From assembly GCA_021779955.1 (NCBI GenBank), contig JAJXZS010000050.1:1-64000 (forward strand): 64,000 bases of DNA, read 5' to 3'. Positions within the stretch are counted from its first letter, which is position 1. The number at the start of each line of letters is the position of its first letter. Position numbers and translations under genes: made by a program. Origin of the DNA: Chloroflexota bacterium (GTDB taxonomy: Bacteria; Chloroflexota; Anaerolineae; Anaerolineales; Anaerolineaceae). Below the pieces are notes generated by a model that was not told where the DNA came from, did not search any database, and saw only the letters and a program-made list of their open reading frames with translations. Shown here piece after piece: positions 1 through 64,000 of this stretch.

Positions 1-732
1 TCACAATCCCCGCAACTTCGCGAGGTCAGATCGATCACTGGCGGAAAGCTCACAGGTCCATTTGTCCTTGGGACAAATGACATCGGTCAGGATCTCTTGA
101 GCCGGCTAATCTGGGGCACGCGAATTGCCCTTATCATCGGTTTCAGTTCATCACTGGTATCGCTGTTCCTTGGGGTTCCGTTGGGTTTGTTCGCCGGTTT
201 TGTTGGCGGATGGTTCGACAGGCTGCTGAGCCTTTTGATGGACAGCCTGTACGCCTTCCCCGGATTGATTCTTGCCATTGCCATTACCGCCGTTTTGGGC
301 CCGAGCATCCTGAACATCATTGTGGCCATTTCGGTGCTTTACATTCCTACTTATTATCGTATTGTGCGGGGCCAAACCCTGTCTGTTAAGGAAGCGGTCT
401 ACGTCGAGGCGGCAAGGAGCATCGGATCCAAGAGGTCCGAGATTTTGCGCCGCTATGTCTTCCCGAACGTGATCCCCTCGGTGGCGATCATCTTCTCGGT
501 CAACGTGGCGGATGCCATTTTGACCGGAGCAGGGCTTTCCTTCCTGGGCCTTGGTCTGCCGCCCACGATTGCCGACTGGGGCATCGACCTGGCGCGAGGG
601 CAGCGTTTCATCCAGAATGCATGGTGGATGATCACCTTCCCGGGCTTGGCGATCTTGCTCGTGGTATTATCCTTTACTTTGATGGGGGAGGGGTTGACTG
701 AAATCTTCAACCCCAAGCTGAGGGAACGCTAA
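1..732 (+). CDS. Dpp/Opp-type ABC transporter permease (DppC family), 5' end outside window
   Basis: The reading frame is open from base 1, so the N-terminus lies upstream of the window. About 243 residues are visible. They include the family hallmark GTNDIGQDLLSRLIWGTR (compare GTDxxGRDxxSRxxxGxR in DppC/OppC proteins), about five hydrophobic segments, and the EAA loop EAARSIGSKRSEILRRYVFPN that contacts the ATPases. The C-terminus EIFNPKLRER is typical. Its role is as one of the two membrane subunits of a peptide- or nickel-type importer. The stop codon shares one base with the start of the next gene (TAATG), so the three genes are translationally coupled. Binding protein and second permease are presumably just upstream. 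The substrate cannot be told from a permease. Confidence 0.93.
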   Translation, partial: SQSPQLREVRSITGGKLTGPFVLGTNDIGQDLLSRLIWGTRIALIIGFSSSLVSLFLGVPLGLFAGFVGGWFDRLLSLLMDSLYAFPGLILAIAITAVLGPSILNIIVAISVLYIPTYYRIVRGQTLSVKEAVYVEAARSIGSKRSEILRRYVFPNVIPSVAIIFSVNVADAILTGAGLSFLGLGLPPTIADWGIDLARGQRFIQNAWWMITFPGLAILLVVLSFTLMGEGLTEIFNPKLRER

Positions 733-1745
733 TGTCTGATAGTATCCTTTATTCCATAAAGAACCTTACCGTCGAATACGAGACCCGCGCAGGTATCGTG
801 CGGGCTGTAGATGGCGTTTCGCTGGATATTCGCCGGGGTGAGATCCTCGGGCTTGTCGGTGAATCCGGATGCGGAAAATCGACGCTTGGGAAAGCTCTCA
901 TGCGCCTGCACGATGGACCTGCCAGCATTACAGGCGGAGAGCTCCTCTTCAACGGCACCGATTTGATGAAACTGTCCTTAAGCGAAATGCCCAAGGTCCG
1001 CGGAGCGGAGATTGGCATGGTGTTTCAAGATCCCATGACCTCGCTGAACCCCGTGCAGAGCATTATGGACCATCTTACGGAGACCATTCTTGCGCATGAG
1101 TCGCATTTGAGCAGAGGCGCAGCGCGTGAACGGGCTGAAGAGTTGGTGGAACGCCTGGGCATCCGCAGGGAACGCTTGAAAGAATATCCACATCAGCTTT
1201 CGGGCGGTATGCGCCAGCGGGTGATGATCTCACTCGCATTGGCCCTGCGGGCAAAGCTCGTGATTGCAGACGAGCCGACCACTTCCCTGGATGTGATCGT
1301 CGAAGCCAAGTTCCTCGATCTTCTCAAAGAGCTGCAGCAGGAGTTTGGGCTCACCATTCTGCTCATCACGCATAATATCGGCGTTGTTGCCGAGGTGTGC
1401 GACAGGGTGGCGGTGATGTATGCCGCCAAGATGGCCGAAGTTGGAACCGCCTTTGATGTCTTTGCAGATCCAAAGCATCCATACACTCAGGGACTGCTGA
1501 AATCCGTTCCCAACATCGAAACAGCGAAAGAAGATCTTTACAAGATGGGCGGAGAACCTCCGTCCCTGCTGCATCCCCCTCTTGGCTGCCGTTTCCATCC
1601 GCGCTGCCCATTCGCCATGGAGATTTGCTCGATCAAGGAACCCGATTTCAGGCCCGTCGGGGAAGAGCAATTGGTCTCCTGCTGGCTTTACGAAAAGGAA
1701 GGCATCGATGAGTCACTGCTGGCAAAGGCGGTGAACAATGGCTAA
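732..1745 (+). CDS. Peptide-type ABC transporter ATP-binding protein (DppD/OppD family)
   Basis: This is a 337-aa ATPase of usual family length. Walker A is GESGCGKST near residues 43-51, the Q-loop region [11 protein letters not shown] lies near 97, the ABC signature LSGGMRQR near 156, and Walker B VIADEPT follows with D-loop SLDV and H-loop ITHN. The C-terminal oligopeptide-transporter domain contains [10 protein letters not shown] and further cysteines, which in the OppD/DppD family can bind an Fe-S cluster. It powers import together with the preceding permease and the following ATPase. It overlaps the next gene by 8 bases. The substrate is unknown; dipeptide or oligopeptide is the default for the family. 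Confidence 0.93.
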
Positions 1746-2793
1746 AGCGGACACGAAAGCCAAAGCAATGTATTCGACGCAGGTTGCCAATGATGGCGAT
1801 GTTCTGGTTGAGGTGGACAACCTGGTCAAGTATTTCCCGATCTCGGGCGGGTTCCTGGCCACCCTGCTTCACCGCGGCGACATCCCAGCGGTCAGAGCAG
1901 TGGATGGGGTGAGTTTCAATATCAAGCGCGGAGATGTGTTCGGCCTGGCGGGCGAAAGCGGTTCGGGAAAATCCACCATCGGCCGGCTGGTGCTGCGCCT
2001 TTACGAGCCGACTTCAGGTAAAGTGATCTTCGATGGGACCGACTTGAGCAAGCTTTCAGCCGAGGAAATGCGCCATCTGCGTTCGCGCATGCAGATCGTG
2101 TTCCAGGATCCATTGGCATCGCTCAACCCACGCATGACGTTGGGGCAGGGGGTTGAAAACCCCGTGGAAATCCACATGCCCGAATTGAATGCGGAGCAGC
2201 GCCGTCAGCGCGTGCTGGATATCTTCCATGCCGTGGGCATGAACCCGCCGGAATCGTTTTACGATCTCTACCCGCATCAAATCTCTGGGGGACAGCGCCA
2301 ACGGGTAGTGCTCGCGCGCGCTTTGGTTACGCATCCCGACCTGGTTGTAGCAGACGAGCCAATTGCCATGGCAGACGTTTCGGTCCGCTCGATCTTGCTC
2401 GATTTGATGATGAAGATGAAACATGAATTCGATTTGACTTACCTGTTCATCACTCACGATTTGGCAACTGCCAAGTACATCTGCAACCGGATTGCCGTGC
2501 TTTACCTGGGGAAGATGGCCGAAATGGGCGATGTGGATGAGGTTTATGCCCATCCACTGCATCCCTATACGCAAGCCTTGATGGCTGCTGTGCCGGTACC
2601 CGACCCCACCAAGCGGCGCAAGACCAAGATGCCCGAAGGTGAGATCCCCAACCCGATCAATCCTCCCTCAGGCTGCAGATTCCATCCGCGTTGTCCATTT
2701 GCGATCGAAATCTGTTCTCAGGTCGAGCCCGAATTGCGTGAATTACGTCCAAACAACCAGGTCGCCTGCCACGTGGCAGAAAAGTTCATGTAA
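1738..2793 (+). CDS. Peptide-type ABC transporter ATP-binding protein (DppF/OppF family)
   Basis: This is the 351-aa partner ATPase of the preceding gene. It has Walker A GESGSGKST, Q-loop FQDPLASLNPR, signature ISGGQRQRV and Walker B VVADEP. After Walker B the D-loop reads IAMADVS rather than the usual TSALDVS, so the typical SALD motif is altered although the Asp is kept. The C-terminal part has the [10 protein letters not shown] motif of the oligopeptide/dipeptide C-terminal domain. An N-terminal extension of about 22 residues precedes the ABC domain. It is the last gene of the operon; a strong terminator begins 15 bases after its stop. Confidence 0.92.
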   Translation: MAKADTKAKAMYSTQVANDGDVLVEVDNLVKYFPISGGFLATLLHRGDIPAVRAVDGVSFNIKRGDVFGLAGESGSGKSTIGRLVLRLYEPTSGKVIFDGTDLSKLSAEEMRHLRSRMQIVFQDPLASLNPRMTLGQGVENPVEIHMPELNAEQRRQRVLDIFHAVGMNPPESFYDLYPHQISGGQRQRVVLARALVTHPDLVVADEPIAMADVSVRSILLDLMMKMKHEFDLTYLFITHDLATAKYICNRIAVLYLGKMAEMGDVDEVYAHPLHPYTQALMAAVPVPDPTKRRKTKMPEGEIPNPINPPSGCRFHPRCPFAIEICSQVEPELRELRPNNQVACHVAEKFM

Positions 2794-2808
2794 AAAACCA
2801 TTATTTTC

Positions 2809-2838
2809 ACCGGAGAAGAGCCCTTCTCCGGTTTTTTT
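2809..2838 (+). terminator. Rho-independent terminator of the first dpp-type operon
   Basis: A 10-bp perfect stem (arms 2809-2818 and 2823-2832, 4-base loop) is followed by seven T. On the reverse strand the same hairpin also lies just past the stop of the 65-aa gene and is followed by a looser T-rich tail, so it may act in both directions. Confidence 0.9.
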
Positions 2839-2854
2839 CTCAGCGAGATCTCTG

Positions 2855-3052
2855 CTATGCGGCGATCGGTTTTTCCATCGACTTCAGGAGCGCATCTGAC
2901 AGTTTCTGCATGGCAGAACGCCGCTTCTTGAGCATTTCGCGGTACTCGTAATTGTCGGTATGGCTGATCTCGGTGTGCAGGTCGGCCAGGCAACCCTGAA
3001 GCAAATGGTAAAGGATTTCTTTTTCCTCTGGTGTGATTTCAAATTGGATCAT
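2855..3052 (-). CDS. Small conserved-looking helical protein of unknown function
   Basis: This is a 65-aa acidic/basic protein starting MIQFEITPEEKE and ending MEKPIAA. The start is fixed by a strong ribosome site (AAGGAGG, 5 bases before ATG); a longer upstream reading frame exists but has no such site. The sequence is predicted helical throughout, with LKKRRSAMQKLSDALL resembling a coiled-coil or packing helix. There is no signal peptide or membrane segment. I do not recognise the family. It has its own promoter-like sequence at 3172-3200. Confidence 0.7.
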   Translation of the reverse strand: MIQFEITPEEKEILYHLLQGCLADLHTEISHTDNYEYREMLKKRRSAMQKLSDALLKSMEKPIAA

Positions 3053-3171
3053 GTCATCCTCCTTGCAGCAGCAAAAAAGCTGCCCGCCAATGCATGGACA
3101 GCCCGTGAATTCCAGGATCGGAGGATTGCTCGACGCCAAAACTGTCAGGAGTGAGTTCTACCGTCAATTTA

Positions 3172-3200
3172 AGTATAGGAAAAGCAGGGGGCTGCGTCAA
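3172..3200 (-). promoter_or_regulatory. Sigma-70-type promoter for the 65-aa gene
   Basis: On the reverse strand TTGACG (3195-3200) is followed after 17 bases by TATACT (3172-3177). It overlaps the last codons of the upstream acetyltransferase-like gene and would give a leader of about 110 bases. Confidence 0.6.
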
Positions 3201-4333
3201 GAGGGGGGATGTTCGGGCGAATCGATGTCCATCTCGTATACGCGCATTCTGCGCAACGGGCTGGCGCCCAATTTGCGGATGGCGTTGTTCATCCGGTCGT
3301 TATCCTCAAGCACGTAGTTGATTTCAAGGCGCAGGTCAGAGCAAAAGAGAGCGTCATAAGTGGCCCTGTACAGGAGCGTATCGATAGCGCAACCCTGGTA
3401 TTCCGGGATGACGCCCAAAGCCCACATGCGGTACTGCTTCAGTCCGGGAAGCCTGGTGAGCAGCTTGACAAACCCGAAGGGGAACAATCTGCCGTTCAGG
3501 CCCTTGAGCACCTGGTTGATGTCGGGAAGGGACATGGCAAAGCCAACCGGCCGGCCATCTGCTGTTTCGGCGATCAGGCAGGCGGCAGGATTGATGATCT
3601 GCTTCATGTCGCGCGCCATCGCCCTGCTCTCAGCTTCTGTCACCGGGTAAAAGCCCCAATTATCCGAAATGGACTCGTTCGCGAGATGGAGGATGGTCTG
3701 AACATCGGCTTCGAGGTTGTGCATTTCCACAGGGCGGGTGCGGACGCCGTAGCGCTTCTGAACGATATCGGTGAGCTTGAGATAGCGCTCGGGAAAACTA
3801 TAGCCTTTACGAACATCGATCTCATAGACCAGGAGGTCGTTGGCTTTCGACATGCCGAATTGGGTCAACTGATCGCTGTAATAAGGGGGATTGTAAGGGG
3901 CCATGATGACAGGAGAAGGGGCAAACCCTTCGACAATTAATCCCCACTCCTGAGAGGCGAAGGACCATGGACCGCGCATGATCTCCATGCCGCGCTTGCG
4001 CAGCCAATCGCGCGCAAAATAGAGCAAGGCGCGAGATATGTTGTCATCTGCTATACATTCGTAAGACCCGAAGAGTCCGATCTTCCTGTTCCAGTGACTG
4101 ACTGCCAGATCGTCTACGAAAGCGGAGATACGACCCACGATACGATCCTCGTCAACCGCCAGAAAGAGGGCGTAATGGCAATGATCGAGCATCGGATTTT
4201 TCGCAGGATCGAATTGGGAGAACTGTTCAGAGCGCAGAGGCGGCACCCAGAGCGGATCGGATCGATAAAGCCGGTAAGGAAGCTCAACAAATTGCCGAAG
4301 CTCTCTTTTTGACGTAACCCGGATGATTTCCAT
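3197..4333 (-). CDS. GNAT-like N-acetyltransferase family protein, unknown substrate
   Basis: This is a 378-aa cytoplasmic protein. I start at MEIIRVTSKREL because the promoter at 4356-4384 lies just upstream and rules out longer frames. The N-terminal half carries VPPLRSEQ and a GNAT-like beta strand region (ALFLAVDEDRIVGRISAF). The C-terminal half has a second GNAT-like core, with MWALGVIPEYQGCAID resembling the acetyl-CoA loop V-x-P-x-Q/R-x-x-G. The layout matches a widespread family of about 370-380 aa annotated as hypothetical or GNAT proteins. Neither reaction nor substrate is evident from neighbours. It is a single gene with its own promoter. Confidence 0.75.
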   Translation of the reverse strand: MEIIRVTSKRELRQFVELPYRLYRSDPLWVPPLRSEQFSQFDPAKNPMLDHCHYALFLAVDEDRIVGRISAFVDDLAVSHWNRKIGLFGSYECIADDNISRALLYFARDWLRKRGMEIMRGPWSFASQEWGLIVEGFAPSPVIMAPYNPPYYSDQLTQFGMSKANDLLVYEIDVRKGYSFPERYLKLTDIVQKRYGVRTRPVEMHNLEADVQTILHLANESISDNWGFYPVTEAESRAMARDMKQIINPAACLIAETADGRPVGFAMSLPDINQVLKGLNGRLFPFGFVKLLTRLPGLKQYRMWALGVIPEYQGCAIDTLLYRATYDALFCSDLRLEINYVLEDNDRMNNAIRKLGASPLRRMRVYEMDIDSPEHPPS

Positions 4334-4355
4334 GCTCGAGCGTACCTCTGAGTCC

Positions 4356-4384
4356 ACTATACCGGGATTGCTGATTATTATCAA
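4356..4384 (-). promoter_or_regulatory. Promoter for the GNAT-like gene
   Basis: On the reverse strand TTGATA (4379-4384), 17-base spacer, TATAGT (4356-4361). The predicted start of transcription is about 16 bases before the ATG at 4333. It is divergent from the promoter at 4422. Confidence 0.7.
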
Positions 4385-4421
4385 GCAATCGAATGTAATG
4401 AATTGGTTAATTCTCCGTAAA

Positions 4422-4450
4422 TTGACCTTTGACTGTTGCCATGCTAAACT
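4422..4450 (+). promoter_or_regulatory. Promoter for the response regulator gene
   Basis: TTGACC (4422-4427), 17-base spacer, TAAACT (4445-4450). It leaves an untranslated leader of about 200 bases before the chosen GTG start at 4661. Confidence 0.6.
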
Positions 4451-4539
4451 AAACGTACAATTCATTCAATGTAAGACTAAAGTTATTCAACTTCGCAAGA
4501 AGAAGACTCATCGCTGCAAGCCAGATATTCTACTTTGAA

Positions 4540-4599
4540 GGTTTACCAAACTGGTGAACCTGATGAGGGAGCTATTGGATCTTCCAGAGTGAAAGATCC
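4540..4599 (+). promoter_or_regulatory. Structured 5' leader with two hairpins upstream of the response regulator
   Basis: Hairpin 1 has arms 4540-4547 and 4553-4560 (8 pairs, one G-U, 5-base loop). Hairpin 2 has perfect arms 4577-4583 and 4593-4599 (7 pairs). They lie between the promoter at 4422 and the start codon at 4661. I do not recognise a known riboswitch class. The region may simply be a structured leader. Confidence 0.4.
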
Positions 4600-4660
4600 C
4601 ACTTCGGAAACATCCCAAAAGCATCTAATAACTTCATTTGCTGTTGCCGGAAGAGGTAAT

Positions 4661-5350
4661 GTGGGCGTCCGTGTAATGATCGTCGATGACGATCCCGGTC
4701 AACTTCAACTGATGACCATGTATCTCAGTCAGCAGGGGTATGATATTTTCACCGCTGCCGATGGGGACGAAGCCACGCGCATGATCACCAAGGTTCATCC
4801 CGATATCATTCTGCTGGATGTTTGCCTGCCCGGTCAGGATGGTTACGCGACGTGCCATAAGCTCAGAGAGTTGACCGTTGCACCTGTGATCCTCTTTTCT
4901 GCAAAAACGAGCGAAACCGATATCGTCGAAGGATTCAAGAGCGGCGCGGACGATTACATCACCAAGCCGCTGCATTTACGAGAACTGGTACAACGCATGG
5001 AAACGCGGCTGAGAAATGTCTCTCAGCAGCCCCAAATCAAGCTCTACCAGGACCGGTCGCTTACGGTGGACCTGCAGCGCCGCAAAGTGTTGCGAAACGG
5101 CAATACCATCCATCTCACGCCGTTGGAATACAAGCTGTTGGTCTGCCTGGTGAGGCATGCAGGCGAGGTGGTAAGCCACAAAGTGATCCTCAAGGAGGTT
5201 TGGGGTCATTGTTATATGGACGGCATTACCAACCTTTCGCTTTATATTCACTATTTGCGGGAAAAACTTGAAGAAGATCCGGAGAACCCTGTATATATCC
5301 GAAGCGAGTGGGGCTCGGGTTACTGGTTCTCGGTGCAGAACGAAGACTAG
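4661..5350 (+). CDS. OmpR/PhoB-type response regulator, orphan
   Basis: This 229-aa two-domain regulator has an N-terminal receiver with acidic pocket VDDD, phospho-acceptor Asp in ILLDVCLPGQDGY, conserved Ser in ILFSAK and Lys in ITKPL. The C-terminal winged-helix DNA-binding domain contains LTPLEYKLLVCLVRHAGEVVS and ends GSGYWF. I chose the GTG at 4661 because AGAGG sits just before it and the receiver begins at once. The frame extends upstream to a TTG at 4535, but those residues do not look like a receiver. No histidine kinase is in the window, so its signal is unknown. A strong terminator follows. Confidence 0.88.
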   Translation: MGVRVMIVDDDPGQLQLMTMYLSQQGYDIFTAADGDEATRMITKVHPDIILLDVCLPGQDGYATCHKLRELTVAPVILFSAKTSETDIVEGFKSGADDYITKPLHLRELVQRMETRLRNVSQQPQIKLYQDRSLTVDLQRRKVLRNGNTIHLTPLEYKLLVCLVRHAGEVVSHKVILKEVWGHCYMDGITNLSLYIHYLREKLEEDPENPVYIRSEWGSGYWFSVQNED

Positions 5351-5371
5351 CAAGCCAGGAGCAATATATCG

Positions 5372-5412
5372 AATCCCGATTTCAGGGCTAACCTTGAAAT
5401 CGGGATTTTTAT
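5372..5412 (+). terminator. Rho-independent terminator after the response regulator
   Basis: Perfect 13-bp stem (arms 5372-5384 and 5395-5407), extended by three further pairs with one G-U to a 4-base loop, followed by a T-rich run. It overlaps the stop codon of the convergent methyltransferase gene. Confidence 0.92.
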
Positions 5413-6188
5413 TGCCCCGGCGATGCTTTGTGAGCGCTGACCACCAGGTTGCCGCTTGACCGCGGATCGAAGGGATCGCCGCCCATGCTTCCGTAACAGG
5501 AGATGGTGACGAAACCGGCACGGATGAGGGCGTTGTTTACCAGGGCCTGGGTCTGCGGGTAAAGCAGGGTGGAAACAACCCTGGCATGCCATTCCGCATC
5601 GCGTCTGCGCTTAAGCCTGACCATGTTAAAGCGGATCAGCCCGCCCGGCTCGAAATCGTAAAATCGCTGGAACAGCCACTCGTGGTCAGGGTCGGAATAA
5701 GTTTCAGGCGGCATGAAGCGGTCGCGCCTGGCAAGGACGGCGTCGAAGTTGCGGCTCTGAATCAGGAGAAGCCCGCCGGGGCTCAGGCAGGCGGCAAAGT
5801 CGGAAAGGGCAGCTGCGAGATCGTTCTCAGTCAGCACATGCGGGAGGGAATTGCCAAGGCAGAGAAGTACGTCGTAGCGCTGGTGCAAAAAGACATTCGC
5901 CAGGTTACCAAAGCCGGCAACGCGAAAATCGACTTTCTGGTGGGCATGCCTGGCGTTGTTGCGAGCCTGCGCGACCATTCTGGGACTCAGGTCGGCGCCT
6001 GAGCATGTCATTCCGTGGCGCGCCAGGGCGATCGCGTGCATCCCAGTTCCACAGGCGGCGTCCAGCACATTGGACTGTCCAACAATCTTGAGACCGGCAA
6101 TCTCGCTTTCGATGAAAGGCAGTTCGGCTGCCAACCGGTTAGCCCAGTTGTTGAAGCGGTCGTAGTCTCTGGCGAGAGAATCGTACAT
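5409..6188 (-). CDS. Class I SAM-dependent methyltransferase, unknown substrate
   Basis: This 259-aa cytoplasmic enzyme has the Rossmann-like methyltransferase core. Motif I is VLDAACGTGMHAIAL near residues 41-55, the acidic end of strand 2 is GADLSPRMV, and motif IV is VLLCLGNSLPHV near 108. The start MYDSLARDYDRFNNW is typical of methyltransferases of the UbiE/small-molecule type. The C-terminal half includes FDFEPGGLIRFNMVRLKRRRD and would form the substrate side. The gene is alone, between convergent and divergent neighbours, so no pathway can be assigned. The frame ends inside the terminator hairpin of the convergent gene. Confidence 0.85.
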   Translation of the reverse strand: MYDSLARDYDRFNNWANRLAAELPFIESEIAGLKIVGQSNVLDAACGTGMHAIALARHGMTCSGADLSPRMVAQARNNARHAHQKVDFRVAGFGNLANVFLHQRYDVLLCLGNSLPHVLTENDLAAALSDFAACLSPGGLLLIQSRNFDAVLARRDRFMPPETYSDPDHEWLFQRFYDFEPGGLIRFNMVRLKRRRDAEWHARVVSTLLYPQTQALVNNALIRAGFVTISCYGSMGGDPFDPRSSGNLVVSAHKASPGQ

Positions 6189-6247
6189 GTAGCGCTCCCT
6201 GAATTAAAGGAGTCCTATCTATAATAATATCAAAAGAGAATGATACA

Positions 6248-6265
6248 ACTATCTGAGAAGATAGT
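6248..6265. promoter_or_regulatory. Perfect inverted repeat between divergent genes
   Basis: ACTATCT and AGATAGT (7 bp each, GAGA between) lie in the 115-bp divergent gap of the methyltransferase and the SLC13-type permease. It could be an operator or a leader hairpin; nothing proves either. AT-rich -10-like sequences (TATAAT at 6220, TATTAT on the other strand) lie nearby. Confidence 0.35.
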
Positions 6266-6303
6266 GAGTAAAATAAGGAAAATCCGTTTTTATAGGAATG
6301 TAC

Positions 6304-8154
6304 ATGCAAATCACTGGCGGCTATTTGCAGATCTTGCTTGGCCTGATCATCTTGGTACCGATAGTCTTTGTTTTACTCAACCGCTTGCGACTTGACGTGG
6401 CTGCCCTGCTTATGGCAGCGACCCTGGGGATTCTGCAACTTGCAGGGGTCGGCATCCTCGGACCCGCCGGAACCCCGGCAAATGCTGTCGGCGCCATTTC
6501 AGGTTTCAGCCAGCCTGTAGTGATCACGCTGCTTTCACTTTTTGTTCTTTCACGCGCGTTGGAAAAGAGCGGCGTCACTCGCTGGATCGCGCAAAAGGTG
6601 ATTGTGATCGCGGGAACAGACCAAAACCGTTTGATCGCTCTCTTCGCCCTTACAACTGCCATCGTTTCCTTATTTATGAATAATTTGGCAGCAGGAGCAT
6701 TGATTCTGCCAAGCGCCATGGAAGTAGCGCGGCGGACAGGCACCAAACCAAGCAAACTACTCATCCCCGTGGCCTATGGAAGTTTGCTCGGAGGTTCTGC
6801 CACCTATTTCACAACGGCAAACATCATTACCAGCGGGCTGTTGACCGTTGCCAATCCGCCGCAGAGAGCACTCGGTATTCTAGATTTCACACCGGTGGGT
6901 GGGCTGATCATGATCGCCGGGGTGATCTTTTTCTACTTCCTGGGTGCAAAACTGCTTCCAGATCGCCAACCGACGGGGGAACAGGCACTCGCACGGCGCA
7001 CAGGCAGCGAGCTGGAAGATCTTTATCAGATCGGAGAACGTCTGTGGAGTGCCAAGGTAACCGCGGCTTCGAACCTGGCGGGCAAGTCGCTGGCTGATGC
7101 CAGCATCGGTGCAGACGTTGGAGTGATGGTTGCCGGAGTGCGTAACCGAAAGAACGAACTGCTTATGCCTGGTGGCGAGTTGATCCTCAACCTTCAAGAT
7201 GAGTTGCTTCTTGTGGGACGCGAAGAAAAGATCGATTCGCTCAGGCAAACGGGGTTGGAGATCCAGCCAGCCCCAGCCAGCTTTCACCTCAGTTCCGAGG
7301 GCATTTCTTTCGCCGAATTGGTGCTTGCTCCTCATTCACAGGCTGAAGGACATACGCTTAAGGAACTCGATTTTCGCAATCGGTACAAACTCAGCGTGAT
7401 CGCATTGATGCGCTTAACGCGCAGTTACCGGACAGGCGTTGGCGATTTTACACTCACCCCCGGAGATTCGCTGCTTGTCATTGGTGAGCAGGCCCAAATT
7501 TCAAATGCCAAAAAGAACTCCGATTTTATTACCATCGAGCCCATCCCGGCGGACCAGCCCGTGAATAAACACCTGGCGATCTTATCTTTGGGCGCGATGC
7601 TGGCAGGGATCGTGGCATCGATTGCAGGAGCCCCCGTCTATCTCAGTATGCTCACGGCAGCTTTGCTGCTGATCGTGGTTAATGCAATTCGCATGGAGGA
7701 AGCGTACCAGGCTATCGAGTGGCAGGCAATCTTCCTGATCGCGGGCATGTACGCCGTCAGCCTGGCGATGGTGCAGACCGGCATGGCTCATACACTTGGC
7801 GGAGCAATGATCTCGCTCGTCAAGCCTTTGGGAGGGTTGGGGCTGGGAGCCGGCGCGTATATTCTGACTGGCTTGTTGACGCAGTTGATGGGTGGCCAGG
7901 TAACGGCGTTGATCACTGCACCCATCACCATCGCGGCTGCCATCAGTATGGGCGTGAGTCCACAGGCGGTCGGAGTAGCGACGGCGATCGGCTGCTCAGC
8001 TTCGTTCCTGACGCCAATGGCACACCCTGTGAACATTTTGATGATCGCACCGGCGAATTATCAATTCAAAGATTTCTTTCGCATTGGCTGGTTGCTGACT
8101 TTGATCTGTTTCGTTTTTCTTGTTATCGGATTAAAGCTGTTCTGGGGTTTGTAG
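6304..8154 (+). CDS. SLC13 (DASS/ArsB-NhaD-like) family permease with two TrkA-C domains
   Basis: This is a polytopic membrane protein of 616 aa. N-terminal hydrophobic segments include a family-like FMNNLAAGALILPSAM loop and a matching C-terminal half ending with GCSASFLTPMAHPVNILMIAP, which is close to the SLC13 signature. Between them, about residues 230-400, are two cytoplasmic RCK/TrkA-C-type domains (for example AGKSLADASIGADVGVMVAGV), as in SLC13-type transporters of the SdcS/YfbS group. It probably carries a dicarboxylate, sulfate or similar anion with sodium. I use the second ATG because AGGA is 6 bases before it; the first ATG at 6298 abuts that site. Regulation by ligand binding to the TrkA-C domains is inference. 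Confidence 0.85.
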   Translation: MQITGGYLQILLGLIILVPIVFVLLNRLRLDVAALLMAATLGILQLAGVGILGPAGTPANAVGAISGFSQPVVITLLSLFVLSRALEKSGVTRWIAQKVIVIAGTDQNRLIALFALTTAIVSLFMNNLAAGALILPSAMEVARRTGTKPSKLLIPVAYGSLLGGSATYFTTANIITSGLLTVANPPQRALGILDFTPVGGLIMIAGVIFFYFLGAKLLPDRQPTGEQALARRTGSELEDLYQIGERLWSAKVTAASNLAGKSLADASIGADVGVMVAGVRNRKNELLMPGGELILNLQDELLLVGREEKIDSLRQTGLEIQPAPASFHLSSEGISFAELVLAPHSQAEGHTLKELDFRNRYKLSVIALMRLTRSYRTGVGDFTLTPGDSLLVIGEQAQISNAKKNSDFITIEPIPADQPVNKHLAILSLGAMLAGIVASIAGAPVYLSMLTAALLLIVVNAIRMEEAYQAIEWQAIFLIAGMYAVSLAMVQTGMAHTLGGAMISLVKPLGGLGLGAGAYILTGLLTQLMGGQVTALITAPITIAAAISMGVSPQAVGVATAIGCSASFLTPMAHPVNILMIAPANYQFKDFFRIGWLLTLICFVFLVIGLKLFWGL

Positions 8155-8271
8155 AGATGAATCCCGGTTAGCGGATCTTATCAGACCTCCTTACCATTTA
8201 CCTGGCATGGAACTAATTCAACTTTGGCGACGTCTTGGGTGTAGATTTCGGTTCATAGTTTGGAGGGAAGA

Positions 8272-8661
8272 ATGAAGAAGCTGCTGGGTGTAGTGTTGAT
8301 GATCTTCGTGATGAGTTTGGCGTTGGCAGGGTGCGGTCCGAAGGATGTTGTGGTCACGCAAGAGATGAACGGGCAAAAAGTGACTGTCAAACCTGGCGCC
8401 GAGGTGACAGTCGAATTGCCGGGCAACCCGACTACCGGGTATACCTGGGAAGCCACTGATCTGGACGTGAATGTGCTCAAACAGGCGGGTGAAGCTGAGT
8501 TCAAGGCGGAATCCGATCTGCTTGGCGCGCCGGGAATGATCACGCTGAAGTTCGAAGCGGTGGCTGCCGGCGAGACCACGTTGAAGCTGATCTATCACCG
8601 CACTTTCGAAGAAGGCGTTGCGCCCGAGAGCACGTTCGAAGTCAATGTCGTTGTGAAATAG
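8272..8661 (+). CDS. Chagasin-family (I42) cysteine peptidase inhibitor, lipoprotein
   Basis: This 129-aa protein has a lipoprotein signal peptide ending LALAGC, with the modified Cys at residue 21. The mature part contains GNPTTGYTW, the NPTTGY loop that chagasin-like inhibitors insert in the active site of papain-type peptidases. It also has a second loop region near LLGAPGMITLKF and the C-terminal loop YHRTFEEG. A GGAGGG site lies 5 bases before the ATG. The protein is probably membrane-anchored outside the cell and blocks cysteine peptidases of self or others. No papain-family peptidase gene is nearby, so the target is unknown. The gene stands alone. Confidence 0.82.
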   Translation: MKKLLGVVLMIFVMSLALAGCGPKDVVVTQEMNGQKVTVKPGAEVTVELPGNPTTGYTWEATDLDVNVLKQAGEAEFKAESDLLGAPGMITLKFEAVAAGETTLKLIYHRTFEEGVAPESTFEVNVVVK

Positions 8662-8766
8662 TTCGACGAGAATCGAGATTTGAGAATCGAGAATTGTCAA
8701 AACTGAGCTCTAAGCGACAAATTCCCCTTCCAATTTTGGGAGAGGAAGGCAAAACAATTTGTTCTC

Positions 8767-8933
8767 GTTCGAAGCCAAAGGTGCAAAAAAAACCGCTGCT
8801 AAGCGGTTTTCATTTTTCATGGCGGGGAGGGAGGGACCATGGCACTGACGCGCAGCGTCATGTGTTCGAACCCGAAGGTGCAAAAAAAACCGCTGCTAAG
8901 CGGTTTTCATTTTTCATGGCGGGGAGGGAGGGA
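8767..8933. repeat. Direct duplication of the tRNA-Ser(GCT) 3' end and its terminator
   Basis: Copy 1 is 8767-8836 and copy 2 is 8864-8933, offset 97 bases, with only two mismatches over 70 bases and identity over the last 59. Copy 2 contains the real 3' end of tRNA-Ser plus a terminator. Copy 1 holds the CCA, acceptor strand and terminator but no complete tRNA. The upstream part of the 255-bp gap 8662-8916 also has an 11-bp direct repeat at 8668 and 8682. No protein gene is credible here. Confidence 0.85.
8882..8907 (-). terminator. Terminator after the two tRNA-Ser genes
   Basis: On the reverse strand a 9-bp stem (arms 8899-8907 and 8886-8894, 4-base loop) runs into eight T. A second identical copy is at 8785-8810 in the duplicated segment. 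Confidence 0.88.
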
Positions 8934-9011
8934 TTCGAACCCTCGGTAGAGGTTTTAATCCCCTACAATCACTTAGCAGGCGATCCCGTTCAGCCACTCC
9001 GGCACCTCCCC
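8917..9011 (-). tRNA. tRNA-Ser (anticodon GCT)
   Basis: A 95-base class II tRNA with a 7-bp acceptor stem GGGGAGG/CCTCCCC, encoded CCA end, anticodon loop with GCT, long variable arm and T-loop GGTTCGAATCC. It lies downstream of tRNA-Ser(TGA) in the same direction, so the two are probably co-transcribed from the promoter at 9150. Its 3' end is duplicated downstream. Confidence 0.95.
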
Positions 9012-9039
9012 AGGTATTCAGTTTTTTCTTTCGGATGAA

Positions 9040-9127
9040 TGGCGGAGGGAGAGGGATTCGAACCCACGTTGGCTTTCACCAAACCTGTTTTCAAGACAGG
9101 CGCCTTAAACCACTCGGCCATCCCTCC
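9040..9127 (-). tRNA. tRNA-Ser (anticodon TGA)
   Basis: An 88-base class II tRNA with acceptor GGAGGGA/TCCCTCC, anticodon loop CTTGAAA giving TGA, long variable arm, T-loop GGTTCGAATCC and encoded CCA. It is first of a two-tRNA serine unit. Confidence 0.95.
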
Positions 9128-9149
9128 TTTTTCTCAGCAGGGCTTGACC

Positions 9150-9178
9150 ATTTTATCATGATTAGTACGCCCTAACAA
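9150..9178 (-). promoter_or_regulatory. Promoter of the tRNA-Ser unit
   Basis: On the reverse strand TTGTTA (9173-9178), 17-base spacer, TAAAAT (9150-9155). Predicted transcription start is about 15 bases before the first tRNA. Confidence 0.65.
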
Positions 9179-9190
9179 GGAAAGCGTATC

Positions 9191-9790
9191 TTAAACAGAT
9201 TCGTAGAAGGTGACCACGTCACCATCATCTTGTGCGAAGACTGAAGGCTTACGTTTGAGCAGCGCCAGCGCCACCCACGCATCGCCTACGGCTCCGCTGG
9301 CATTGAAAATGACCAGCAGCATCATCGCAAACACCCAGGAGAGCGGCACAAAGGTCATTGCGATTAAACCAAGGGCGGTGATCACAACCAGCGGGGCAAT
9401 TGCTGTGATGAAGTAAGGCCATTTGGCGAGATACCAACCCGGCGCCGCAGCGTAGGCATAATAGACCTTCAGCGCGAATTTGGGCCTCGTCCCGGTGAAG
9501 ATCCAGATGAAGATACCGTGAATCCCCTCATGGACGAGAAGCATCAGTGCCAGAACGATCACCAGAACAAAAATATCCAGCAGGCCAGATACGCCTGTCA
9601 ATGAGAAACGGTAAGACTCATTCGGGCGAACCGATGATGCGAAGGCGAAGATCAGAGGCGTAATGATGAAAAGAATCGCCAGGGCAGCCAAATTGGCAAT
9701 GAGCAGGTTCTTTCTCTCGCGCATATCCAGCTTCCAGGTTGCCTTGTAGCTTTCCGGTAATGCTTGCGTACTGCGAATGACCTCAACCAT
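9191..9790 (-). CDS. DUF3267-type putative membrane zinc metallopeptidase
   Basis: This 199-aa membrane protein has about four hydrophobic segments. The second ends in LLVHEGIHGIFIW, which holds an HExxH zinc-site motif (HEGIH). A later segment has the conserved-looking AAPGWYLAKWPYFITAIAPL. This matches the DUF3267 family of putative site-2-protease-like zincins. The start is supported by GGAGG a few bases before the ATG. The substrate is unknown and no partner is nearby. The C-terminal residues FAQDDGDVVTFYESV are soluble. Peptidase activity is inferred from the motif only. Confidence 0.8.
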   Translation of the reverse strand: MVEVIRSTQALPESYKATWKLDMRERKNLLIANLAALAILFIITPLIFAFASSVRPNESYRFSLTGVSGLLDIFVLVIVLALMLLVHEGIHGIFIWIFTGTRPKFALKVYYAYAAAPGWYLAKWPYFITAIAPLVVITALGLIAMTFVPLSWVFAMMLLVIFNASGAVGDAWVALALLKRKPSVFAQDDGDVVTFYESV

Positions 9791-9863
9791 ATCCCTCCAA
9801 TCTTTTGCCTGTTAACCGTTTATGTTTCGTATAATAATCATATCCCATTAGCTGGAGGTTAAG

Positions 9864-10745
9864 ATGCGATCCAGAAGGTCGATACTTTACGTGCCGGGCA
9901 GCGATCCACATAAGATGGAAAAGGCAGCCGATTCGGGCGCCGACAGTGTCTGTCTCGACCTCGAAGACGGGGTGGCAGAGAATCGTAAGGACGAAGCCAG
10001 GGGGCTGATCGAGAAAGCGCTGGCTAACCTGGATTTTGGCGGCTCGGAGAGGCTGGTGAGATTGAACGCCTTCTCCACCGGAAGGACTGAATTGGACCTG
10101 AAGGCTGTCCTCCGCGGCAAACCTGACGGCATTGTGCTGCCCAAGGTGGTTGATGCAGGCGAGGTAGTGAAAATCGATGCCATGCTCGAGAATGCCGAAA
10201 AGCAATACCCCGGGGGAGGCTACCGTATCGCCCTGATCGTGATCGTGGAAAGCGCGATGGGAATTTTGAACCTGCGCGAAATCTGCCGGGCATCCAGCCG
10301 GCTGCAGGCAGTCATCTTTGGCTCTGAGGACTTCCTGGTAAGCATTGGAGCCAGGAGGACTGAATCAGGCACCGAAGTGCTCTATGCGCGTAGCGCCATC
10401 GTGGTGACTACTGCGGCTTTTGGCCTTCAAGCCATTGACCTGGTCCAATTCAACTTCAAAGATCTGGAAATATTGGAAGAAGAATCCCGTCAGGGCTGCG
10501 CAATGGGATTCAGCGGCAAGCAGATCATCCACCCTGCGCAAATCGCACCGGTTCAAAATGCTTTCACGCCTTCCGCCGAAGAGATCAGCCAGGCGCTGGA
10601 AATTGTCCAACATGCAGAAGCCTATCAGGCGCAGGGACGCGGTGCGTTTGCCATGGGGGAAATGATGGTGGATGCGCCCGTCATAAAGCGGGCCGAAAAT
10701 GTACTCGCAAGGGCGAGGGCTGCCGGGGTTATCTCTCAAACTTGA
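9864..10745 (+). CDS. HpcH/HpaI aldolase (CitE-like) CoA-ester lyase
   Basis: This 293-aa TIM-barrel enzyme begins with the CitE signature RRSILYVPGSDPHKMEKA and contains LDLEDGVAENRKDEAR (CoA/phosphate side), VRLNAF, and the metal ligands Glu in IVIVESAMGI and Asp in FGSEDFL. KQIIHPAQI near residue 220 is the conserved loop closing over acyl-CoA. The family cleaves citramalyl-, malyl- or similar CoA esters to acetyl-CoA plus a keto acid. Which ester is used here cannot be decided. TATAAT at 9830 and GGAGG before the ATG indicate its own transcription unit. Its stop codon lies in a 20-base hairpin at 10731-10750 shared with the convergent gene's end. Confidence 0.88.
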   Translation: MRSRRSILYVPGSDPHKMEKAADSGADSVCLDLEDGVAENRKDEARGLIEKALANLDFGGSERLVRLNAFSTGRTELDLKAVLRGKPDGIVLPKVVDAGEVVKIDAMLENAEKQYPGGGYRIALIVIVESAMGILNLREICRASSRLQAVIFGSEDFLVSIGARRTESGTEVLYARSAIVVTTAAFGLQAIDLVQFNFKDLEILEEESRQGCAMGFSGKQIIHPAQIAPVQNAFTPSAEEISQALEIVQHAEAYQAQGRGAFAMGEMMVDAPVIKRAENVLARARAAGVISQT

Positions 10746-10764
10746 GAGATGGCGATCAGCCGTC

Positions 10765-11811
10765 TCAGCCGCAATCCAGGGCATCTGTCGGGACAGTGGG
10801 GGTAAAGACGACTTGCGGGGTAAGCCTTGGGATCGCGGTTGTGAGAATGGGGTCAAACGCCCCGGAAGAGTGCTGCGGAGTAAATGCAGACTTACGGACA
10901 TCCCCGTCAAAATTTTGGTATAACCAGCCAAAATAGAGACCCAGGCCGATAGCAAAGGCGATTGCCATGCCCACCAGAACCCACCTGAGAATGTGTCTGT
11001 TCCTCGCTTTGCCCGGTACCTTGTTGGGAATCTCGATGGCAATCATCGTGATGTTGTCTCGTCCGCCGCGTTCGAAGGCCAGTTTCTTGATCGCTGCCAG
11101 GCCATCATCAAGTCCCTGCGCGTTCAGCCGCGCAAGGATCTCGTCAGGAGTGACCATGTCTGAACAGCCGTCGGTGCACATGAAGACGATGTCCCAGGGT
11201 TTCAGGTCGAGCTTGGTATCTATCTGGCCATCCGGAAGGGTGATGCGCATGTCAAGGTCGGGATCGTACTCGGAACCGAGAAAACGCCGGATGACATGGG
11301 CGTTTGGGTGATTTTCGCTTTCTTCTTCTGTGATCGCGCCCGTCTCGAGGGCTTCCTGTACCCAGGTATGATCGATACTTAATTGGGTGATGGAGTTTTC
11401 ACGGACGAGGTAAATCCGGCTATCGCCGAGGGTGGCAATGCTCAACCTGCGCCCGCTGATCCAGGCACAGGCTGCCGTGGCAGCCATGCCGGCCTTGGCA
11501 GGGTCGTCGCGTACCTGGCGGTGGATGGCTTCATTGGCATCTTTGACCGCTTCCGGCAGCACCAGCGCAGGGTCGTCACTTGCGCTCAACAGGGCGTGTT
11601 CCGTAATGCCGTTGACCGCCAATTCGGCGGCCACCTCGCCTGCCGATTCGCCTCCCACTCCGTCGCATATGACGGCCAGGATGCCCGGCATGGCCGGAAA
11701 GCCTTCTGATCGGAAGGCAGTGATCGCATAGCGATCCTCATTCGTCTTGCGAACCAGGCCGGGATCGGTCAGCGCGACAAAGGGATAGAACGATTCGCGA
11801 ACCGTGATCAT
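10765..11811 (-). CDS. PP2C-family Ser/Thr protein phosphatase with C-terminal membrane anchor
   Basis: This is a 348-aa protein. Residues 1-250 form a PP2C domain: VALTDPGLVRKTNEDRY, ICDGVGGESAGE (metal site DG and GG), MAATAACAWISG, LGDSRIYL, FMCTDGCSDM and ERGGRDNITMI, so all metal-binding Asp motifs are present. A basic stretch and one transmembrane helix (about residues 264-287, VLVGMAIAFAIGLGLYFGW) follow, then a 50-residue outside tail. The start overlaps the stop of the VWA/FHA gene by 4 bases (ATGA), so the two are made together. It probably dephosphorylates Ser/Thr-phosphoproteins at the membrane. No kinase is in the window. Confidence 0.93.
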   Translation of the reverse strand: MITVRESFYPFVALTDPGLVRKTNEDRYAITAFRSEGFPAMPGILAVICDGVGGESAGEVAAELAVNGITEHALLSASDDPALVLPEAVKDANEAIHRQVRDDPAKAGMAATAACAWISGRRLSIATLGDSRIYLVRENSITQLSIDHTWVQEALETGAITEEESENHPNAHVIRRFLGSEYDPDLDMRITLPDGQIDTKLDLKPWDIVFMCTDGCSDMVTPDEILARLNAQGLDDGLAAIKKLAFERGGRDNITMIAIEIPNKVPGKARNRHILRWVLVGMAIAFAIGLGLYFGWLYQNFDGDVRKSAFTPQHSSGAFDPILTTAIPRLTPQVVFTPTVPTDALDCG

Positions 11812-13772
11812 CTTTGTTCCTCGACGGGAATGACCTGGATTCGCCGCGGCGTTGAACGGTGGATTTCGAAACGGAGCGGAATGCGGCCGATGTGGATCAG
11901 ATCGCCGTGTTCGAGCAGTGTTCCTCCCGAAGTGGTTGTACCCGTCAGGATGCCTGCGGGCCTGGCAGGCACCGGCACGTAATTGATCCATGTTCCAGCA
12001 AGCGAGCCGGCGTCTTCAAGTCGGTATTGGCCTTCTCCTTCTTTGACAATCATGGCGTGAACTTCGCTCACCGATTCTCCGCTCAGAAGAATGTCCACTT
12101 TCCGGGCATTGCTGCCGAGCAGGGTTTCTGATTTCGTGATGGCGATCCCTTCGCCCGGCAGGGGCTGAAGATCGTCAGTATTGCAGACGCGCAGTCTTGC
12201 CGGAGCTGCCGCCCCTCCTGCGACTCGCGGCCAATCCGGCTGCTCGAACTTGAGCGGGCGCACAACCGTCACCACCTGCTCGACCGCGACCGGTTGGGTC
12301 ACTGGATCAGTCTTTTTACGATCGAGGCGCATGCGGATACGTCCGGGCAGCTTGCTTCTTTTCAAGACAATCCATCCGAAGGCGATCACTGCGATCACGC
12401 CAAGGCCTGCAAGCGCAGCCCTCAATGGGTCGAACCAGGCAATCACCTTTTGAATCCCCGTTTTGGGTTTTGCTTCGATGACAAGTTTGACCGGTATCTC
12501 GATGGTCTGGTTGGTCATGCCCAACTGGTCTTCGAGCGTCACCTTGAGCAGGTGAGTTTCGCTGGCGGTGTACTCGCCAAGTTCCCATGTGAATACGTCG
12601 AATGGTGCGGCTGTGTTTTCAGCGACCAGCTTGCCATCGACGAACAGCCGGCTGGCGTTGAGGGTGCGTTGATGGCCGTCTGGAAATTCGATCATGATGT
12701 GAACGGCGGTGCTGGCAGGACCCAGTGAAAGCGCTCCTGTTTTCTCGTCTTTCGTCCATGCGCGGTCGACTTGAATGGGCGGGGAAAGGAAGATCGGAAC
12801 CGGCGATTGGACGTCCAATGAAAAGGGCATCTTGGCAGATTCGATGGTTGCCCCGCCGCTGCTGACTTTCACTGCGAGATCGAAGTTGCCTGATGAGCGA
12901 ATCTTTGTGGTGTAGGTCAACTGGTAAACGTATTTCAATGGGTTGAGATACGCTGCGATATCTGGCAGCGTTTCGGCCCCGGAAAATACGAAGAAGCTGC
13001 CGCCCGTGTCCGTCGCCGCCTTTTGCAGGACCATGGCCGCCTGGGTGGCCATGTAATTTTGCGGGCCGATCAGCCAGATGAACATGCGCACGCCCAGTTC
13101 GCCGGCGCGCTTTGCAGCATCCTGGATGCCGCTGAGTTGAGCATCTTCCGGGAGGGGGGTGATATAGAGCAAGACTTTGGTCTTGGTGATGTTGTCGCCG
13201 GCATCCGCTGCCTGATCGATGCCCGCAGTCAGGCTGGACATGGCGGGAGTCGCTTTGAGTAGATCGGGTTGGTAATTGTCAAGGGCGCTCTGCCATTGAG
13301 ACGGATCGGTGAGGCCGGACTGGATTGCGCCGTCGTTGTTGATGAGGCTGAAGTCGTCAGCCGTGGCTGCAGGTTCAGATCGGATCCAGGCCGAGAGGTT
13401 TTCCTTGATGCTGTCGAAGCGGACTTTCCCGGCATAGCGGTTGGCAAGAGTCGGGCCCTCGTTCACGGCTACGACAAAATGAATGCCTGGCTCGATCTTC
13501 TGCAGATCATTGATATCGACGGTCTGGCTGTTTTCGAGAACGCTAATATCGGCAGGTTGAAGGTCCTGGATGAATTCACCGTCCGCATTGACTGGCCAAA
13601 AGAACGCTGAGATTTGTGGAAATTGGCTTGTATCTGGGGCAGTCAATGTGATGGTATTTTCAGTCTGGCCCAGGGCGATGGCAGGCAGCGCCGCCAGGAT
13701 CAAGATCGAGAGCAGGATCACTGCCGCGAGCTTTCCCCCGGATTTCTTTATGAAATTCCGGATCATCTTCAT
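11808..13772 (-). CDS. Membrane protein with extracytoplasmic VWA-like domain and cytoplasmic FHA domain
   Basis: This 654-aa protein has a signal peptide (LAAVILLSILILAALPAIALGQ). A large outside part follows, with a von Willebrand A-like region (HFVVAVNEGPTLANR, TKVLLYITPLPEDAQLSG, RMFIWLIGPQ) and an immunoglobulin-like stretch near 330-430. One transmembrane helix is near 450-472 (GLGVIAVIAFGWIVLKRSK). A C-terminal FHA domain covers about 545-645 (SETLLGSNARKVDILLSG, VSEVHAMI, GTWINY, GDLIHIG). FHA domains bind phosphothreonine, so the protein may link an outside ligand to phospho-signalling. The partner phosphatase overlaps its end. Ligand and biological process are unknown. Confidence 0.88.
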   Translation of the reverse strand: MKMIRNFIKKSGGKLAAVILLSILILAALPAIALGQTENTITLTAPDTSQFPQISAFFWPVNADGEFIQDLQPADISVLENSQTVDINDLQKIEPGIHFVVAVNEGPTLANRYAGKVRFDSIKENLSAWIRSEPAATADDFSLINNDGAIQSGLTDPSQWQSALDNYQPDLLKATPAMSSLTAGIDQAADAGDNITKTKVLLYITPLPEDAQLSGIQDAAKRAGELGVRMFIWLIGPQNYMATQAAMVLQKAATDTGGSFFVFSGAETLPDIAAYLNPLKYVYQLTYTTKIRSSGNFDLAVKVSSGGATIESAKMPFSLDVQSPVPIFLSPPIQVDRAWTKDEKTGALSLGPASTAVHIMIEFPDGHQRTLNASRLFVDGKLVAENTAAPFDVFTWELGEYTASETHLLKVTLEDQLGMTNQTIEIPVKLVIEAKPKTGIQKVIAWFDPLRAALAGLGVIAVIAFGWIVLKRSKLPGRIRMRLDRKKTDPVTQPVAVEQVVTVVRPLKFEQPDWPRVAGGAAAPARLRVCNTDDLQPLPGEGIAITKSETLLGSNARKVDILLSGESVSEVHAMIVKEGEGQYRLEDAGSLAGTWINYVPVPARPAGILTGTTTSGGTLLEHGDLIHIGRIPLRFEIHRSTPRRIQVIPVEEQR

Positions 13773-13861
13773 ATGAGCTATTGTAAGTGAAAAAAGGCTC
13801 GCATACCTGTAAAGTCTTCTTTCAAACTCCGCTGGTTTCTCTTCTTCGTGAGGTTTCCAGC

Positions 13862-13890
13862 ATTATAAGCCATAACCCGGGTTCTTTAAA
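13862..13890 (-). promoter_or_regulatory. Promoter for the VWA/FHA - PP2C operon
   Basis: On the reverse strand TTTAAA (13885-13890), 17-base spacer, TATAAT (13862-13867). It lies in the 169-bp gap after guaA and gives a leader of about 80 bases. Confidence 0.55.
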
Positions 13891-13941
13891 GCGCGAGGTG
13901 CGCATGTTCTTCCGTCTCTATTGCGGGGTTCCTGTTGCTGC

Positions 13942-15498
13942 CTATTCCCACTCGATGGTCGCTGGAGGTTTGCTGGTGATATCGTAAACCACGCGGTTGA
14001 CGCCTGCCACCTCGTTGATGATCCGGCTGGAAACCCGTGCGAGCAAGTCGTGAGGGAGCGGCGCCCAATCTGCGGTCATGAAATCTTCGCTGGTGACCGC
14101 GCGCAAGGCAACCGTCTCCTGGTAGGTACGCCGGTCGCCCATCACGCCCACGGAATGAACCGGCAGCAGCACGGCGAAAGCCTGCGCCAGCGGTAGGTGA
14201 TCCCGGGTTTCTTGTGAATGCAGCCAGCCGGCAGCGATCAATTCAGACGTATAGATTTCATCCGCGGCGCGCAGCCGTTCCACCCGTTCCGGCGTGACCT
14301 CTCCGAGGCAGCGCACGGCCAGACCCGGCCCCGGGAAGGGCTGCCGCCAGACCATTTCATGCGGCAGGCCAAGCGTTTCACCAACCAGCCGGACTTCATC
14401 TTTGAAAAGCAGGCGCAGTGGTTCGATCAGCTCGAACTGCATCGTGCCGGGTAAACCGCCCACGTTGTGATGAGTCTTGATGGTCTGTGATTGGCTGTTG
14501 GAATGCGAAGAAGATTCGACAACATCGGGATAGATCGTCCCCTGCACGAGAAAGCGGGGATTTCCGGCTTTTTTGGCTTCATTCTCGAAGATGCGGATGA
14601 ACTTCTCGCCTATGATGCGCCGTTTCTTTTCTGGATCGGTGACGCCTTTCAGCGCAGAAAACATTTCATCCCCGGCGTTGACAACGACCAGCGAATGCCC
14701 CAGGTTGCGTGTGAATGCCGTTTCCACCTGCATCGCTTCGTTTTTGCGCAGCAAACCCGTATCGACGAAGACTGCAACGAGCCGGTCTCCGATGGCGCGG
14801 TGGACGAGCGCTGCAGCCACAGACGAATCGACGCCTCCGCTGGCCGCGACGATCACTCGTTCGCTGCCTGCTTTGGACCGGATCTGCTGCACGCTCGATT
14901 CGATGATGCCTTGGGGAGTCCAATCTGAAGCGCAGCCGCAGATTTCATGCACGAAGCGGCGCAAAATCTCCCGCCCGCCCGGAGTGTGATGCACCTCGGG
15001 GTGGAACTGCACGCCGAACCATTTCCTGCTCAGATTGCCCATGGCTGCGTACGGGCTGGATGCGCTGCGGGCAAGGGCCTGAAAACCCGGCGGCATGCTC
15101 TCGATGCGGTCTCCGTGCGACATCCAGACAGACTGGCTGCCCTGGGGTAGAAGGGGATTCTCGGCATCCACTTCAATTTGTGCGGAGCCATACTCGCGTT
15201 TCTCGCTGCCTGCGACCTCGCCGTGAAGGGCGTACGTCAGCGCCTGCATTCCGTAGCAAACCCCTAAAATGGGCAGGCCTGATTCCAGTATGGCGGGCTG
15301 AAGCTGGGGGGCATTGTCGTCATAGACTGAGTTCGGTCCGCCGGAGAGAATCCAGCCTTTGGGACGCAGCGCGCTCATGCCTGAAAAATCGGCATCCCAG
15401 GGGAAAATCTCGCTGTAAACCTGGAGTTCGCGCACACGGCGGGCAATCAGTTGGGTGTATTGTGAACCAAAATCGATAATGACGATCGAATCGGTCAT
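13942..15498 (-). CDS. guaA: GMP synthase (glutamine-hydrolysing)
   Basis: This 518-aa enzyme converts XMP to GMP using glutamine and ATP. The N-terminal class I glutamine amidotransferase domain has GVCYGMQ (nucleophile Cys) and [10 protein letters not shown] (His/Glu). The ATP-pyrophosphatase domain has the P-loop [12 protein letters not shown]. The C-terminal dimerisation domain ends [21 protein letters not shown], the family's typical end. I start at [17 protein letters not shown], 7 bases after GGAGC. It follows xpt by 21 bases in the same direction, a classic purine salvage/GMP pairing, so both are probably one operon. Confidence 0.97.
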
Positions 15499-15519
15499 TG
15501 GCAAAGCTCCGAATCTACT

Positions 15520-16092
15520 TTAATCGGTAAAGGTGATCGTGTTGTTGTCCAGGCTCGAAATCTTGACCAGGGAGACGATAGGCACGCCCAGGTAAGCCAG
15601 GGACTCGCGCCCGCCTTCGAAAGTTTTTTCGACGAGCGTGCCGATGCCAACGACACTGGCGCCGGCGGCTTGAGCAAGGCGCACCAGCCCCTGGATCGTC
15701 GCGCCGGTAGCGAGGAAATCGTCGATGATGAGCACGCGTTCATCGTGCTGAAGGTATTCGGGGGAGACGATCAATTCCACCATGTGACCCTTGGTGTGTG
15801 ACGGTGCAATGGTGAGATACACCGTATCCGGCATGGTGACCGGGCGGGTCTTGCGCGCATAGACTACGGGAATGCGCATGTGCAGTCCGGCCATCAGCGC
15901 CGGCGCGATGCCCGAAATTTCAGCGGTGAGAATGCGCGTGGCTTGAACATTGCCGAACTGATGGGCGAATTCTACGCCGCACGCATCCATCAGGTCGGGA
16001 TCCACCTGGTGGTTGATCAGGCTGTCTACTTTGAGGATCCCATTTCCCAGGATTTTGCCTTCACGGCGAATTCGTTCACGTAATAAGTCCAT
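15520..16092 (-). CDS. xpt: Xanthine phosphoribosyltransferase
   Basis: This 190-aa type I phosphoribosyltransferase has the PRPP-binding motif VLIIDDFLATGAT. N-terminal residues GNGILKVDSLINHQVDP and the block YARKTRP match the Xpt subfamily, which turns xanthine and PRPP into XMP. The start is set by GAGGAG 5-6 bases before ATG; a longer frame begins 18 bases upstream. Its product XMP is the substrate of GuaA encoded directly downstream. I looked for a purine riboswitch in the upstream gap and saw none. Confidence 0.95.
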   Translation of the reverse strand: MDLLRERIRREGKILGNGILKVDSLINHQVDPDLMDACGVEFAHQFGNVQATRILTAEISGIAPALMAGLHMRIPVVYARKTRPVTMPDTVYLTIAPSHTKGHMVELIVSPEYLQHDERVLIIDDFLATGATIQGLVRLAQAAGASVVGIGTLVEKTFEGGRESLAYLGVPIVSLVKISSLDNNTITFTD

Positions 16093-16192
16093 GAGAGCTC
16101 CTCTTTTCAAGTTGTACAGACAATTTTACCGCTTCCCATACCCTTTTTACACCTTGACAGGGCATAATTTCCTTAAAAAAAGGAAAATGGGT

Positions 16193-16203
16193 TGTGTTAG
16201 AAT
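16193..16203 (+). promoter_or_regulatory. Extended -10 promoter directly before maf
   Basis: TGTGTTAGAAT contains TG, one base, then TAGAAT (16198-16203). No good -35 lies 17 bases upstream. The ATG of maf starts 9 bases after the hexamer and no Shine-Dalgarno is present, so the transcript may be nearly leaderless. An inverted repeat (TTTCCTT 16168-16174, AAGGAAA 16180-16186) sits just upstream. Confidence 0.5.
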
Positions 16204-16211
16204 AAAAACCA

Positions 16212-16871
16212 ATGAGCCGGGTCCCCCCAATTCTGCTGGCATCCAATTCTCCCAGGCGTAAAGAGCTGATGGGCTGGATTTCGCTTGACTTTTCGGTGCG
16301 GGCGGTCGATATCGACGAAATGGTGCTGCCTGCGGAAGATCCCAAAGAATATGTCGCGCGTCTTTCGCGCAGTAAGGCAGAGGCCAGCGCGAAGGAGAAT
16401 CCCTGGCGGTTGATTCTTGGCGCCGATACGACGGTTGCAGACGGGAACGAAATCCTGGGCAAACCGCTGGATAGGATAGACGCCAGGCGGATGTTATCGC
16501 AGCTCCGCGGGCGCGTGCATTGGGTGCACACCGCCCTGACTTTGATCGATGGCACGAACGGAAGGCGCGTGAGTGAACTCTGCTCCACCCCTGTCGAAAT
16601 GCGCGATTATTCAGACGCCGAAATCGAGACCTACCTGGATACCGGCGACCCGATGGACAAGGCGGGCGCTTATGCCATCCAGCATGCGGGGTTCCATCCT
16701 GTCGTCAACATGGCCGGATGCTTCGCCAGCGTGATCGGCCTGCCGTTGTGTCATCTCGTGCGAGGGTTACGCAAACTGGGGTATGATGGCCTTGACACCG
16801 TACCTGTGACCTGCCAACAAAATCTGCGTTATGATTGCCCTGTGACGCAACAAATCCTGAACGGACAATAA
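16212..16871 (+). CDS. maf: Maf-family nucleotide pyrophosphatase
   Basis: This 219-aa protein hydrolyses non-canonical or excess nucleoside triphosphates (dTTP/UTP or modified bases in characterised members) and has been tied to septum formation. The signature ILLASNSPRRKELM is at the N-terminus, followed by ILGADTTVADG (catalytic Asp region), GKPLDR and DKAGAYAIQHAG. It is slightly longer than usual by a C-terminal tail of about 30 residues (LDTVPVTCQQNLRYDC) that is not typical of the fold. It heads a probable operon with the PBP, rsgA, epimerase and NlpC/P60 genes. Confidence 0.92.
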   Translation: MSRVPPILLASNSPRRKELMGWISLDFSVRAVDIDEMVLPAEDPKEYVARLSRSKAEASAKENPWRLILGADTTVADGNEILGKPLDRIDARRMLSQLRGRVHWVHTALTLIDGTNGRRVSELCSTPVEMRDYSDAEIETYLDTGDPMDKAGAYAIQHAGFHPVVNMAGCFASVIGLPLCHLVRGLRKLGYDGLDTVPVTCQQNLRYDCPVTQQILNGQ

Positions 16872-16906
16872 GGAAGAATATCCCTGGCGTTTGCCAGGAG
16901 GTGACA

Positions 16907-19090
16907 ATGAAACAACCAGGCAGAATTGCATTTGCATTACTTTTAGTGTTCTTATTGACAGCTTGCGGCAATGGGCAAAAGACACCCACGCCGACGGAAT
17001 CGCTGCCCACCCCGGTGGTGAACGTGACCACCACGCCGGACAGCACCGAAGCTGCCAGGGCATTCCTGGACGCCTGGGCGAATTCCGATTATGCAGGCAT
17101 GTATGCCATGCTCTCACCGACCAGCCGAGATGCCATCAGCCAGGATGATTTTGTAGCCCTTTACACCCAGACAGCCGAAAAGTTGACCCTGAAATCCATG
17201 GAGTCCGGCATCCTTTCCAATTTGACCAATCCCCAATCGGCAAAAGTAGGATATGCCGTTACGTTCCACACCAGTGTGGTGGGCGATATCACCCGCCAGA
17301 TGGAAATGAACCTGCAGATCGTCGATGGAAGCTGGAAGGTCCAGTGGGAGGACGGAATGATCCTGCCAGAGATGAAGGGCGGCAACCGCCTGGACATGAG
17401 GATTACCCAACCTTCACGCGGCAACATCTACGACCGGAACGGTGAAGCGATCGCCGCCGAATCCAGTGTGGTGGCGCTGGGCATTATGCCGGATCAGGTC
17501 TCTGAATCAGACCTGCCAACGCTGATCAGCCAGCTGGCAACCATGACCGGGAAAACTACCCAGTCGATCGAAGAGCTGTACAACAACGCTACCGACTGGT
17601 ACGTTCCCATCGGCGAGGTTTCACAGGAGACGTACGATGCCCATGCGCCGTACATCAGCGATATTGCCGGCCTGGTGACTAACGCATACACCAGCCGGTA
17701 CTACAATAACGGCGGCATTGCTCCGCAAACCATCGGCTATGTCGGGCCGATCTTCGCGGAGAACCTGACCGAATACGCGCAGAAGGGTTACGGCGCGGAT
17801 TCACTCGTCGGCGTAGGCGGGCTCGAGGAGTCGCAGGAGAACATCCTGAAAGGTACTTTCGGCGCCGACCTTTACGTGGTTGCGCCTGACGGCAGCATCG
17901 TCACCACCCTGGCCCACACCGACCCGCAAGCCGCCGAATCCATCACCACCACCCTGGACAAGAATCTCCAGTTGGAAGCGCAGGACGCCATCATGGGCTT
18001 CACAGGCGCTGTTGTGGTCCTCGAACGGGATACAGGCAAGGTGCTTGCCATAGCCTCCTCCCCCGGTTATGACCCCAACCTGGCCAATTTGAGCAACTAC
18101 AACAACCAATGGGCCTGGGGAAATGTGGTCAATAATCTATCCAAACCAATGCTGAATCGCGCAACTCAGTCGAGCTATCCGCTGGGTTCGGTGTTCAAAC
18201 TGATCACAGCTTCGGCTGCGTTGGAATCCGGCAATTTCACCCCGGACTCGACTTACGAATGCACCAGCCAGTTTACTGAACTGCCCGGTTTCGTGGGCAA
18301 CGACTGGACTTATGTCAAGGGCCTGCCGCCCTCCGGCAACCTGACCCTTCTCCAGGGCATCATGCGGTCGTGCAACCCATGGTTCTACCATCTGGGACTG
18401 GAGCTTTACAGGTACAAGAGCGACACCTACCTGGCAGAGATGGCCCGCAAGTTCGGCCTTGGCAGCCCGACAGGCATCCAGGGCATTTATGAAGACGCCG
18501 GTCAGATCAACAACCCGACCAGTGAAGGCGCTGCTGTGCAAATGGGCATCGGCCAGGGCGACATGCTGGTCACCCCGCTGCAGGTGGTCGACTTCGTGGC
18601 CGCCATTGGCAACGGCGGAACACTCTACACGCCCCAGTTGATCCAATCGATCAACGATGTCGACGGCAACCCGGTGCAGTCCTTTAACCCGCAGTCACAC
18701 AGCACCCTGCCTGTGAGCCAGAACACGCTTGCAGCGATCAAAGAAGGCATGCAGATGGTGGTACGCAACGAACGCGGCACCGCATACCGCACCTTCGTGG
18801 GCATGAGCACTCCCATTTATGGCAAGACCGGAACTGCCACCAACTCGCTGGCAGACCCGCACGCCTGGTTTGCCGGCTTCACCGACGCAGGCCTGAAAGA
18901 CAAGGCCGACATTGCGATCGTAGTGATCTGCGAGAATTCGGGCGATGGTTCTGTCTATGCCGCGCCGATCTTCCGCAGAGTAATCGAAACCTACTTTACC
19001 GGCGCTCCCATCCGCCTGTATCCATGGGAACAGACCTTTAACGTCACCAAAACGCCCACCGAGGAGGTCACTGAGACACCAGCACAATGA
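16907..19090 (+). CDS. Lipoprotein penicillin-binding transpeptidase with NTF2-like (MecA_N-like) domain
   Basis: This 727-aa class B PBP has a lipoprotein signal ending LLTACG. Residues of about 50-150 form an NTF2-like domain (ARAFLDAWANSDYAGMYAML, GSWKVQWEDGMILPEM), as in the MecA_N group. The PBP dimer domain begins RGNIYDRNGEAIAAE. The transpeptidase domain has the three active-site motifs SVFK (in YPLGSVFKL), SCN (RSCNPW) and KTG (YGKTGTAT). It crosslinks peptidoglycan outside the membrane. GGAGG precedes the ATG by 5 bases. It overlaps rsgA by 4 bases. MecA_N-type PBPs include low-affinity, beta-lactam-tolerant enzymes, but drug response cannot be read from sequence. Confidence 0.92.
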   Translation: MKQPGRIAFALLLVFLLTACGNGQKTPTPTESLPTPVVNVTTTPDSTEAARAFLDAWANSDYAGMYAMLSPTSRDAISQDDFVALYTQTAEKLTLKSMESGILSNLTNPQSAKVGYAVTFHTSVVGDITRQMEMNLQIVDGSWKVQWEDGMILPEMKGGNRLDMRITQPSRGNIYDRNGEAIAAESSVVALGIMPDQVSESDLPTLISQLATMTGKTTQSIEELYNNATDWYVPIGEVSQETYDAHAPYISDIAGLVTNAYTSRYYNNGGIAPQTIGYVGPIFAENLTEYAQKGYGADSLVGVGGLEESQENILKGTFGADLYVVAPDGSIVTTLAHTDPQAAESITTTLDKNLQLEAQDAIMGFTGAVVVLERDTGKVLAIASSPGYDPNLANLSNYNNQWAWGNVVNNLSKPMLNRATQSSYPLGSVFKLITASAALESGNFTPDSTYECTSQFTELPGFVGNDWTYVKGLPPSGNLTLLQGIMRSCNPWFYHLGLELYRYKSDTYLAEMARKFGLGSPTGIQGIYEDAGQINNPTSEGAAVQMGIGQGDMLVTPLQVVDFVAAIGNGGTLYTPQLIQSINDVDGNPVQSFNPQSHSTLPVSQNTLAAIKEGMQMVVRNERGTAYRTFVGMSTPIYGKTGTATNSLADPHAWFAGFTDAGLKDKADIAIVVICENSGDGSVYAAPIFRRVIETYFTGAPIRLYPWEQTFNVTKTPTEEVTETPAQ

Positions 19091-20004
19091 CGAGCGAATC
19101 GGTTACCGGCCGGGTTTTGCGCTACCAATCGGGATTCTTCACCATCGAGGTGGACATCCGGCGGGTAATCTGCATTTTGCGCGGTAAATTGAAACGCAGG
19201 GATTTTCAGGGCGATATCATCGGCATCGGTGATATCGTCCGTTTTACTCCGCTGCCGGATGGAACAGGGGTGATCGAGGAAATTCTACAGCGTCACAGCG
19301 AACTGGTGCGCATGGACCCGACGCCTAGAGGGGAATTCAGACAAATTCTACTGGCAAATGCCGATCAGATTGTGGCGGTGTTCGCATGTGCTCATCCAGA
19401 GCCGCACCTGCGAATGCTCGATCGTTTTCTGGTCATCAGTGAAAAGCAGAGGCTACACGCCGTTATCGTGGCCAATAAGGTGGACCTGGTGGGCGGCGAA
19501 GACGAAGCCAGAAAGATTTTCGGCATGTATCCGCCGCTTGGCTACCCCGTGATTTACACTTCTGCCCTCGAAGGGCGCGGGGTCGATGAATTGGGCTCTG
19601 CTTTAAAAGGGAAGATTTCGGCCCTGGCCGGGCCTTCCGGCGTGGGAAAATCCAGCCTGTTGAACAGGCTGCAGCCGGGACTCGGCCTGGCGGTAAGAGA
19701 GGTCGGCGCGCACCTTGAGAAGGGCAGGCATACAACGGTAGTGCGCGAACTCTTTCCACTGGTCGAAGGCGGCTACGTGGCTGACTTACCCGGCTTGCGC
19801 CGTCTGGCGCTATGGGACACCCAACCCGAAGAATTGGACGGCTACTTCCCCGAATTGCGGGACCTCGTTTCACAGTGCCAGTATAATGATTGTACTCATT
19901 TCAACACTCCGGGCTGCGCGGTGATTGCCGCGGTCAAAGATGGCAGGGTCAGCGCAGAACGTTATGAGTCGTATCTCCGGCTGCGCGCCGGCGATTCGCG
20001 CTGA
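19087..20004 (+). CDS. rsgA: Ribosome small subunit-dependent GTPase A
   Basis: This 305-aa circularly permuted GTPase helps late maturation of the 30S subunit. It has an N-terminal OB-fold (TGRVLRYQSGFFTIEVD), then G-motifs in permuted order: NKVDL (G4), TSALEGRG (G5), GPSGVGKSSLLN (G1), HTTVVREL (G2) and DLPGLR (G3). The C-terminal zinc-finger is CQYNDCTHFNTPGCAV. All motifs look intact. The start overlaps the PBP stop (ATGA), so it is coupled to it. Confidence 0.96.
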   Translation: MTSESVTGRVLRYQSGFFTIEVDIRRVICILRGKLKRRDFQGDIIGIGDIVRFTPLPDGTGVIEEILQRHSELVRMDPTPRGEFRQILLANADQIVAVFACAHPEPHLRMLDRFLVISEKQRLHAVIVANKVDLVGGEDEARKIFGMYPPLGYPVIYTSALEGRGVDELGSALKGKISALAGPSGVGKSSLLNRLQPGLGLAVREVGAHLEKGRHTTVVRELFPLVEGGYVADLPGLRRLALWDTQPEELDGYFPELRDLVSQCQYNDCTHFNTPGCAVIAAVKDGRVSAERYESYLRLRAGDSR

Positions 20005-20036
20005 ACGCATCAGACTTTCATCGAAGAGAGGTCGCC

Positions 20037-21068
20037 ATGGTCACTTTCCCCCGCCTGAGCTGGCAAAAAATCACGCTCAAGTTACGCAATCCATTTCGGA
20101 TCTCCTATGGAACCAGTGAGGAACGCCATGCTCACTGGATTCGCCTTGGCGAAGATGAAGGCTGGGGCGAAGGCACCATCCCCTTTTATTACCACATCTC
20201 AGATGAGTCGATGATCGAACTCTGGGATAAGGCGGCTCAAAAGCGGGAGCCCTTCCCTGAAGAGGTGGACCAGGTGAGCGCCTGGGTTGGAACAGACGGG
20301 CCTGCGCCTGCGCGCGCTGCCATCGACCTGGCGCTGCTCGACCGGATCGGCAGGAAAACCGGTAAGGCTCTCTACGAACTGCTCGACCTGCCCGGGCCGA
20401 TTCCCGCCCCCACCTCGTTCACAATCGCCATCGACACGCCTGAAGCCATGGCACAGATGGCACTCCAGGTGACGAATTATCCGGTGATCAAAGTCAAATT
20501 GGGGTCGGATGCGCAGGATGTGAAGCGTATTGCTGCCATACGCCGGGCCCGCCCCGATGCGCAGTTGCGGGTGGACGCCAACGCCGGATGGACTCTCGAC
20601 GAAGCCATCCAGCGCATTGCAGAGCTCGAGAAGTACAACATCGAGATGATCGAGCAGCCCCTGGCCAAAGATCAGATAGCAGGCCTGGGCGCTGTGCAGC
20701 AAACGACGTCCATTCCCATTGTGGCCGATGAGTCCGTGCAGACGATGCGCGATATCGAAGCTCTTGCCGAAGCGGGGGTGGCCGGGATCAACCTCAAACT
20801 GATGAAGATCGGCGGGCTCACGCCTGCCCTGCAAATGGTCAAACGCGCCCGCGAACTCGGTTTGCGCATCATGCTTGGCTGCATGGTCGAGACCTCGATC
20901 GGCGTTACGGCGATGATGCACTTGAGTGGTGCTGCTGAATGGCTCGACCTGGATTCGCCGCTGCTCGTGACCAACGATCCGTTCAGCGGTATCACGTATG
21001 ATGAACATGCGTTCATCACGCTTCCCCCAAGGCCCGGTATTGGCGCGGTCAAACGCACTGAAATGTGA
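20037..21068 (+). CDS. Dipeptide epimerase (L-Ala-D/L-Glu epimerase-like, enolase superfamily)
   Basis: This 343-aa protein has the muconate-lactonising subgroup layout. KVK (in PVIKVKLGSD) supplies the first catalytic Lys. Metal ligands are Asp in RVDANAGW, Glu in MIEQPL and Asp in VADESV, and the second catalytic Lys is in NLKLMKIGG. WLDLDSP near residue 303 contains the DxD motif that in Ala-Glu epimerases holds the dipeptide amino group. The enzyme would convert L-Ala-D-Glu from murein into L-Ala-L-Glu. The next gene encodes an NlpC/P60 peptidase without signal peptide, the same pairing as ykfB-ykfC of Bacillus. Exact dipeptide preference is inference. Confidence 0.87.
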   Translation: MVTFPRLSWQKITLKLRNPFRISYGTSEERHAHWIRLGEDEGWGEGTIPFYYHISDESMIELWDKAAQKREPFPEEVDQVSAWVGTDGPAPARAAIDLALLDRIGRKTGKALYELLDLPGPIPAPTSFTIAIDTPEAMAQMALQVTNYPVIKVKLGSDAQDVKRIAAIRRARPDAQLRVDANAGWTLDEAIQRIAELEKYNIEMIEQPLAKDQIAGLGAVQQTTSIPIVADESVQTMRDIEALAEAGVAGINLKLMKIGGLTPALQMVKRARELGLRIMLGCMVETSIGVTAMMHLSGAAEWLDLDSPLLVTNDPFSGITYDEHAFITLPPRPGIGAVKRTEM

Positions 21069-21076
21069 GGATGAAG

Positions 21077-22120
21077 ATGGAACCTGAGCTTGCACACATT
21101 CTGCGGGATCTCGAAACCCACTTTCGCGACCGGCGCGTGAATCTGGTCGAAACGAGCATCGAAACGGACGGCGGTAACGGGATTCATTTGAAGGGCAGGG
21201 TACTGGATGAAAAAACGTTAAGCGGCTTGTGCGAACTGATCCGTGCCGCAGTACCGGGCGTGGAAATCGATGCTCATGAAGTCAAAGTGCTGCGCAATCC
21301 CAGCCCGAAATGGATGAACGTGGCGGTCAACTTGACAGGTCTATATTACGAGCCTTCATGGCTTGCGGAAATGGGCACGCAAAACATCTACGGCACTCTA
21401 CTTGAGATTCTGGAAGAAAAAGAGGATTGGGCATTCGTGCGCCAGGAAGATGGTTATCTTGGATGGATGTACCTGCCTTACCTGTCCAAAACCCGGCTTC
21501 CACAGCCGAACTACAGGGTATGCAAGCCATTCGCTGCGTTACGCGAACAACCCGACCTCGACGCGCCATTAACGGGCAGGCTGCCTGAAGGCGTGGAAGT
21601 GAGAGTGGGCGATGTCTTTGGTAACTGGCTCAAGGTCGAAGGGCATCCATGCGATCTGCCCTGCAGGATGCAGGGCGGTTGGGTGAACCATTCGTACCTA
21701 ATGTCGCTCGAGGATGTGCCTGCAACGATCGAAGCCAAGCGCGAAACGATCATCGACACAGCATTCGATTTGTATGGCGTTCCCTACCTGTGGGGCGGCT
21801 CAACGGCGAACGGCATCGATTGTTCCGGGCTGGCGCAGCTTTGCTACCGCATGGCAGGCGTGGCCCTGCCAAGAGACGCCGATATGCAGCGGAATGTGGG
21901 AGTGCCTGTGATCGGGCAGCCGGAGGCGGGGGATCTGATTTTCTTCACGGAAAAAGGAAACCACGCCAGGATCAGCCACGTGGGCATAAGTCTCGGCGAT
22001 GGAAGGGTGATCCACTCGTCGCGCATGCGCAACGGAGTGGGCGTGGACGAGATCAAAGCCGATCAGCACTTGCGCGAAGATTTCGCAGGCGCCTATCGCT
22101 ATCTTCACAATCTGAATTGA
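21077..22120 (+). CDS. NlpC/P60 cysteine peptidase with SH3-type domains (YkfC-like), cytoplasmic
   Basis: This is a protein of about 347 aa without signal peptide. Residues 1-70 resemble a BON-like alpha/beta domain (GNGIHLKGRVLDEKTLSGL). Two SH3b-like domains follow (about 75-145 and 150-215). The NlpC/P60 domain has catalytic Cys in GIDCSGLAQLCY, His in RISHVGISLGDG and a third polar residue in VIHSSR. YkfC-type enzymes cut gamma-D-Glu-diamino acid bonds of freed murein peptides inside the cell. I choose the ATG with TGAGG 6 bases before it; ATG 21071 and GTG 21065 are alternatives. The N-terminal extension is unlike Bacillus YkfC. Confidence 0.87.
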   Translation: MEPELAHILRDLETHFRDRRVNLVETSIETDGGNGIHLKGRVLDEKTLSGLCELIRAAVPGVEIDAHEVKVLRNPSPKWMNVAVNLTGLYYEPSWLAEMGTQNIYGTLLEILEEKEDWAFVRQEDGYLGWMYLPYLSKTRLPQPNYRVCKPFAALREQPDLDAPLTGRLPEGVEVRVGDVFGNWLKVEGHPCDLPCRMQGGWVNHSYLMSLEDVPATIEAKRETIIDTAFDLYGVPYLWGGSTANGIDCSGLAQLCYRMAGVALPRDADMQRNVGVPVIGQPEAGDLIFFTEKGNHARISHVGISLGDGRVIHSSRMRNGVGVDEIKADQHLREDFAGAYRYLHNLN

Positions 22121-22126
22121 CACGCT

Positions 22127-22876
22127 TCAATCGGGAGTGTGCATCATGAACTCCCCGAGCGCGCCGAACAATTCGAACATGGGCGGTTCATCTGCGACAT
22201 CGTTGGTCAGCAGAAAGATGCGGCAACTGCGGGTGTAGCCCCAATCGTGAAGGACGCCCTCCATCGAACCGGTTTTGTGATAGAAGTCGATCGTGTCCCG
22301 AGGGACATTGCGCAGCAGCAGCGCGGCATCGAGCGTGGAGTGAAGCAGCGAGTCGACCCACTTCCGTGAGCTTTCGTCCAGATTCCCGATCAAATCGTAC
22401 ATGCGGACGCATTCTTCGGCGTGAACCCAGTTGTCCAGGCCGCGCCCTCGCGCGTCATAATCCATCAGTTTTCGCTGGCAGGTGGTATGCACAAGCCCGA
22501 GCTTTTCGGTGAACACTCTGTGCAGCCGCTCGAGACCTATCCGCTCGATCACCAGGTTGGTGCACAGATTGTCCGAAGTGGCAATCATCATCAGCAGCAC
22601 GTCAGCATAAGGCAGTTTGCGGGCTGTTAGCTTATAACTGAACCCGGCTCCGTGTACCTGCTCCTGGCTGTCCAGGTCGCACAGCTCCGCCCGGTCAAGC
22701 AGCCCCTCTTTTTCCAGTTCGAGCCAGCTGAGCAGGATGGGTACCTTGATCAGCGAAGCAGAGCTGAACCTTAATTGGTTGAAGAGCAAGTGCGGGCTGC
22801 CGCCGTTTTGTTGGTAAAACAGGGCATACTTTGCGCCTGAGAATTTAAGCTTTTGTTCGATTTGCGTGAGATCCAT
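22127..22876 (-). CDS. Class A beta-lactamase-fold serine hydrolase, apparently cytoplasmic
   Basis: This 249-aa protein carries the three active-site motifs of the serine beta-lactamase/PBP fold: SLIK (in SSASLIKVPIL, SxxK), SDN (ATSDNLCTN) and KTG (YHKTGSMEG). A class A-like Glu in the omega-loop region is not clear: the stretch is KLMDYDARGRGLDNW. There is no signal peptide; the start MDLTQIEQKLKFSGAKYALF goes straight into the fold. It ends 6 bases from the convergent NlpC/P60 gene. It may act on D-amino-acid peptides or amides inside the cell rather than on antibiotics; this is inference. The ribosome site is weak. Confidence 0.82.
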   Translation of the reverse strand: MDLTQIEQKLKFSGAKYALFYQQNGGSPHLLFNQLRFSSASLIKVPILLSWLELEKEGLLDRAELCDLDSQEQVHGAGFSYKLTARKLPYADVLLMMIATSDNLCTNLVIERIGLERLHRVFTEKLGLVHTTCQRKLMDYDARGRGLDNWVHAEECVRMYDLIGNLDESSRKWVDSLLHSTLDAALLLRNVPRDTIDFYHKTGSMEGVLHDWGYTRSCRIFLLTNDVADEPPMFELFGALGEFMMHTPD

Positions 22877-23016
22877 GGCCGGTCACCTGATCCTCTTTCT
22901 AAGAAAATTGAAAATCTTAATTTGTTTTAATGTGTACAGGGTGACAATGTGCTAATCTACTCGAATTATTATCCAAAAGTTGAAAAATGATAAGAAATCA
23001 GTTACTTCGAATGAGT

Positions 23017-23045
23017 TTGACATGAATTTTGTTTAAGTGTATACT
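23017..23045 (+). promoter_or_regulatory. Strong sigma-70-type promoter of the second dpp-type locus
   Basis: TTGACA (23017-23022), 17-base spacer, TATACT (23040-23045): full -35 and five of six -10 bases. It is the main feature of the 254-bp divergent gap 22877-23130, which otherwise is AT-rich and holds no gene. Leader length is about 80 bases. Confidence 0.82.
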
Positions 23046-23130
23046 GAATTTCGCATCCTCTTATCAAGCGTTAATAATTTAATCATGCTCGGCCCAAAGA
23101 TCCTAACTCATATGAGGAAAAGATAAATGC

Positions 23131-24120
23131 ATGGCTGACATACTTAAAGTCCAGGATCTCGAAACGCATTTCTACACTCGAGAAGGAACGGTGCACGCTG
23201 TTAATGGCGTTTCTTTCCACCTGAAGGAAGGGGAAACGCTGGGAATCGTGGGGGAAAGCGGCTGTGGCAAGAGTGTGACCATGATGTCGATGATGCGGCT
23301 GATCCCCTCGCCCCCAGGAAAAGTAGTCAACGGCAAGGCATTGTACCAGGATAAAGACCTGCTCCAAATATCGGATGACGAAATACGGCACATCCGTGGC
23401 TCTCAAATCTCCATGATCTTCCAAGACCCAATGACCTCCTTCAATCCGGTGCTGACTATCGGCCGCCAGATTGCGGAGCCATTGGAAACGCACCTGGGGA
23501 TGAACAAGCAGCAGGCGGCGGAACGCTCGGCTGAGATGCTAAAAACGGTTGGCATCCCCAACCCCAAAGACCGCTTGAGCGACTATCCACACCAATTTTC
23601 AGGTGGAATGCGCCAAAGGGCCATGATTGCCATGGCGCTCACCTGCAACCCGCAAATCCTCATCGCAGATGAACCGACAACTGCCCTCGATGTGACCATC
23701 CAGGCGCAGATCGTCGAACTCGTCAAACGTCTGCGCGACGACATGGGCATGGCCATTATCTGGATCACCCACGACCTCGGTATCATCGCGGGCCTGGCAG
23801 ACCGGGTTGCGGTCATGTACGGCGGTTATTTCATCGAAGAAGCCCAGGTCAAGGCACTTTACGGCGACCCGCAACATCCGTACACACTGGGCCTGCTTGG
23901 CAGTCTCCCCCGCCTGGACGCGAGCGGGCGCGAACGCCTGACTTCGATCGAAGGCCTTCCCCCTGTTTTATACGAAAAACCGAAATCCTGTCCTTTTGCT
24001 CCGCGATGTACCTACCGTGTGGATCACTGCCTTCAAGAAAATCCGCCCCTGATGACCGTCGGTGTTGAGCATAGAGCTGCCTGCTGGATCAATCCTTCCA
24101 CCCGGAGAGAACGTCAATGA
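23131..24120 (+). CDS. Peptide-type ABC transporter ATP-binding protein (DppD family)
   Basis: This 329-aa ATPase has Walker [11 protein letters not shown]-loop [11 protein letters not shown], signature FSGGMRQR, Walker B LIADEPT with TALDVT, and H-loop ITHD. The oligopeptide C-terminal domain has [14 protein letters not shown], with four cysteines in the family pattern. It is first gene of a locus ATPase-ATPase-binding protein-permease-permease, an order different from the usual A-B-C-D-F. It overlaps the next gene by 4 bases (ATGA). Together with the murein-dipeptide genes just upstream it could import peptides or muropeptides. Confidence 0.93.
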
Positions 24121-25100
24121 CAGAACAGGAAGTTTTGCTTAGAGTTGACCATCTCGTCAAGTATTTCCCAATCATGAAGGGTGGTTTATTTCCCAGGCAA
24201 GTTGGCGCGGTCAGGGCAGTCGATGGCGTTTCGTTCGACATTCGCCGTGGTGATACCCTCGGACTTGTGGGTGAATCGGGCTGCGGCAAGTCGACAACCG
24301 GACGCAACATCCTGCAATTACAGGTCCCAACATCAGGTCACGTCTATTTCGAGGGCGTCGACCTGGTCGCTTTAAAACCTGAACCGATGCGCAAGATGCG
24401 CAGAAGAATGCAGATGATCTTCCAGGACCCTTACGCTTCACTCAACCCGCGCATGACCATTGGCGAGATCATCGCAGAACCCCTGATCATTCATGGCATT
24501 ATTCCCAAAAAAGAAGTCGATGGCGAGGTGGAGCGGCTGCTTTCTATTGTTGGCTTGAACCCTGCATATGCCAACCGCTATCCACACGAGTTCTCGGGCG
24601 GACAGAGACAGCGCGTTGGCGTCGCCCGCGCGCTGGCACTTAAACCTTCCTTGATCGTATGCGATGAGCCGATCTCGGCGCTCGATGTCTCGATCCAGGC
24701 GCAGGTCGTCAATTTGCTCGAAGACCTGCAACAGAAATTCAACCTCACATACCTCTTCATCGCGCATGACCTTTCCATGGTGCGCCACATTTCCACCCGC
24801 GTAGCGGTGATGTATCTTGGCATGCTTATGGAACTGGCCACCCGCGATGAGCTGTACAGCAATCCTTTGCACCCATATACCCAGGCGCTGCTCTCCGCCG
24901 TACCCATCCCTGATCCAATGGTGGAAGAGAAAAGGCAGCGCAAGATCCTGGTCGGAGATGTACCCTCACCTGCCAATCCACCATCCGGTTGCAGATTCCG
25001 CACCCGCTGCCCGCTGGCCATTGGCATTTGCGCCGAACAGGTACCAGAATTCCGGGAGGTAAGACCAGGTCACTTTGTGGCCTGTCATCTGGTGAAATAA
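24117..25100 (+). CDS. Peptide-type ABC transporter ATP-binding protein (DppF family)
   Basis: This 327-aa second ATPase has Walker [14 protein letters not shown]-loop [11 protein letters not shown], signature [13 protein letters not shown], Walker [16 protein letters not shown] and H-loop IAHDLS. The C-terminal domain has [15 protein letters not shown]. All nucleotide-binding motifs are canonical. It is translationally coupled to the DppD-type gene and followed by a 113-base gap that holds an isolated long Shine-Dalgarno match before the binding-protein gene. Confidence 0.93.
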
Positions 25101-25105
25101 GAAGC

Positions 25106-25116
25106 AAGGAGGTGAT
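25106..25116 (+). promoter_or_regulatory. Isolated long Shine-Dalgarno match (STAB-SD-like) in binding-protein leader
   Basis: AAGGAGGTGAT is complementary over 11 bases to the usual 3' end of 16S rRNA, but no fitting start codon follows. The binding-protein gene has its own AAGGAGG site before its ATG at 25214, 98 bases later. Such unused sites can hold a 30S subunit and protect mRNA, as known for the cry3A STAB-SD element. A similar site is at 31202. Confidence 0.5.
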
Positions 25117-25213
25117 TCGAACAGGAGAGAATCATTACACGATCTTTTGTGGTACTCCAGCCAATTGCTCACCGAAGAAAATCTTGTTTATTCTAATAAG
25201 GAGGAGAATCAAG

Positions 25214-26890
25214 ATGCGTTCAAAATTGTTGGTCATTGTTTCACTGCTCATGGTTGCTAGCATGGTCCTGGGCGCCTGCGCAAAAGCACCCGCAGCCCCC
25301 TCGCAGACCTTGCGCGTCAACCTGGGTACGTACCCCGATACGCTCGATCCGCAGAAGTCATCCTTCGTCAATGAAATTGCACACCTTAAGATGATCTACG
25401 AAGGACTCACCCGCCTGGATGCCAACCTGGAAACAGTCGCCGGCGCCGCTGAAAAGTGGTCCTATAACGCCGACGCAACCGTGTTGACCTTCACCCTGCG
25501 CGCGAACCTCAAATATAGCGATGGCAGTCTCCTGAATGCCAAACGGTTTGAGTATTCCATCCTGCGCAATATCGATCCCACGACTGCTGGCGAGTATGCA
25601 TCCATCACCGATGATATCGCCGGAGCCACCGAGTGGCGTAGTGCCGACCTGGCAACCGCTACCCCCGAGCAACTTGCAATCCTGAAGTCGAACGTCCAGG
25701 TGAAAGCGACCGATGGCGGTGGCGTTGCCTGCACAGGATACGATCAGAAGGACTGCAACACCCTCGTTATCGGCCTCAAGCAGCCTGCACCCTACTTCCA
25801 CACCGTGATGTCCCTCTGGGTGACCTATCCTGCCAAGCAGGAACTCATCGAGCAGGGCGGCGAGAGTTGGTACACTGACCCAGCGCTGCAACTCGGCAAT
25901 GGCCCAATGGTTCTCTCGACCCTCGAGCCTACCGTTTCTGCCATGTTCACCCCGAACGCCAATTACTGGCGCGGTACTGCCAAGGTCAACATCGAATTCC
26001 GCTACATCACCGATTCGGCAGTCTCTTTCCAGGCCTACAAGAACGGCGAGTTCGATGTCATTCCTCTGGGCGCTGAAGATTTCGCCACCGCTCAGAATGA
26101 CGCCACCCTTGCTTCCCAGATTCTGAACTACCCAGGAAGCTGCACCTTCGCTCTGATGTTCCATCAACTCAAGGAACCCTTCACCGATCAGAAAGTCCGC
26201 GAAGCCTTCGCCTATGCGCTCGACCGCTCAGCCTGGGTAACCGACATTCTCAAGGGTCTTGGAAATCCAACCCTCACCTGGATCCCGAAGGGCTTCCCTG
26301 GTTATGATGCTCAGGAAACCCGCTGGGGCTTCGATCCCGCTGCTGCGAAACAGGCAATCGCCGATTCCAGCTACGGCTCCGTGGATAAACTTCCTCCCAT
26401 CACCCTGACCTTCTCCGATACTCCCCGCAACCGCACTCGCTATGAGTGGCTGGCCGCCAAGTATAAAGAGGTTCTCGGCGTCGATATGGCTTTGAATCCT
26501 GTAGAATCCACAACCTACACCGCCCTCACCAAAGATATCAACACTGCCCCGCAGGTCTACATCCTCGGCTGGTGCGCTGACTACCCCGATCCCCAGAACT
26601 GGCTGTCTGTTTACTGGAAGACCGGCGCTTTCGGCGAGAGAATTGGCTACACCAATCCCACCCTCGATGCCAAGTTAGCTGAAGCTGATTCCAGCACCGA
26701 TCCCACAGCTCGTATGGCTTTGTACGCCCAAGCTCAGACGATGCTCACCGACACAGCACCTGTCGCCTTCTTCTGGAACAACATGAACACCTACCTCGTG
26801 CAGTCCTACGTCAAGGGCATCACCCAGACCCCAATGGATTCCGGTTGGCCTGGTGATATCGATCCTTTGACCATCACCATCGAAAAGTAA
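25214..26890 (+). CDS. Peptide-type ABC transporter substrate-binding lipoprotein (SBP_bac_5)
   Basis: This 558-aa lipoprotein has signal MRSKLLVIVSLLMVASMVLGAC with the lipobox LGAC. The family 5 solute-binding fold shows LGTYPDTLDPQKS, the block TFTLRANLKYSDGSLLNAKRFEYS, VTFQAYKNGEFDV-like SFQAYKNGEFDVIP, the helix KVREAFAYALDRSAW, and AQTMLTDTAPVAFFWNN. AAGGAGGAG lies 8 bases before the ATG; the open frame runs further upstream into the previous gene but those codons are not part of the protein. It captures the substrate outside the membrane for the permeases downstream. A stable hairpin follows its stop. Confidence 0.94.
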   Translation: MRSKLLVIVSLLMVASMVLGACAKAPAAPSQTLRVNLGTYPDTLDPQKSSFVNEIAHLKMIYEGLTRLDANLETVAGAAEKWSYNADATVLTFTLRANLKYSDGSLLNAKRFEYSILRNIDPTTAGEYASITDDIAGATEWRSADLATATPEQLAILKSNVQVKATDGGGVACTGYDQKDCNTLVIGLKQPAPYFHTVMSLWVTYPAKQELIEQGGESWYTDPALQLGNGPMVLSTLEPTVSAMFTPNANYWRGTAKVNIEFRYITDSAVSFQAYKNGEFDVIPLGAEDFATAQNDATLASQILNYPGSCTFALMFHQLKEPFTDQKVREAFAYALDRSAWVTDILKGLGNPTLTWIPKGFPGYDAQETRWGFDPAAAKQAIADSSYGSVDKLPPITLTFSDTPRNRTRYEWLAAKYKEVLGVDMALNPVESTTYTALTKDINTAPQVYILGWCADYPDPQNWLSVYWKTGAFGERIGYTNPTLDAKLAEADSSTDPTARMALYAQAQTMLTDTAPVAFFWNNMNTYLVQSYVKGITQTPMDSGWPGDIDPLTITIEK

Positions 26891-26916
26891 GCGCTAAGAT
26901 CTGATCTAAAGTGTTA

Positions 26917-26947
26917 TGGCCGGCCTGAATTCGATTCGGGCCGGCCA
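26917..26947 (+). promoter_or_regulatory. Intercistronic hairpin after binding-protein gene
   Basis: Arms 26917-26930 and 26934-26947 form a 14-bp stem (one G-U) with a 3-base loop. There is no T-run, so it is probably an mRNA 3'-stabiliser or processing site that lets the binding protein exceed the permeases, as known for other ABC operons. Confidence 0.7.
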
Positions 26948-26976
26948 AAAACCAAAACTTTTGAGGTGCTAGCACT

Positions 26977-27978
26977 ATGACAGGTTATCTGGCAAAAAGA
27001 TTGTTATGGCTGATTCCGGTGATCTTTATTGTTGCCGGCCTCACCTTCATCCTGATGCACAATGCTCCCGGTGGGCCGTGGGACCGCGATCTGAACGCTC
27101 GCCAGGTGGACCCAACTGCTCAAAAGTTATTGAACGAATACTACGGCCTGAACAAACCTCTGGTCAATCAATTTACTTCTTATCTTATCGGCGGTACCAA
27201 TACCACCACTCATAAATGGGTCTGCGGCTTGATTTGCGGAAACATGGGACCATCCTATCGTATCCGGGGCATGTCTGTTCAGCAATATCTCTTCAAACCC
27301 CCGACGAACCGCAATTTCTTCTATAGCAAGTTCGGATATTCCATACGTTTGGCTTTCCTGGCGCTCGGGATCGCTATCCTGGTTGGTCTTCCCATGGGAG
27401 TGATCTCAGCCCTCAAGCAAAACACGTGGATCGACTACATTAACCTATTCGTCGCGACCGTTGGGATTTCCGTCCCAAATTTTGTGATCGCGATTTTCCT
27501 GATTATTATTTTTGCTTCGACATTGCATTGGGTTTCGATTGTTCCCACAAGTTGGGATGAATTGAATGTATGGATCCTGCCCGGCCTCGTGCTCGGCTTT
27601 GGTGTGCTGGCCAGAACCGCGCGTCTCAGCCGCGCAACTATGCTCGAAGTGATGCGCATGGATTATGTTCGCACAGCCCGCGCCAAGGGTTTGACTGAGC
27701 GCGTCGTTGTCGTCCGCCACATGATCCAGAACGCCATGATCCCGGTCGTCACCTTCCTCGGACCGGCCCTGGCTGGTTTGATCACCGGCTCTTTCATCAT
27801 CGAAACGATGTTTGGCTTTCCGGGAATGGGTCGCGCCTATGTGACGGCAATCAGCCAGCGCGACTACTCCATGATCATGGGAACTACGCTGATTTATGCC
27901 GTGCTGGTAGCAATTGCCAACTTATCCGTTGACTTTGTGTATGTTTTGTTGGATCCCCGTATCAAGCTGACGGAATAA
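26977..27978 (+). CDS. Peptide-type ABC transporter permease (DppB family)
   Basis: This 333-aa membrane protein begins MTGYLAKRLLWLIPVIFIVAGLTFILM, as DppB proteins do. It has six expected membrane segments, an outside stretch of about 90 residues after the first, and the EAA loop YVRTARAKGLTERVVVVRHMIQNAMIP. The C-terminus is DFVYVLLDPRIKLTE. The outer loop (GGTNTTTHKWVCGLICGNMGPSYR) contains two cysteines that could form a disulfide. It works with the DppC-type permease whose gene starts 11 bases after its stop. Confidence 0.93.
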   Translation: MTGYLAKRLLWLIPVIFIVAGLTFILMHNAPGGPWDRDLNARQVDPTAQKLLNEYYGLNKPLVNQFTSYLIGGTNTTTHKWVCGLICGNMGPSYRIRGMSVQQYLFKPPTNRNFFYSKFGYSIRLAFLALGIAILVGLPMGVISALKQNTWIDYINLFVATVGISVPNFVIAIFLIIIFASTLHWVSIVPTSWDELNVWILPGLVLGFGVLARTARLSRATMLEVMRMDYVRTARAKGLTERVVVVRHMIQNAMIPVVTFLGPALAGLITGSFIIETMFGFPGMGRAYVTAISQRDYSMIMGTTLIYAVLVAIANLSVDFVYVLLDPRIKLTE

Positions 27979-27989
27979 GGAGCTGATTA

Positions 27990-28988
27990 ATGGAAGAACA
28001 AGCCACCTCAACAACACCTGCTGCTAATGTAGCCAGCCTGAATGAGATCTCCACTCCACGGCGAGATCTGCTGGCCGACGCCTGGTACCGTCTGACTAAG
28101 AACAAGGGCGCCGTCGCCGGAATGATCGTGATCGCATTATTCATTCTTGTAGCGATTTTTGCAGATAAAATCTCACCGCATAACCCGTTGCAGCTCAATT
28201 CCGGCTTCGATTATCTGCCGCCTTTCTGGGTCAAGGAAAATGCTGCAGGCCATGCGGGAAATCCCAATTTCATCTTTGGTACCGATACCCTGGGTAGAGA
28301 TGTGCTTTCGCGTACGCTCTACGGAGCAAGAGTCTCCATGGTCGTTGGTATCTTCCCTACGGCCATCATCCTGCTCGTAGGAACCTTTATTGGGCTTTAC
28401 TCGGGCTATAAGGGCGGTTGGATCGATAATTTGCTGATGCGCTTCACCGACGTGGTCTACGCCTTCCCCGATCTTCTCTTCTTCATCATCGTCATGATCT
28501 CTCTGCGCGACACAGTTATAGGTAAGATGTTGAATGGGCTCTTCCTGTTGTTCCTGGCCCTGGCCATTGTCAACTGGGTGGGCGTGGCGCGTATCGTTCG
28601 CGGACAGGTACTCTCCCTGCGCGAAAAAGAATTCGTCGAAGCAGCCAGGGCAATTGGCGCTTCAAACCGCCGGATCATGTTCAAACATATCCTGCCAAAC
28701 AGCCTGGGACCGATCATCATCACGGCAGCGACCACAGTTCCCGGTATGATCATTACAGAAGCGATTTTGGGGTACCTGGGCCTGGGCCTTCGCCCCTCCA
28801 CCAATCCTCAGGATTTCTTCCTGACTTCGTGGGGCGCCTTGCTACTCGATGGGCAGACCGCGATCAATACACAACCCTGGGCATTGCTCTTCCCGGCCAT
28901 TTGCGTGTCTCTCGTAGTGCTTGCATTCACCTTCCTGGGTGATGGTTTACGAGATGCACTCGATCCAAGGCTGCAGGGAACACAGTAA
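27990..28988 (+). CDS. Peptide-type ABC transporter permease (DppC family)
   Basis: This 332-aa membrane protein has an N-terminal cytoplasmic tail of about 40 residues, a first membrane helix (AGMIVIALFILVAIFA) and then FGTDTLGRDVLSRTLYGARVS, the family signature. The EAA loop is EAARAIGASNRRIMFKHILPN and the end is DALDPRLQG. It completes the transmembrane channel. The gene is followed by a clear terminator, so the transporter operon ends here and the next binding-protein gene is separate. Confidence 0.94.
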   Translation: MEEQATSTTPAANVASLNEISTPRRDLLADAWYRLTKNKGAVAGMIVIALFILVAIFADKISPHNPLQLNSGFDYLPPFWVKENAAGHAGNPNFIFGTDTLGRDVLSRTLYGARVSMVVGIFPTAIILLVGTFIGLYSGYKGGWIDNLLMRFTDVVYAFPDLLFFIIVMISLRDTVIGKMLNGLFLLFLALAIVNWVGVARIVRGQVLSLREKEFVEAARAIGASNRRIMFKHILPNSLGPIIITAATTVPGMIITEAILGYLGLGLRPSTNPQDFFLTSWGALLLDGQTAINTQPWALLFPAICVSLVVLAFTFLGDGLRDALDPRLQGTQ

Positions 28989-29008
28989 TCTCTAAGAATA
29001 AAGAGATC

Positions 29009-29044
29009 AAGGCCTTGGATAAAAGAATTCAAGGCCTTTTTTTT
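29009..29044 (+). terminator. Rho-independent terminator of the second dpp-type operon
   Basis: A 9-bp perfect stem (arms 29009-29017 and 29030-29038, 12-base loop) is followed by eight T. Confidence 0.9.
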
Positions 29045-29114
29045 ATCTATCTGGCAGCTTGAATAGGCTTGAGTTATACTAGCTTCATCTATTTGGGATT
29101 CGGAGCAAATACTC

Positions 29115-31079
29115 TTGGATAACAGCATTGGCAAGAGGGCGGGAAGGGGAATTGCATATATTTTTATCGCAAGCCTGGTACTGGCTGCATGCAGCCCAAG
29201 CGCCATGGGTCAAACCGCGCAACCAGCCACTCCCGCTGTCATACCGGCAACTCCAACCCCAACTGCTGAACCGCCGAAGACACTGGTGATCTGTGCGGGG
29301 GAGGAGCCCTCGAGCCTGTTCTTGTATGGCAATCCGACAGCTTCTGCCTGGAGCGTGCTCGAATCGATCTATGACGGCCCCATCGACACGGTGAACTATG
29401 AACCTGAACCCGTGATCCTCGATGAATTGCCCACCCAGGCAAACGGGGGAGTGACATTGAGCGCGGCTTCCGTCAGCGGAGGCGAACTGGTTGCCAATAC
29501 CGAGGGTGATGTGGTTACGCTCGAAAAGGGCACCCGCGTTTTTCCTGATGGCTGCACAAGTAATGACTGCGCAGTCGATTGGGATGGAACTTCCGCGATC
29601 TCGCTGACGCAGATGACGGCAACGTTTACCCTCAAACCCGGCATCAAGTGGTCAGACGGCTCAATCCTTACCGCTGATGATTCTGTTTATTCCTATACCA
29701 TAGCAGCCGACCCTGCACTTCCCAATTCGAAGAGCCTGGTCGAGAAGACGGCTGCTTATACGGCTAAAGATGCACAAACCGTGGTCTGGACAGGCGTACC
29801 CGGCTACCTGACGCAAAACCCTGCGGCGTTCTTCTTCAGCCCCCTGCCAAAGAATCAACTGCAGCAGCTTGCCCCCGCTGATATGCTCACTGCGGGCCAG
29901 ACGGCTCAAAAGCCGATGGGATGGGGAGCTTATACGATCGAAGAATGGGTCCCTGGCGACCACATTCGCATGGTGAAGAACCTCAACTACTTCCGTGCAG
30001 CCGAGGGATTGCCGAAGTATGATGTTGTTGTCTACAGATTTGTGGGCAGCAATCCGGCTTCAGGGCTGCTACCCCTGGTGAACGGCGAGTGCGATGTGAT
30101 GGATACCTCGGTCGACCTGGATAATCAGGTGCAAGCCGTGATCGATCTCCAACAAAAAGGCAAGATCAATGCCCAATTCGGGCAAGGGCCCGAGTGGGAA
30201 CTGCTCAATTTTGGCATCAAACCTGCAAGTTATGACGATGCGTACAATCCTTACGCAGACCGCCAGGATATCTTTGGCGACGTACGCACCCGAAAGGCCA
30301 TCGCCTACTGCATCGACCGCGAGGGAATTGCCGCGCAGCTCTATTCCGGGAAATCGAGTGTTCCCGCAACCTACCTGCCTCCCAATCACCCCTATCTCGA
30401 TGCTTCGCTTTCACCTATCGTGTACGATCCAGAACAGGGAAAGGCATTGTTGGACGAAGTTGGTTGGAAAGACGCCGATGGCGATCCTTCGACCCCGCGA
30501 AAATCGGTTGGGGTGACTAATGTATTGAATGGAACTGTTCTCTCGCTTTCATATTATGCAACCCAGAGCGATCTGCATGGCCAGGTGGCTGAGAGCATCC
30601 AGTCGTCGCTCAAGAGCTGTGGCGTGGAAGTGAAAATCAACCTGGAGCCCGTTGCCCAGGTCTACGCACCTGCGCCTGACGGCCCGATCTTCGGCAGAAA
30701 TTTCGACCTGGCCGAACTCGCGTGGACGGTCGGACGATTCCCGCCCTGCTATCTCTATTCAACGAGCGAGATCCCTACCGCGAAGAATTCGTGGCTGGGG
30801 ACCAAGTTCGGAGGGGTCAACTTTGGCGGCTATTCGAACCCCGCATATGACGCTGCGTGCAGTTCGCAGCTCTCGGCAGGGTTGAGCGCAGATGAATTCC
30901 AATCGGCAAACCTGGCGGTTCAGCAGATCCTTTTCGGCGATTTGCCGGTGATACCGCTTTTCTACCATGTTCATGTTCTTGCGACACGTCCCGACCTGTG
31001 TGGCGCAAGTCTTGATGTCAGTTCAAGGAGTGGACTTAAAAACATAGAATCTTACAACACTGCGGATAGCTGTAACTAA
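29115..31079 (+). CDS. Stand-alone SBP_bac_5 substrate-binding lipoprotein
   Basis: This 654-aa lipoprotein starts with TTG (no ATG fits; CGGAGC lies upstream) and has a signal ending LVLAACS. A Thr/Pro/Ala linker of about 25 residues follows, then the family 5 fold: FTLKPGIKWSDGSILTADDSVYS, LVNGECDVMD, RTRKAIAYCIDREGIAAQLY and NLAVQQILFGDLPVIPLFYH. It is about 100 residues longer than DppA-type proteins, with an insert near residues 100-160. There is no permease or ATPase gene of its own. It sits between two transporter loci and may serve either one. Confidence 0.9.
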   Translation: MDNSIGKRAGRGIAYIFIASLVLAACSPSAMGQTAQPATPAVIPATPTPTAEPPKTLVICAGEEPSSLFLYGNPTASAWSVLESIYDGPIDTVNYEPEPVILDELPTQANGGVTLSAASVSGGELVANTEGDVVTLEKGTRVFPDGCTSNDCAVDWDGTSAISLTQMTATFTLKPGIKWSDGSILTADDSVYSYTIAADPALPNSKSLVEKTAAYTAKDAQTVVWTGVPGYLTQNPAAFFFSPLPKNQLQQLAPADMLTAGQTAQKPMGWGAYTIEEWVPGDHIRMVKNLNYFRAAEGLPKYDVVVYRFVGSNPASGLLPLVNGECDVMDTSVDLDNQVQAVIDLQQKGKINAQFGQGPEWELLNFGIKPASYDDAYNPYADRQDIFGDVRTRKAIAYCIDREGIAAQLYSGKSSVPATYLPPNHPYLDASLSPIVYDPEQGKALLDEVGWKDADGDPSTPRKSVGVTNVLNGTVLSLSYYATQSDLHGQVAESIQSSLKSCGVEVKINLEPVAQVYAPAPDGPIFGRNFDLAELAWTVGRFPPCYLYSTSEIPTAKNSWLGTKFGGVNFGGYSNPAYDAACSSQLSAGLSADEFQSANLAVQQILFGDLPVIPLFYHVHVLATRPDLCGASLDVSSRSGLKNIESYNTADSCN

Positions 31080-31115
31080 ATCGTTTGATATATGTCTAGT
31101 TGTGTAAGTTCGGAG

Positions 31116-31144
31116 TTGACAGAATTGTCACTTTTATTTATAGT
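31116..31144 (+). promoter_or_regulatory. Strong promoter of the third ABC locus with operator-like inverted repeat
   Basis: TTGACA (31116-31121), 17-base spacer, TATAGT (31139-31144). An inverted repeat TGACA-GAAT-TGTCA (31117-31130) overlaps the -35 box and could bind a repressor. Leader length is about 135 bases. Confidence 0.82.
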
Positions 31145-31201
31145 TACAACTACGCAATTATCCGTTGTGTCCCGTTTTTATCCACTTACATCGATATCGA
31201 T

Positions 31202-31214
31202 AAAGGAGGTGATC
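31202..31214 (+). promoter_or_regulatory. Isolated 13-base Shine-Dalgarno match (STAB-SD-like)
   Basis: AAAGGAGGTGATC matches the complement of the usual 16S 3' end over 13 bases. No start codon stands at proper spacing; an eight-codon ATG frame begins 21 bases later. The binding-protein gene, 74 bases downstream, has its own AGAGGAG site. Same arrangement as at 25106. Confidence 0.55.
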
Positions 31215-31287
31215 TCTAATACGAAACTCGAAGTTATGGTCGGACACATTCAAGTTAGGTAAAGACTATATTAAGAGGAGAAGACAC

Positions 31288-33852
31288 ATGAAACAAAAGA
31301 AGCTGTTTTTGGTCGTAAGCCTGATCATCGTTGCATCGATGATTCTTGCTGCATGCGGCACCACCCCAACAGCGGCGCCCACGACCCCGCCACCCGCAGA
31401 AACAACTGCAGCACCAACTACCGCTACCACGGAAGCGCCAACCCCTGTCGCAACACAGACAACTCGCCACGGCGGTTGGTTTGACCAGGTAGTGTTCAGT
31501 GTGGTCAGCTCAGATTCCGTTATCACTCAGCTCCAGGCGGGAGCGATTGATATCTACACGGACGCGCTGGCTTCTTCTGATCTGCCTGCTGTCAAAGATG
31601 CAGGCCTGGCATATGCCACTGCCAGCGGTTTGTACTACGATATCCTGTACAACCCCGCTGTCTTCACTGACACCAATGTCCTCAACCCGTTCACCAATCG
31701 CAAGATTCGCGAAGCAACGAACTGGCTGTATGACCGCGATTACCTCAATCAGGAGATCTTTGGTGGTGGTTCGCTCGCCAAGTTCTTCGCTATCACCACG
31801 CAGTTCCCTGATTACGCTGACCTTGCAGCCACTGCCCGCGGATTGGAAGCCTACTATGCTTACAACCCCGACAAGGCCAAGTCAATCATCGCCACTGAAA
31901 TGGAAGGAATGGGCGCGACCCTAGTTGGCGACAAATGGCAATACAAGAATAAACCGGTCACTCTGATCTTCGTTGTCCGCAATGACAGTGACAAAACTCG
32001 TATCCCGATGGGTGACTACATTACCAAGCAACTCGAGAGTGTTGGGTTCACAGTCACTGAAGAATACAAGACCGGTTCTGAAGCTTCCCCGATCTGGATT
32101 GGTTCACAGCCGGAAGAAGGTCTGTGGAGCCTTTACACCGCTGCATGGTCTGCGACCGTTTTGGATCGCAATCAGGCCAACATCTTCCAGGAAATGTACC
32201 TGCCTGATAGCGCGCAGGGCATCCCTGTGTTCCTGGCCAATAAACCAGATCCTGCCTTCCAGAAACTCGGCGACGATCTGTACAACTCCAACTTCTCGAC
32301 TGCCCAGCAGCGCCACGACATGATGGCCGAAGCCCTCAAGCTCTCCCTCCAGGATAGCCTCCAGGTCTTCCTCATCGACGGCAAAGCCATTATCCCGTAT
32401 GTCAACGGCCTCACCGTTACCGCAGACCTGGCAGCAGGTGTCCAGGGTGCACAGATCTGGCCAGAGACCCTCCGCCGCACCGGCGAAGAGGGCGGCACGC
32501 TGCAGTGGGGTACCCAGGATCTGTTCGGTGATCCGTACAACCCGATTGCCGGCTCCAACTGGGCATATGACCAGGGTGCCATCCGCGCCACCCAGAGTGG
32601 TGATTTCATGGCTGATCCTTACACCGGCCTGTATCATCCATTCCGCATCGAATCCGCAGTCGTGGTAGCCCAAACCGGCCTGCCCATCACCAAGACTGAA
32701 AATTGGGTTGACCTGCAATTCCAGGACACCATCGAGGTCCCGACCGATGCATGGGTTGACTGGGATGCCACCAATCAGGTCTTCATCACCGCTGGTGATA
32801 AGTTCCCCAATGGCCTTACTGCCAAACGCATGACGCGCTACATCTATCCTGCCAACCTTTTTGACACAGTCAAATGGCACGATGGCAGCTCGTTCTCTGT
32901 AGCCGATGTCGTCATGGGCAGCATCATGACCTTCGATCGCTCCAAACCCGAAAGCGCTATCTATGACGCACAATCAGTACCAGTCTTCGATTCGTTCATG
33001 AGCGCTTTCAAGGGTATCCGCATTGTTTCCACCAGCCCTCTGACGGTCGAATACTACACAGACACGTTCCAGTTGGATGCTGAAAACAATATCCCGCTGG
33101 CCATCGGCTGGCCTACCTACTCATTTGGTGAAGCACCCTGGGACGTTCTCGCAATTGCGAACCTGGCCGAAGCCAACGGCGAGCTTGCTTACTCCGTTGA
33201 CAAAGCTACTGCCAATGCGAACAATCCCATCGAGCAGACCAGCTTCATTGGTGGTCCGAGCCTTGACATCCTGAATAAATACCTGACTCAGGCTGCGAAC
33301 GAAAGCTACATCCCTTATGCTCCCACCATGAGCCAGTACATCACAGCCGACGAAGCAAAAGCCCGCTACGCCAACTTGTTGGCCTGGTACACAGAGCATG
33401 GTCACTTCTGGGTTGGAACCGGCCCGTACTTCCTGGATCAGGTCTTCCTGACTGAGAAGAGCCTTACCCTTGGCAGCTTCTCAGACTATCCTGATCTGGT
33501 CAACCGTTGGGCTACCTACGGCGCTCCTAAGATCGCTGATGTTGCTCTGGATGGACCTGCCCAGGTTACGATCGGTCAACCCGCTACGTTCAATGTGACG
33601 GTTTCCTATGAAGGCAACCCGTACCCGGCGACCGAGATCAACACCGTGAGATACCTGGTCTATGACGCCACCAACACGATCATCGAATCTGGCGAAGCCT
33701 CCAATGTAACTGACGGTCAATATACTGTCGATCTCTCTGCAGAGACCACCGCCAAACTGGCTGCAGGCTCGAACAAACTCGAGGTTGCAGTAGTACCAAA
33801 TGTTGTTAGTGTTCCAACGTTCACTTCGATTACTTTCGTTACTGTTCCATAA
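31288..33852 (+). CDS. Large SBP_bac_5-like lipoprotein, circularly permuted, with C-terminal Ig-like domain
   Basis: This 854-aa lipoprotein has signal ending MILAACG and a Thr/Pro/Ala-rich linker (about 24-60). Unlike normal family 5 proteins it then starts in the middle of the fold: WFDQVVFSVVSSDSVITQLQAGAIDIY is the strand-helix that normally follows the first half. NRKIREATNWLYDRDYLNQEI and the usual C-terminal half follow, up to about 390. The normally N-terminal half comes after that: GGTLQWGTQDLFGDPYN (about 404), VKWHDGSSFSVADVV (about 527) and VGTGPYFLDQVF (about 710). The last 105 residues look like an immunoglobulin-type beta domain. It serves the permeases downstream. The substrate is unknown; peptides or oligosaccharides are possible for this transporter class. 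Confidence 0.87.
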   Translation: MKQKKLFLVVSLIIVASMILAACGTTPTAAPTTPPPAETTAAPTTATTEAPTPVATQTTRHGGWFDQVVFSVVSSDSVITQLQAGAIDIYTDALASSDLPAVKDAGLAYATASGLYYDILYNPAVFTDTNVLNPFTNRKIREATNWLYDRDYLNQEIFGGGSLAKFFAITTQFPDYADLAATARGLEAYYAYNPDKAKSIIATEMEGMGATLVGDKWQYKNKPVTLIFVVRNDSDKTRIPMGDYITKQLESVGFTVTEEYKTGSEASPIWIGSQPEEGLWSLYTAAWSATVLDRNQANIFQEMYLPDSAQGIPVFLANKPDPAFQKLGDDLYNSNFSTAQQRHDMMAEALKLSLQDSLQVFLIDGKAIIPYVNGLTVTADLAAGVQGAQIWPETLRRTGEEGGTLQWGTQDLFGDPYNPIAGSNWAYDQGAIRATQSGDFMADPYTGLYHPFRIESAVVVAQTGLPITKTENWVDLQFQDTIEVPTDAWVDWDATNQVFITAGDKFPNGLTAKRMTRYIYPANLFDTVKWHDGSSFSVADVVMGSIMTFDRSKPESAIYDAQSVPVFDSFMSAFKGIRIVSTSPLTVEYYTDTFQLDAENNIPLAIGWPTYSFGEAPWDVLAIANLAEANGELAYSVDKATANANNPIEQTSFIGGPSLDILNKYLTQAANESYIPYAPTMSQYITADEAKARYANLLAWYTEHGHFWVGTGPYFLDQVFLTEKSLTLGSFSDYPDLVNRWATYGAPKIADVALDGPAQVTIGQPATFNVTVSYEGNPYPATEINTVRYLVYDATNTIIESGEASNVTDGQYTVDLSAETTAKLAAGSNKLEVAVVPNVVSVPTFTSITFVTVP

Positions 33853-33882
33853 AGTGCCCGAAGTCCGTTGAGTAATGAAATC

Positions 33883-33914
33883 GATAGGGGCAAGGGCGAT
33901 ACCTTGCCCCTATC
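33883..33914 (+). promoter_or_regulatory. Intercistronic hairpin after the permuted binding-protein gene
   Basis: Perfect 13-bp stem (arms 33883-33895 and 33902-33914, 6-base loop) with no T-run, between binding-protein and permease genes. It is in the same position as the hairpin at 26917 in the other locus. Confidence 0.75.
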
Positions 33915-33936
33915 AATCCTGACTTGAGGATCGGTT

Positions 33937-35055
33937 ATGGTAACAGAATCGCAAACAGCAGAAATCATAAAAAGACGGACCAGAAACACCACATTGGTCC
34001 GGCTGGCCCGTTTTACCGGCCTGCGCCTTGTTGCTCTTGTCGCGACTGTAGTGGTCGGAGTATATTTGACCATTCTCATCGCAAACATGGGCGGGTATGT
34101 CGATCAGATCATGCGGAATGACATCCGGGAGCGTATCTCGCAGCAAGTGGCTGCGATGAACGTTACGCATCCAATGTCGCTTGAGGCTCGCCAACAATTG
34201 ACCCAACAATTGATTGCGCAGGACGTAAAGCGATTAGGCCTCGACACGCCGTTTGCGGTTCGCTCTGGTCGTTTTCTGATCAATGCTCTGCAATTAAAAT
34301 TGGGAACTGCCCTGAACATGGTCAGTGACCATGGATCGCGCTCGGTGGAATCAATTATCCTTGAACGCCTTCCCGCCACATTGCTTTTAATGGGAACTTC
34401 GGAATTGTTCCTCTTCTTCTTCAGCGTTTTTATTGCGCTGATCTTATCTCGTAAATATGGCAGCATCTGGGACAAGATTGTTGTAACTCTTTCACCCACT
34501 TCAGCCGCCCCCCCCTGGTTCTATGGTATTTTCTTCATCCTCATTTTTGCGGCAGTGTTGAGGCTCCTTCCATTTGGAGGACTGGTGGAATCACCACCTC
34601 CTGCAAATACCTTTGAATATGCGTTGAGTGTGCTCAAGCATATGATTCTGCCAGCATCATCGCTGATCATTTCTTCGCTTTTCTTGAGCATTTACAACTG
34701 GCGCACGTTCTTCCTGATATATTCCAGTGAAGATTACGTGGACATGGCCAAAGCAAAAGGCCTTGCCGCGCGCGATATCGAACGCCGTTACATCCTTCGC
34801 CCAACGCTTCCCACCATCATTACGAATTTTGCCTTACTGGTAATCACTCTTTGGACAGGCGCGACGATTACAGAAACAGTATTCCTGTGGCCTGGTTTGG
34901 GACGCACATTGTACCGGGCGATCGGCCTCTACGATACTCCGGTCATCGTAGGTTCTACAATCATTTATGCTTACTTGCTCGCAATTACCGTATTCATCCT
35001 TGACTTCGTCTATGCCTTGGTTGACCCGCGCGTCAAGGTTGGTGGAGGAAACTAG
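33937..35055 (+). CDS. Peptide-type ABC transporter permease (DppB-like) with enlarged first outer loop
   Basis: This 372-aa membrane protein has an N-terminal cytoplasmic tail, a first membrane helix near residues 28-50 (LVALVATVVVGVYLTILIANMGG), an outside helical stretch of about 95 residues (RNDIRERISQQVAAMN, EARQQLTQQLIAQDVKRLG) and LPATLLLMGTSELFLFFFS, where the permease core begins. The EAA loop is YVDMAKAKGLAARDIERRYILRPTLPT and the end YALVDPRVKVGGGN. It is distant from the DppB of the locus upstream. It is 2 bases from the next permease gene. Confidence 0.9.
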   Translation: MVTESQTAEIIKRRTRNTTLVRLARFTGLRLVALVATVVVGVYLTILIANMGGYVDQIMRNDIRERISQQVAAMNVTHPMSLEARQQLTQQLIAQDVKRLGLDTPFAVRSGRFLINALQLKLGTALNMVSDHGSRSVESIILERLPATLLLMGTSELFLFFFSVFIALILSRKYGSIWDKIVVTLSPTSAAPPWFYGIFFILIFAAVLRLLPFGGLVESPPPANTFEYALSVLKHMILPASSLIISSLFLSIYNWRTFFLIYSSEDYVDMAKAKGLAARDIERRYILRPTLPTIITNFALLVITLWTGATITETVFLWPGLGRTLYRAIGLYDTPVIVGSTIIYAYLLAITVFILDFVYALVDPRVKVGGGN

Positions 35056-35057
35056 CC

Positions 35058-36407
35058 ATGAAAAAACTTAAAAACTTCCTCCACGATATTTTCCGCTATC
35101 CAACCGCAATTGTTGGCGGCGTCGTCATCCTGCTTCTCATCGTTCTGGCAGCCTATGCCATGATCAAGATCCCCTATTCTCAGGCTATAGCGCTGTGGAA
35201 AGGCGGTGAAGAGGTCTGGTACAAAAATCCCAAGACCGCTGCGCCTTCCTGGTTCAATTTCTTTCTTTCCAAAAAGGAACCTGTTTCATTTGATGCAACG
35301 GTTGGTACTGGCGCAGATCACATAACCAAGACCGTCACTCCAGGTAAACAGGATACAGCCAAGATCGACTTCACCTATAGTTTCAATTTCCAGGCAGATA
35401 CCTTCCCGCAAGACCTGATCATCTACTTTACTTCGACTTACGCTGCCAAACAGCCTTTTGCTTCGGTCATTCTGAACACACCGGATGGTCGCTCGATCAA
35501 CCTCGCCAATTTTGGAGTCGCCAGGCAGTTTACCTATCGCATTGCACAGGATACCGATCTGGCCAAGAAACTGAAAAATGACGATGTGATCGAAGGACTT
35601 TTCATGATCCCCAAATCGGATCCGCCGCTGACCCAAAAAGGCACGTACCAACTGGTGATCAATGGAGTAACCTTCGAGCAGAACTCTGACCTCAACGCAG
35701 AATTCGTCTTCCATGGCACCTTGTTCGGCCTCGCAGGTACAGACAGCATGCGCCGCGATTTGATGGTCCCGATTCTTTGGGGTGCTCCAATCGCGCTGGC
35801 ATTCGGTTTGCTGGCAGCCATGGGAACCTCCATCTTGACCATGATCATTGCTGCAATCGGCGCATTTTACGGTGGATTTATAGATGGTTTGATTCAGCGC
35901 GTCACCGAAGTCAACCTGGTCCTGCCTTTCCTGGCGATCCTGATCATGGTGGGTACTTTCTACAGCCGCAGCATCTGGATCATCCTGGGTGTTACTGTGG
36001 CCTTGAGTGTCTTCACCAGTTCGATCAAGTCATACCGGGCCATCTTCATGCAGATCAAGGAATCGACGTATATTGAAGCTGCTCGCGCGTATGGCGCTAA
36101 CAACGGGCGCATCATCTTCCAGTACATGATCCCACGCATCATCCCCATGCTGATCCCAACGCTGGTATCCGCTGTGCCGGCTTACGTGTTCCTCGAGGCA
36201 TCTCTGGCGGTGTTGGGTTTGGGCGATCCAACCCTTCCCACCTGGGGCAAGACCATTTACGACGCCGACATCTACGGCGCTCTGTATAAAGGTCTGTATT
36301 ATTGGATTTTGGAACCGGCAGTTTTGCTGATGGTTACCGGACTGGGTTTTGCTATGTTGGGCTTCGCCCTCGACCGAATTTTCAATCCAAGACTGAGAGG
36401 GCTGTAA
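35058..36407 (+). CDS. Peptide-type ABC transporter permease (DppC-like) with large extracytoplasmic insert
   Basis: This 449-aa protein is about 130-150 residues longer than normal DppC proteins. After the first membrane helix (about 14-37, TAIVGGVVILLLIVLAAYAMI) comes an outside domain of about 190 residues, rich in beta strands (KIDFTYSFNFQADTFPQDLIIYF cut short here by position 125, QLVINGVTFEQNSD near 205). Only then does the family signature follow, in the weak form GLAGTDSMRRDLMVPILWGAPIAL (about 223). The EAA loop is YIEAARAYGANNGRIIFQYMIPR and the C-terminus DRIFNPRLRGL. The inserted domain may dock the unusual binding protein; this is inference. Confidence 0.9.
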   Translation: MKKLKNFLHDIFRYPTAIVGGVVILLLIVLAAYAMIKIPYSQAIALWKGGEEVWYKNPKTAAPSWFNFFLSKKEPVSFDATVGTGADHITKTVTPGKQDTAKIDFTYSFNFQADTFPQDLIIYFTSTYAAKQPFASVILNTPDGRSINLANFGVARQFTYRIAQDTDLAKKLKNDDVIEGLFMIPKSDPPLTQKGTYQLVINGVTFEQNSDLNAEFVFHGTLFGLAGTDSMRRDLMVPILWGAPIALAFGLLAAMGTSILTMIIAAIGAFYGGFIDGLIQRVTEVNLVLPFLAILIMVGTFYSRSIWIILGVTVALSVFTSSIKSYRAIFMQIKESTYIEAARAYGANNGRIIFQYMIPRIIPMLIPTLVSAVPAYVFLEASLAVLGLGDPTLPTWGKTIYDADIYGALYKGLYYWILEPAVLLMVTGLGFAMLGFALDRIFNPRLRGL

Positions 36408-36411
36408 ACCG

Positions 36412-37368
36412 ATGACTGACAAACAATTACTTCGCATCGAAAACCTGGTGCTGCACTTCCGCACTGAACGCGGCACGGTCAAAGCAGTGGATGGGGTGAA
36501 CTTCAACCTGGCATTTAATGAAGCGGTCGTGGTTCTGGGAGAATCGGGCTGCGGAAAGACATCGCTGGCGAAAGCCATCCTTCGTCTGCTCCCGCGTAAC
36601 GTCGAGACATATAGCGGCAAGGTGTTCCTCAACAACAAAGACACCATGGCGCTGGACGACGAAGAATATCGCCGGAACGTCCGCTGGCAGCAGATATCGA
36701 TGGTTCCGCAGGCAGCCATGAACTCGCTCAATCCGGTGCTGCGTATCGGCGACCAGGTATCTGAACCGATGGTCGTCCACAGCGGTGTGTCGAAAGACAA
36801 GGCGCTTGCCCAGGCTAAACGTATGTTCGACCTGGTCGGAGTGCCCGAGGAGTTCCTCAGTCGTTATGCCTTCGAGCTGAGCGGCGGCATGAGGCAGCGC
36901 GCGGCAATCGCCATGGCGCTCGTCACCACCCCCGATCTGATCATCCTCGACGAGCCGACCTCTGCTCTTGACGTGCTGACCCAGGCAAACATCTTTAATG
37001 TGCTTAAACGAATCAAGAAAGATATGGAAACCAGCTACATCCTGATCACGCATGATATTGCCACTTCGTCTGAATTGGCGAACAAGGTGGCTGTTATGTA
37101 TGCAGGTCAGATCGTGGAAGTGGGCGACGCCATGCGGTTCTTCGCCGAACCGCTGCATCCTTACTCCAAAAAGCTGATGGCAAGCGTTCCGCGCCTGCAC
37201 GGTGATAAGGAACCCGATTTCATCGTCGGGCAGCCACCCAGCTTGCTCAATCTGCCAACAGGATGCCGTTTTAAGGATCGCTGCCCGTTCCGTTTCAATA
37301 AATGTGATGAAGAACCCCCGGTGATCACTAAAGAAGGCCGTCTGGTGAAATGCTGGTTACACGCTTAA
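36412..37368 (+). CDS. ABC transporter ATP-binding protein (DppD-like)
   Basis: This 318-aa ATPase has Walker A GESGCGKTSL, a changed Q-loop VPQAAMNSLNPV (Gln kept, usual FQDP missing), signature [10 protein letters not shown], Walker B LIILDEPTSALDV and H-loop ITHDIAT. The C-terminal domain has GCRFKDRCPFRFNKC. The altered Q-loop region fits its interaction with divergent permeases. It begins 4 bases after the permease stop and is followed by the partner ATPase 12 bases on. Confidence 0.93.
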   Translation: MTDKQLLRIENLVLHFRTERGTVKAVDGVNFNLAFNEAVVVLGESGCGKTSLAKAILRLLPRNVETYSGKVFLNNKDTMALDDEEYRRNVRWQQISMVPQAAMNSLNPVLRIGDQVSEPMVVHSGVSKDKALAQAKRMFDLVGVPEEFLSRYAFELSGGMRQRAAIAMALVTTPDLIILDEPTSALDVLTQANIFNVLKRIKKDMETSYILITHDIATSSELANKVAVMYAGQIVEVGDAMRFFAEPLHPYSKKLMASVPRLHGDKEPDFIVGQPPSLLNLPTGCRFKDRCPFRFNKCDEEPPVITKEGRLVKCWLHA

Positions 37369-37380
37369 AGGAGAAGAAGA

Positions 37381-38427
37381 ATGACAGAATCATTGACTCC
37401 GGAGACAGCGGCCGAAATGCCTGTGGCAACCGACATCTCCACCGGTACAAATGAAAAAATATTGCTCTCTGTAAAAGATCTTCGAGTGTGGTTCGAGTTG
37501 CGCCGCTTCGGATTTGGCCATGCCGGTTACGTGCATGCAGTCGATGGAGTAAGCTTCGACTTGTATGACGGTGAAGCCATCGCCATCGTTGGCGAAAGCG
37601 GCTGCGGCAAATCAAGCTTGATGAAGACCATCCTGGGGCTCAACAAGATTACGAAAGGTTCGATCGAATTCAAGGGCGAAAACCTGGCGGGCATGAACAG
37701 TTCTGCATTGCACAACTATCGCTCCAAGGTTGGCTATGTCCAACAGGATCCCTATGGCGCAATGGCTCCTTTCATGACGGTCAGCAAGATCCTGGATGAG
37801 CCACTAAAGATCAATACCCGGATGAATCCCGCGGAACGGCTCAAACGGATCGAGCAGGCGCTGACCGAGGTTAAGGTCACCCCCGTGCTGGACTTCCTGC
37901 CGAAGTTCCCGCACATGCTCAGTGGTGGACAGCAGCAGCGCATGGTCATTGCCCGCGCGATGATTCTGGACCCGCAGTTGATGGTCGCCGACGAGCCCGT
38001 TTCGATGCTTGACGCTTCGGTGCGTGTCGAAATCCTCAAACTGCTTCGTGCACTACAGGAACGCCACAAGCTGGCGGTGATCTACATTACCCACGACCTT
38101 TCCACCGTGCGATACTTCTCGCGCCGTATCTTCGTAATGTACGCGGGGCAGATCATCGAAAAAGCCAAAGCGGACGATCTTCTGAATAATCCGAAGCATC
38201 CCTATACAAACGCATTGCTAACAGGCACTTCGGAACCGGATGCAAACAACGCCAACAGCTACAAGAATGTTCCCCCAGGCGAACCGCCGAACCTGATCAA
38301 GCCGCCTGCGGGTTGCCGCTTCCACCCGCGCTGCCCCTTTATTATGAAAGGGCTCTGCGACGTGGAGGAACCACCGAATTTCCACATCGAAGACGAACAC
38401 GAGGCCGCCTGCTGGTTATTCAAGTAA
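37381..38427 (+). CDS. ABC transporter ATP-binding protein (DppF-like)
   Basis: This 348-aa ATPase has a 35-residue N-terminal extension, Walker [14 protein letters not shown]-loop VQQDPYGAMAPF instead of FQDPxxSLNP, signature LSGGQQQRMVIAR, Walker B MVADEPVSMLDASV and H-loop ITHDLST. The C-terminal domain has [16 protein letters not shown]. Like its partner it departs from the consensus in the Q-loop region while the Gln is kept. It is the last transporter gene of the locus. Confidence 0.93.
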   Translation: MTESLTPETAAEMPVATDISTGTNEKILLSVKDLRVWFELRRFGFGHAGYVHAVDGVSFDLYDGEAIAIVGESGCGKSSLMKTILGLNKITKGSIEFKGENLAGMNSSALHNYRSKVGYVQQDPYGAMAPFMTVSKILDEPLKINTRMNPAERLKRIEQALTEVKVTPVLDFLPKFPHMLSGGQQQRMVIARAMILDPQLMVADEPVSMLDASVRVEILKLLRALQERHKLAVIYITHDLSTVRYFSRRIFVMYAGQIIEKAKADDLLNNPKHPYTNALLTGTSEPDANNANSYKNVPPGEPPNLIKPPAGCRFHPRCPFIMKGLCDVEEPPNFHIEDEHEAACWLFK

Positions 38428-38437
38428 CGAGGAATGA

Positions 38438-38638
38438 ATGAGCGATAAGCAAGCACGCAGTCTGATGTACATCGGTGCGGGATTAATGATTTCAGGAGTC
38501 GCATTGCCTTTTCTGATGGTCATTAAGATCCTCACATCGACATTGTTTCTGAACTTTTTTAGCTACACGATACAGATCCTGGGTCTTGTTTTGGGGATGA
38601 TCGGGCTGGTGAACCTCGCGGTCCACCGCAAAAAGTGA
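38438..38638 (+). CDS. Small two-helix membrane protein, unknown function
   Basis: This 66-aa protein starts MSDKQARSLMYIG and has two membrane helices (about 10-30 and 37-61) and a basic end HRKK. GAGGA lies 5 bases before the ATG and the gene starts 10 bases after the ATPase stop, so it belongs to the same transcript. A terminator follows it. I do not recognise the family. It may be an accessory subunit of the transporter or an unrelated membrane peptide. Confidence 0.65.
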   Translation: MSDKQARSLMYIGAGLMISGVALPFLMVIKILTSTLFLNFFSYTIQILGLVLGMIGLVNLAVHRKK

Positions 38639-38668
38639 TCCTCTTCCCAGGCGAATCAAACTCAAGTT

Positions 38669-38704
38669 CGAGATGTCCGCAGCTAACGGACATCTCGTGT
38701 TTTG
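38669..38704 (+). terminator. Terminator of the third ABC locus
   Basis: Perfect 11-bp stem (arms 38669-38679 and 38687-38697, 7-base loop) followed by TGTTTT. Confidence 0.82.
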
Positions 38705-38733
38705 AGGGGGCAGGAGCCCGGCGCCCCCACCCT

Positions 38734-38761
38734 TTGTTTACTCGAATTTATGTGTTAAAAT
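38734..38761 (+). promoter_or_regulatory. Promoter of tRNA-Gln
   Basis: TTGTTT (38734-38739), 16-base spacer, TAAAAT (38756-38761), with an extended -10 TG (38753-38754). The 11-mer TGTGTTAAAAT recurs before metG. Confidence 0.6.
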
Positions 38762-38784
38762 CATTCCGCTAGACGGGAACCCTT

Positions 38785-38855
38785 TGGGGCATGGTGCAAC
38801 GGCAGCACACCAGACTTTGGATCTGTGGATCTTGGTTCGAATCCAGGTGCCCCAG
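38785..38855 (+). tRNA. tRNA-Gln (anticodon TTG)
   Basis: A 71-base cloverleaf with acceptor TGGGGCA/TGCCCCA, anticodon loop CTTTGGA giving TTG, T-arm GGTTCGAATCC and discriminator G. CCA is not encoded (CCT follows). A first U-A pair is usual for tRNA-Gln. Confidence 0.94.
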
Positions 38856-39023
38856 CCTGCAAGACATGTTAGAAAAATCGATCGAGACCGCCTTGGCGGT
38901 TAGCACCGATATTTTGAACGAGCAGTGCGCAGGTGATTCAGCCACACCGATGCGCAACGCTCGTATTTGTTTTTAACCTGAACCAGAGAAATCTGTGCCA
39001 TAATACGGATACAGGAGCCATGT

Positions 39024-40373
39024 ATGAAAATCTCAACCATCATTCTCGCTGCAGGCCAGGGGACTCGTATGGTTTCCGCTTTGCCCAAGGTGCTGCATAA
39101 GCTTAATGGCAGAGAACTCGTGCGCTATTCCATCGAAACGGCCCGCTCGGTTGGCTCCGACAAACCTGTGCTCATTGTCAGCCCCAATGCCGAACTAATC
39201 CGCGCAACGGTAGGCGAACAGGCCCTATATGCTGTGCAGGAAAAGCAGCTTGGCACAGCGAATGCCGTGATGGCTGCTCAGCCGCTCCTGGAGGGTAAGG
39301 CTGACCTGGTGCTCGTGATTAATGCCGACATGCCATTGCTGACTGCATCCACATTGGCAGCTTTGATCGAAACGCAAAAGTCCAACCCCGGCCCATTGAC
39401 CATGGCCATTATCATTTCAGACAATCCACGCGGCTTCGGACGCGTGATACGCTCGGGAGATGGCAAGGTGCAGCGAATCGTAGAAGAAGCACAGGCAACG
39501 CATGAACAACTCAAGATTCATGAACTCAACGTGGGCGCCTATTGCTTCTCCGGTGCGTGGCTGTGGAATGCTCTGAAAGAGATCAAGCTCTCGCCCAGGG
39601 GCGAGTATTACCTGACGGACATTGTGGAAATTGCCGGGAAGGCGGGCGAATCCATTGCTTCTATAACGCTGGATGATGAAGATGAGGCCATGGGCATCAA
39701 CAACCGCAAACACCTGGCAGAAGCTGAGGCTGTGATGCACCGGCGGATCAACGAAAAATGGATGCTTGCCGGAGTGACCATGCTCGATCCAAACCTGGTT
39801 TATATAGAAGAAGGGGTGAAGATCGGCAGGGATACCCTGCTCATGCCCAATACATATCTGCGTGGGAATGTGCAGGTTGGTGAAGGCTGCCGCATCGGGC
39901 CAAACACCATCATCGAGAACTCCAGCATCGGCAACAATTGCAGCCTGCTTGCCTCTGTCATCGAAGGGGCGATCGTGGAAGACGGCGTCAGTATGGGGCC
40001 GTTCTGCCACCTGCGCAAGGGAGCGCATTTGCGTAAGGGTGTGCACATGGGTAATTTCGGCGAAGTCAAAGATTCGACGCTTGGGCCGGGCACCAAGATG
40101 GGTCATTTCTCCTACATCGGCAACGCCGAAATTGGTGAAAACGTCAACATCGGTGCGGGGACGATCACCTGCAACTTCGACGGCGTGCACAAGAATCCAA
40201 CGGTCATTGGCGACGATGTTTTCATCGGCAGCGACACGATGCTTGTAGCGCCGGTCAAAATCGGCAAGGGAGCGAAAACTGGGGCAGGTGCAGTGGTTCG
40301 CGAAGATGTTGCCGATGGCGACGTGGTGGTTGGTGTGCCTGCGCATTCGATCAGAAAGAAGAAACAAACGTGA
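39024..40373 (+). CDS. glmU: Bifunctional UDP-GlcNAc pyrophosphorylase / glucosamine-1-phosphate acetyltransferase
   Basis: This 449-aa enzyme makes UDP-N-acetylglucosamine for peptidoglycan. The N-terminal uridyltransferase domain has ILAAGQGTRM, QLGTANAV, NADMPLL and the loop LNVGAYCF. The C-terminal left-handed beta-helix starts near residue 250 (hexapeptide repeats, for example IGPNTIIENSSIGNNC). Acetyltransferase residues lie in FCHLRKGAHL, GNFGEVKDSTLG and NIGAGTITCNFDG. It is intact and of usual length. CAGGAG precedes the ATG. It overlaps the next gene by 4 bases. Confidence 0.96.
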   Translation: MKISTIILAAGQGTRMVSALPKVLHKLNGRELVRYSIETARSVGSDKPVLIVSPNAELIRATVGEQALYAVQEKQLGTANAVMAAQPLLEGKADLVLVINADMPLLTASTLAALIETQKSNPGPLTMAIIISDNPRGFGRVIRSGDGKVQRIVEEAQATHEQLKIHELNVGAYCFSGAWLWNALKEIKLSPRGEYYLTDIVEIAGKAGESIASITLDDEDEAMGINNRKHLAEAEAVMHRRINEKWMLAGVTMLDPNLVYIEEGVKIGRDTLLMPNTYLRGNVQVGEGCRIGPNTIIENSSIGNNCSLLASVIEGAIVEDGVSMGPFCHLRKGAHLRKGVHMGNFGEVKDSTLGPGTKMGHFSYIGNAEIGENVNIGAGTITCNFDGVHKNPTVIGDDVFIGSDTMLVAPVKIGKGAKTGAGAVVREDVADGDVVVGVPAHSIRKKKQT

Positions 40374-41659
40374 GCACTCTCAATTGGCTTCTGCTGGTCT
40401 TCCTGATCCTCCTGGATCTGTTTTTCTCGTTGATTCGGGCGGCATTGGTGAATGCCCGCCTAACGCAACTCATGGGAATGCCCGACCATATGCAGAAGCG
40501 AGTTCAATCGACCCTCAAGCTGGTCGAAAAGCCCGAGCTTCGCGCTTCGCTGCGCATCCTCACAGGTATCAGCCACGTGCTTGTGGTGACTACTTTCCTA
40601 TGGATGATCTTGTTCATCTACAGAGACAAAATCGACCTTGCAGGAGCGATCGGAATCGCCATTCTCGTTCTGCTTGTGGTTTATCTGATCGATTTCTCAT
40701 TCGAACGCCTGCCGCTTAAGAACCCTGAAGCCTGGGCGATCACTTTGACGCCAATCGCCGCATCGTTAACCTTTATTCTCCAGCCACTCACCTGGATTCT
40801 CATGGAATTGCAGGGCACGCGAGGTCAGTCCGAGCGCAGCCTTGGCGCGGTGACCGAAGACGAGCTCAAAACCTGGGTCGAAGTGGGCCAGCCCGAAGGC
40901 GGGCTAGAAAAAGACGAGCGCCGCATGATCTACTCGATCTTCCAGTTTGGCGACACGCTGGCTCGGGAGATCATGGTTCCCCGCATCGATGTGCTCGCCA
41001 TGGATGTCAACACCAACCTCGACAAAGCTGCCACCATGATCGTCGAATCGGGCCATTCACGTGTGCCCGTCTATGAAGAGACCATCGATAACGTGATCGG
41101 CTTGCTCTATGCCAAAGACCTGCTCAAGCTCAGCACCGAGAGCGGCGGCGAAAAGGTCATCCGTAATTACCTGCGCCCCCCCTACTTCGTCCCTGAGTCG
41201 AAGAAGGTCGACGATCTTCTGGCAGAGATGCAGGGCAAGGGGGTTCACCTGGCGATCGTTGTGGATGAATATGGCGGCATGGCGGGGATCGTTACGCTCG
41301 AAGATATCGTCGAAGAGATTGTCGGCGAGATCCGCGACGAGTACGATCAGCAGGAAGAATTGCTGGTGCAGCAAATCTCGGAAGATGAATATGTTTTCAA
41401 CGGCCGCGTTTCGCTGGATGATTTCAACGATGCGCTGGGCACTCACCTTGAAGATGAGAGCGCCGATACCCTGGGCGGCTATATATATGGAGAACTCGGC
41501 AGGGTTCCGGTGGCAGGCGAGACTTTACAGGTGGAGAACTGGGTGTTGACCGTGGAAGAAGTGCGCAGCCGGCGGATCGTACGCATCCGCTGCAAACGCG
41601 GCGAGCTTCCACATGAAGCGGAGGAACACGTTGGATCTGAACCCGAAAACGAGGGATGA
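40370..41659 (+). CDS. CNNM/CBS-pair/CorC_HlyC membrane protein (hemolysin C/MgtE-neighbour family)
   Basis: This 429-aa protein starts with GTG, overlapping the glmU stop. Residues 1-150 hold about three to four membrane helices of a short CNNM-like domain. Linker ERRMIYSIFQFGDTLAREIMVPR leads to two CBS motifs (REIMVPRIDVLAMD, and PPYFVPESKKVDDLLAEM with VVDEYGGMAGIVTLEDIVEEIVGEI). The C-terminal CorC_HlyC domain has DEYVFNGRVSLDDFNDALG. Family members are linked to Mg2+/Co2+ efflux or tolerance; nucleotide binding by the CBS pair may regulate it. Genes of this family often lie near cdd/era/recO, as here. Confidence 0.88.
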   Translation: MSTLNWLLLVFLILLDLFFSLIRAALVNARLTQLMGMPDHMQKRVQSTLKLVEKPELRASLRILTGISHVLVVTTFLWMILFIYRDKIDLAGAIGIAILVLLVVYLIDFSFERLPLKNPEAWAITLTPIAASLTFILQPLTWILMELQGTRGQSERSLGAVTEDELKTWVEVGQPEGGLEKDERRMIYSIFQFGDTLAREIMVPRIDVLAMDVNTNLDKAATMIVESGHSRVPVYEETIDNVIGLLYAKDLLKLSTESGGEKVIRNYLRPPYFVPESKKVDDLLAEMQGKGVHLAIVVDEYGGMAGIVTLEDIVEEIVGEIRDEYDQQEELLVQQISEDEYVFNGRVSLDDFNDALGTHLEDESADTLGGYIYGELGRVPVAGETLQVENWVLTVEEVRSRRIVRIRCKRGELPHEAEEHVGSEPENEG

Positions 41660-42035
41660 ACTGATCAAGAAGGCGATCGAAGTTCGCTCGCTTACCTATT
41701 CCCCTTACTCGCATTATGCCGTTGGAGCCGCCTTGCTCACTGAATCGGGAAAAGTCTATACCGGTATCAATATCGAGAATTCGGCATACCCCACGTCCAT
41801 ATGTGCAGAACGGGTTGCTGTCTTTAAGGCGGTCTCTGAAGGTGAACGGGCTTTTATTGCCATCGCCGTCGCCACGGATAACGGGGGTAGTCCTTGCGGG
41901 TCTTGCCGCCAGGTGATGTCGGAGTTCTCGCCTTCGATGCAAATTATCGATGTCGATGGCGCAGGGATTGTGCATCTGGATGCTCCGCTCGATGATCTGC
42001 TTCCCCATGCATTCAGGCCGGAAGATTTGGAGTAA
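41631..42035 (+). CDS. cdd: Cytidine deaminase
   Basis: This 134-aa (small, tetrameric type) enzyme deaminates cytidine and deoxycytidine. Substrate loop NIENSAYPTSICAERVA includes the first zinc Cys and catalytic Glu (CAE), and PCGSCRQV supplies the other two cysteines. I prefer the TTG at 41631 because GGAGGAA stands 6 bases before it. An ATG 18 bases upstream would overlap the previous gene further. Either way the gene overlaps the CorC-type gene and is coupled to it. Confidence 0.93.
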   Translation: MDLNPKTRDELIKKAIEVRSLTYSPYSHYAVGAALLTESGKVYTGINIENSAYPTSICAERVAVFKAVSEGERAFIAIAVATDNGGSPCGSCRQVMSEFSPSMQIIDVDGAGIVHLDAPLDDLLPHAFRPEDLE

Positions 42036-42059
42036 AAATCACGCCGGCGAAAGCAGCCT

Positions 42060-42818
42060 ATGGCCAAGACTGAAAGATCCATTCGCGTTGATTCGGTCGT
42101 CCTGCGCCATTCCGATTACGGCGAGGCCGACCGCCTGCTCACACTCTACACCCGCGAGCAGGGAAAGCTGCGCGCGATTGCCAAGGGAGTGCGCAAGATT
42201 CAGTCGCGCAAGGCAGGCCATCTCGAGCCGTTCACCCGCGTGACCTTGATGCTCGCCAGGGGGCATGACCTTTGGATCGTCACCCAGGCCGAGACGATCG
42301 ATGCCTTCCAGCCGCTGCGCGAAGAATTGGACAGCATGAGCCAGGCGGCCTATGTGGTGGAGTTGCTCGAACGCTTCAGCTATGAAGAAGGAGCAAATCG
42401 GGAGCTCTTCGACCTGCTGGTAAACACCCTCGAACGCCTGGTTGCTGAGAAAGACCCGTTTGTCCCTGTGCGGTACTACGAAATGCGCCTTTTGGATTTG
42501 CTTGGTTTCAGACCGCTGCTCTTCGAGTGTGCGGCATGCGGCAAGCCGATCCTGCCCGAAGACCAGTACTTCTCGGCTGAGCTGGGCGGCATCCTCTGCC
42601 CGGCGGACGGGATGCAAAAGAACCTGGTCAGGCCGGTGAGCATGGAGGCGCTCAGGTATCTGCGGCACTTTCAGCGCAGCAGCTATGCGCAGGCAAGGGC
42701 GGCAGACCCCACGCCAGCCGTCCGCCAGGAAATCGAAGCGCTGATGAACCATTACCTCACCTATTTGCTCGAACGCCAGTTGAATACCCCTGAATTCATC
42801 AAGCAAATTCGAAGATAA
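42060..42818 (+). CDS. recO: DNA repair protein RecO
   Basis: This 252-aa protein has the N-terminal OB-fold (SVVLRHSDYGEADRLLTLYTREQGKLRAIAKGVRK), a helical middle and a zinc site with CAACGKP and a later Cys in GGILCPADG. RecO loads RecA with RecR and anneals single strands. The three visible cysteines are in the usual places for a zinc-type RecO. Gene order cdd-recO-glyQS-dnaG-rpoD follows a conserved bacterial neighbourhood, but era, which normally stands before recO, is missing. Confidence 0.93.
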   Translation: MAKTERSIRVDSVVLRHSDYGEADRLLTLYTREQGKLRAIAKGVRKIQSRKAGHLEPFTRVTLMLARGHDLWIVTQAETIDAFQPLREELDSMSQAAYVVELLERFSYEEGANRELFDLLVNTLERLVAEKDPFVPVRYYEMRLLDLLGFRPLLFECAACGKPILPEDQYFSAELGGILCPADGMQKNLVRPVSMEALRYLRHFQRSSYAQARAADPTPAVRQEIEALMNHYLTYLLERQLNTPEFIKQIRR

Positions 42819-42868
42819 AACGCAGGCTGGCCAAAGCACCGCTGCCGGCCTGCCCTCGCATTCACGGG

Positions 42869-42874
42869 TATAAT
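42869..42874 (+). promoter_or_regulatory. Possible -10 element before glyQS
   Basis: TATAAT, 39 bases before the glyQS ATG, in the short gap after recO. No convincing -35 sequence is present. Confidence 0.35.
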
Positions 42875-42913
42875 AAATGCCTGACCATATTCCCATCCAT
42901 GTGGAGCGGATGA

Positions 42914-45900
42914 ATGAACCAATCTCTCGACTTTCAAGACGTAATCATGACCCTGCAGCGTTTTTGGGCTGACCAGGGCTGCCTGATCTGGCAGCCGTAT
43001 TACACCCAGGTCGGCGCAGGCACAATGAACCCCGCCACCTTTTTGCGCGTGTTGGGCCCCGAACCCTGGAACGTGGCTTACGTCGAGCCTTCCGTCCGGC
43101 CGGACGACGGGCGCTATGGCGAGAATCCAAACCGCTTCCAACAGCACTACCAGTTTCAGGTCATCCTCAAGCCGGATCCCGGCAACCCGCAGGAGCTTTA
43201 TCTCAAATCGCTCGAAGCGCTCGGCGTCGACCCGCGCAGGCACGATATCCGCTTCGTGGAAGACAACTGGGAGTCTCCTGCTTTGGGCGCCTGGGGCCTG
43301 GGGTGGGAAGTGTGGCTGGACGGGCAGGAGATCACCCAATTTACTTACTTCCAACAGGCCGGCGGGCTGACCGTCGACCCGGTTGCTGTCGAAATTACTT
43401 ACGGCCTCGAGCGCATTACCATGCCGTTGCAGCATGCCCACCATTTCCGCGATATGCGCTGGAACAAGACGCATACTGCCGGCGATGTGAACTACCAGGG
43501 TGAAGTCGAACACAGCAAGTATTATTTCGAAATCGCGGATGTGGACAGGCAGCGCCAGCTTTATAAACTATACGAACAGGAAGCGGAAGAAGCGCTCAAG
43601 CACGGCCTGGTTCTCCCCGCCCACGATTACATTCTCAAGCTCTCGCATACCTTCAACATTTTGGATACCCGCGGCGCTGTTGGCGTGACCGAACGCCAGG
43701 CGATGTTCGGCCGCATGCGTGAACTGGCGCACCGCAATGCTGAAGCTTACGTGGCGCAGCGCCAGGCGCTCGAATATCCCTGGCTCAATGATTCCACAAT
43801 ATTGGCGGGCGCTGCGAGACCGGCGGCCAAAGCAGTCGCCCCGTTAAAGTTGCCTGTCGGACCCGCCCCATTGCTGCTTGAGATCGGCACCGAGGAGCTT
43901 CCTGCTGCGGACCTTGAATCCGCGCTCGATCAACTCGCGAAGGCCGTCCCGGCATTGCTGGATGAGCTGCGGCTCGCGCATGGCAAGGTGACCGTGCAGG
44001 GCACCCCCCGACGCCTGGTGGCGATGGTGGAAGACCTCGCCGACCGCCAGCAGGACCGCACCACAGTGGTCAAAGGGCCGCCGGCCAGCCGCGCTTTCGA
44101 CGCTGCCGGGGTACCCACCCGCGCAGCCGAGGGTTTTGCCCAAAGCAAAGGGCTGAGCGCCAAGGACCTGCAAGTCAAAGAAATAGATGGCGGCCAGTAT
44201 GTGGTAGCCATGGTCAACGAAGCGAGCAATCCTGCATACGATGTGCTCCTTCAGGCGCTGCCAGGGCTGGTGTCCGGTATCAAATTCGACAAATCCATGC
44301 GTTGGAATTCCACCAACGTTGCCTTCTCGCGCCCGGTGCGCTGGCTGCTTGCCATGCTTGGCGGCGCTGCCATCCCCTTCGAATATGCCGGTCTGACGGC
44401 AAACAGCACCACGCGCGGGCTGCGCTTCCTCGAACCCGCGGAGATTTCTGTACATTCCGGCGCTGAATACCTGGCAGCCCTCGAAAAGCAGGGCATCGTG
44501 CTCGATCCCGGGACACGCAAGGACATGATCCGCGGGCAGGTTCGCAAATTGATGCTCGAAGTGGGAGGAAGCGACAAGGTGGACGAAGACCTGTTGGATG
44601 AGGTGACCCAACTGGTTGAAGCGCCAACCGCTCTGCGAGGTTCCTTCGGCGAAGAGCATCTGCGCCTGCCGCCCGAAGTGCTGATTTCGGTGATGAAAAA
44701 GCACCAGCGCTATTTTCCCGTGCAAACGCCCGAAGGCACGCTGCTGCCTTATTTCATCGCTGTGCGCAACGGTGATGAGAACGGATTGGAAGACGTGCGC
44801 GACGGCAATGAGCAGGTCATCCGCGCTCGCTTTGCCGATGCCAGCTTCTTTATCAACGAAGACCTCAAACACAAACTCAGCGATCAACTCAGCCGCCTGG
44901 GCACGCTGACCTTCCAGTTCAAACTGGGCTCCATGCTCGACAAGACCCACCGCATCGAAAAGCTGGTGGACGAATTATCCGGGAAGATCGGCCTGGACGC
45001 TGCAGAGAAACAAACCGCTCTTCGTGCTGCAGCCCTGTGTAAAGCGGACCTGGTGACTCACATGGTCATCGAGATGACTTCGCTGCAAGGGGTGATGGGC
45101 CGCTACTACGCGCGCTACTCTGGTGAATCCGATAAGGTTGCGCAGGCGATCTACGATCATTATCTCCCGCGCTTCACAGGTGACGCTTCGGCATCGAACA
45201 AGATCGGGCTGGTGGTTGGCCTGGCTGACCGCCTCGATTCGCTCGCGGGGCTCTTCGCGGCGGGCCTTGCGCCATCGGGCACCAAGGATCCGTTTGCCCA
45301 ACGCCGGGCTGCCCTGGGTCTTGTGCAGAGCCTGACTGCTTTCGACCTCGATTTCGATCTCGCTGAAGGACTGGCGTTGGCAAGCGCCAATCTGCCCATC
45401 TCCTCCGATGAAGCCGTGCAAAAGAGCTGCCTGGAGTTTATCATCGGGCGCGAGCGGAGCAGCCTTACCGATCAGGGATTCCGCTACGACATCGTGGATG
45501 CTGTTTTGGCTGCCCAGGGACAAAATCCTGCAGGCGTCATGCGCGCCGTGCGTGAACTGGGTAATTGGGTGGCGCGGCCTGATTGGAATCTCATCCTCCC
45601 TGCGTATTCGCGCTGTGTGCGCATTACCCGTGACCAGAAGAGCCGCTATACGATCGACCCCACTGCCTTCGAGGAACCGGCCGAGCTCGATCTCTACGCT
45701 TCATTACAGCAGCTTGAAAAAACCGGGCGCCGTGCCGGGTCTGTGGACGATCTGTTGAACGCCTTCACGCCTGTCATCCCGGTGATCAATGCCTTCTTTG
45801 ACAAAGTGCTGGTGATGGATGAAGACGCTGCCGTGCGGGCAAACCGCCTGGGAATTTTGCAGCATATCAGTGGGCTGGCAGATGGCATCGCCGATTTCTC

Positions 45901-45919
45901 CAAACTGGAAGGATTTTAA
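42914..45919 (+). CDS. glyQS: Glycyl-tRNA synthetase, fused alpha and beta chains
   Basis: This 1001-aa protein joins the two chains of the bacterial tetrameric enzyme. The alpha part (1-295) has class II catalytic motifs, for example [23 protein letters not shown] cut by position 41, and [17 protein letters not shown] linker of about 20 residues rich in Ala/Pro/Lys (about 296-318) leads into the beta part, which starts [12 protein letters not shown], the usual beta N-terminus. It contains the HD-like region and tRNA-binding C-terminal domain and ends [12 protein letters not shown]. The fusion is known in some lineages such as Chlamydia. No separate glyS is near. GGAGCGG precedes the ATG. Confidence 0.96.
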
Positions 45920-45954
45920 TCCGATTTCCTCGAAGGCTCCATTTGGTAATCAAC

Positions 45955-45983
45955 TTGACTGGATTTCCTGATTTATATACACT
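45955..45983 (+). promoter_or_regulatory. Promoter for dnaG
   Basis: TTGACT (45955-45960), 17-base spacer, TACACT (45978-45983), in the 105-bp gap after glyQS. A leader of about 35 bases would result. Confidence 0.65.
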
Positions 45984-46024
45984 TATCCCACGTCAGTGGG
46001 AGTTGGTTCCAGGAAAAGAGTCAG

Positions 46025-47935
46025 ATGACCGCCATCGATGACATAAAAGCCCGTATCGATATCGTCGATCTCGTTTCCGAATCGGTGAAGTTGCGCCGTT
46101 CCGGCAGGAGCTATACGGGATTTTGCCCCTTCCATCAAAACACCAAAACCCCTGCTTTCGCTGTCTTTCCCGAATCGGGCACATGGCGCTGCTTTGGGCA
46201 GTGCAACGAGGGCGGCGACATTTTCAAATTTGTGATGAAAAAAGAGGGCTGGGACTTCAGCGAGACGTTGAAATACCTTGCCCAACGCGCTGGCGTGACG
46301 CTTGTACCGCAGACCCCCGAGCGCCAGGCTGCCGAAGAGGAATACAGCCACCTGCGGACGCTGCTCGAAGAGGCAGCCGCATTCTATGCCTATCATTTGC
46401 TGCAAGACCCGGCGGGCAGGGAAGCCCTGGCTTATCTGCAGAAGCGCGGCGTCAACCAGGAAAGCATTGCCGGTTTCGGCCTTGGTTATGCTCCCGACAG
46501 CTATGAGGCATGTCTCACCCATTTCAGCGCGAAGAATTATTCGGCCGCAGAACTGGCGCAAGTTGGCCTGGTCAACGAACGGGACAGCGGCGGCTACTAC
46601 GACAAATTCCGCAACCGCATCATGTTTCCCATCCGCGACGCGGCAGGCAAGATGGCCGGTTTTGGAGCGCGTATCCTGGACCCGAACGACCAGCCGAAGT
46701 TCCTCAATTCCCCCCAAACGGTCCTCTTTGATAAGAGCCACCTGCTGTACGGGCTCGACCAGGCGCGTAAAGCCATACGCGACGAAGATCAGGTGGTCAT
46801 CGTTGAAGGCTACCTGGATGTGATTGCACTGCACCAGTGCGGGTTCAAGAACACCGTTTCACCCATGGGCACTGCGTTGAATGAAGACCAGCTTCGCTTT
46901 CTGAAGAAATACTCAAGGCGCATGGTTCTTGCCCTCGACGCCGATGCCGCTGGAGAAAAGGCCACCCTGCGCGGCTTGGAAATGGCCCGCCAGGCGCTCG
47001 ATCGCAGTGATGAGATCGGCTTCGACGCGCACGGCCTGTTACGACATGAAGCGCGCCTGCAGGCTGACGTACGTGTGACGACCCTTCCGGAAGGCAGCGA
47101 TCCTGACGAGGTGGTGCTCAGCGATCCCCAGAAATGGCGCGATATCCTGGCGGCTGCCCAACCGATTGTGATGCACGTGATGGAGACCCTCGCCAGGGAG
47201 AAAGACCTCAACGATCCAAAGGCCAAGTCTGCCATCGCTGCCCAGGTGTTGCCATTGATCGAGGATGTGCCATCGGCAGTTGAGCGCGATACCTATCGCC
47301 AGCGCCTGGCGCGGTTGCTCAAGGTGGACGAGAGGTCGCTCGAAGGTCCGCAGAGGGTAACCCAGCGAACATCACGCCGGACTTCCCGCCTGCAACAGCC
47401 CCCACAGGAACCTGTCACCTCGAAGCCTGCTGCTGCATCAGAAAAACAATCGCATAAAATGGAAGCTCATTTATTGAATCTATTACTGCGCCAACCGGAA
47501 ACGGTTTACCAGGTGAATCGAGCGCTGCAAATCGTCAATCTTCATTCCTTCGGTCCGAATGACTTCGAAAACGCAGATCATAATCTGATTGCGCAGCTTG
47601 CTTTCGATGGACTATCGCAAGACCACATGGAACCTGTAGATTACGTTCAAACGAAACTCCCCGAAGAACTTGAAGAACGTTTCGAACAGCTGACCGGGCG
47701 CCAAAAGCTTGAAAAAGAGATTACCGAAGAGCGGATGGTCGAGGATTTTGTACGCACCGTCGTGAATCTTCGCCTGATCCGCACCAAGGAAAGCCTGAAT
47801 CAACTGCGCTTCTTCCAGGAGGAAGGTGAACAGGCTGACGAAGACCGAAAATCCATCCAGGAACAGATCTTGCAATTAACTGTATTGCGCAGCCGCCTGG
47901 ATCAGGCGCTTGGAAAGCCTGTGATAACAGCTTGA
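46025..47935 (+). CDS. dnaG: DNA primase
   Basis: This 636-aa enzyme makes RNA primers at replication forks. It has the N-terminal CHC2-type zinc finger (GFCPFHQ, WRCFGQCNEGGD), the TOPRIM core with VVIVEGYLDVIALHQ (Glu) and LALDADAAGEKAT (DxD), and a C-terminal DnaB-interacting helical domain after a Gln/Pro/Ser-rich hinge near residues 450-480. All expected motifs are present. The end overlaps the promoter elements of rpoD, which starts 28 bases downstream. Confidence 0.96.
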   Translation: MTAIDDIKARIDIVDLVSESVKLRRSGRSYTGFCPFHQNTKTPAFAVFPESGTWRCFGQCNEGGDIFKFVMKKEGWDFSETLKYLAQRAGVTLVPQTPERQAAEEEYSHLRTLLEEAAAFYAYHLLQDPAGREALAYLQKRGVNQESIAGFGLGYAPDSYEACLTHFSAKNYSAAELAQVGLVNERDSGGYYDKFRNRIMFPIRDAAGKMAGFGARILDPNDQPKFLNSPQTVLFDKSHLLYGLDQARKAIRDEDQVVIVEGYLDVIALHQCGFKNTVSPMGTALNEDQLRFLKKYSRRMVLALDADAAGEKATLRGLEMARQALDRSDEIGFDAHGLLRHEARLQADVRVTTLPEGSDPDEVVLSDPQKWRDILAAAQPIVMHVMETLAREKDLNDPKAKSAIAAQVLPLIEDVPSAVERDTYRQRLARLLKVDERSLEGPQRVTQRTSRRTSRLQQPPQEPVTSKPAAASEKQSHKMEAHLLNLLLRQPETVYQVNRALQIVNLHSFGPNDFENADHNLIAQLAFDGLSQDHMEPVDYVQTKLPEELEERFEQLTGRQKLEKEITEERMVEDFVRTVVNLRLIRTKESLNQLRFFQEEGEQADEDRKSIQEQILQLTVLRSRLDQALGKPVITA

Positions 47936-47948
47936 CATTTTTTGTTTA

Positions 47949-47957
47949 TGGTATAGT
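47949..47957 (+). promoter_or_regulatory. Extended -10 promoter immediately before rpoD
   Basis: TGGTATAGT (TG, one base, TATAGT). TTGACA lies upstream at 47932-47937 but at 14-base spacing. The rpoD ATG begins 7 bases after the hexamer, where transcription should start, and no Shine-Dalgarno is seen. Confidence 0.55.
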
Positions 47958-47963
47958 TAACCC

Positions 47964-49613
47964 ATGTCTGATCTCCAAAATCCCCAAAAGCCGAAATCAA
48001 GACGTAAACCAGCTTCAGCAAAACCTGTCGTTCGCAAAACTGCGAAAAACGTCAAGGCAAAGCGGGCAGTAAGTGCAATTTCCGGCATGGACATTCCGCT
48101 CTCTGCGAATGTGAATCTCGAAGACGATTCGCTCATCCGCCAGGAGCCTGACGATTCCGCGTTGGTGCAAACCAGCGGCGAATGGAACGAACTGGCGAAT
48201 GAAGAGCCATTGGAGATTCTGGAGGATCCATCGATTGCACTTGAACTCTCGGAAGATCCGGTTCGACTTTACCTCAAAGAGATCGGTCAGATCCATCTGC
48301 TGGACGCCGACAGCGAATTCCGCCTGGCAGCCAGGATCGAAGCACAGTGCCGGATCGATGCGCTGGAGAGCGGCAACCCTGATGAAGTGAAACGGCCGGG
48401 GATTTATAAAGAATTATTCGTTTCGGTCATCGAAGAACTGATCGATGCCTGGAAAAAACTTCAAGAAGATGCCCAGCATCTGGGCCAGGGTGACATCCCC
48501 AACCTCGCGCTGACGCTGGCGGAAGCACAACTTCTCAAGCGCCAATGGCAGGCCGATGAACCTTCGTACCTGCGCAATTATCTCGACAATGGCTTGTGGG
48601 GTAAAGATTCGAAGTGGGAAGCCGTGGTACGCTTCGCCTTCACCATTTTCCTTGGAATGTACCTGTTGCCCAATGAACTTGCCACTCAATTGCTCGAAGA
48701 GTTGAAGAAGACCGACACGCTGCCAGATCTGGATTGGTTTGTCGACAGGCTGTCGCCGGAAGACGAACTTGCTTACGAATTGGATGGCATTCGCCACCGT
48801 TCGGAAGAAGCAAACCAGACGCTCATTCGCGCCAACCTCAGGTTGGTGGTCAGCATAGCCAAACGCTATCTGGGAAGAGGCATCTCCTTCCTTGATTTGA
48901 TCCAGGAGGGCAACCTGGGGCTGCTTCGCGCGGTCTCAAAGTTCGATTCAACGCGTGGATTTAAGTTCAGCACGTACGCCACCTGGTGGATCAGGCAATC
49001 CATCAGCCGCTACATTGCAGAACATGCACGCACCATCCGCATCCCCGTCCACCTCTTCGAAGCCATTACCCGCATCATGCGTGTGCAGCGGACGCTCGTT
49101 CAGGAATTGGGTAGAGAGCCCACCCTCGAAGAGCTTGCCCTTGAATCTGATTTTCTTTCTTCATCCGACGTGGAATCCATCAAAAGAGCTCGCGAAACCA
49201 ACCAACCCATCGACCTCGAACTTCAGCGCCGCTGGACCTGGGCAACCATGAAGGTGCAAAAGGTTCTTCAATCTGCCGAAGAGCCGATCTCCCTCGAGCG
49301 CCCTGTCGGTGACGAAGAAAGCAGCCAGTTGGGTGATTTCATCGAAGACGACGAAGCCATGGAACCGATGGATGCCGCTGCCCGCGAAATGCTGCGCGAA
49401 CAGGTGCAGAGCGCGCTTGCAGCGCTGTCTGAACGCGAACGCCAGGTGCTCGAACTGCGGTTTGGACTGATCGATGGCAAGGATCATACTCTCGAAGAAG
49501 TAAGCCGCTACTTCAACGTCACCCGCGAACGTATTCGCCAGATCGAAGCAAAAGCCCTGCGCAAATTACGCCATCCAACTCGCAGCCGACACTTGCGCGA
49601 ATACCTGGGCTGA
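47964..49613 (+). CDS. rpoD: Principal RNA polymerase sigma factor (sigma-70 family)
   Basis: This 549-aa sigma factor has a basic, low-complexity N-terminus ([17 protein letters not shown]), region 1.2 ([16 protein letters not shown] near 95), a non-conserved region of about 160 residues, and region 2 ([47 protein letters not shown]). Region 3 follows, with an insert ([20 protein letters not shown]). Region 4 ([48 protein letters not shown], quoted in parts) closes it. It directs most transcription. The order dnaG-rpoD is the macromolecular-synthesis arrangement. The gene may be translated leaderless from the promoter at 47949. Confidence 0.95.
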
Positions 49614-49657
49614 TCGTTAATCTTGCATTTTTACAGAAATGTAATCTGGGGTTGTGC

Positions 49658-49686
49658 TTGCATCGACTATCCAACCATGATATACT
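49658..49686 (+). promoter_or_regulatory. Promoter for rho
   Basis: TTGCAT (49658-49663), 17-base spacer, TATACT (49681-49686). The gap 49614-49837 also has a run of eight G near 49735 and no credible leader peptide. The leader is about 145 bases long, room for Rho autoregulation. Confidence 0.68.
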
Positions 49687-49837
49687 CGGATTGCTAGTCA
49701 GTACAGCGTGAATTAAAGGCACGCCTTGAATGATGGGGGGGGAAGGCGGCCAATCACCCCAAAACACGAATAAACATAATCATAAATTGTCATACTTTCC
49801 CACGAGGGCGAGGTGGCAAGCAAATAATATTAAACTC

Positions 49838-51127
49838 ATGGAACAATCACAAATGAAAATAAGCGAAATGGAAGTTGCTTCACTGGCAAGCTTGCGAAGC
49901 GTGGCAGCGGATATGGGCATTCCCAATGCCAACCGGATGAAAAAAGAGAACCTGATAATCAACATCAGAAAGACCGAAGCGGCCGGTGAAGGCATCGAGG
50001 TCAAGGGCGGCGTGCTCGAGATCACCCCTGAAGGCGTCGGTTTTCTGCGTAACAACTATTCGATCGGCCCTGATGATGTATACGTGTCGCAGGCTCAACT
50101 CAGGCGTTACGACCTGCGCATGGGCGACTTTGTGATGGGTGTTGTGCGTCCGCCCCGTGATGCAGAGCGCCATTACGGTCTCCTCAAGGTCGAAACCATC
50201 AACATGATGACGCCTGAAGAGATCCGCAATCGCAAGAATTTCGAGAACCTGGTTCCCATCTTTCCCGAGAAACGCTTTGACCTCGAAACCGACCGCAGCA
50301 TCCTTTCCTCCCGGTTGATCAACCTGATCGCGCCAATTGGACGTGGACAGCGCGGTATGATCGTTTCTCCGCCAAAAGCCGGCAAGACTACCATTTTGAA
50401 GCAATTGGCAAATTCTATTTCTGCAAACAACCCCGACGTGCACCTTATCATCGCCCTGATTGGCGAGCGCCCTGAGGAAGTCACCGATATGGACCGTTCG
50501 GTAGATGCCGAGGTCGTAGCTTCGACATTCGATGAACCGGTCAGTTCTCACGTCCGCACAGCCGAGATCACCCTCGAACGCGCCAAGCGTCTGGTAGAGA
50601 TCGGCCGGGACGTGGTAATATTGATGGACTCGTTGACTCGCCTTGCGCGAGCCTATAACCTGGTTGTCAACCCATCTGGCCGAACGCTATCCGGCGGTAT
50701 GGATCCATCGGCGTTGTATCCCCCGAAGAAATTCTTCGGCGCAGCCCGCAATATCGAAGAAGGTGGCTCGTTGACCATCATCGCTACCGCGCTCGTCGAA
50801 ACCGGCTCCCGCCTGGACGACGTGGTCTATGAAGAGTTCAAAGGCACGGGCAATATGGAGCTTCATCTCTCCCGCCGCCTGCAGGAACGCCGCATCTTCC
50901 CGGCCATCGACATGGAACGCTCATCGACACGGCGTGAAGAATTGCTGCTCGGACCGGATATTTTGCAGCGTGTTTGGCTGATGCGCCGTATGTACCTCCA
51001 GATGATTGCCACACCCCCCGGCGGCGCCGGCCTGGATCCTTCTGTTGCCACTGAAGCCATCCTGCAGCGTATGATGCGCACCAAGAACAACCAGGAATTC
51101 CTCGAGAATTTGACGGAGGATCAGTGA
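49838..51127 (+). CDS. rho: Transcription termination factor Rho
   Basis: This hexameric RNA helicase has about 429 aa. It has an N-terminal SAP-like helix region, RNA-binding cold-shock-like domain (GVLEITPEGVGFLRNN, DVYVSQAQLRRYDLRMGD), Walker A PPKAGKTT, Walker B VVILMDSLTRLARAYN, Q-loop NPSGRTLSGGMDP and R-loop FKGTGNMELHLSR. The open frame extends 36 codons upstream into a low-complexity G-run region; I start at MEQSQMKISEME because homology begins there, but no clear ribosome site exists and ATG 49853 is possible. It overlaps the M23 gene by 4 bases. Confidence 0.94.
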   Translation: MEQSQMKISEMEVASLASLRSVAADMGIPNANRMKKENLIINIRKTEAAGEGIEVKGGVLEITPEGVGFLRNNYSIGPDDVYVSQAQLRRYDLRMGDFVMGVVRPPRDAERHYGLLKVETINMMTPEEIRNRKNFENLVPIFPEKRFDLETDRSILSSRLINLIAPIGRGQRGMIVSPPKAGKTTILKQLANSISANNPDVHLIIALIGERPEEVTDMDRSVDAEVVASTFDEPVSSHVRTAEITLERAKRLVEIGRDVVILMDSLTRLARAYNLVVNPSGRTLSGGMDPSALYPPKKFFGAARNIEEGGSLTIIATALVETGSRLDDVVYEEFKGTGNMELHLSRRLQERRIFPAIDMERSSTRREELLLGPDILQRVWLMRRMYLQMIATPPGGAGLDPSVATEAILQRMMRTKNNQEFLENLTEDQ

Positions 51128-52230
51128 GTTTAGACAAAAAAGCTCCGGAAAAGCAGGCAGAGCCCGAACACAAACCCTCTGGCCGAAAAGGTCAAGCTCT
51201 ATCCATCCTTTCCTGGGGCGCAACAATTTTACTGGTTGCCATAATGGTTCTCGTGTTGTTCAAAGGCGTTCCATTCGTATCGGCGAACGCCAATGACGTG
51301 TCAAAAAAGGACCCCCAGGAATCAGCCACCCTCAGCCCCGAATTGCCTGAATATGTACCCGGCCCTGGCGATGAATTCATGGTTCGTCTCGCCAATCTGG
51401 ATACGACGATCCCCAAGGATAACCGTACCAGCGCCGTCAAATACATTGTGCAGGAAGGCGACTCCATTTTTTCAATTTCCAAAGAATATAATATCAAGCC
51501 CGAAAGCATCCTCTGGGCGAATTACGATTTGCTCAATGACGACCCAACCTTCCTGAGCCCCGGCTGGGAATTGATCATTCCCCCCACCGATGGCATTTAT
51601 TACAAGTGGAAGGAAGGCGATAAACTCGATGCGATCGCTGGAAAGTACAAGGCGTCCGTTGCCGATATCGTTAGCTGGCCGTCGAATCATCTGGATGTTA
51701 CCGATCCGGAAATCCAACCCGGCTCGTACGTCATGATCCCTGGCGGTTCACGCGAGATCAAATCGTGGATTGTTCCTGTAGCTTTTTCGCCCCGCTCTGG
51801 CGCAAACCGCATCATCGCCGGGCCTGGCGGCTGCCAGGCGCCTTCGACTGGCCTCGTTGGTTCGACAGCGTTTATCTGGCCGACGGCGAATCATTTCCTT
51901 TCCGGCTTCGATTTCCTCCCTTACCACCTTGGGATCGATATCGCCGCAGCAACAGGCACGCCTGTCTATGCTTCGGACTCGGGCACAGTTGTCTACGCAG
52001 GCTGGATCGACGGCGGTTATGGCAATCTCGTCGAGATCGATCACAACAACGGCTACTCAACGCTTTACGGCCACCTTTCCGCCATCTACGTTACCTGCGG
52101 GCAGAACATCTACCAGGGCACTCCCATAGGAGCAGCCGGCTCGACCGGCCGTTCGACAGGCGCCCATCTGCACTTCGAGGTCCGTTACTTCAATTCGTTC
52201 ATCAATCCCTGGCAGGTGCTGGGATACTAG
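51124..52230 (+). CDS. LysM-M23 peptidoglycan endopeptidase, membrane-anchored
   Basis: This 368-aa protein starts with GTG, 3 bases after GGAGGATCA, overlapping rho. It has a cytoplasmic tail and one membrane helix (about 34-56). A LysM domain covers about 100-155 (YIVQEGDSIFSISKEYNIKPES), with a second LysM-like repeat near 157-205. The C-terminal M23 (lysostaphin/LytM-type) domain has HLGIDIAAATGTPVYA (zinc His/Asp), the conserved GYSTLYGHLS and HLHFEVR (His-x-His). Residues for zinc are present, so it should be active. It probably cuts peptide crossbridges in the wall. A related protein is encoded at 57074. Confidence 0.92.
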   Translation: MSLDKKAPEKQAEPEHKPSGRKGQALSILSWGATILLVAIMVLVLFKGVPFVSANANDVSKKDPQESATLSPELPEYVPGPGDEFMVRLANLDTTIPKDNRTSAVKYIVQEGDSIFSISKEYNIKPESILWANYDLLNDDPTFLSPGWELIIPPTDGIYYKWKEGDKLDAIAGKYKASVADIVSWPSNHLDVTDPEIQPGSYVMIPGGSREIKSWIVPVAFSPRSGANRIIAGPGGCQAPSTGLVGSTAFIWPTANHFLSGFDFLPYHLGIDIAAATGTPVYASDSGTVVYAGWIDGGYGNLVEIDHNNGYSTLYGHLSAIYVTCGQNIYQGTPIGAAGSTGRSTGAHLHFEVRYFNSFINPWQVLGY

Positions 52231-52243
52231 ATCTGGACGCAGC

Positions 52244-52276
52244 AAAATCCGCCGGAATATCCGGCGGATTTTTTAT
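52244..52276 (+). terminator. Rho-independent terminator after the M23 gene
   Basis: A 12-bp stem (arms 52244-52255 and 52261-52272, 5-base loop) is followed by T-rich sequence. Confidence 0.92.
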
Positions 52277-52320
52277 TTCCGATATGGTCGGATCGGTCGA
52301 AACGCAAAGAAATCCCCGTA

Positions 52321-52585
52321 GGGGAGGGTCTCGTCGAAGTTTTGCATTCTGTTGGATCGATCTACTCACACAGGCAAACCCCGTAAGGGAGGGTCTACGA
52401 TGAATGAACTTGCGCTCGTCCAAGCTGCGAGACCCTCCCGCCTGGTAAAGACGCTCGTTCTTCATAGACCCTCCGTCCTCATAGATCCTCCGTTCGGAGG
52501 ATCGGTCAGGGGATATGGCGTTTGAATGACACGGGAGGGTCTCGTCGAACTCAACCCGCGATGCTGTTTCAGAGCAGACCCTCCC
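52321..52585. repeat. Cluster of GGGAGGGTCT repeats in both orientations
   Basis: The 448-bp gap 52231-52678 holds no credible gene. It contains GGGAGGGTCT at 52322-52331, 52387-52396 and 52533-52542. The reverse complement is at 52430-52439 and 52576-52585, with a one-base variant at 52466-52475. Two copies share the longer form GGGAGGGTCTCGTCGAA. A perfect 9-bp inverted repeat with a TT loop lies at 52484-52503. It looks like a short interspersed intergenic repeat. Confidence 0.75.
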
Positions 52586-52678
52586 TTACATGGTGACCCC
52601 TACGGGACGAGCAATAGGGGCTCAGCGTCGCTGTGCCCCTGCCAATCTCTACCCTACACTCTCTATTCTCCAGTTTCT

Positions 52679-55189
52679 TTACAACATACTGTCCGGGTCG
52701 ACCGTGATCTCCACATCCACGCCGTGAGGCTGCCACTCCGCAAGCGGCCTGCCTGTGAACATCTTGCGCGGGTCCGGTCCCCTGGCAATGACCATCCACC
52801 TGTACACACCGTTCATCCGCGAATAAAAGCAAGGCACCGGCCCGATCAGCGAAGTCGATGTCATGCCCAGTTCTTCGATCCACTTTTCGAACAACTGCGC
52901 GCTTCTTTGCGCCGCGTTTTCAGCCTCCTCTTCCTTCCGGCTGCGGAATTCGATTTTGACCATCCTGGAATAAGGCGGGTAACCTGCCTGCTTACGCAGT
53001 ACCAGCTCCTGCGCCGTAAAACTCTCCAAATCGTGATTGGCGGCAGCCTGGATGGCGTAATTCTCAGGATGAAAAGTCTGAAAAACCACCTTTCCTCCCA
53101 GGGGACTCCTGCCTGCCCGCCCTGCCAGTTGAGTCAGAAGCTGAAATGTCCGTTCAGGCGCCCGAAAGTCCGGCAGGTTGAGGCTGACATCCGCCAGCAC
53201 AGCCCCCACGAGTGTCACCAGCGGCAGATCGAGCCCCTTGGCCAGCATTTGGGTGCCGATGAGGATATCTGCCCTGTGGCTGATGAAATGATCCATGATC
53301 AGGTCGTGCGCGCCTTTGAGGCGGGCAGTCTCCGAGTCCCAGCGCAGCACGTTTGCCCCGGGGAACTGCGCTACCACCATTTTCTCGAGGCTTTCGGTGC
53401 CCAACCCGAACTGCCGAATGTTGACGCTCCCGCAAACGGGGCAGACTGTTGGCATATTACGCCGGTAGTTGCAGATGTGGCAGACCAGCTTGCCGATATC
53501 TGCGTGGAAGGTGAGCGGCGAGTCGCAGCGCGGGCAGCGCAGCGTCGTGCCGCAATCGCGGCAGAATACGTGCGACGCGCTTCCGCGCCGGTTGAGGAAG
53601 AGAATCGCCTGCTGTTTCCTTTCCAGCGTCTCGTGCAGGTTCTCGGTCAGAAGCCTGCTCAGTGCCGACCGGTTGCCCGCCTTCAGTTCCTGGCGCATAT
53701 CGACGATCGTAACAGGTGGAAGGGGCAGCGACTCGAGCGAGTCATCTCCCATCGCCAGATTTGTTCCGCCTTGTTCGATCATCACATTGCGGTGGGCAAA
53801 GATGCGTTTGGGCAATGCCAGGCGGTTCCACTCATTTCGATCGGCGCGGTATTGAAGCTCGACATCCGGCGTTGCTGAGCCGAGCATGATCACCGAATCC
53901 GTCAGCCTTGCGTACTCGAGCGCCGTATCGATGGAATTGTAGAAGGGGTGAAATTCAGCCTGGTGATAAGAACCGTCGTGGCACTCGTCGATGACGATCA
54001 GGCCAAGCTTGCCGAACGGCGAGAAAAGCGCGCTGCGTGGACCCACGACCACCCGCAATTCACCCGACCTCACCCTGCGCCAGGTATCGTAGCGCTCGCC
54101 CGGAGAGAGCTTTGAATGCACCAGTCCCACCTTACCGGGGAAGCGCGAATAGAACCGCCGCACGGTCTGCGGGGTCAGTGAAATCTCGGGCACCATGATC
54201 AGCGCCTGCCGGCCCTGGTCGAGCGTTGCCTGCACGGAACGCAGGTAGATTTCGGTCTTGCCCGATCCCGTCACGCCTGTGATCAGGTTCGGTCGACGCG
54301 CCTCCTGCCCTTCGATTTGCACCCGGATGCGCTGCCACAGCGCATTTTGATCAGGGGTTAGCTCGGGCGGTACGGTCAGCACGGGATTGATGTGCTCCAG
54401 CGGGTCGCGCCAGATTTCAGTCTCGCCAAGCACGATCAGGTCTCGATCGGCCAGCCAATGCAGATCGGACATATCGGTTCCGGTCTCTGCATAGACGAAA
54501 CTGGCATTGAGGGGCAGGGCTTCGTCCGCCAGCAAAAGCAGCACTGCCCTTCGCCGTTCCTTTGCGCTGCCCTCCCTCGCGCTTTCCAGGCTCGCCTCGA
54601 TCTGATCCGGCGCAATGGCCAGGCTGACCGTTCGCACGAATTTGGGCCGCACCCTTCGGGGCAGCAAGATAGGCAGGGAAGACACGATGAGTTGGCGCTG
54701 CAGCGCTAGCAGGCTGGCCCGCCAGTTGACGTGCGGAATGGCGCTGTCCACCTGCCCGCCGCGCAGTTCACCCCGTTTCTGCAGCAGCCTCACCAGGCGC
54801 TGCTGGGTGGGAGTGAGTTTGGAAATGTCTTCGGGTTCTTTGATCAGCTTGAGCAGGATATCGGTATGCTGGCTGATGCCAGGCGGGAGCATCGCGTCCA
54901 TGCAGGCTGATACTGTCTCAAGGTTCTCTTTCGCCAGCCAATGGGCGAGCTCAATTTGCGTTCGAGTGACCGCGGGGACATCGTCGACCAGCGCCTGGAT
55001 GGATTTTGTCTTTGCCACGCTTGGCTCATCGAGCAATTCGATCACTACGCCTTGCGCAGTCTGCGCGCCCAGCGGGACGATCACCAGCGATCCGGGCTGC
55101 AAGCGTCCTTTGAGATCGTCCGGGACGGAGTAGTCGTAGGCTTGCACAAGCTGGGCGATGTTGACCGAGACCCTGGCGAATTCTGACAT
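52679..55189 (-). CDS. priA: Primosomal protein N' (replication restart helicase)
   Basis: This 836-aa helicase restarts stalled replication forks. It has the N-terminal 3'BD domain (ARVSVNIAQLVQAYDYSVPD), Walker A GVTGSGKTEIYLR, Walker B VIDECHD (DEAH-type), and motif III MLGSATPD. The zinc-binding block has paired CxxC (CRDCGTTLRCPRCDSPL, CHICNY, CPVCGS). Motif V/VI region GTQMLAKGLDLPLVTLVG and LAGRAGRSPLGG follow. I start at MSEFARV; six extra codons upstream are unlikely. The MEMO-type gene ends 14 bases upstream on the same strand, so they are probably co-transcribed. Confidence 0.95.
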   Translation of the reverse strand: MSEFARVSVNIAQLVQAYDYSVPDDLKGRLQPGSLVIVPLGAQTAQGVVIELLDEPSVAKTKSIQALVDDVPAVTRTQIELAHWLAKENLETVSACMDAMLPPGISQHTDILLKLIKEPEDISKLTPTQQRLVRLLQKRGELRGGQVDSAIPHVNWRASLLALQRQLIVSSLPILLPRRVRPKFVRTVSLAIAPDQIEASLESAREGSAKERRRAVLLLLADEALPLNASFVYAETGTDMSDLHWLADRDLIVLGETEIWRDPLEHINPVLTVPPELTPDQNALWQRIRVQIEGQEARRPNLITGVTGSGKTEIYLRSVQATLDQGRQALIMVPEISLTPQTVRRFYSRFPGKVGLVHSKLSPGERYDTWRRVRSGELRVVVGPRSALFSPFGKLGLIVIDECHDGSYHQAEFHPFYNSIDTALEYARLTDSVIMLGSATPDVELQYRADRNEWNRLALPKRIFAHRNVMIEQGGTNLAMGDDSLESLPLPPVTIVDMRQELKAGNRSALSRLLTENLHETLERKQQAILFLNRRGSASHVFCRDCGTTLRCPRCDSPLTFHADIGKLVCHICNYRRNMPTVCPVCGSVNIRQFGLGTESLEKMVVAQFPGANVLRWDSETARLKGAHDLIMDHFISHRADILIGTQMLAKGLDLPLVTLVGAVLADVSLNLPDFRAPERTFQLLTQLAGRAGRSPLGGKVVFQTFHPENYAIQAAANHDLESFTAQELVLRKQAGYPPYSRMVKIEFRSRKEEEAENAAQRSAQLFEKWIEELGMTSTSLIGPVPCFYSRMNGVYRWMVIARGPDPRKMFTGRPLAEWQPHGVDVEITVDPDSML

Positions 55190-55203
55190 GATCTGTGCTG
55201 ACC

Positions 55204-56052
55204 TCAACCCCGGGTGATCACTGCCGCCCCATACCCCACAACACTGGACGTGTCGTGAGTACTGTCGGCAGAAGTGGAATGATGCAGCAGATGGACGTGA
55301 TTTGCGCCGAGCGCTTTTGCCGCAGTGAGCACCGTTGCCACCGCTCCGGCGCCGCAGGCAAAACCGGTTCCGGCTTTCTCAGTGCGCAGCACGCCCTCGG
55401 GCGAGAAAGCCTCGATCTGCGCCAGCATCTCGTGATCGAGGATTCTGGCCTCGTGTTCGTTGTAAAAGTGAGAAAGGTCGGTGCTGGCAACGAGCAGGGC
55501 GTTCTTACCCTTGAGCACGTGCGCCAGGGCTTCACCCACCTGGAAGATCGCCTTTTCTGCCTCGGTGCGTATCATCAAGGGGATCAACTTGAATTCGCCC
55601 TTAAGCGCGACCTGCAGGAAGGGGAGTTGAATTTCGAGCGAATGCTCGTTGTCATTCGAAATTTCCGTCAGCGTCAGCCCGCTGCTTGAAAATAACGTGT
55701 CCTTGAGAAACTGAAGCTCCTGCGCGTCGATCGGCACTTTGCCAAGCGGAGTGTTGTAGGCAGTGTGGGCAGAAGTGAGCAATTCGGCCGGGTGGAACAT
55801 GTGCAGTGGAGAAACAACCGCACAGATGTCATAGCTCTTGCCCATCACACAGCGATACCCGTAGCCGGCCGTCGCGCCGGAATAGCGGTAGCCTGCGTGA
55901 GGAACGATCACGCCAACGACTTCCTCCGTCAGCGTGCAAGGGCTCGCTTCGGCGAGAAATAGGTTGATCTCTTTACGCAGTACTTCCGGGTCACCCGAAT
56001 ACCAGGTGCCGGCGATTGGAGAGGGACGAACCGGGGTAACCATGTGTGCCAT
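55204..56052 (-). CDS. MEMO/AmmeMemoRadiSam system protein B-like, metal-binding dioxygenase fold
   Basis: This 282-aa protein has the MEMO signatures: RPSPIAGTWYSGDPEVLRKEI, VGVIVPHAGYRYSGATAGYGY (metal His), SPLHMFHP, DNEHSLEIQLPFLQ (His) and ASTDLSHFYNEHEA. The fold is related to class III extradiol dioxygenases and is metal-binding. AMMECR1 and radical-SAM partners of the system are not in this window. GGAGAAT stands directly before the ATG at 56052, and TATAAT on the reverse strand at 56075-56080 may be the -10. Its biochemical function is not established. Confidence 0.88.
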   Translation of the reverse strand: MAHMVTPVRPSPIAGTWYSGDPEVLRKEINLFLAEASPCTLTEEVVGVIVPHAGYRYSGATAGYGYRCVMGKSYDICAVVSPLHMFHPAELLTSAHTAYNTPLGKVPIDAQELQFLKDTLFSSSGLTLTEISNDNEHSLEIQLPFLQVALKGEFKLIPLMIRTEAEKAIFQVGEALAHVLKGKNALLVASTDLSHFYNEHEARILDHEMLAQIEAFSPEGVLRTEKAGTGFACGAGAVATVLTAAKALGANHVHLLHHSTSADSTHDTSSVVGYGAAVITRG

Positions 56053-56199
56053 ATTCTCCTGCCTGATCACCCTTATTATACAGTTCGCACCCCTTCAATG
56101 GGCAGCAGTTTATGGGGTGCTGGAATGAAAAGCAGATCGCCAAAATGTGATATTGAAAATGCTCAGCGGTTTGTCATAAGGCTTGTCCGCGCGAATCCC

Positions 56200-56820
56200 C
56201 TAACATGGCATGTCCGCATTGATTACCTTCAATGTATAGGTGTCTCCAGATTTGAACAATGCTCCATAGAATGCCGTGTATTCATGAAATTCATCAATTA
56301 TGGTTCCGCCCCCTGCTGTCCAGTTGCTTTGATCGCAGTATTTGTTGCCACAAAGCAGCGGATCGACTGTTTCGATGTTGACTCCGATATCCAGGATGAA
56401 CACAGCCCCCAGTTTTTGAGGACAGGCTGCCAGGAACGAAGGGTTATAGACCTGTGTGAATTCATAGCTCCTTAATCGCCAGTGAGCATCTATCTCTTCA
56501 TCTGTGAGTTTATCCAGCCAGAGAGATAGCAGAGTTTTGGCGATCTCCTCATTTGATCCGGCATCTTTGATTTCGAGTGAGAGTTCTTGATCGTACGGGC
56601 TGTACTGTGTCGGCACGGCGCTTGCATGGAAGATGGTTTGGGTCAAGGTCGGTTCAGAAGGCGTCAAAGAAGGTGTTGGAGAAAGGGTTTCTGTTTGTGT
56701 TTGCGTCTCAATTGATGGCGGCGGTTCGAGTGTGCTCGGTAAACCAGGCATGCAGCTCGAAACCAGGATGGACAGTGTCAGAATCACTAGCAATGGACTT
56801 TGATGAGTTCTCGACTTCAT
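56200..56820 (-). CDS. Lipoprotein of unknown function
   Basis: This 206-aa protein has a signal peptide ending LSILVSSC (lipobox VSSC, Cys 23) and a Thr/Pro/Ser-rich linker of about 45 residues (SIETQTQTETLSPTPSLTPS). The compact C-terminal domain has four Cys (AACPQKLGAV, PLLCGNKYCDQS, and the last residue), possibly disulfide-bonded. The strand-rich end TYTLKVINADMPC suggests a small beta domain. GGGAGGAG lies before the ATG. I do not recognise the domain. On the reverse strand TTGTAA-18-TATAGT in the upstream gap could be its promoter. The 253-bp gap 56821-57073 otherwise holds only the terminator of the next gene and a 6-bp hairpin at 57003-57020. Confidence 0.8.
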   Translation of the reverse strand: MKSRTHQSPLLVILTLSILVSSCMPGLPSTLEPPPSIETQTQTETLSPTPSLTPSEPTLTQTIFHASAVPTQYSPYDQELSLEIKDAGSNEEIAKTLLSLWLDKLTDEEIDAHWRLRSYEFTQVYNPSFLAACPQKLGAVFILDIGVNIETVDPLLCGNKYCDQSNWTAGGGTIIDEFHEYTAFYGALFKSGDTYTLKVINADMPC

Positions 56821-57021
56821 TTTGCTCCTCCCTGGTCTTCTCTACCCGAAATAAGAACCCTTAAACGTCGTAAGTTGGATCGAGCAGAAGAGAGATTGTG
56901 AAAATATAGAGGCGATTGATCTCGAGCAGACTGTTTCCCCCTCAAAAATGCTGTTATTACCACGAATTACCCACCGAGTAGTATAACTATAACATCAATT
57001 TCTGAGATGTTACAATCTCAT

Positions 57022-57055
57022 TCAAATAAAAGAGCGCCAGTAGATACTGGCGCTC
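57022..57055 (-). terminator. Terminator of the second LysM-M23 gene
   Basis: On the reverse strand an inverted repeat of 11 bp (57045-57055 and 57032-57042) runs into TTTTATTT. Confidence 0.88.
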
Positions 57056-57073
57056 AATAGTAAAAATTCTGAA

Positions 57074-58273
57074 TTAGTGCAGGAAGTCCCAGGGGTTGAC
57101 GGGGCCGCCCGTGGTGCTGCGCAGCTCGAAGTGCAGATGTGGGCCCGTGGAGTTACCGGTACTGCCCATCAAGCCGATGACGTCGCCCTGGTAGACATAG
57201 CCGCCGCACTCGTAGTTGCGCTGGCTGAGGTGGGCGTAGACGGATTGCCAACCGTCGCCGTGATCCACGACGATGAGCTCACCGTAGCCGTTGTTGTTCC
57301 AGCCGGAGTACACCACCACGCCTGCGTCCACAGCGTAAATGGGATTGCCCAAATGCCCCGCAAAGTCGAGGCCGCGGTGGATGGTGGTATAGTCGTAGCC
57401 GGAGAGGTAATGCTCGGTGGTCGGCCAGACGAACGTGCCGTCGCCGACAGGGCCTTCCATGGTTGCGCCGCAGTAGCCAGGGCCGCGAATGGCCGATTGG
57501 GCTTCAGAGGTACGCGCGATATGTGGCAGCCAGTCGGTGAATTCGGCAACGCCGCCGGGGATGAAGAGCTGTGTGCCTGCCGGGATATTGGGGTAGGAAT
57601 AGTCGCCGATGGTGGCCCGGTCGAGATTGTTCCCCTTCCAATCGATAATGGTATCCACGCTGACCTTATAGTAGCTGGCCACTCCGTTCAGTCCGTCGCC
57701 GGTATTCCACTGGTAGATAGCGCCGTCCATGGGTGGGATGTTGATCACCACTCCGGGGATCAGGTTATCCGGGTTATCGCCGAGGATGTACTTGTTGCTC
57801 CAGAACAGAGATTCCGGTTTGAGGCCGTACTTGTCCGCGATATCGAACAGGGTATCACCCGTGACCACAGTATAGGGCATGATCGCGTCGCGCGGGTGAT
57901 TCGGCAGGGTGGTATGCAGGTTGGTCAAACGGGTGACCCCGGCATAGGCGGCAGTCTGGGCAATGTTTGGCTCGGATGTCGGCAGGGTTACCGGCTGAGT
58001 GGGTGTGAGGGTGTTCGAGGAATTGGCTTGGGTCGGATGTGAGCTCTTCAGGAAAAATGAACTCATGATCCAAACAACGACCATAATCAGTATGATCGAT
58101 GCAATTCCGGTTCCGATGCGCAGTGTGGTTTCACCCAACCCCATTTCCAATAAACGCCCCCAGATTTGGCGCACCTTGCTCTGCGAGGTTGGATTATTTT
58201 TGGCTTCAGTGCTTTCGTTCGAACGATCTTCCCCCACATCCTGGTCAGAATGTGTCGGTGGGATTTGATCCAT
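57074..58273 (-). CDS. LysM-M23 peptidoglycan endopeptidase, membrane-anchored (second paralogue)
   Basis: This is a protein of about 399 aa. It has an acidic cytoplasmic tail, one membrane helix (ASIILIMVVVWIMSSFFL), a Thr/Pro linker, a LysM domain (YTVVTGDTLFDIADKYGLKPES), a second LysM-like repeat, and an M23 domain with HRGLDFAGHLGNPIYA, QSVYAHLS and HLHFELR, so the zinc residues are present. It closely parallels the protein at 51124, including a CGAT/CQAP segment before the catalytic domain. The upstream ATG at 58303 overlaps the -10 box of the promoter at 58299, so I use MDQIPP, which has GGAG 12 bases before it. Confidence 0.9.
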   Translation of the reverse strand: MDQIPPTHSDQDVGEDRSNESTEAKNNPTSQSKVRQIWGRLLEMGLGETTLRIGTGIASIILIMVVVWIMSSFFLKSSHPTQANSSNTLTPTQPVTLPTSEPNIAQTAAYAGVTRLTNLHTTLPNHPRDAIMPYTVVTGDTLFDIADKYGLKPESLFWSNKYILGDNPDNLIPGVVINIPPMDGAIYQWNTGDGLNGVASYYKVSVDTIIDWKGNNLDRATIGDYSYPNIPAGTQLFIPGGVAEFTDWLPHIARTSEAQSAIRGPGYCGATMEGPVGDGTFVWPTTEHYLSGYDYTTIHRGLDFAGHLGNPIYAVDAGVVVYSGWNNNGYGELIVVDHGDGWQSVYAHLSQRNYECGGYVYQGDVIGLMGSTGNSTGPHLHFELRSTTGGPVNPWDFLH

Positions 58274-58298
58274 ATTGTTTGTTTGCTCCGTGTCAAAA

Positions 58299-58327
58299 AT
58301 CATAACAGAAAGAGAAATTTCGGTCAA
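58299..58327 (-). promoter_or_regulatory. Promoter of the second LysM-M23 gene
   Basis: On the reverse strand TTGACC (58322-58327), 17-base spacer, TATGAT (58299-58304). A further TTGACA-17-TATTTG lies just upstream. Confidence 0.72.
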
Positions 58328-58381
58328 GCACCGCAAATACAGGCTAACAGGTCATTTGTCAAGCGATATTCGTGAATTGTT

Positions 58382-58392
58382 TGTGTTAAAAT
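58382..58392 (+). promoter_or_regulatory. Extended -10 promoter for metG
   Basis: TGTGTTAAAAT (TG, one base, TAAAAT), 32 bases before the metG ATG, without a clear -35. Same 11-mer as before tRNA-Gln. Confidence 0.5.
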
Positions 58393-58423
58393 TGAACCAT
58401 CTTATCTGAACCAGAGGTGTACG

Positions 58424-60232
58424 ATGAGCGATTCTGTTTTGGTTGCGGTTGCCTGGCCTTACGCGAATGCCGAAATCCATGTCGGCAATCTTACCGGCTC
58501 ATACCTGCCGGCGGATATTTTTGCTCGCTATCAAAGGTTACGCGGACGCAAGGTGTTGATGGTCTCGGGTTCAGATTCGCATGGCACGCCCATCACGGTA
58601 AGGGCTGACGCCGAACATACTACGCCTTTGGAAGTCTATCAACGCTATCATAACGGTTTTCTTCAACTTTTTCAACAGTTGGGTTTGACCTATGACCTGT
58701 TCACCTCGACGCAGACCGCAAATCACTGGAATATCTCGCAGAAGATGTTCCTTGCTTTGAAGCAAAACGGTTTCCTATATAAGGAAAGCCAGCCCCAGTG
58801 GTTCGCCCCCAGCCAGGGAAGGTTCCTTCCGGACCGCTACGTGGAAGGCACCTGCTACATCTGCGGATATACCAACGCGCGCAGCGATCAGTGCGACAAT
58901 TGCGGTAATCTGCTCGATCCGGCGCTGTTGATCAACCCCCGCTCGAAGATAGACGGATCGACTCCTGAATTGCGCTCCACCGAGCACTATTTCCTCGACC
59001 TGGCCCGTTTGCAGGATGTCGTGGTCGAATTCCTGCACCTGCGCGAATCCTACTGGCGGCCAAATGTACTGCGCCAGTCGCTCAATCAGATCGAGCATGA
59101 AGGTCTCCACGGCCGCGCCATCACCCGCGACCTCGATTGGGGCATCCCTCTGCCCAAGGGCGATGCAACTGAGGGCAAGGAGTGGGAAAACAAGCGCCTC
59201 TACGTCTGGTTCGAGGCGGTGATCGGATACGTTTCCGCATCGATCGAATGGAGCAAAATTCACGGCGAAGAGGAAGCCTGGCGTGAGTGGTGGCAGAAGC
59301 CCGATTCCCGCAGCTATTACTTCATCGGCAAAGACAATATTCCCTTCCACGCCATCATCTGGCCGGCAGAGATCATCGGCGCAGAAAATACGTTCGACCA
59401 GCTTCTTGGCAGCCAGAATCCCAGGCGCCTTAATTTGCCGTACGATGTGCCTGCAAACGAGTTTATGAACCTGGAGGGGCAAAAGATTTCGGGCAGCCGC
59501 AATTGGGCTGTCTGGGCATCCGATTTTCTCTCGCGCTACGATCCCGATACATTACGCTACTACCTGACGGTTAATATGCCCGAGAGCAAGGATACCGATT
59601 GGGATTGGGAAGAGTTCTACCATCGCAATAACGACGAGCTCGTGGCCACCTGGGGCAATTTGGCAAACCGCGTGCTTGCTTTTGCCAACAAACACTGGGA
59701 AGGGAAAGTGCCCGAGCCGGGCCCGCTCACCGCTCTCGATGAAGACCTTCTGCGAACCGTCAATGATGGATTCAAGAGCGTTGGAGATGAGCTGGAAGCG
59801 GTGCATCTTCGAGCCGCCCTGGCGGAAGCCATGCGTATCGCCTCAGAGGTGAACAAATACCTCGACCAGACCGCGCCGTGGCAGTCGGTGAAAACCAGCA
59901 GGCAGGATGCGGCCCGCGCCATCTACACCGCAATCCGGGCCATCGATTCATTGAAGATTCTCTTCTCCCCATTCCTGCCCTTCACCAGCGAGCGCCTGCA
60001 TGCCATGCTGGGATACACCACACCCCTCTTTGGCAGCCAAAAAGTCAGTGAGCATCAGGATGAGCTTGGCGTACACAGGGTGCTCGAATATGATCCGGCC
60101 CCTGCCACAGGTACCTGGGCGCCAGGGAATATCGAACCGGGGCGCGCGCTGGTCAACCCGCTGCCGCTATTCAAGAAGCTCGACGCTTCGATGATCGAAG
60201 AGGAACGCGCCAGGCTGGGCGCGCAGAAATAA
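58424..60232 (+). CDS. metG: Methionyl-tRNA synthetase
   Basis: This 602-aa class I synthetase charges tRNA-Met. The HIGH-type motif is YANAEIHVGNL, the KMSKS loop reads KISGSRNW, and a zinc knuckle has CYICGYTNARSDQCDNCGNLL quoted by its Cys pattern CxxC...CxxC. The anticodon-binding domain follows (NLANRVLAFANKHWEG). It lacks the C-terminal dimerisation/tRNA-binding EMAP domain of the longer form. The variant KISGS is usual in this MetG subgroup. AGAGGTG precedes the ATG. A strong terminator follows, shared with the convergent gene. Confidence 0.96.
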   Translation: MSDSVLVAVAWPYANAEIHVGNLTGSYLPADIFARYQRLRGRKVLMVSGSDSHGTPITVRADAEHTTPLEVYQRYHNGFLQLFQQLGLTYDLFTSTQTANHWNISQKMFLALKQNGFLYKESQPQWFAPSQGRFLPDRYVEGTCYICGYTNARSDQCDNCGNLLDPALLINPRSKIDGSTPELRSTEHYFLDLARLQDVVVEFLHLRESYWRPNVLRQSLNQIEHEGLHGRAITRDLDWGIPLPKGDATEGKEWENKRLYVWFEAVIGYVSASIEWSKIHGEEEAWREWWQKPDSRSYYFIGKDNIPFHAIIWPAEIIGAENTFDQLLGSQNPRRLNLPYDVPANEFMNLEGQKISGSRNWAVWASDFLSRYDPDTLRYYLTVNMPESKDTDWDWEEFYHRNNDELVATWGNLANRVLAFANKHWEGKVPEPGPLTALDEDLLRTVNDGFKSVGDELEAVHLRAALAEAMRIASEVNKYLDQTAPWQSVKTSRQDAARAIYTAIRAIDSLKILFSPFLPFTSERLHAMLGYTTPLFGSQKVSEHQDELGVHRVLEYDPAPATGTWAPGNIEPGRALVNPLPLFKKLDASMIEEERARLGAQK

Positions 60233-60235
60233 AGC

Positions 60236-60269
60236 AATACCGCGAGGCGAAACACCTCGCGGTATTTTT
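60236..60269. terminator. Terminator between metG and the convergent nucleosidase gene
   Basis: Perfect 12-bp stem (arms 60236-60247 and 60255-60266, 7-base loop) followed by T on the forward side and a looser T-rich tail on the reverse side, so it probably serves both genes. Confidence 0.92.
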
Positions 60270-60966
60270 ATTCAACGACGGAACAACCGATCCAACCGGG
60301 CAGGTTTTCCAGAAGCTGAGTCATCACCTTCCCTGCGCGGATATGAAACGCACCGGGGTCGGCGTAAATCTCCCCGTTTGTGCTGCTGACCAGGTCGCTC
60401 ACCGCTCTCAAGATCAGGCAGGGCACATTGTTGCGCGAAGCCGTCCAGGCGATGGCGCCGGATTCCCAATCGCAGGCGACCGCCCCGTACTTCTCGATGA
60501 GCAGCGGCACCATGGCAGGGTCGATATCCTGGTCGGCAGAGATCAGCTTTCCCATCCGTACGGGCTGAGGGAGCGGATCGCGCAAGAAGGATAAGTCGAG
60601 TTTGCAGGAATAATGCCGCAACGCTTCCTCGGCATCTCCCATTCGTTCGTAGATGTCGTAGACCAGCGTTTCCTCTGCGAGTACAACTTCGCCTGTGGCA
60701 ATCTTGCCTGCGATTCCCCCGCAGGTGCCCAGGTTGGCAATCAACCGTGGGCTGAACGCCTGGATGGCATACTGGGTCGACGCTGCTGCCGAGATCTTGC
60801 CCCAGCCGCTCTTCACGAAAATGACCTGCTGATTTGCGATGGCTTGCTTGAAGTATCCGCCAAAAGGGCTATTGGCGATAACCGGGTGATCAAAGAACCC
60901 AAGCGCCGTTTGCCACTCTGCGTTGGCCGAGATCAATATCACGATCGGCGATTCACATCTGTCCAT
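60268..60966 (-). CDS. MTA/SAH nucleosidase-like purine nucleoside hydrolase family protein
   Basis: This 232-aa member of the PNP/UDP phosphorylase superfamily has VIFVKSGWGKISAAASTQYAI (phosphate/ribose loop), ANLGTCGGIA, ACDWESGAIAWTAS (catalytic Glu region VxxxWE replaces the usual VEMEGAA) and LRAVSDL with the general-acid Asp. It is close in size to MtnN, but the DWESGAI form is a variant, so the nucleoside is uncertain; futalosine or MTA are options. GAGGAAG precedes the ATG. It overlaps the upstream glycosyltransferase gene by 14 bases. Confidence 0.82.
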   Translation of the reverse strand: MDRCESPIVILISANAEWQTALGFFDHPVIANSPFGGYFKQAIANQQVIFVKSGWGKISAAASTQYAIQAFSPRLIANLGTCGGIAGKIATGEVVLAEETLVYDIYERMGDAEEALRHYSCKLDLSFLRDPLPQPVRMGKLISADQDIDPAMVPLLIEKYGAVACDWESGAIAWTASRNNVPCLILRAVSDLVSSTNGEIYADPGAFHIRAGKVMTQLLENLPGWIGCSVVE

Positions 60967-62221
60967 GCGCTTCCTCTTCGCTGCTTGTCTCGATGGGAGT
61001 AAGCTGGTCGGCGGATTTCCGTTGCCTGGGGTGAACTTGACGAATGATCCTGCGGTGAGTGCGCCGGTGCGGGGCAGCGGGCGCCGGCAGGTGGCTGACA
61101 GCTTGCCAGAGTACTTCTGCCACGGTATATGCGGAATTTGGCAGACCGATCGCCCGCGCGTTTTGGGCGCGTCGCTTGTATAGCCCGCCGTCATTCAGCA
61201 TCCAGTGGCTCAACAGCTCGAGCAACTGCATCGGCGTCTCGGCGATATCGCCAGCGCCGTAGGCGAGCACGTACTCGGCGTTTCCGGTTTCCTGGCCGGG
61301 GATCACATCGATCAGGATCATCGGCAGCCCGCAGGCCAGGGATTCGGTGACGATCAGGCCGCCGGCTTTGCAGAGCATGATATCGGACGCATGCATCAAC
61401 GTGGGCATGTTTTCGACGAAGTTATACAGCTTGACCGGAATGTGCCATTCCATTTCGCTTACGGCCTGGAAGAGGTCGTCGTCTTTGCCTGCCACAACGA
61501 TCAGCTGCAGCGGGGTGCCAAAATGATTGATCACGTTGAGCGCATCGAGCATATGCTCCACACGCCGGCTGCTTACCGCCAGGATGGTCGTCAGCTCTTT
61601 TTCCAGGCCTAATTCCTCGCGAATCTCGCTCTTGGTCCGCGTATCACTTACCACGTCGGGGTGGACCGGAATGCCTGAAATAATGATTTTCTCGGCATGT
61701 AAACCGTAATTCATTGCCAGTTCGGCTACGTGCCGGTTGGGCACGAAGAGGCCGGTGACCCGGTTGTTGAACCACATCCTGTGGACGGTCGAAAGATCGG
61801 TGATGACAGTGTAGAACGGAATCTTGTGTTTGCGGCGTCCCAGGATGGCAGTCATCGCTGCCTGGTACAGCGGGTAAGTACTGATGATCGCATCCGGCTC
61901 CGATTTGCGCAGCAGGTCGCGCATCACGTCAAGCAGCAAGCCCGAGAGGGTCTGTTCCATCAGGTATTTTGGCACAAGCGCGTCGCTGGCTTCGTATCCC
62001 AGCTTGTAAAGCTCCGGGAAATTTTTGATCCAGCGGTCATAGTCCGTTTGTGACTCGCGCAAAAAGAAAGGCGATCGTTTATCGTCCAGCGGATTGACAA
62101 TCTCGGTCTGAACTGAATCGCCATAACGCTCGTTGAGGGCTCTGTCGAGCGCGACGGCGGCGCTGCGGTGCCCAAACCCCGCATCCGCCATCAGGATCAA
62201 TATCTTTTTCTTGGGTTCCAT
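60953..62221 (-). CDS. MGDG synthase/UgtP-like glycolipid glycosyltransferase (GT28 type)
   Basis: This 422-aa GT-B enzyme has the MGDG-synthase N-terminal motif LILMADAGFGHRSAAVAL and VNPLDDKRSPFF, and the C-terminal donor-site block MLCKAGGLIVTESLACGLPMILIDVIPGQETGNAEY with family residues. It likely transfers a sugar from UDP- or GDP-sugar to diacylglycerol at the inner membrane face, making glycolipids. The last 45 residues (PHRRTHRRIIRQVHPRQRKSAD) are basic and outside the fold. It is the middle gene of a reverse-strand operon cinA - GT - nucleosidase, with 27 bases to cinA. Confidence 0.88.
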   Translation of the reverse strand: MEPKKKILILMADAGFGHRSAAVALDRALNERYGDSVQTEIVNPLDDKRSPFFLRESQTDYDRWIKNFPELYKLGYEASDALVPKYLMEQTLSGLLLDVMRDLLRKSEPDAIISTYPLYQAAMTAILGRRKHKIPFYTVITDLSTVHRMWFNNRVTGLFVPNRHVAELAMNYGLHAEKIIISGIPVHPDVVSDTRTKSEIREELGLEKELTTILAVSSRRVEHMLDALNVINHFGTPLQLIVVAGKDDDLFQAVSEMEWHIPVKLYNFVENMPTLMHASDIMLCKAGGLIVTESLACGLPMILIDVIPGQETGNAEYVLAYGAGDIAETPMQLLELLSHWMLNDGGLYKRRAQNARAIGLPNSAYTVAEVLWQAVSHLPAPAAPHRRTHRRIIRQVHPRQRKSADQLTPIETSSEEEAHGQM

Positions 62222-62248
62222 GGTTTCTCCCCAATCACTCTCAAAATG

Positions 62249-62782
62249 TCAGGAAGGGCAGCCCGGCCATTGCTCGGATGGAAGGTGCCCCTCGAGGTAA
62301 TCAGCCACAAGCTGCAGTGCTGCCTGTGCTGAGTCCTCCTTGTTTTTGATTCTGTCGCCTTTCCAGCAGAAATGCCACGCCCATTGACCATCACCTGCGC
62401 TCATGCCGACCCAGACGGTGCCTACTGGCTTTTCGGGCATGCCTCCGCCCGGCCCTGCGATACCGCTGATCGAGACCCCGATCACCTTATCGAGCGGAAA
62501 TCCGCCCGAAAGCGACTTCCGGACGCCTGCTGCCATCTCAAGAACAGTTTGCTTGCTCACTGCTCCATACTGCTGCAGGGTTTCGTGCTTCACTCCCAGG
62601 ATGGACTCTTTGACTTCATAGGCGTAGGCGGTGACGCTGCCCAGGTAATAATCGGATGATCCGGGAATATTCGTAATGCGGTGTCCCACCAGTCCGCCCG
62701 TGCAGGATTCCGCCACCGTCAGGCGCATGCCTTTTTCGCGTAACAGGATGCCAACTTTCTCTTCAAGAAGGATCTCTTTCAA
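62249..62782 (-). CDS. Nicotinamide-nucleotide amidohydrolase (CinA C-terminal domain, PncC-like)
   Basis: This 177-aa protein is only the C-terminal, deamidase part of CinA. Motifs TVAESCTGGLVGHRIT (catalytic Ser), GAVSKQTVLEMAAGVRK, SISGIAGPGGGMPEKPVGTVW and a C-terminal helix that ends at GCPS are typical. It converts NMN to nicotinate mononucleotide in NAD recycling. The start is TTG with GGAGTT 5-9 bases before it. TATAAT on the reverse strand at 62809-62814 is a likely -10 without a clear -35. It heads the operon with the glycosyltransferase. Confidence 0.93.
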   Translation of the reverse strand: MKEILLEEKVGILLREKGMRLTVAESCTGGLVGHRITNIPGSSDYYLGSVTAYAYEVKESILGVKHETLQQYGAVSKQTVLEMAAGVRKSLSGGFPLDKVIGVSISGIAGPGGGMPEKPVGTVWVGMSAGDGQWAWHFCWKGDRIKNKEDSAQAALQLVADYLEGHLPSEQWPGCPS

Positions 62783-62972
62783 GTCAACTCCGCTGTATTT
62801 TTGTCCTTATTATAACCCGGCAGACAAGGCTAATCTGTCCGTGCTAAAATATTCAGTGGTTCCAAATGAACGGAAACGGCGTTGAGCGAAACATAAGCAC
62901 GCTTGCCGGTATCCGTTGAACCTGGTCCCCGAAGGACCTGGATTGGTGAAAAAGGAATATAAAGAGGCAACG

Positions 62973-63854
62973 ATGAAGATTGGGCTTCAAATCCCTAATT
63001 TTACCTGGCCGGGTGGACCGGCGAAGATCGGGCAAACTCTGGTCGAGATCGCCCGTAATGCTGATGAGCACGGCTTTTCAGATATCTGGGTGATGGATCA
63101 CTTCTTCCAGATCGGCAGCGTTGGCCCCAAAGAAAACGAAATGATGGAAAGCTACTCTACGCTTTCCTTTATCGCAGCCCATACCCGTGCTGCCCGCCTG
63201 GGAACCATGGTGACAGGGGTCGTCTACCGTCATCCCGGCATTCTGGTCAAGACGGTCACAACCCTCGATGTGCTCTCGGGCGGCAGAGCCTTCCTCGGAA
63301 TTGGCGCTGCCTGGAACGAGGTCGAATCGCGCGGGCTGGGTGTGCCTTTCCCGCCTGTCAAGGAGAGGTTCGAACGCCTCGAAGAAACTCTGCAGATCGC
63401 GCTGCAGATGTGGTCGGGCAATAACGGTCCTTATAACGGAAAACATTACCAGCTGGCGGAAACACTTTGCATCCCGCAGCCGCTGACGAAGCCTCACCCT
63501 CCCATTTTGATCGGAGGCAGCGGCGAGCAGAAGACCCTGCGCCTGGTGGCGAAATATGCCGATGCCTGCAACATCTTCGGAAACCAGGGCATCGAATTCG
63601 TCCGCTCGAAGCTCGACGTCTTGAAGCAGCGTTGCGACGAGGTTGGCCGAGATTACAATGCCATCGAAAAAACTGCGCTTGCGACCGTAAATTTGGCCCC
63701 CGGGGCGATGAAGACCAACGACGTGATCGAGCTTTGCCGCAGCATGGCTTCGGTAGGCATCCAGCATATGATCTTCAATATGCCAAATGTTCATGAGATC
63801 AAACCGCTCGAAACCTTTGGCAAGGAGATTATTCCTGCTGTTTCAGAAATGTAA
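62973..63854 (+). CDS. LLM-class, probably F420-dependent oxidoreductase
   Basis: This 293-aa TIM-barrel flavin/F420 enzyme of the luciferase-like family has MKIGLQIPNFTWPGGPAKIG, WVMDHFFQIGSVG, LGTMVTGVVYRHPGILVKTVTTLDVLSGGRAFLGIGAAWNEVE (in parts), and PHPPILIGGSGEQKTLRLVAKYADACNIFG. The motif set matches the group called F420-dependent LLM oxidoreductases. AGAGG stands 6 bases before the ATG; a frame of 19 extra codons upstream has no such support. Substrate unknown. No F420 biosynthesis gene is in the window, so cofactor use is inferred from family. Confidence 0.88.
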   Translation: MKIGLQIPNFTWPGGPAKIGQTLVEIARNADEHGFSDIWVMDHFFQIGSVGPKENEMMESYSTLSFIAAHTRAARLGTMVTGVVYRHPGILVKTVTTLDVLSGGRAFLGIGAAWNEVESRGLGVPFPPVKERFERLEETLQIALQMWSGNNGPYNGKHYQLAETLCIPQPLTKPHPPILIGGSGEQKTLRLVAKYADACNIFGNQGIEFVRSKLDVLKQRCDEVGRDYNAIEKTALATVNLAPGAMKTNDVIELCRSMASVGIQHMIFNMPNVHEIKPLETFGKEIIPAVSEM

Positions 63855-63951
63855 AACGATCTGTTCGCGTGATGTACTGATCTTCCGCCGCGCTCCAGAT
63901 GGAAGAACCCGTCAGGTTCAGTGATGCGGGCAAAATCCCTGTTCGCTGAAC

Positions 63952-63979
63952 TTGACGCCCATCAGGAGTCTGATAGAAT
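63952..63979 (+). promoter_or_regulatory. Promoter near window end for a gene beyond it
   Basis: TTGACG (63952-63957), 16-base spacer, TAGAAT (63974-63979). The last 146 bases hold no other feature. Confidence 0.6.
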
Positions 63980-64000
63980 ACATCTACAATTGAATACTTG

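Follow-up and report, generated by a model that had tools for sequence, protein, structure and literature searches.

An 854-residue predicted protein encoded at positions 31288 to 33852 (+) of a 64,000-nucleotide stretch of Chloroflexota DNA (contig JAJXZS010000050.1, positions 1 to 64,000; hereafter the window) raises the question of whether a peptide-binding protein of the SBP_bac_5 type can carry its two halves in reverse order, and if so, whether this is an isolated event. An initial annotation made from sequence alone had proposed that blocks normally found near the N terminus of DppA-type proteins occur late in this chain, at residues about 527-725, that the blocks normally following them open the mature protein at about 64-150, with the break point exactly between the two halves, and that about 105 beta-rich residues are added at the end.

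To determine whether this arrangement is real, we first examined the gene itself. It is a single open frame from an ATG at 31288 to a stop ending at 33852. By inspection, the translation begins with a lipoprotein-like signal peptide (31288..31356) ending in a lipobox, LAAC, with Cys23, although NCBIfam yields only lipoprotein matches below cut-off in this region. A Thr/Pro/Ala-rich linker of residues 24-63 (31357..31476), which is variable in relatives, leads into module A (residues 64-390, 31477..32457), module B (residues 391-745, 32458..33522) and a tail of 109 residues (746-854, 33523..33849). The diagnostic blocks are located where they had been placed, with FDQVVFSVV at 65, NRKIREATNWLYDRD at 137, VKWHDGSSFSVADVV at 528, GTGPYFLDQV at 710 and SDYPDL at 732, and the beta-rich tail is likewise present. 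The protein matches the Pfam profile SBP_bac_5 (PF00496) well above the curated cut-off (80.9 bits against 32.4, E 1.3e-22) in two stretches, of which the range is known only for the best: residues 65-294 correspond to profile positions 148-353, such that the middle and end of the profile come first and the chain does not follow the usual linear order. Thus, the observation made in the initial annotation is confirmed.

To assess whether the two halves are complementary pieces of one ordinary fold, we compared the protein with solved structures. The only significant relative in the PDB by sequence is 7fi3, the oligopeptide permease A (OppA) of Thermococcus kodakaraensis with a bound pentapeptide (whole protein E 4.3e-11). 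Chain residues 62-291 of 7fi3 match residues 473-719 of the window protein, and chain residues 328-569 match residues 70-290 (per-stretch E 5.4e-4 and 3.6e-6), with shared N-lobe stretches such as VPTDAWVDWDATNQVF / VPEDAVIFNSTTDTWV and EHGHFWVGTGPYFLDQV / EHNHAVIGQGPYYVDEY. L043, a locus from another Chloroflexota family whose protein is 28% identical, shows the same swapped order far above chance (3.1e-16 and 1.7e-25; 8.5e-43 overall). When the chains were shifted cyclically so that module B comes first, and trimmed to modules A and B, the two stretches merged into one for both proteins: residues 83-582 of the shifted window protein correspond to chain residues 62-569 (53.2 bits against 45), and residues 27-586 of L043 to chain residues 22-597 (154.3 bits against 149.7). 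Similarly, the score against a crude profile of six ordinary SBPs increases when the halves are joined, from 38.1 to 56.0 bits for the window protein, from 81.7 to 93.4 for L043 and from 31.5 to 42.6 for L052, a member of a second order described below. In contrast, no gain was observed for L050, which has the same order as the window protein (19.4 bits uncut and at best).

Structure prediction agrees with this order, albeit weakly. Only the window protein and four named relatives were used as alignment rows, and both AlphaFold models are weak overall. The first (m18db8aee7a1c; whole protein, 4 rows) has a mean pLDDT of 44.6 and is too weak to support a claim about the fold, and the second (residues 64-745, 6 rows; mean pLDDT 52.8) is used only to establish which part matches which. 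An alignment into which halves of ordinary SBPs had been mixed was visibly misaligned and was not folded. Residues 384-650 of the second model (residues 447-713 of the protein) align with residues 70-320 of 7fi3 (Z 15.0, rmsd 3.5, 220 residues aligned), whereas model residues 1-333 (64-396 of the protein) align with residues 204-544 of 1vr5 (Z 12.0, rmsd 6.5, 269 residues aligned), with similar ranges aligning with AppA, NikA and OppA. Neither model shows the two halves packed as one closed fold, and these data therefore do not decide whether the whole chain adopts the three-dimensional fold of OppA/DppA. The tail, however, was modeled with confidence in the first prediction as an Ig-like beta-sandwich. 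Many of its best Foldseek matches are Ig-like domains of about 100 residues (e.g. 2p9r), and among them are an alpha-2-macroglobulin domain (TM 0.71 on the target), a filamin domain (0.66) and a CARDB domain (0.52).

Two outcomes had been named in advance as fatal to a permutation, and neither was encountered: no linear full-length match to a solved protein was found, and the first 390 residues do not resemble a separate, complete fold but instead align, in the weak model, with the C-terminal part of OppA/AppA-type structures. The initial annotation's reading of a genuine circular permutation is therefore supported, and it is the explanation that fits best. An alternative is that truncated C-terminal and N-terminal SBP fragments from different genes were fused and converged on a complete fold, a caution raised by the authors of the TpMglB-2 study for their own protein (PMC4990184). 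Truncation and fusion is mechanistically simple, and tandem SBP genes do occur at some of these loci. Nonetheless, both halves have the same best relative in the PDB, with complementary and non-overlapping ranges that become one continuous match on shifting, and we consider fusion unlikely.

We next asked how widely this order, termed P1, is distributed. Among 400 Chloroflexota genomes, 51 had some match, of which 13 had only short matches and were not counted. The remaining 38 carry the module B of this subfamily, in every row found as part of a permuted gene, with identities from 60% down to 26%. A search of the same 400 genomes for unpermuted genes with this module B gave none at 1e-5, although at most five candidates per genome were scored, and phyla other than Chloroflexota were not surveyed. 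Four named relatives, 49-78% identical, derive from MAGs labelled Chloroflexota, Chloroflexi, Anaerolineales and Anaerolineaceae, and one of these (L042) is broken at an unread base. No relative was confirmed in viral contigs. In plasmids, the window protein found none at 1e-5, and L043 gave 42 records with partial matches only, none covering 80%. P1 members of one family (f52) lack the Ig-like tail, whereas genomes G343 and G168 carry about 97 extra residues in module B of P1 proteins of one genus (L036:1207-4158:+ and L037:181-3105:-), Ala-rich in L036. Most source genomes are fragmented assemblies and tandem copies exist, such that a collapsed array or misjoined contig might in principle create a false order. 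However, the carriers include genomes listed as one contig (G005, G112, G337, G039 and G186), and cut sites are the same across divergent sequences. An artefact is thus hard to maintain for P1, or for the third order described below, and we regard it as extremely improbable.

The permuted gene is followed by the other components of an Opp/Dpp-type ABC importer, an arrangement that spans window positions 31288-38427. These are permease B (33937..35055 (+), 372 aa, BPD_transp_1), permease C (35058..36407 (+), 449 aa, also BPD_transp_1), a D-type ATPase (36412..37368 (+), 318 aa) and an F-type ATPase (37381..38427 (+), 348 aa), the latter two named by resemblance to OppD/DppD and OppF/DppF. E. 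coli DppA belongs to the same protein family, and its importer operon likewise comprises permeases B and C and ATPases D and F. The permease domain of permease C lies at residues 263-447 (NCBIfam Opp4C positions 59-278 correspond to residues 226-445) and is preceded by about 165-180 residues that are extra in comparison with ordinary OppC/DppC models. Further Opp/Dpp-type transporter genes lie at window positions 1-2793 and 23131-31079, and the SBPs encoded upstream of the permuted one, at 24989-26890 and 29115-31079, match Pfam in ordinary order.

The initial annotation had also suggested that the permutation might suit the modified permeases, an idea that is only partly supported. In 22 stretches examined (the window and 21 loci), a permease C was found after the SBP and permease B in 16, one of them a locus of the second order (L052). 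Each time it was the long type (stop-to-stop frames of 446-593 aa), and at least one ATPase followed in 15 of the 16 (not L048). The six without were L049, L050, L051, L068, L070 and L071. Several of these are cut by the stretch or contig, but L051, a P1 locus, has no permease match in 12 kb. In contrast, of eight loci with the third and fourth orders (P3 and P4), four P3 loci (L121, L124, L125 and L126) have permease C frames of ordinary length, 311-324 aa, beside a permuted SBP. L117 (P4) has permease B before its contig ends, and three P3 loci, L120 (in the window's own genome), L122 and L123, show no permease match in 11-12 kb. Permutation as such does not need the long permease, and the extra segment could instead be an ancestral trait of 7fi3-type transporters. 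A co-evolved unit in which the permutation arose to dock onto permease C is therefore doubtful.

A second order, P2, is cut inside lobe II. L052, in genome G393, reads as the second half of lobe II (module A2), then module B, then module A1. The same order occurs in L068 and L074 (both in G410), L070 (G424) and L071 (G425), giving five genes in four genomes of one family, and a search of 84 genomes of that order of bacteria added no further P2 gene. L074 lacks its start at a contig end. All five genes stop at the same turn, and the four with starts begin at the matching point behind a signal-like hydrophobic stretch. By alignment of P1 and P2 sequences, this cut site corresponds to residues about 218-221 of the window protein (31939..31950), where the chain is uncut. 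On a tree of 54 sequences, P2 falls in three places among P1 genes of f52, and holding P2 together as one clade is rejected (log-likelihood difference 303, p-AU 8e-7). Modules A1, A2 and B each place L070 with the P1 gene L049_76, and L071 with the P1 genes L050, L080 and L084. In the A2 and B trees, however, L052 parts from L068 and L074 (4 changes instead of 3), indicating that module histories are not fully concordant. Three separate re-cuts at one site are the simplest reading. Gene exchange between P1 and P2 paralogues after a single P2 event is not excluded and remains a possible, though less favored, alternative, since the cut is at the same turn in all five genes and P1 and P2 genes coexist in G393 and G425. 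Because the pairs are about 48-59% identical, any such exchange would have to be old and cover the whole gene.

A third order, P3, is cut inside the N-lobe and is present in the window's own genome (G000, contig C31, 9864-11570; L063:895-2601:-). This 569-residue protein matches DppA residues 152-533 first and 28-145 last. In 201 genomes of the window's taxonomic order, 94 genes in 90 genomes match it over the full permuted length (query start 68 or less, end 563 or more). In 251 genomes of the phylum, 32 have a match at 1e-50 or better, in 33 rows, of which all but one (G152, shorter) cover the permuted length. The count of 94 genes in 90 of 201 genomes, like those for P1 and P4, was made by eye.

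A fourth order, P4, appears to be P3 re-cut in lobe II. In G631, of the window's genus, one gene (L117:3777-5615:+, contig C24) matches DppA residues 373-530, then 30-146, then 155-368. This order is found in 10 of the 16 genomes of the genus, taking unlisted, non-matching genomes to lie outside it. The copy in G750 has one in-frame TAG and that in G752 is partial. G745, of the same genus, has a P3-order copy in two broken frames, whereas G000 has only its P3 gene. A shift scan with DppA alone showed no gain for P3 and at most 0.5 bits for P4, because one stretch dominated, and three controls of ordinary order behaved unevenly in this test (L058 and L066 gave one long stretch, w29115 only a short one). 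The evidence for both orders is therefore the order of the separate DppA stretches. In a quick tree rooted at the midpoint, P4 forms one clade that lies inside P3. L113 was omitted from this tree as the same gene as L124, and the new start was not trimmed in five of the ten P4 rows (L129, L130, L131, L132 and L137). Both parts of P4 trace to the same P3-order sisters (72% and 64% identical in G667, 72% and 66% in G693), which also argues against fusion of fragments from different genes. The inner junction of P4 reads as the P3 C-terminal tail (FFGAFLNA) followed by a stretch like the P3 mature N terminus (..LTAPSCDYGG), as expected from tandem duplication, fusion and trimming. Judged by eye, to within several residues and without an aligner, the new ends of P4 lie at about the turn in lobe II that P2 also uses.

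Taken together, we conclude with good confidence that the window protein is the membrane-anchored substrate-binding protein of an Opp/Dpp-type importer and carries a true, old circular permutation of the SBP_bac_5 fold. The swapped chain order, its conservation and the partner genes are established directly by our data, whereas the protein's function and the origin of the permutation are inferences. SBP_bac_5 proteins close two lobes over a peptide or similar oligomer and deliver it to permeases B and C, and P1 proteins presumably do the same with moved ends, although the ligand is unknown and there is no evidence on ligand binding or transport. In ordinary members the N and C termini lie together on lobe I. 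In this view, the former termini are joined by a short linker, and new ends were opened just before the strand that leads from lobe I to lobe II, as placed from DppA/OppA anatomy. The lipid anchor would therefore lead straight into that crossover, with the end of module B capped by the Ig-like domain. The likely origin is tandem duplication, in-frame fusion and trimming of the outer ends, a route that can be read in the P3 to P4 case and is supported by tandem P1 SBP genes lying side by side in L045 and L049, possible raw material for such an event. Since no unpermuted sister of P1 was found in Chloroflexota, this route is inferred for P1 by analogy.

One natural precedent for permutation of a substrate-binding protein was found, TpMglB-2 (Tp0684) of Treponema pallidum, termed Cluster Bc (PMC4990184). 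This lipoprotein is a Type I/Cluster B glucose-binding protein in which the first three strands of the N-lobe sheet are moved to the end, and it thus represents another protein class and another cut site; we did not compare it directly with the window protein, whose Pfam match is SBP_bac_5. For comparison, 7fi3 has the ordinary order, N-lobe then lobe II, whereas the window protein has lobe II first; a tail comparable to the Ig-like domain was not sought in 7fi3. We found no report of permuted peptide-binding or SBP_bac_5 proteins, or of such permutation in Chloroflexi, in the literature searched, which included few subscription papers. Within that literature, what is new is therefore the permutation of this class, with an unusual repetition. 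The authors of the TpMglB-2 study suggest membrane tethering as a possible reason for permutation. This fits only in part here and was not tested, since most of the permuted proteins that we read have lipoprotein-like starts, but L048 looks Tat-like and L070 has no lipobox Cys. What the move of the chain ends does, if anything, is unknown, as is any benefit.

In Chloroflexota, the class appears to have been permuted several times, at three cut sites. It is somewhat more likely than not that these proteins are a natural hot spot of circular permutation, with four to six separate events (ordinary to P1, ordinary to P3, P3 to P4, and P1 to P2 one to three times), one cut site, the turn in lobe II, having been hit in two different subfamilies. 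If so, the chain ends of this fold can move widely while the transporter stays in use. A natural circular permutation is usually seen once, long after the fact, whereas here one event (P3 to P4) is recent enough that sisters about 64-72% identical are at hand and the fused old ends can be read. How permutations arise and become fixed, and why the ends of a substrate-binding protein should move, thus become testable in one system. In practice, linear profile matches cover only part of such proteins, and engineered permuted binding proteins used as biosensors gain natural examples for comparison.

Some permuted SBPs also carry additional N-terminal parts. The P1 protein of L051 (4980-8225:-) has about 380 extra N-terminal residues that include a match to a matrixin-type metallopeptidase (PF00413). 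A 942-residue frame in L121 (2290-5115:+) starts, as judged by eye, like a serine/threonine protein kinase and ends in a P3-type SBP, and a 963-residue frame in L107 (1474-4362:-) consists of a lipoprotein-like N-terminal part of unknown kind followed by a P3-type SBP.
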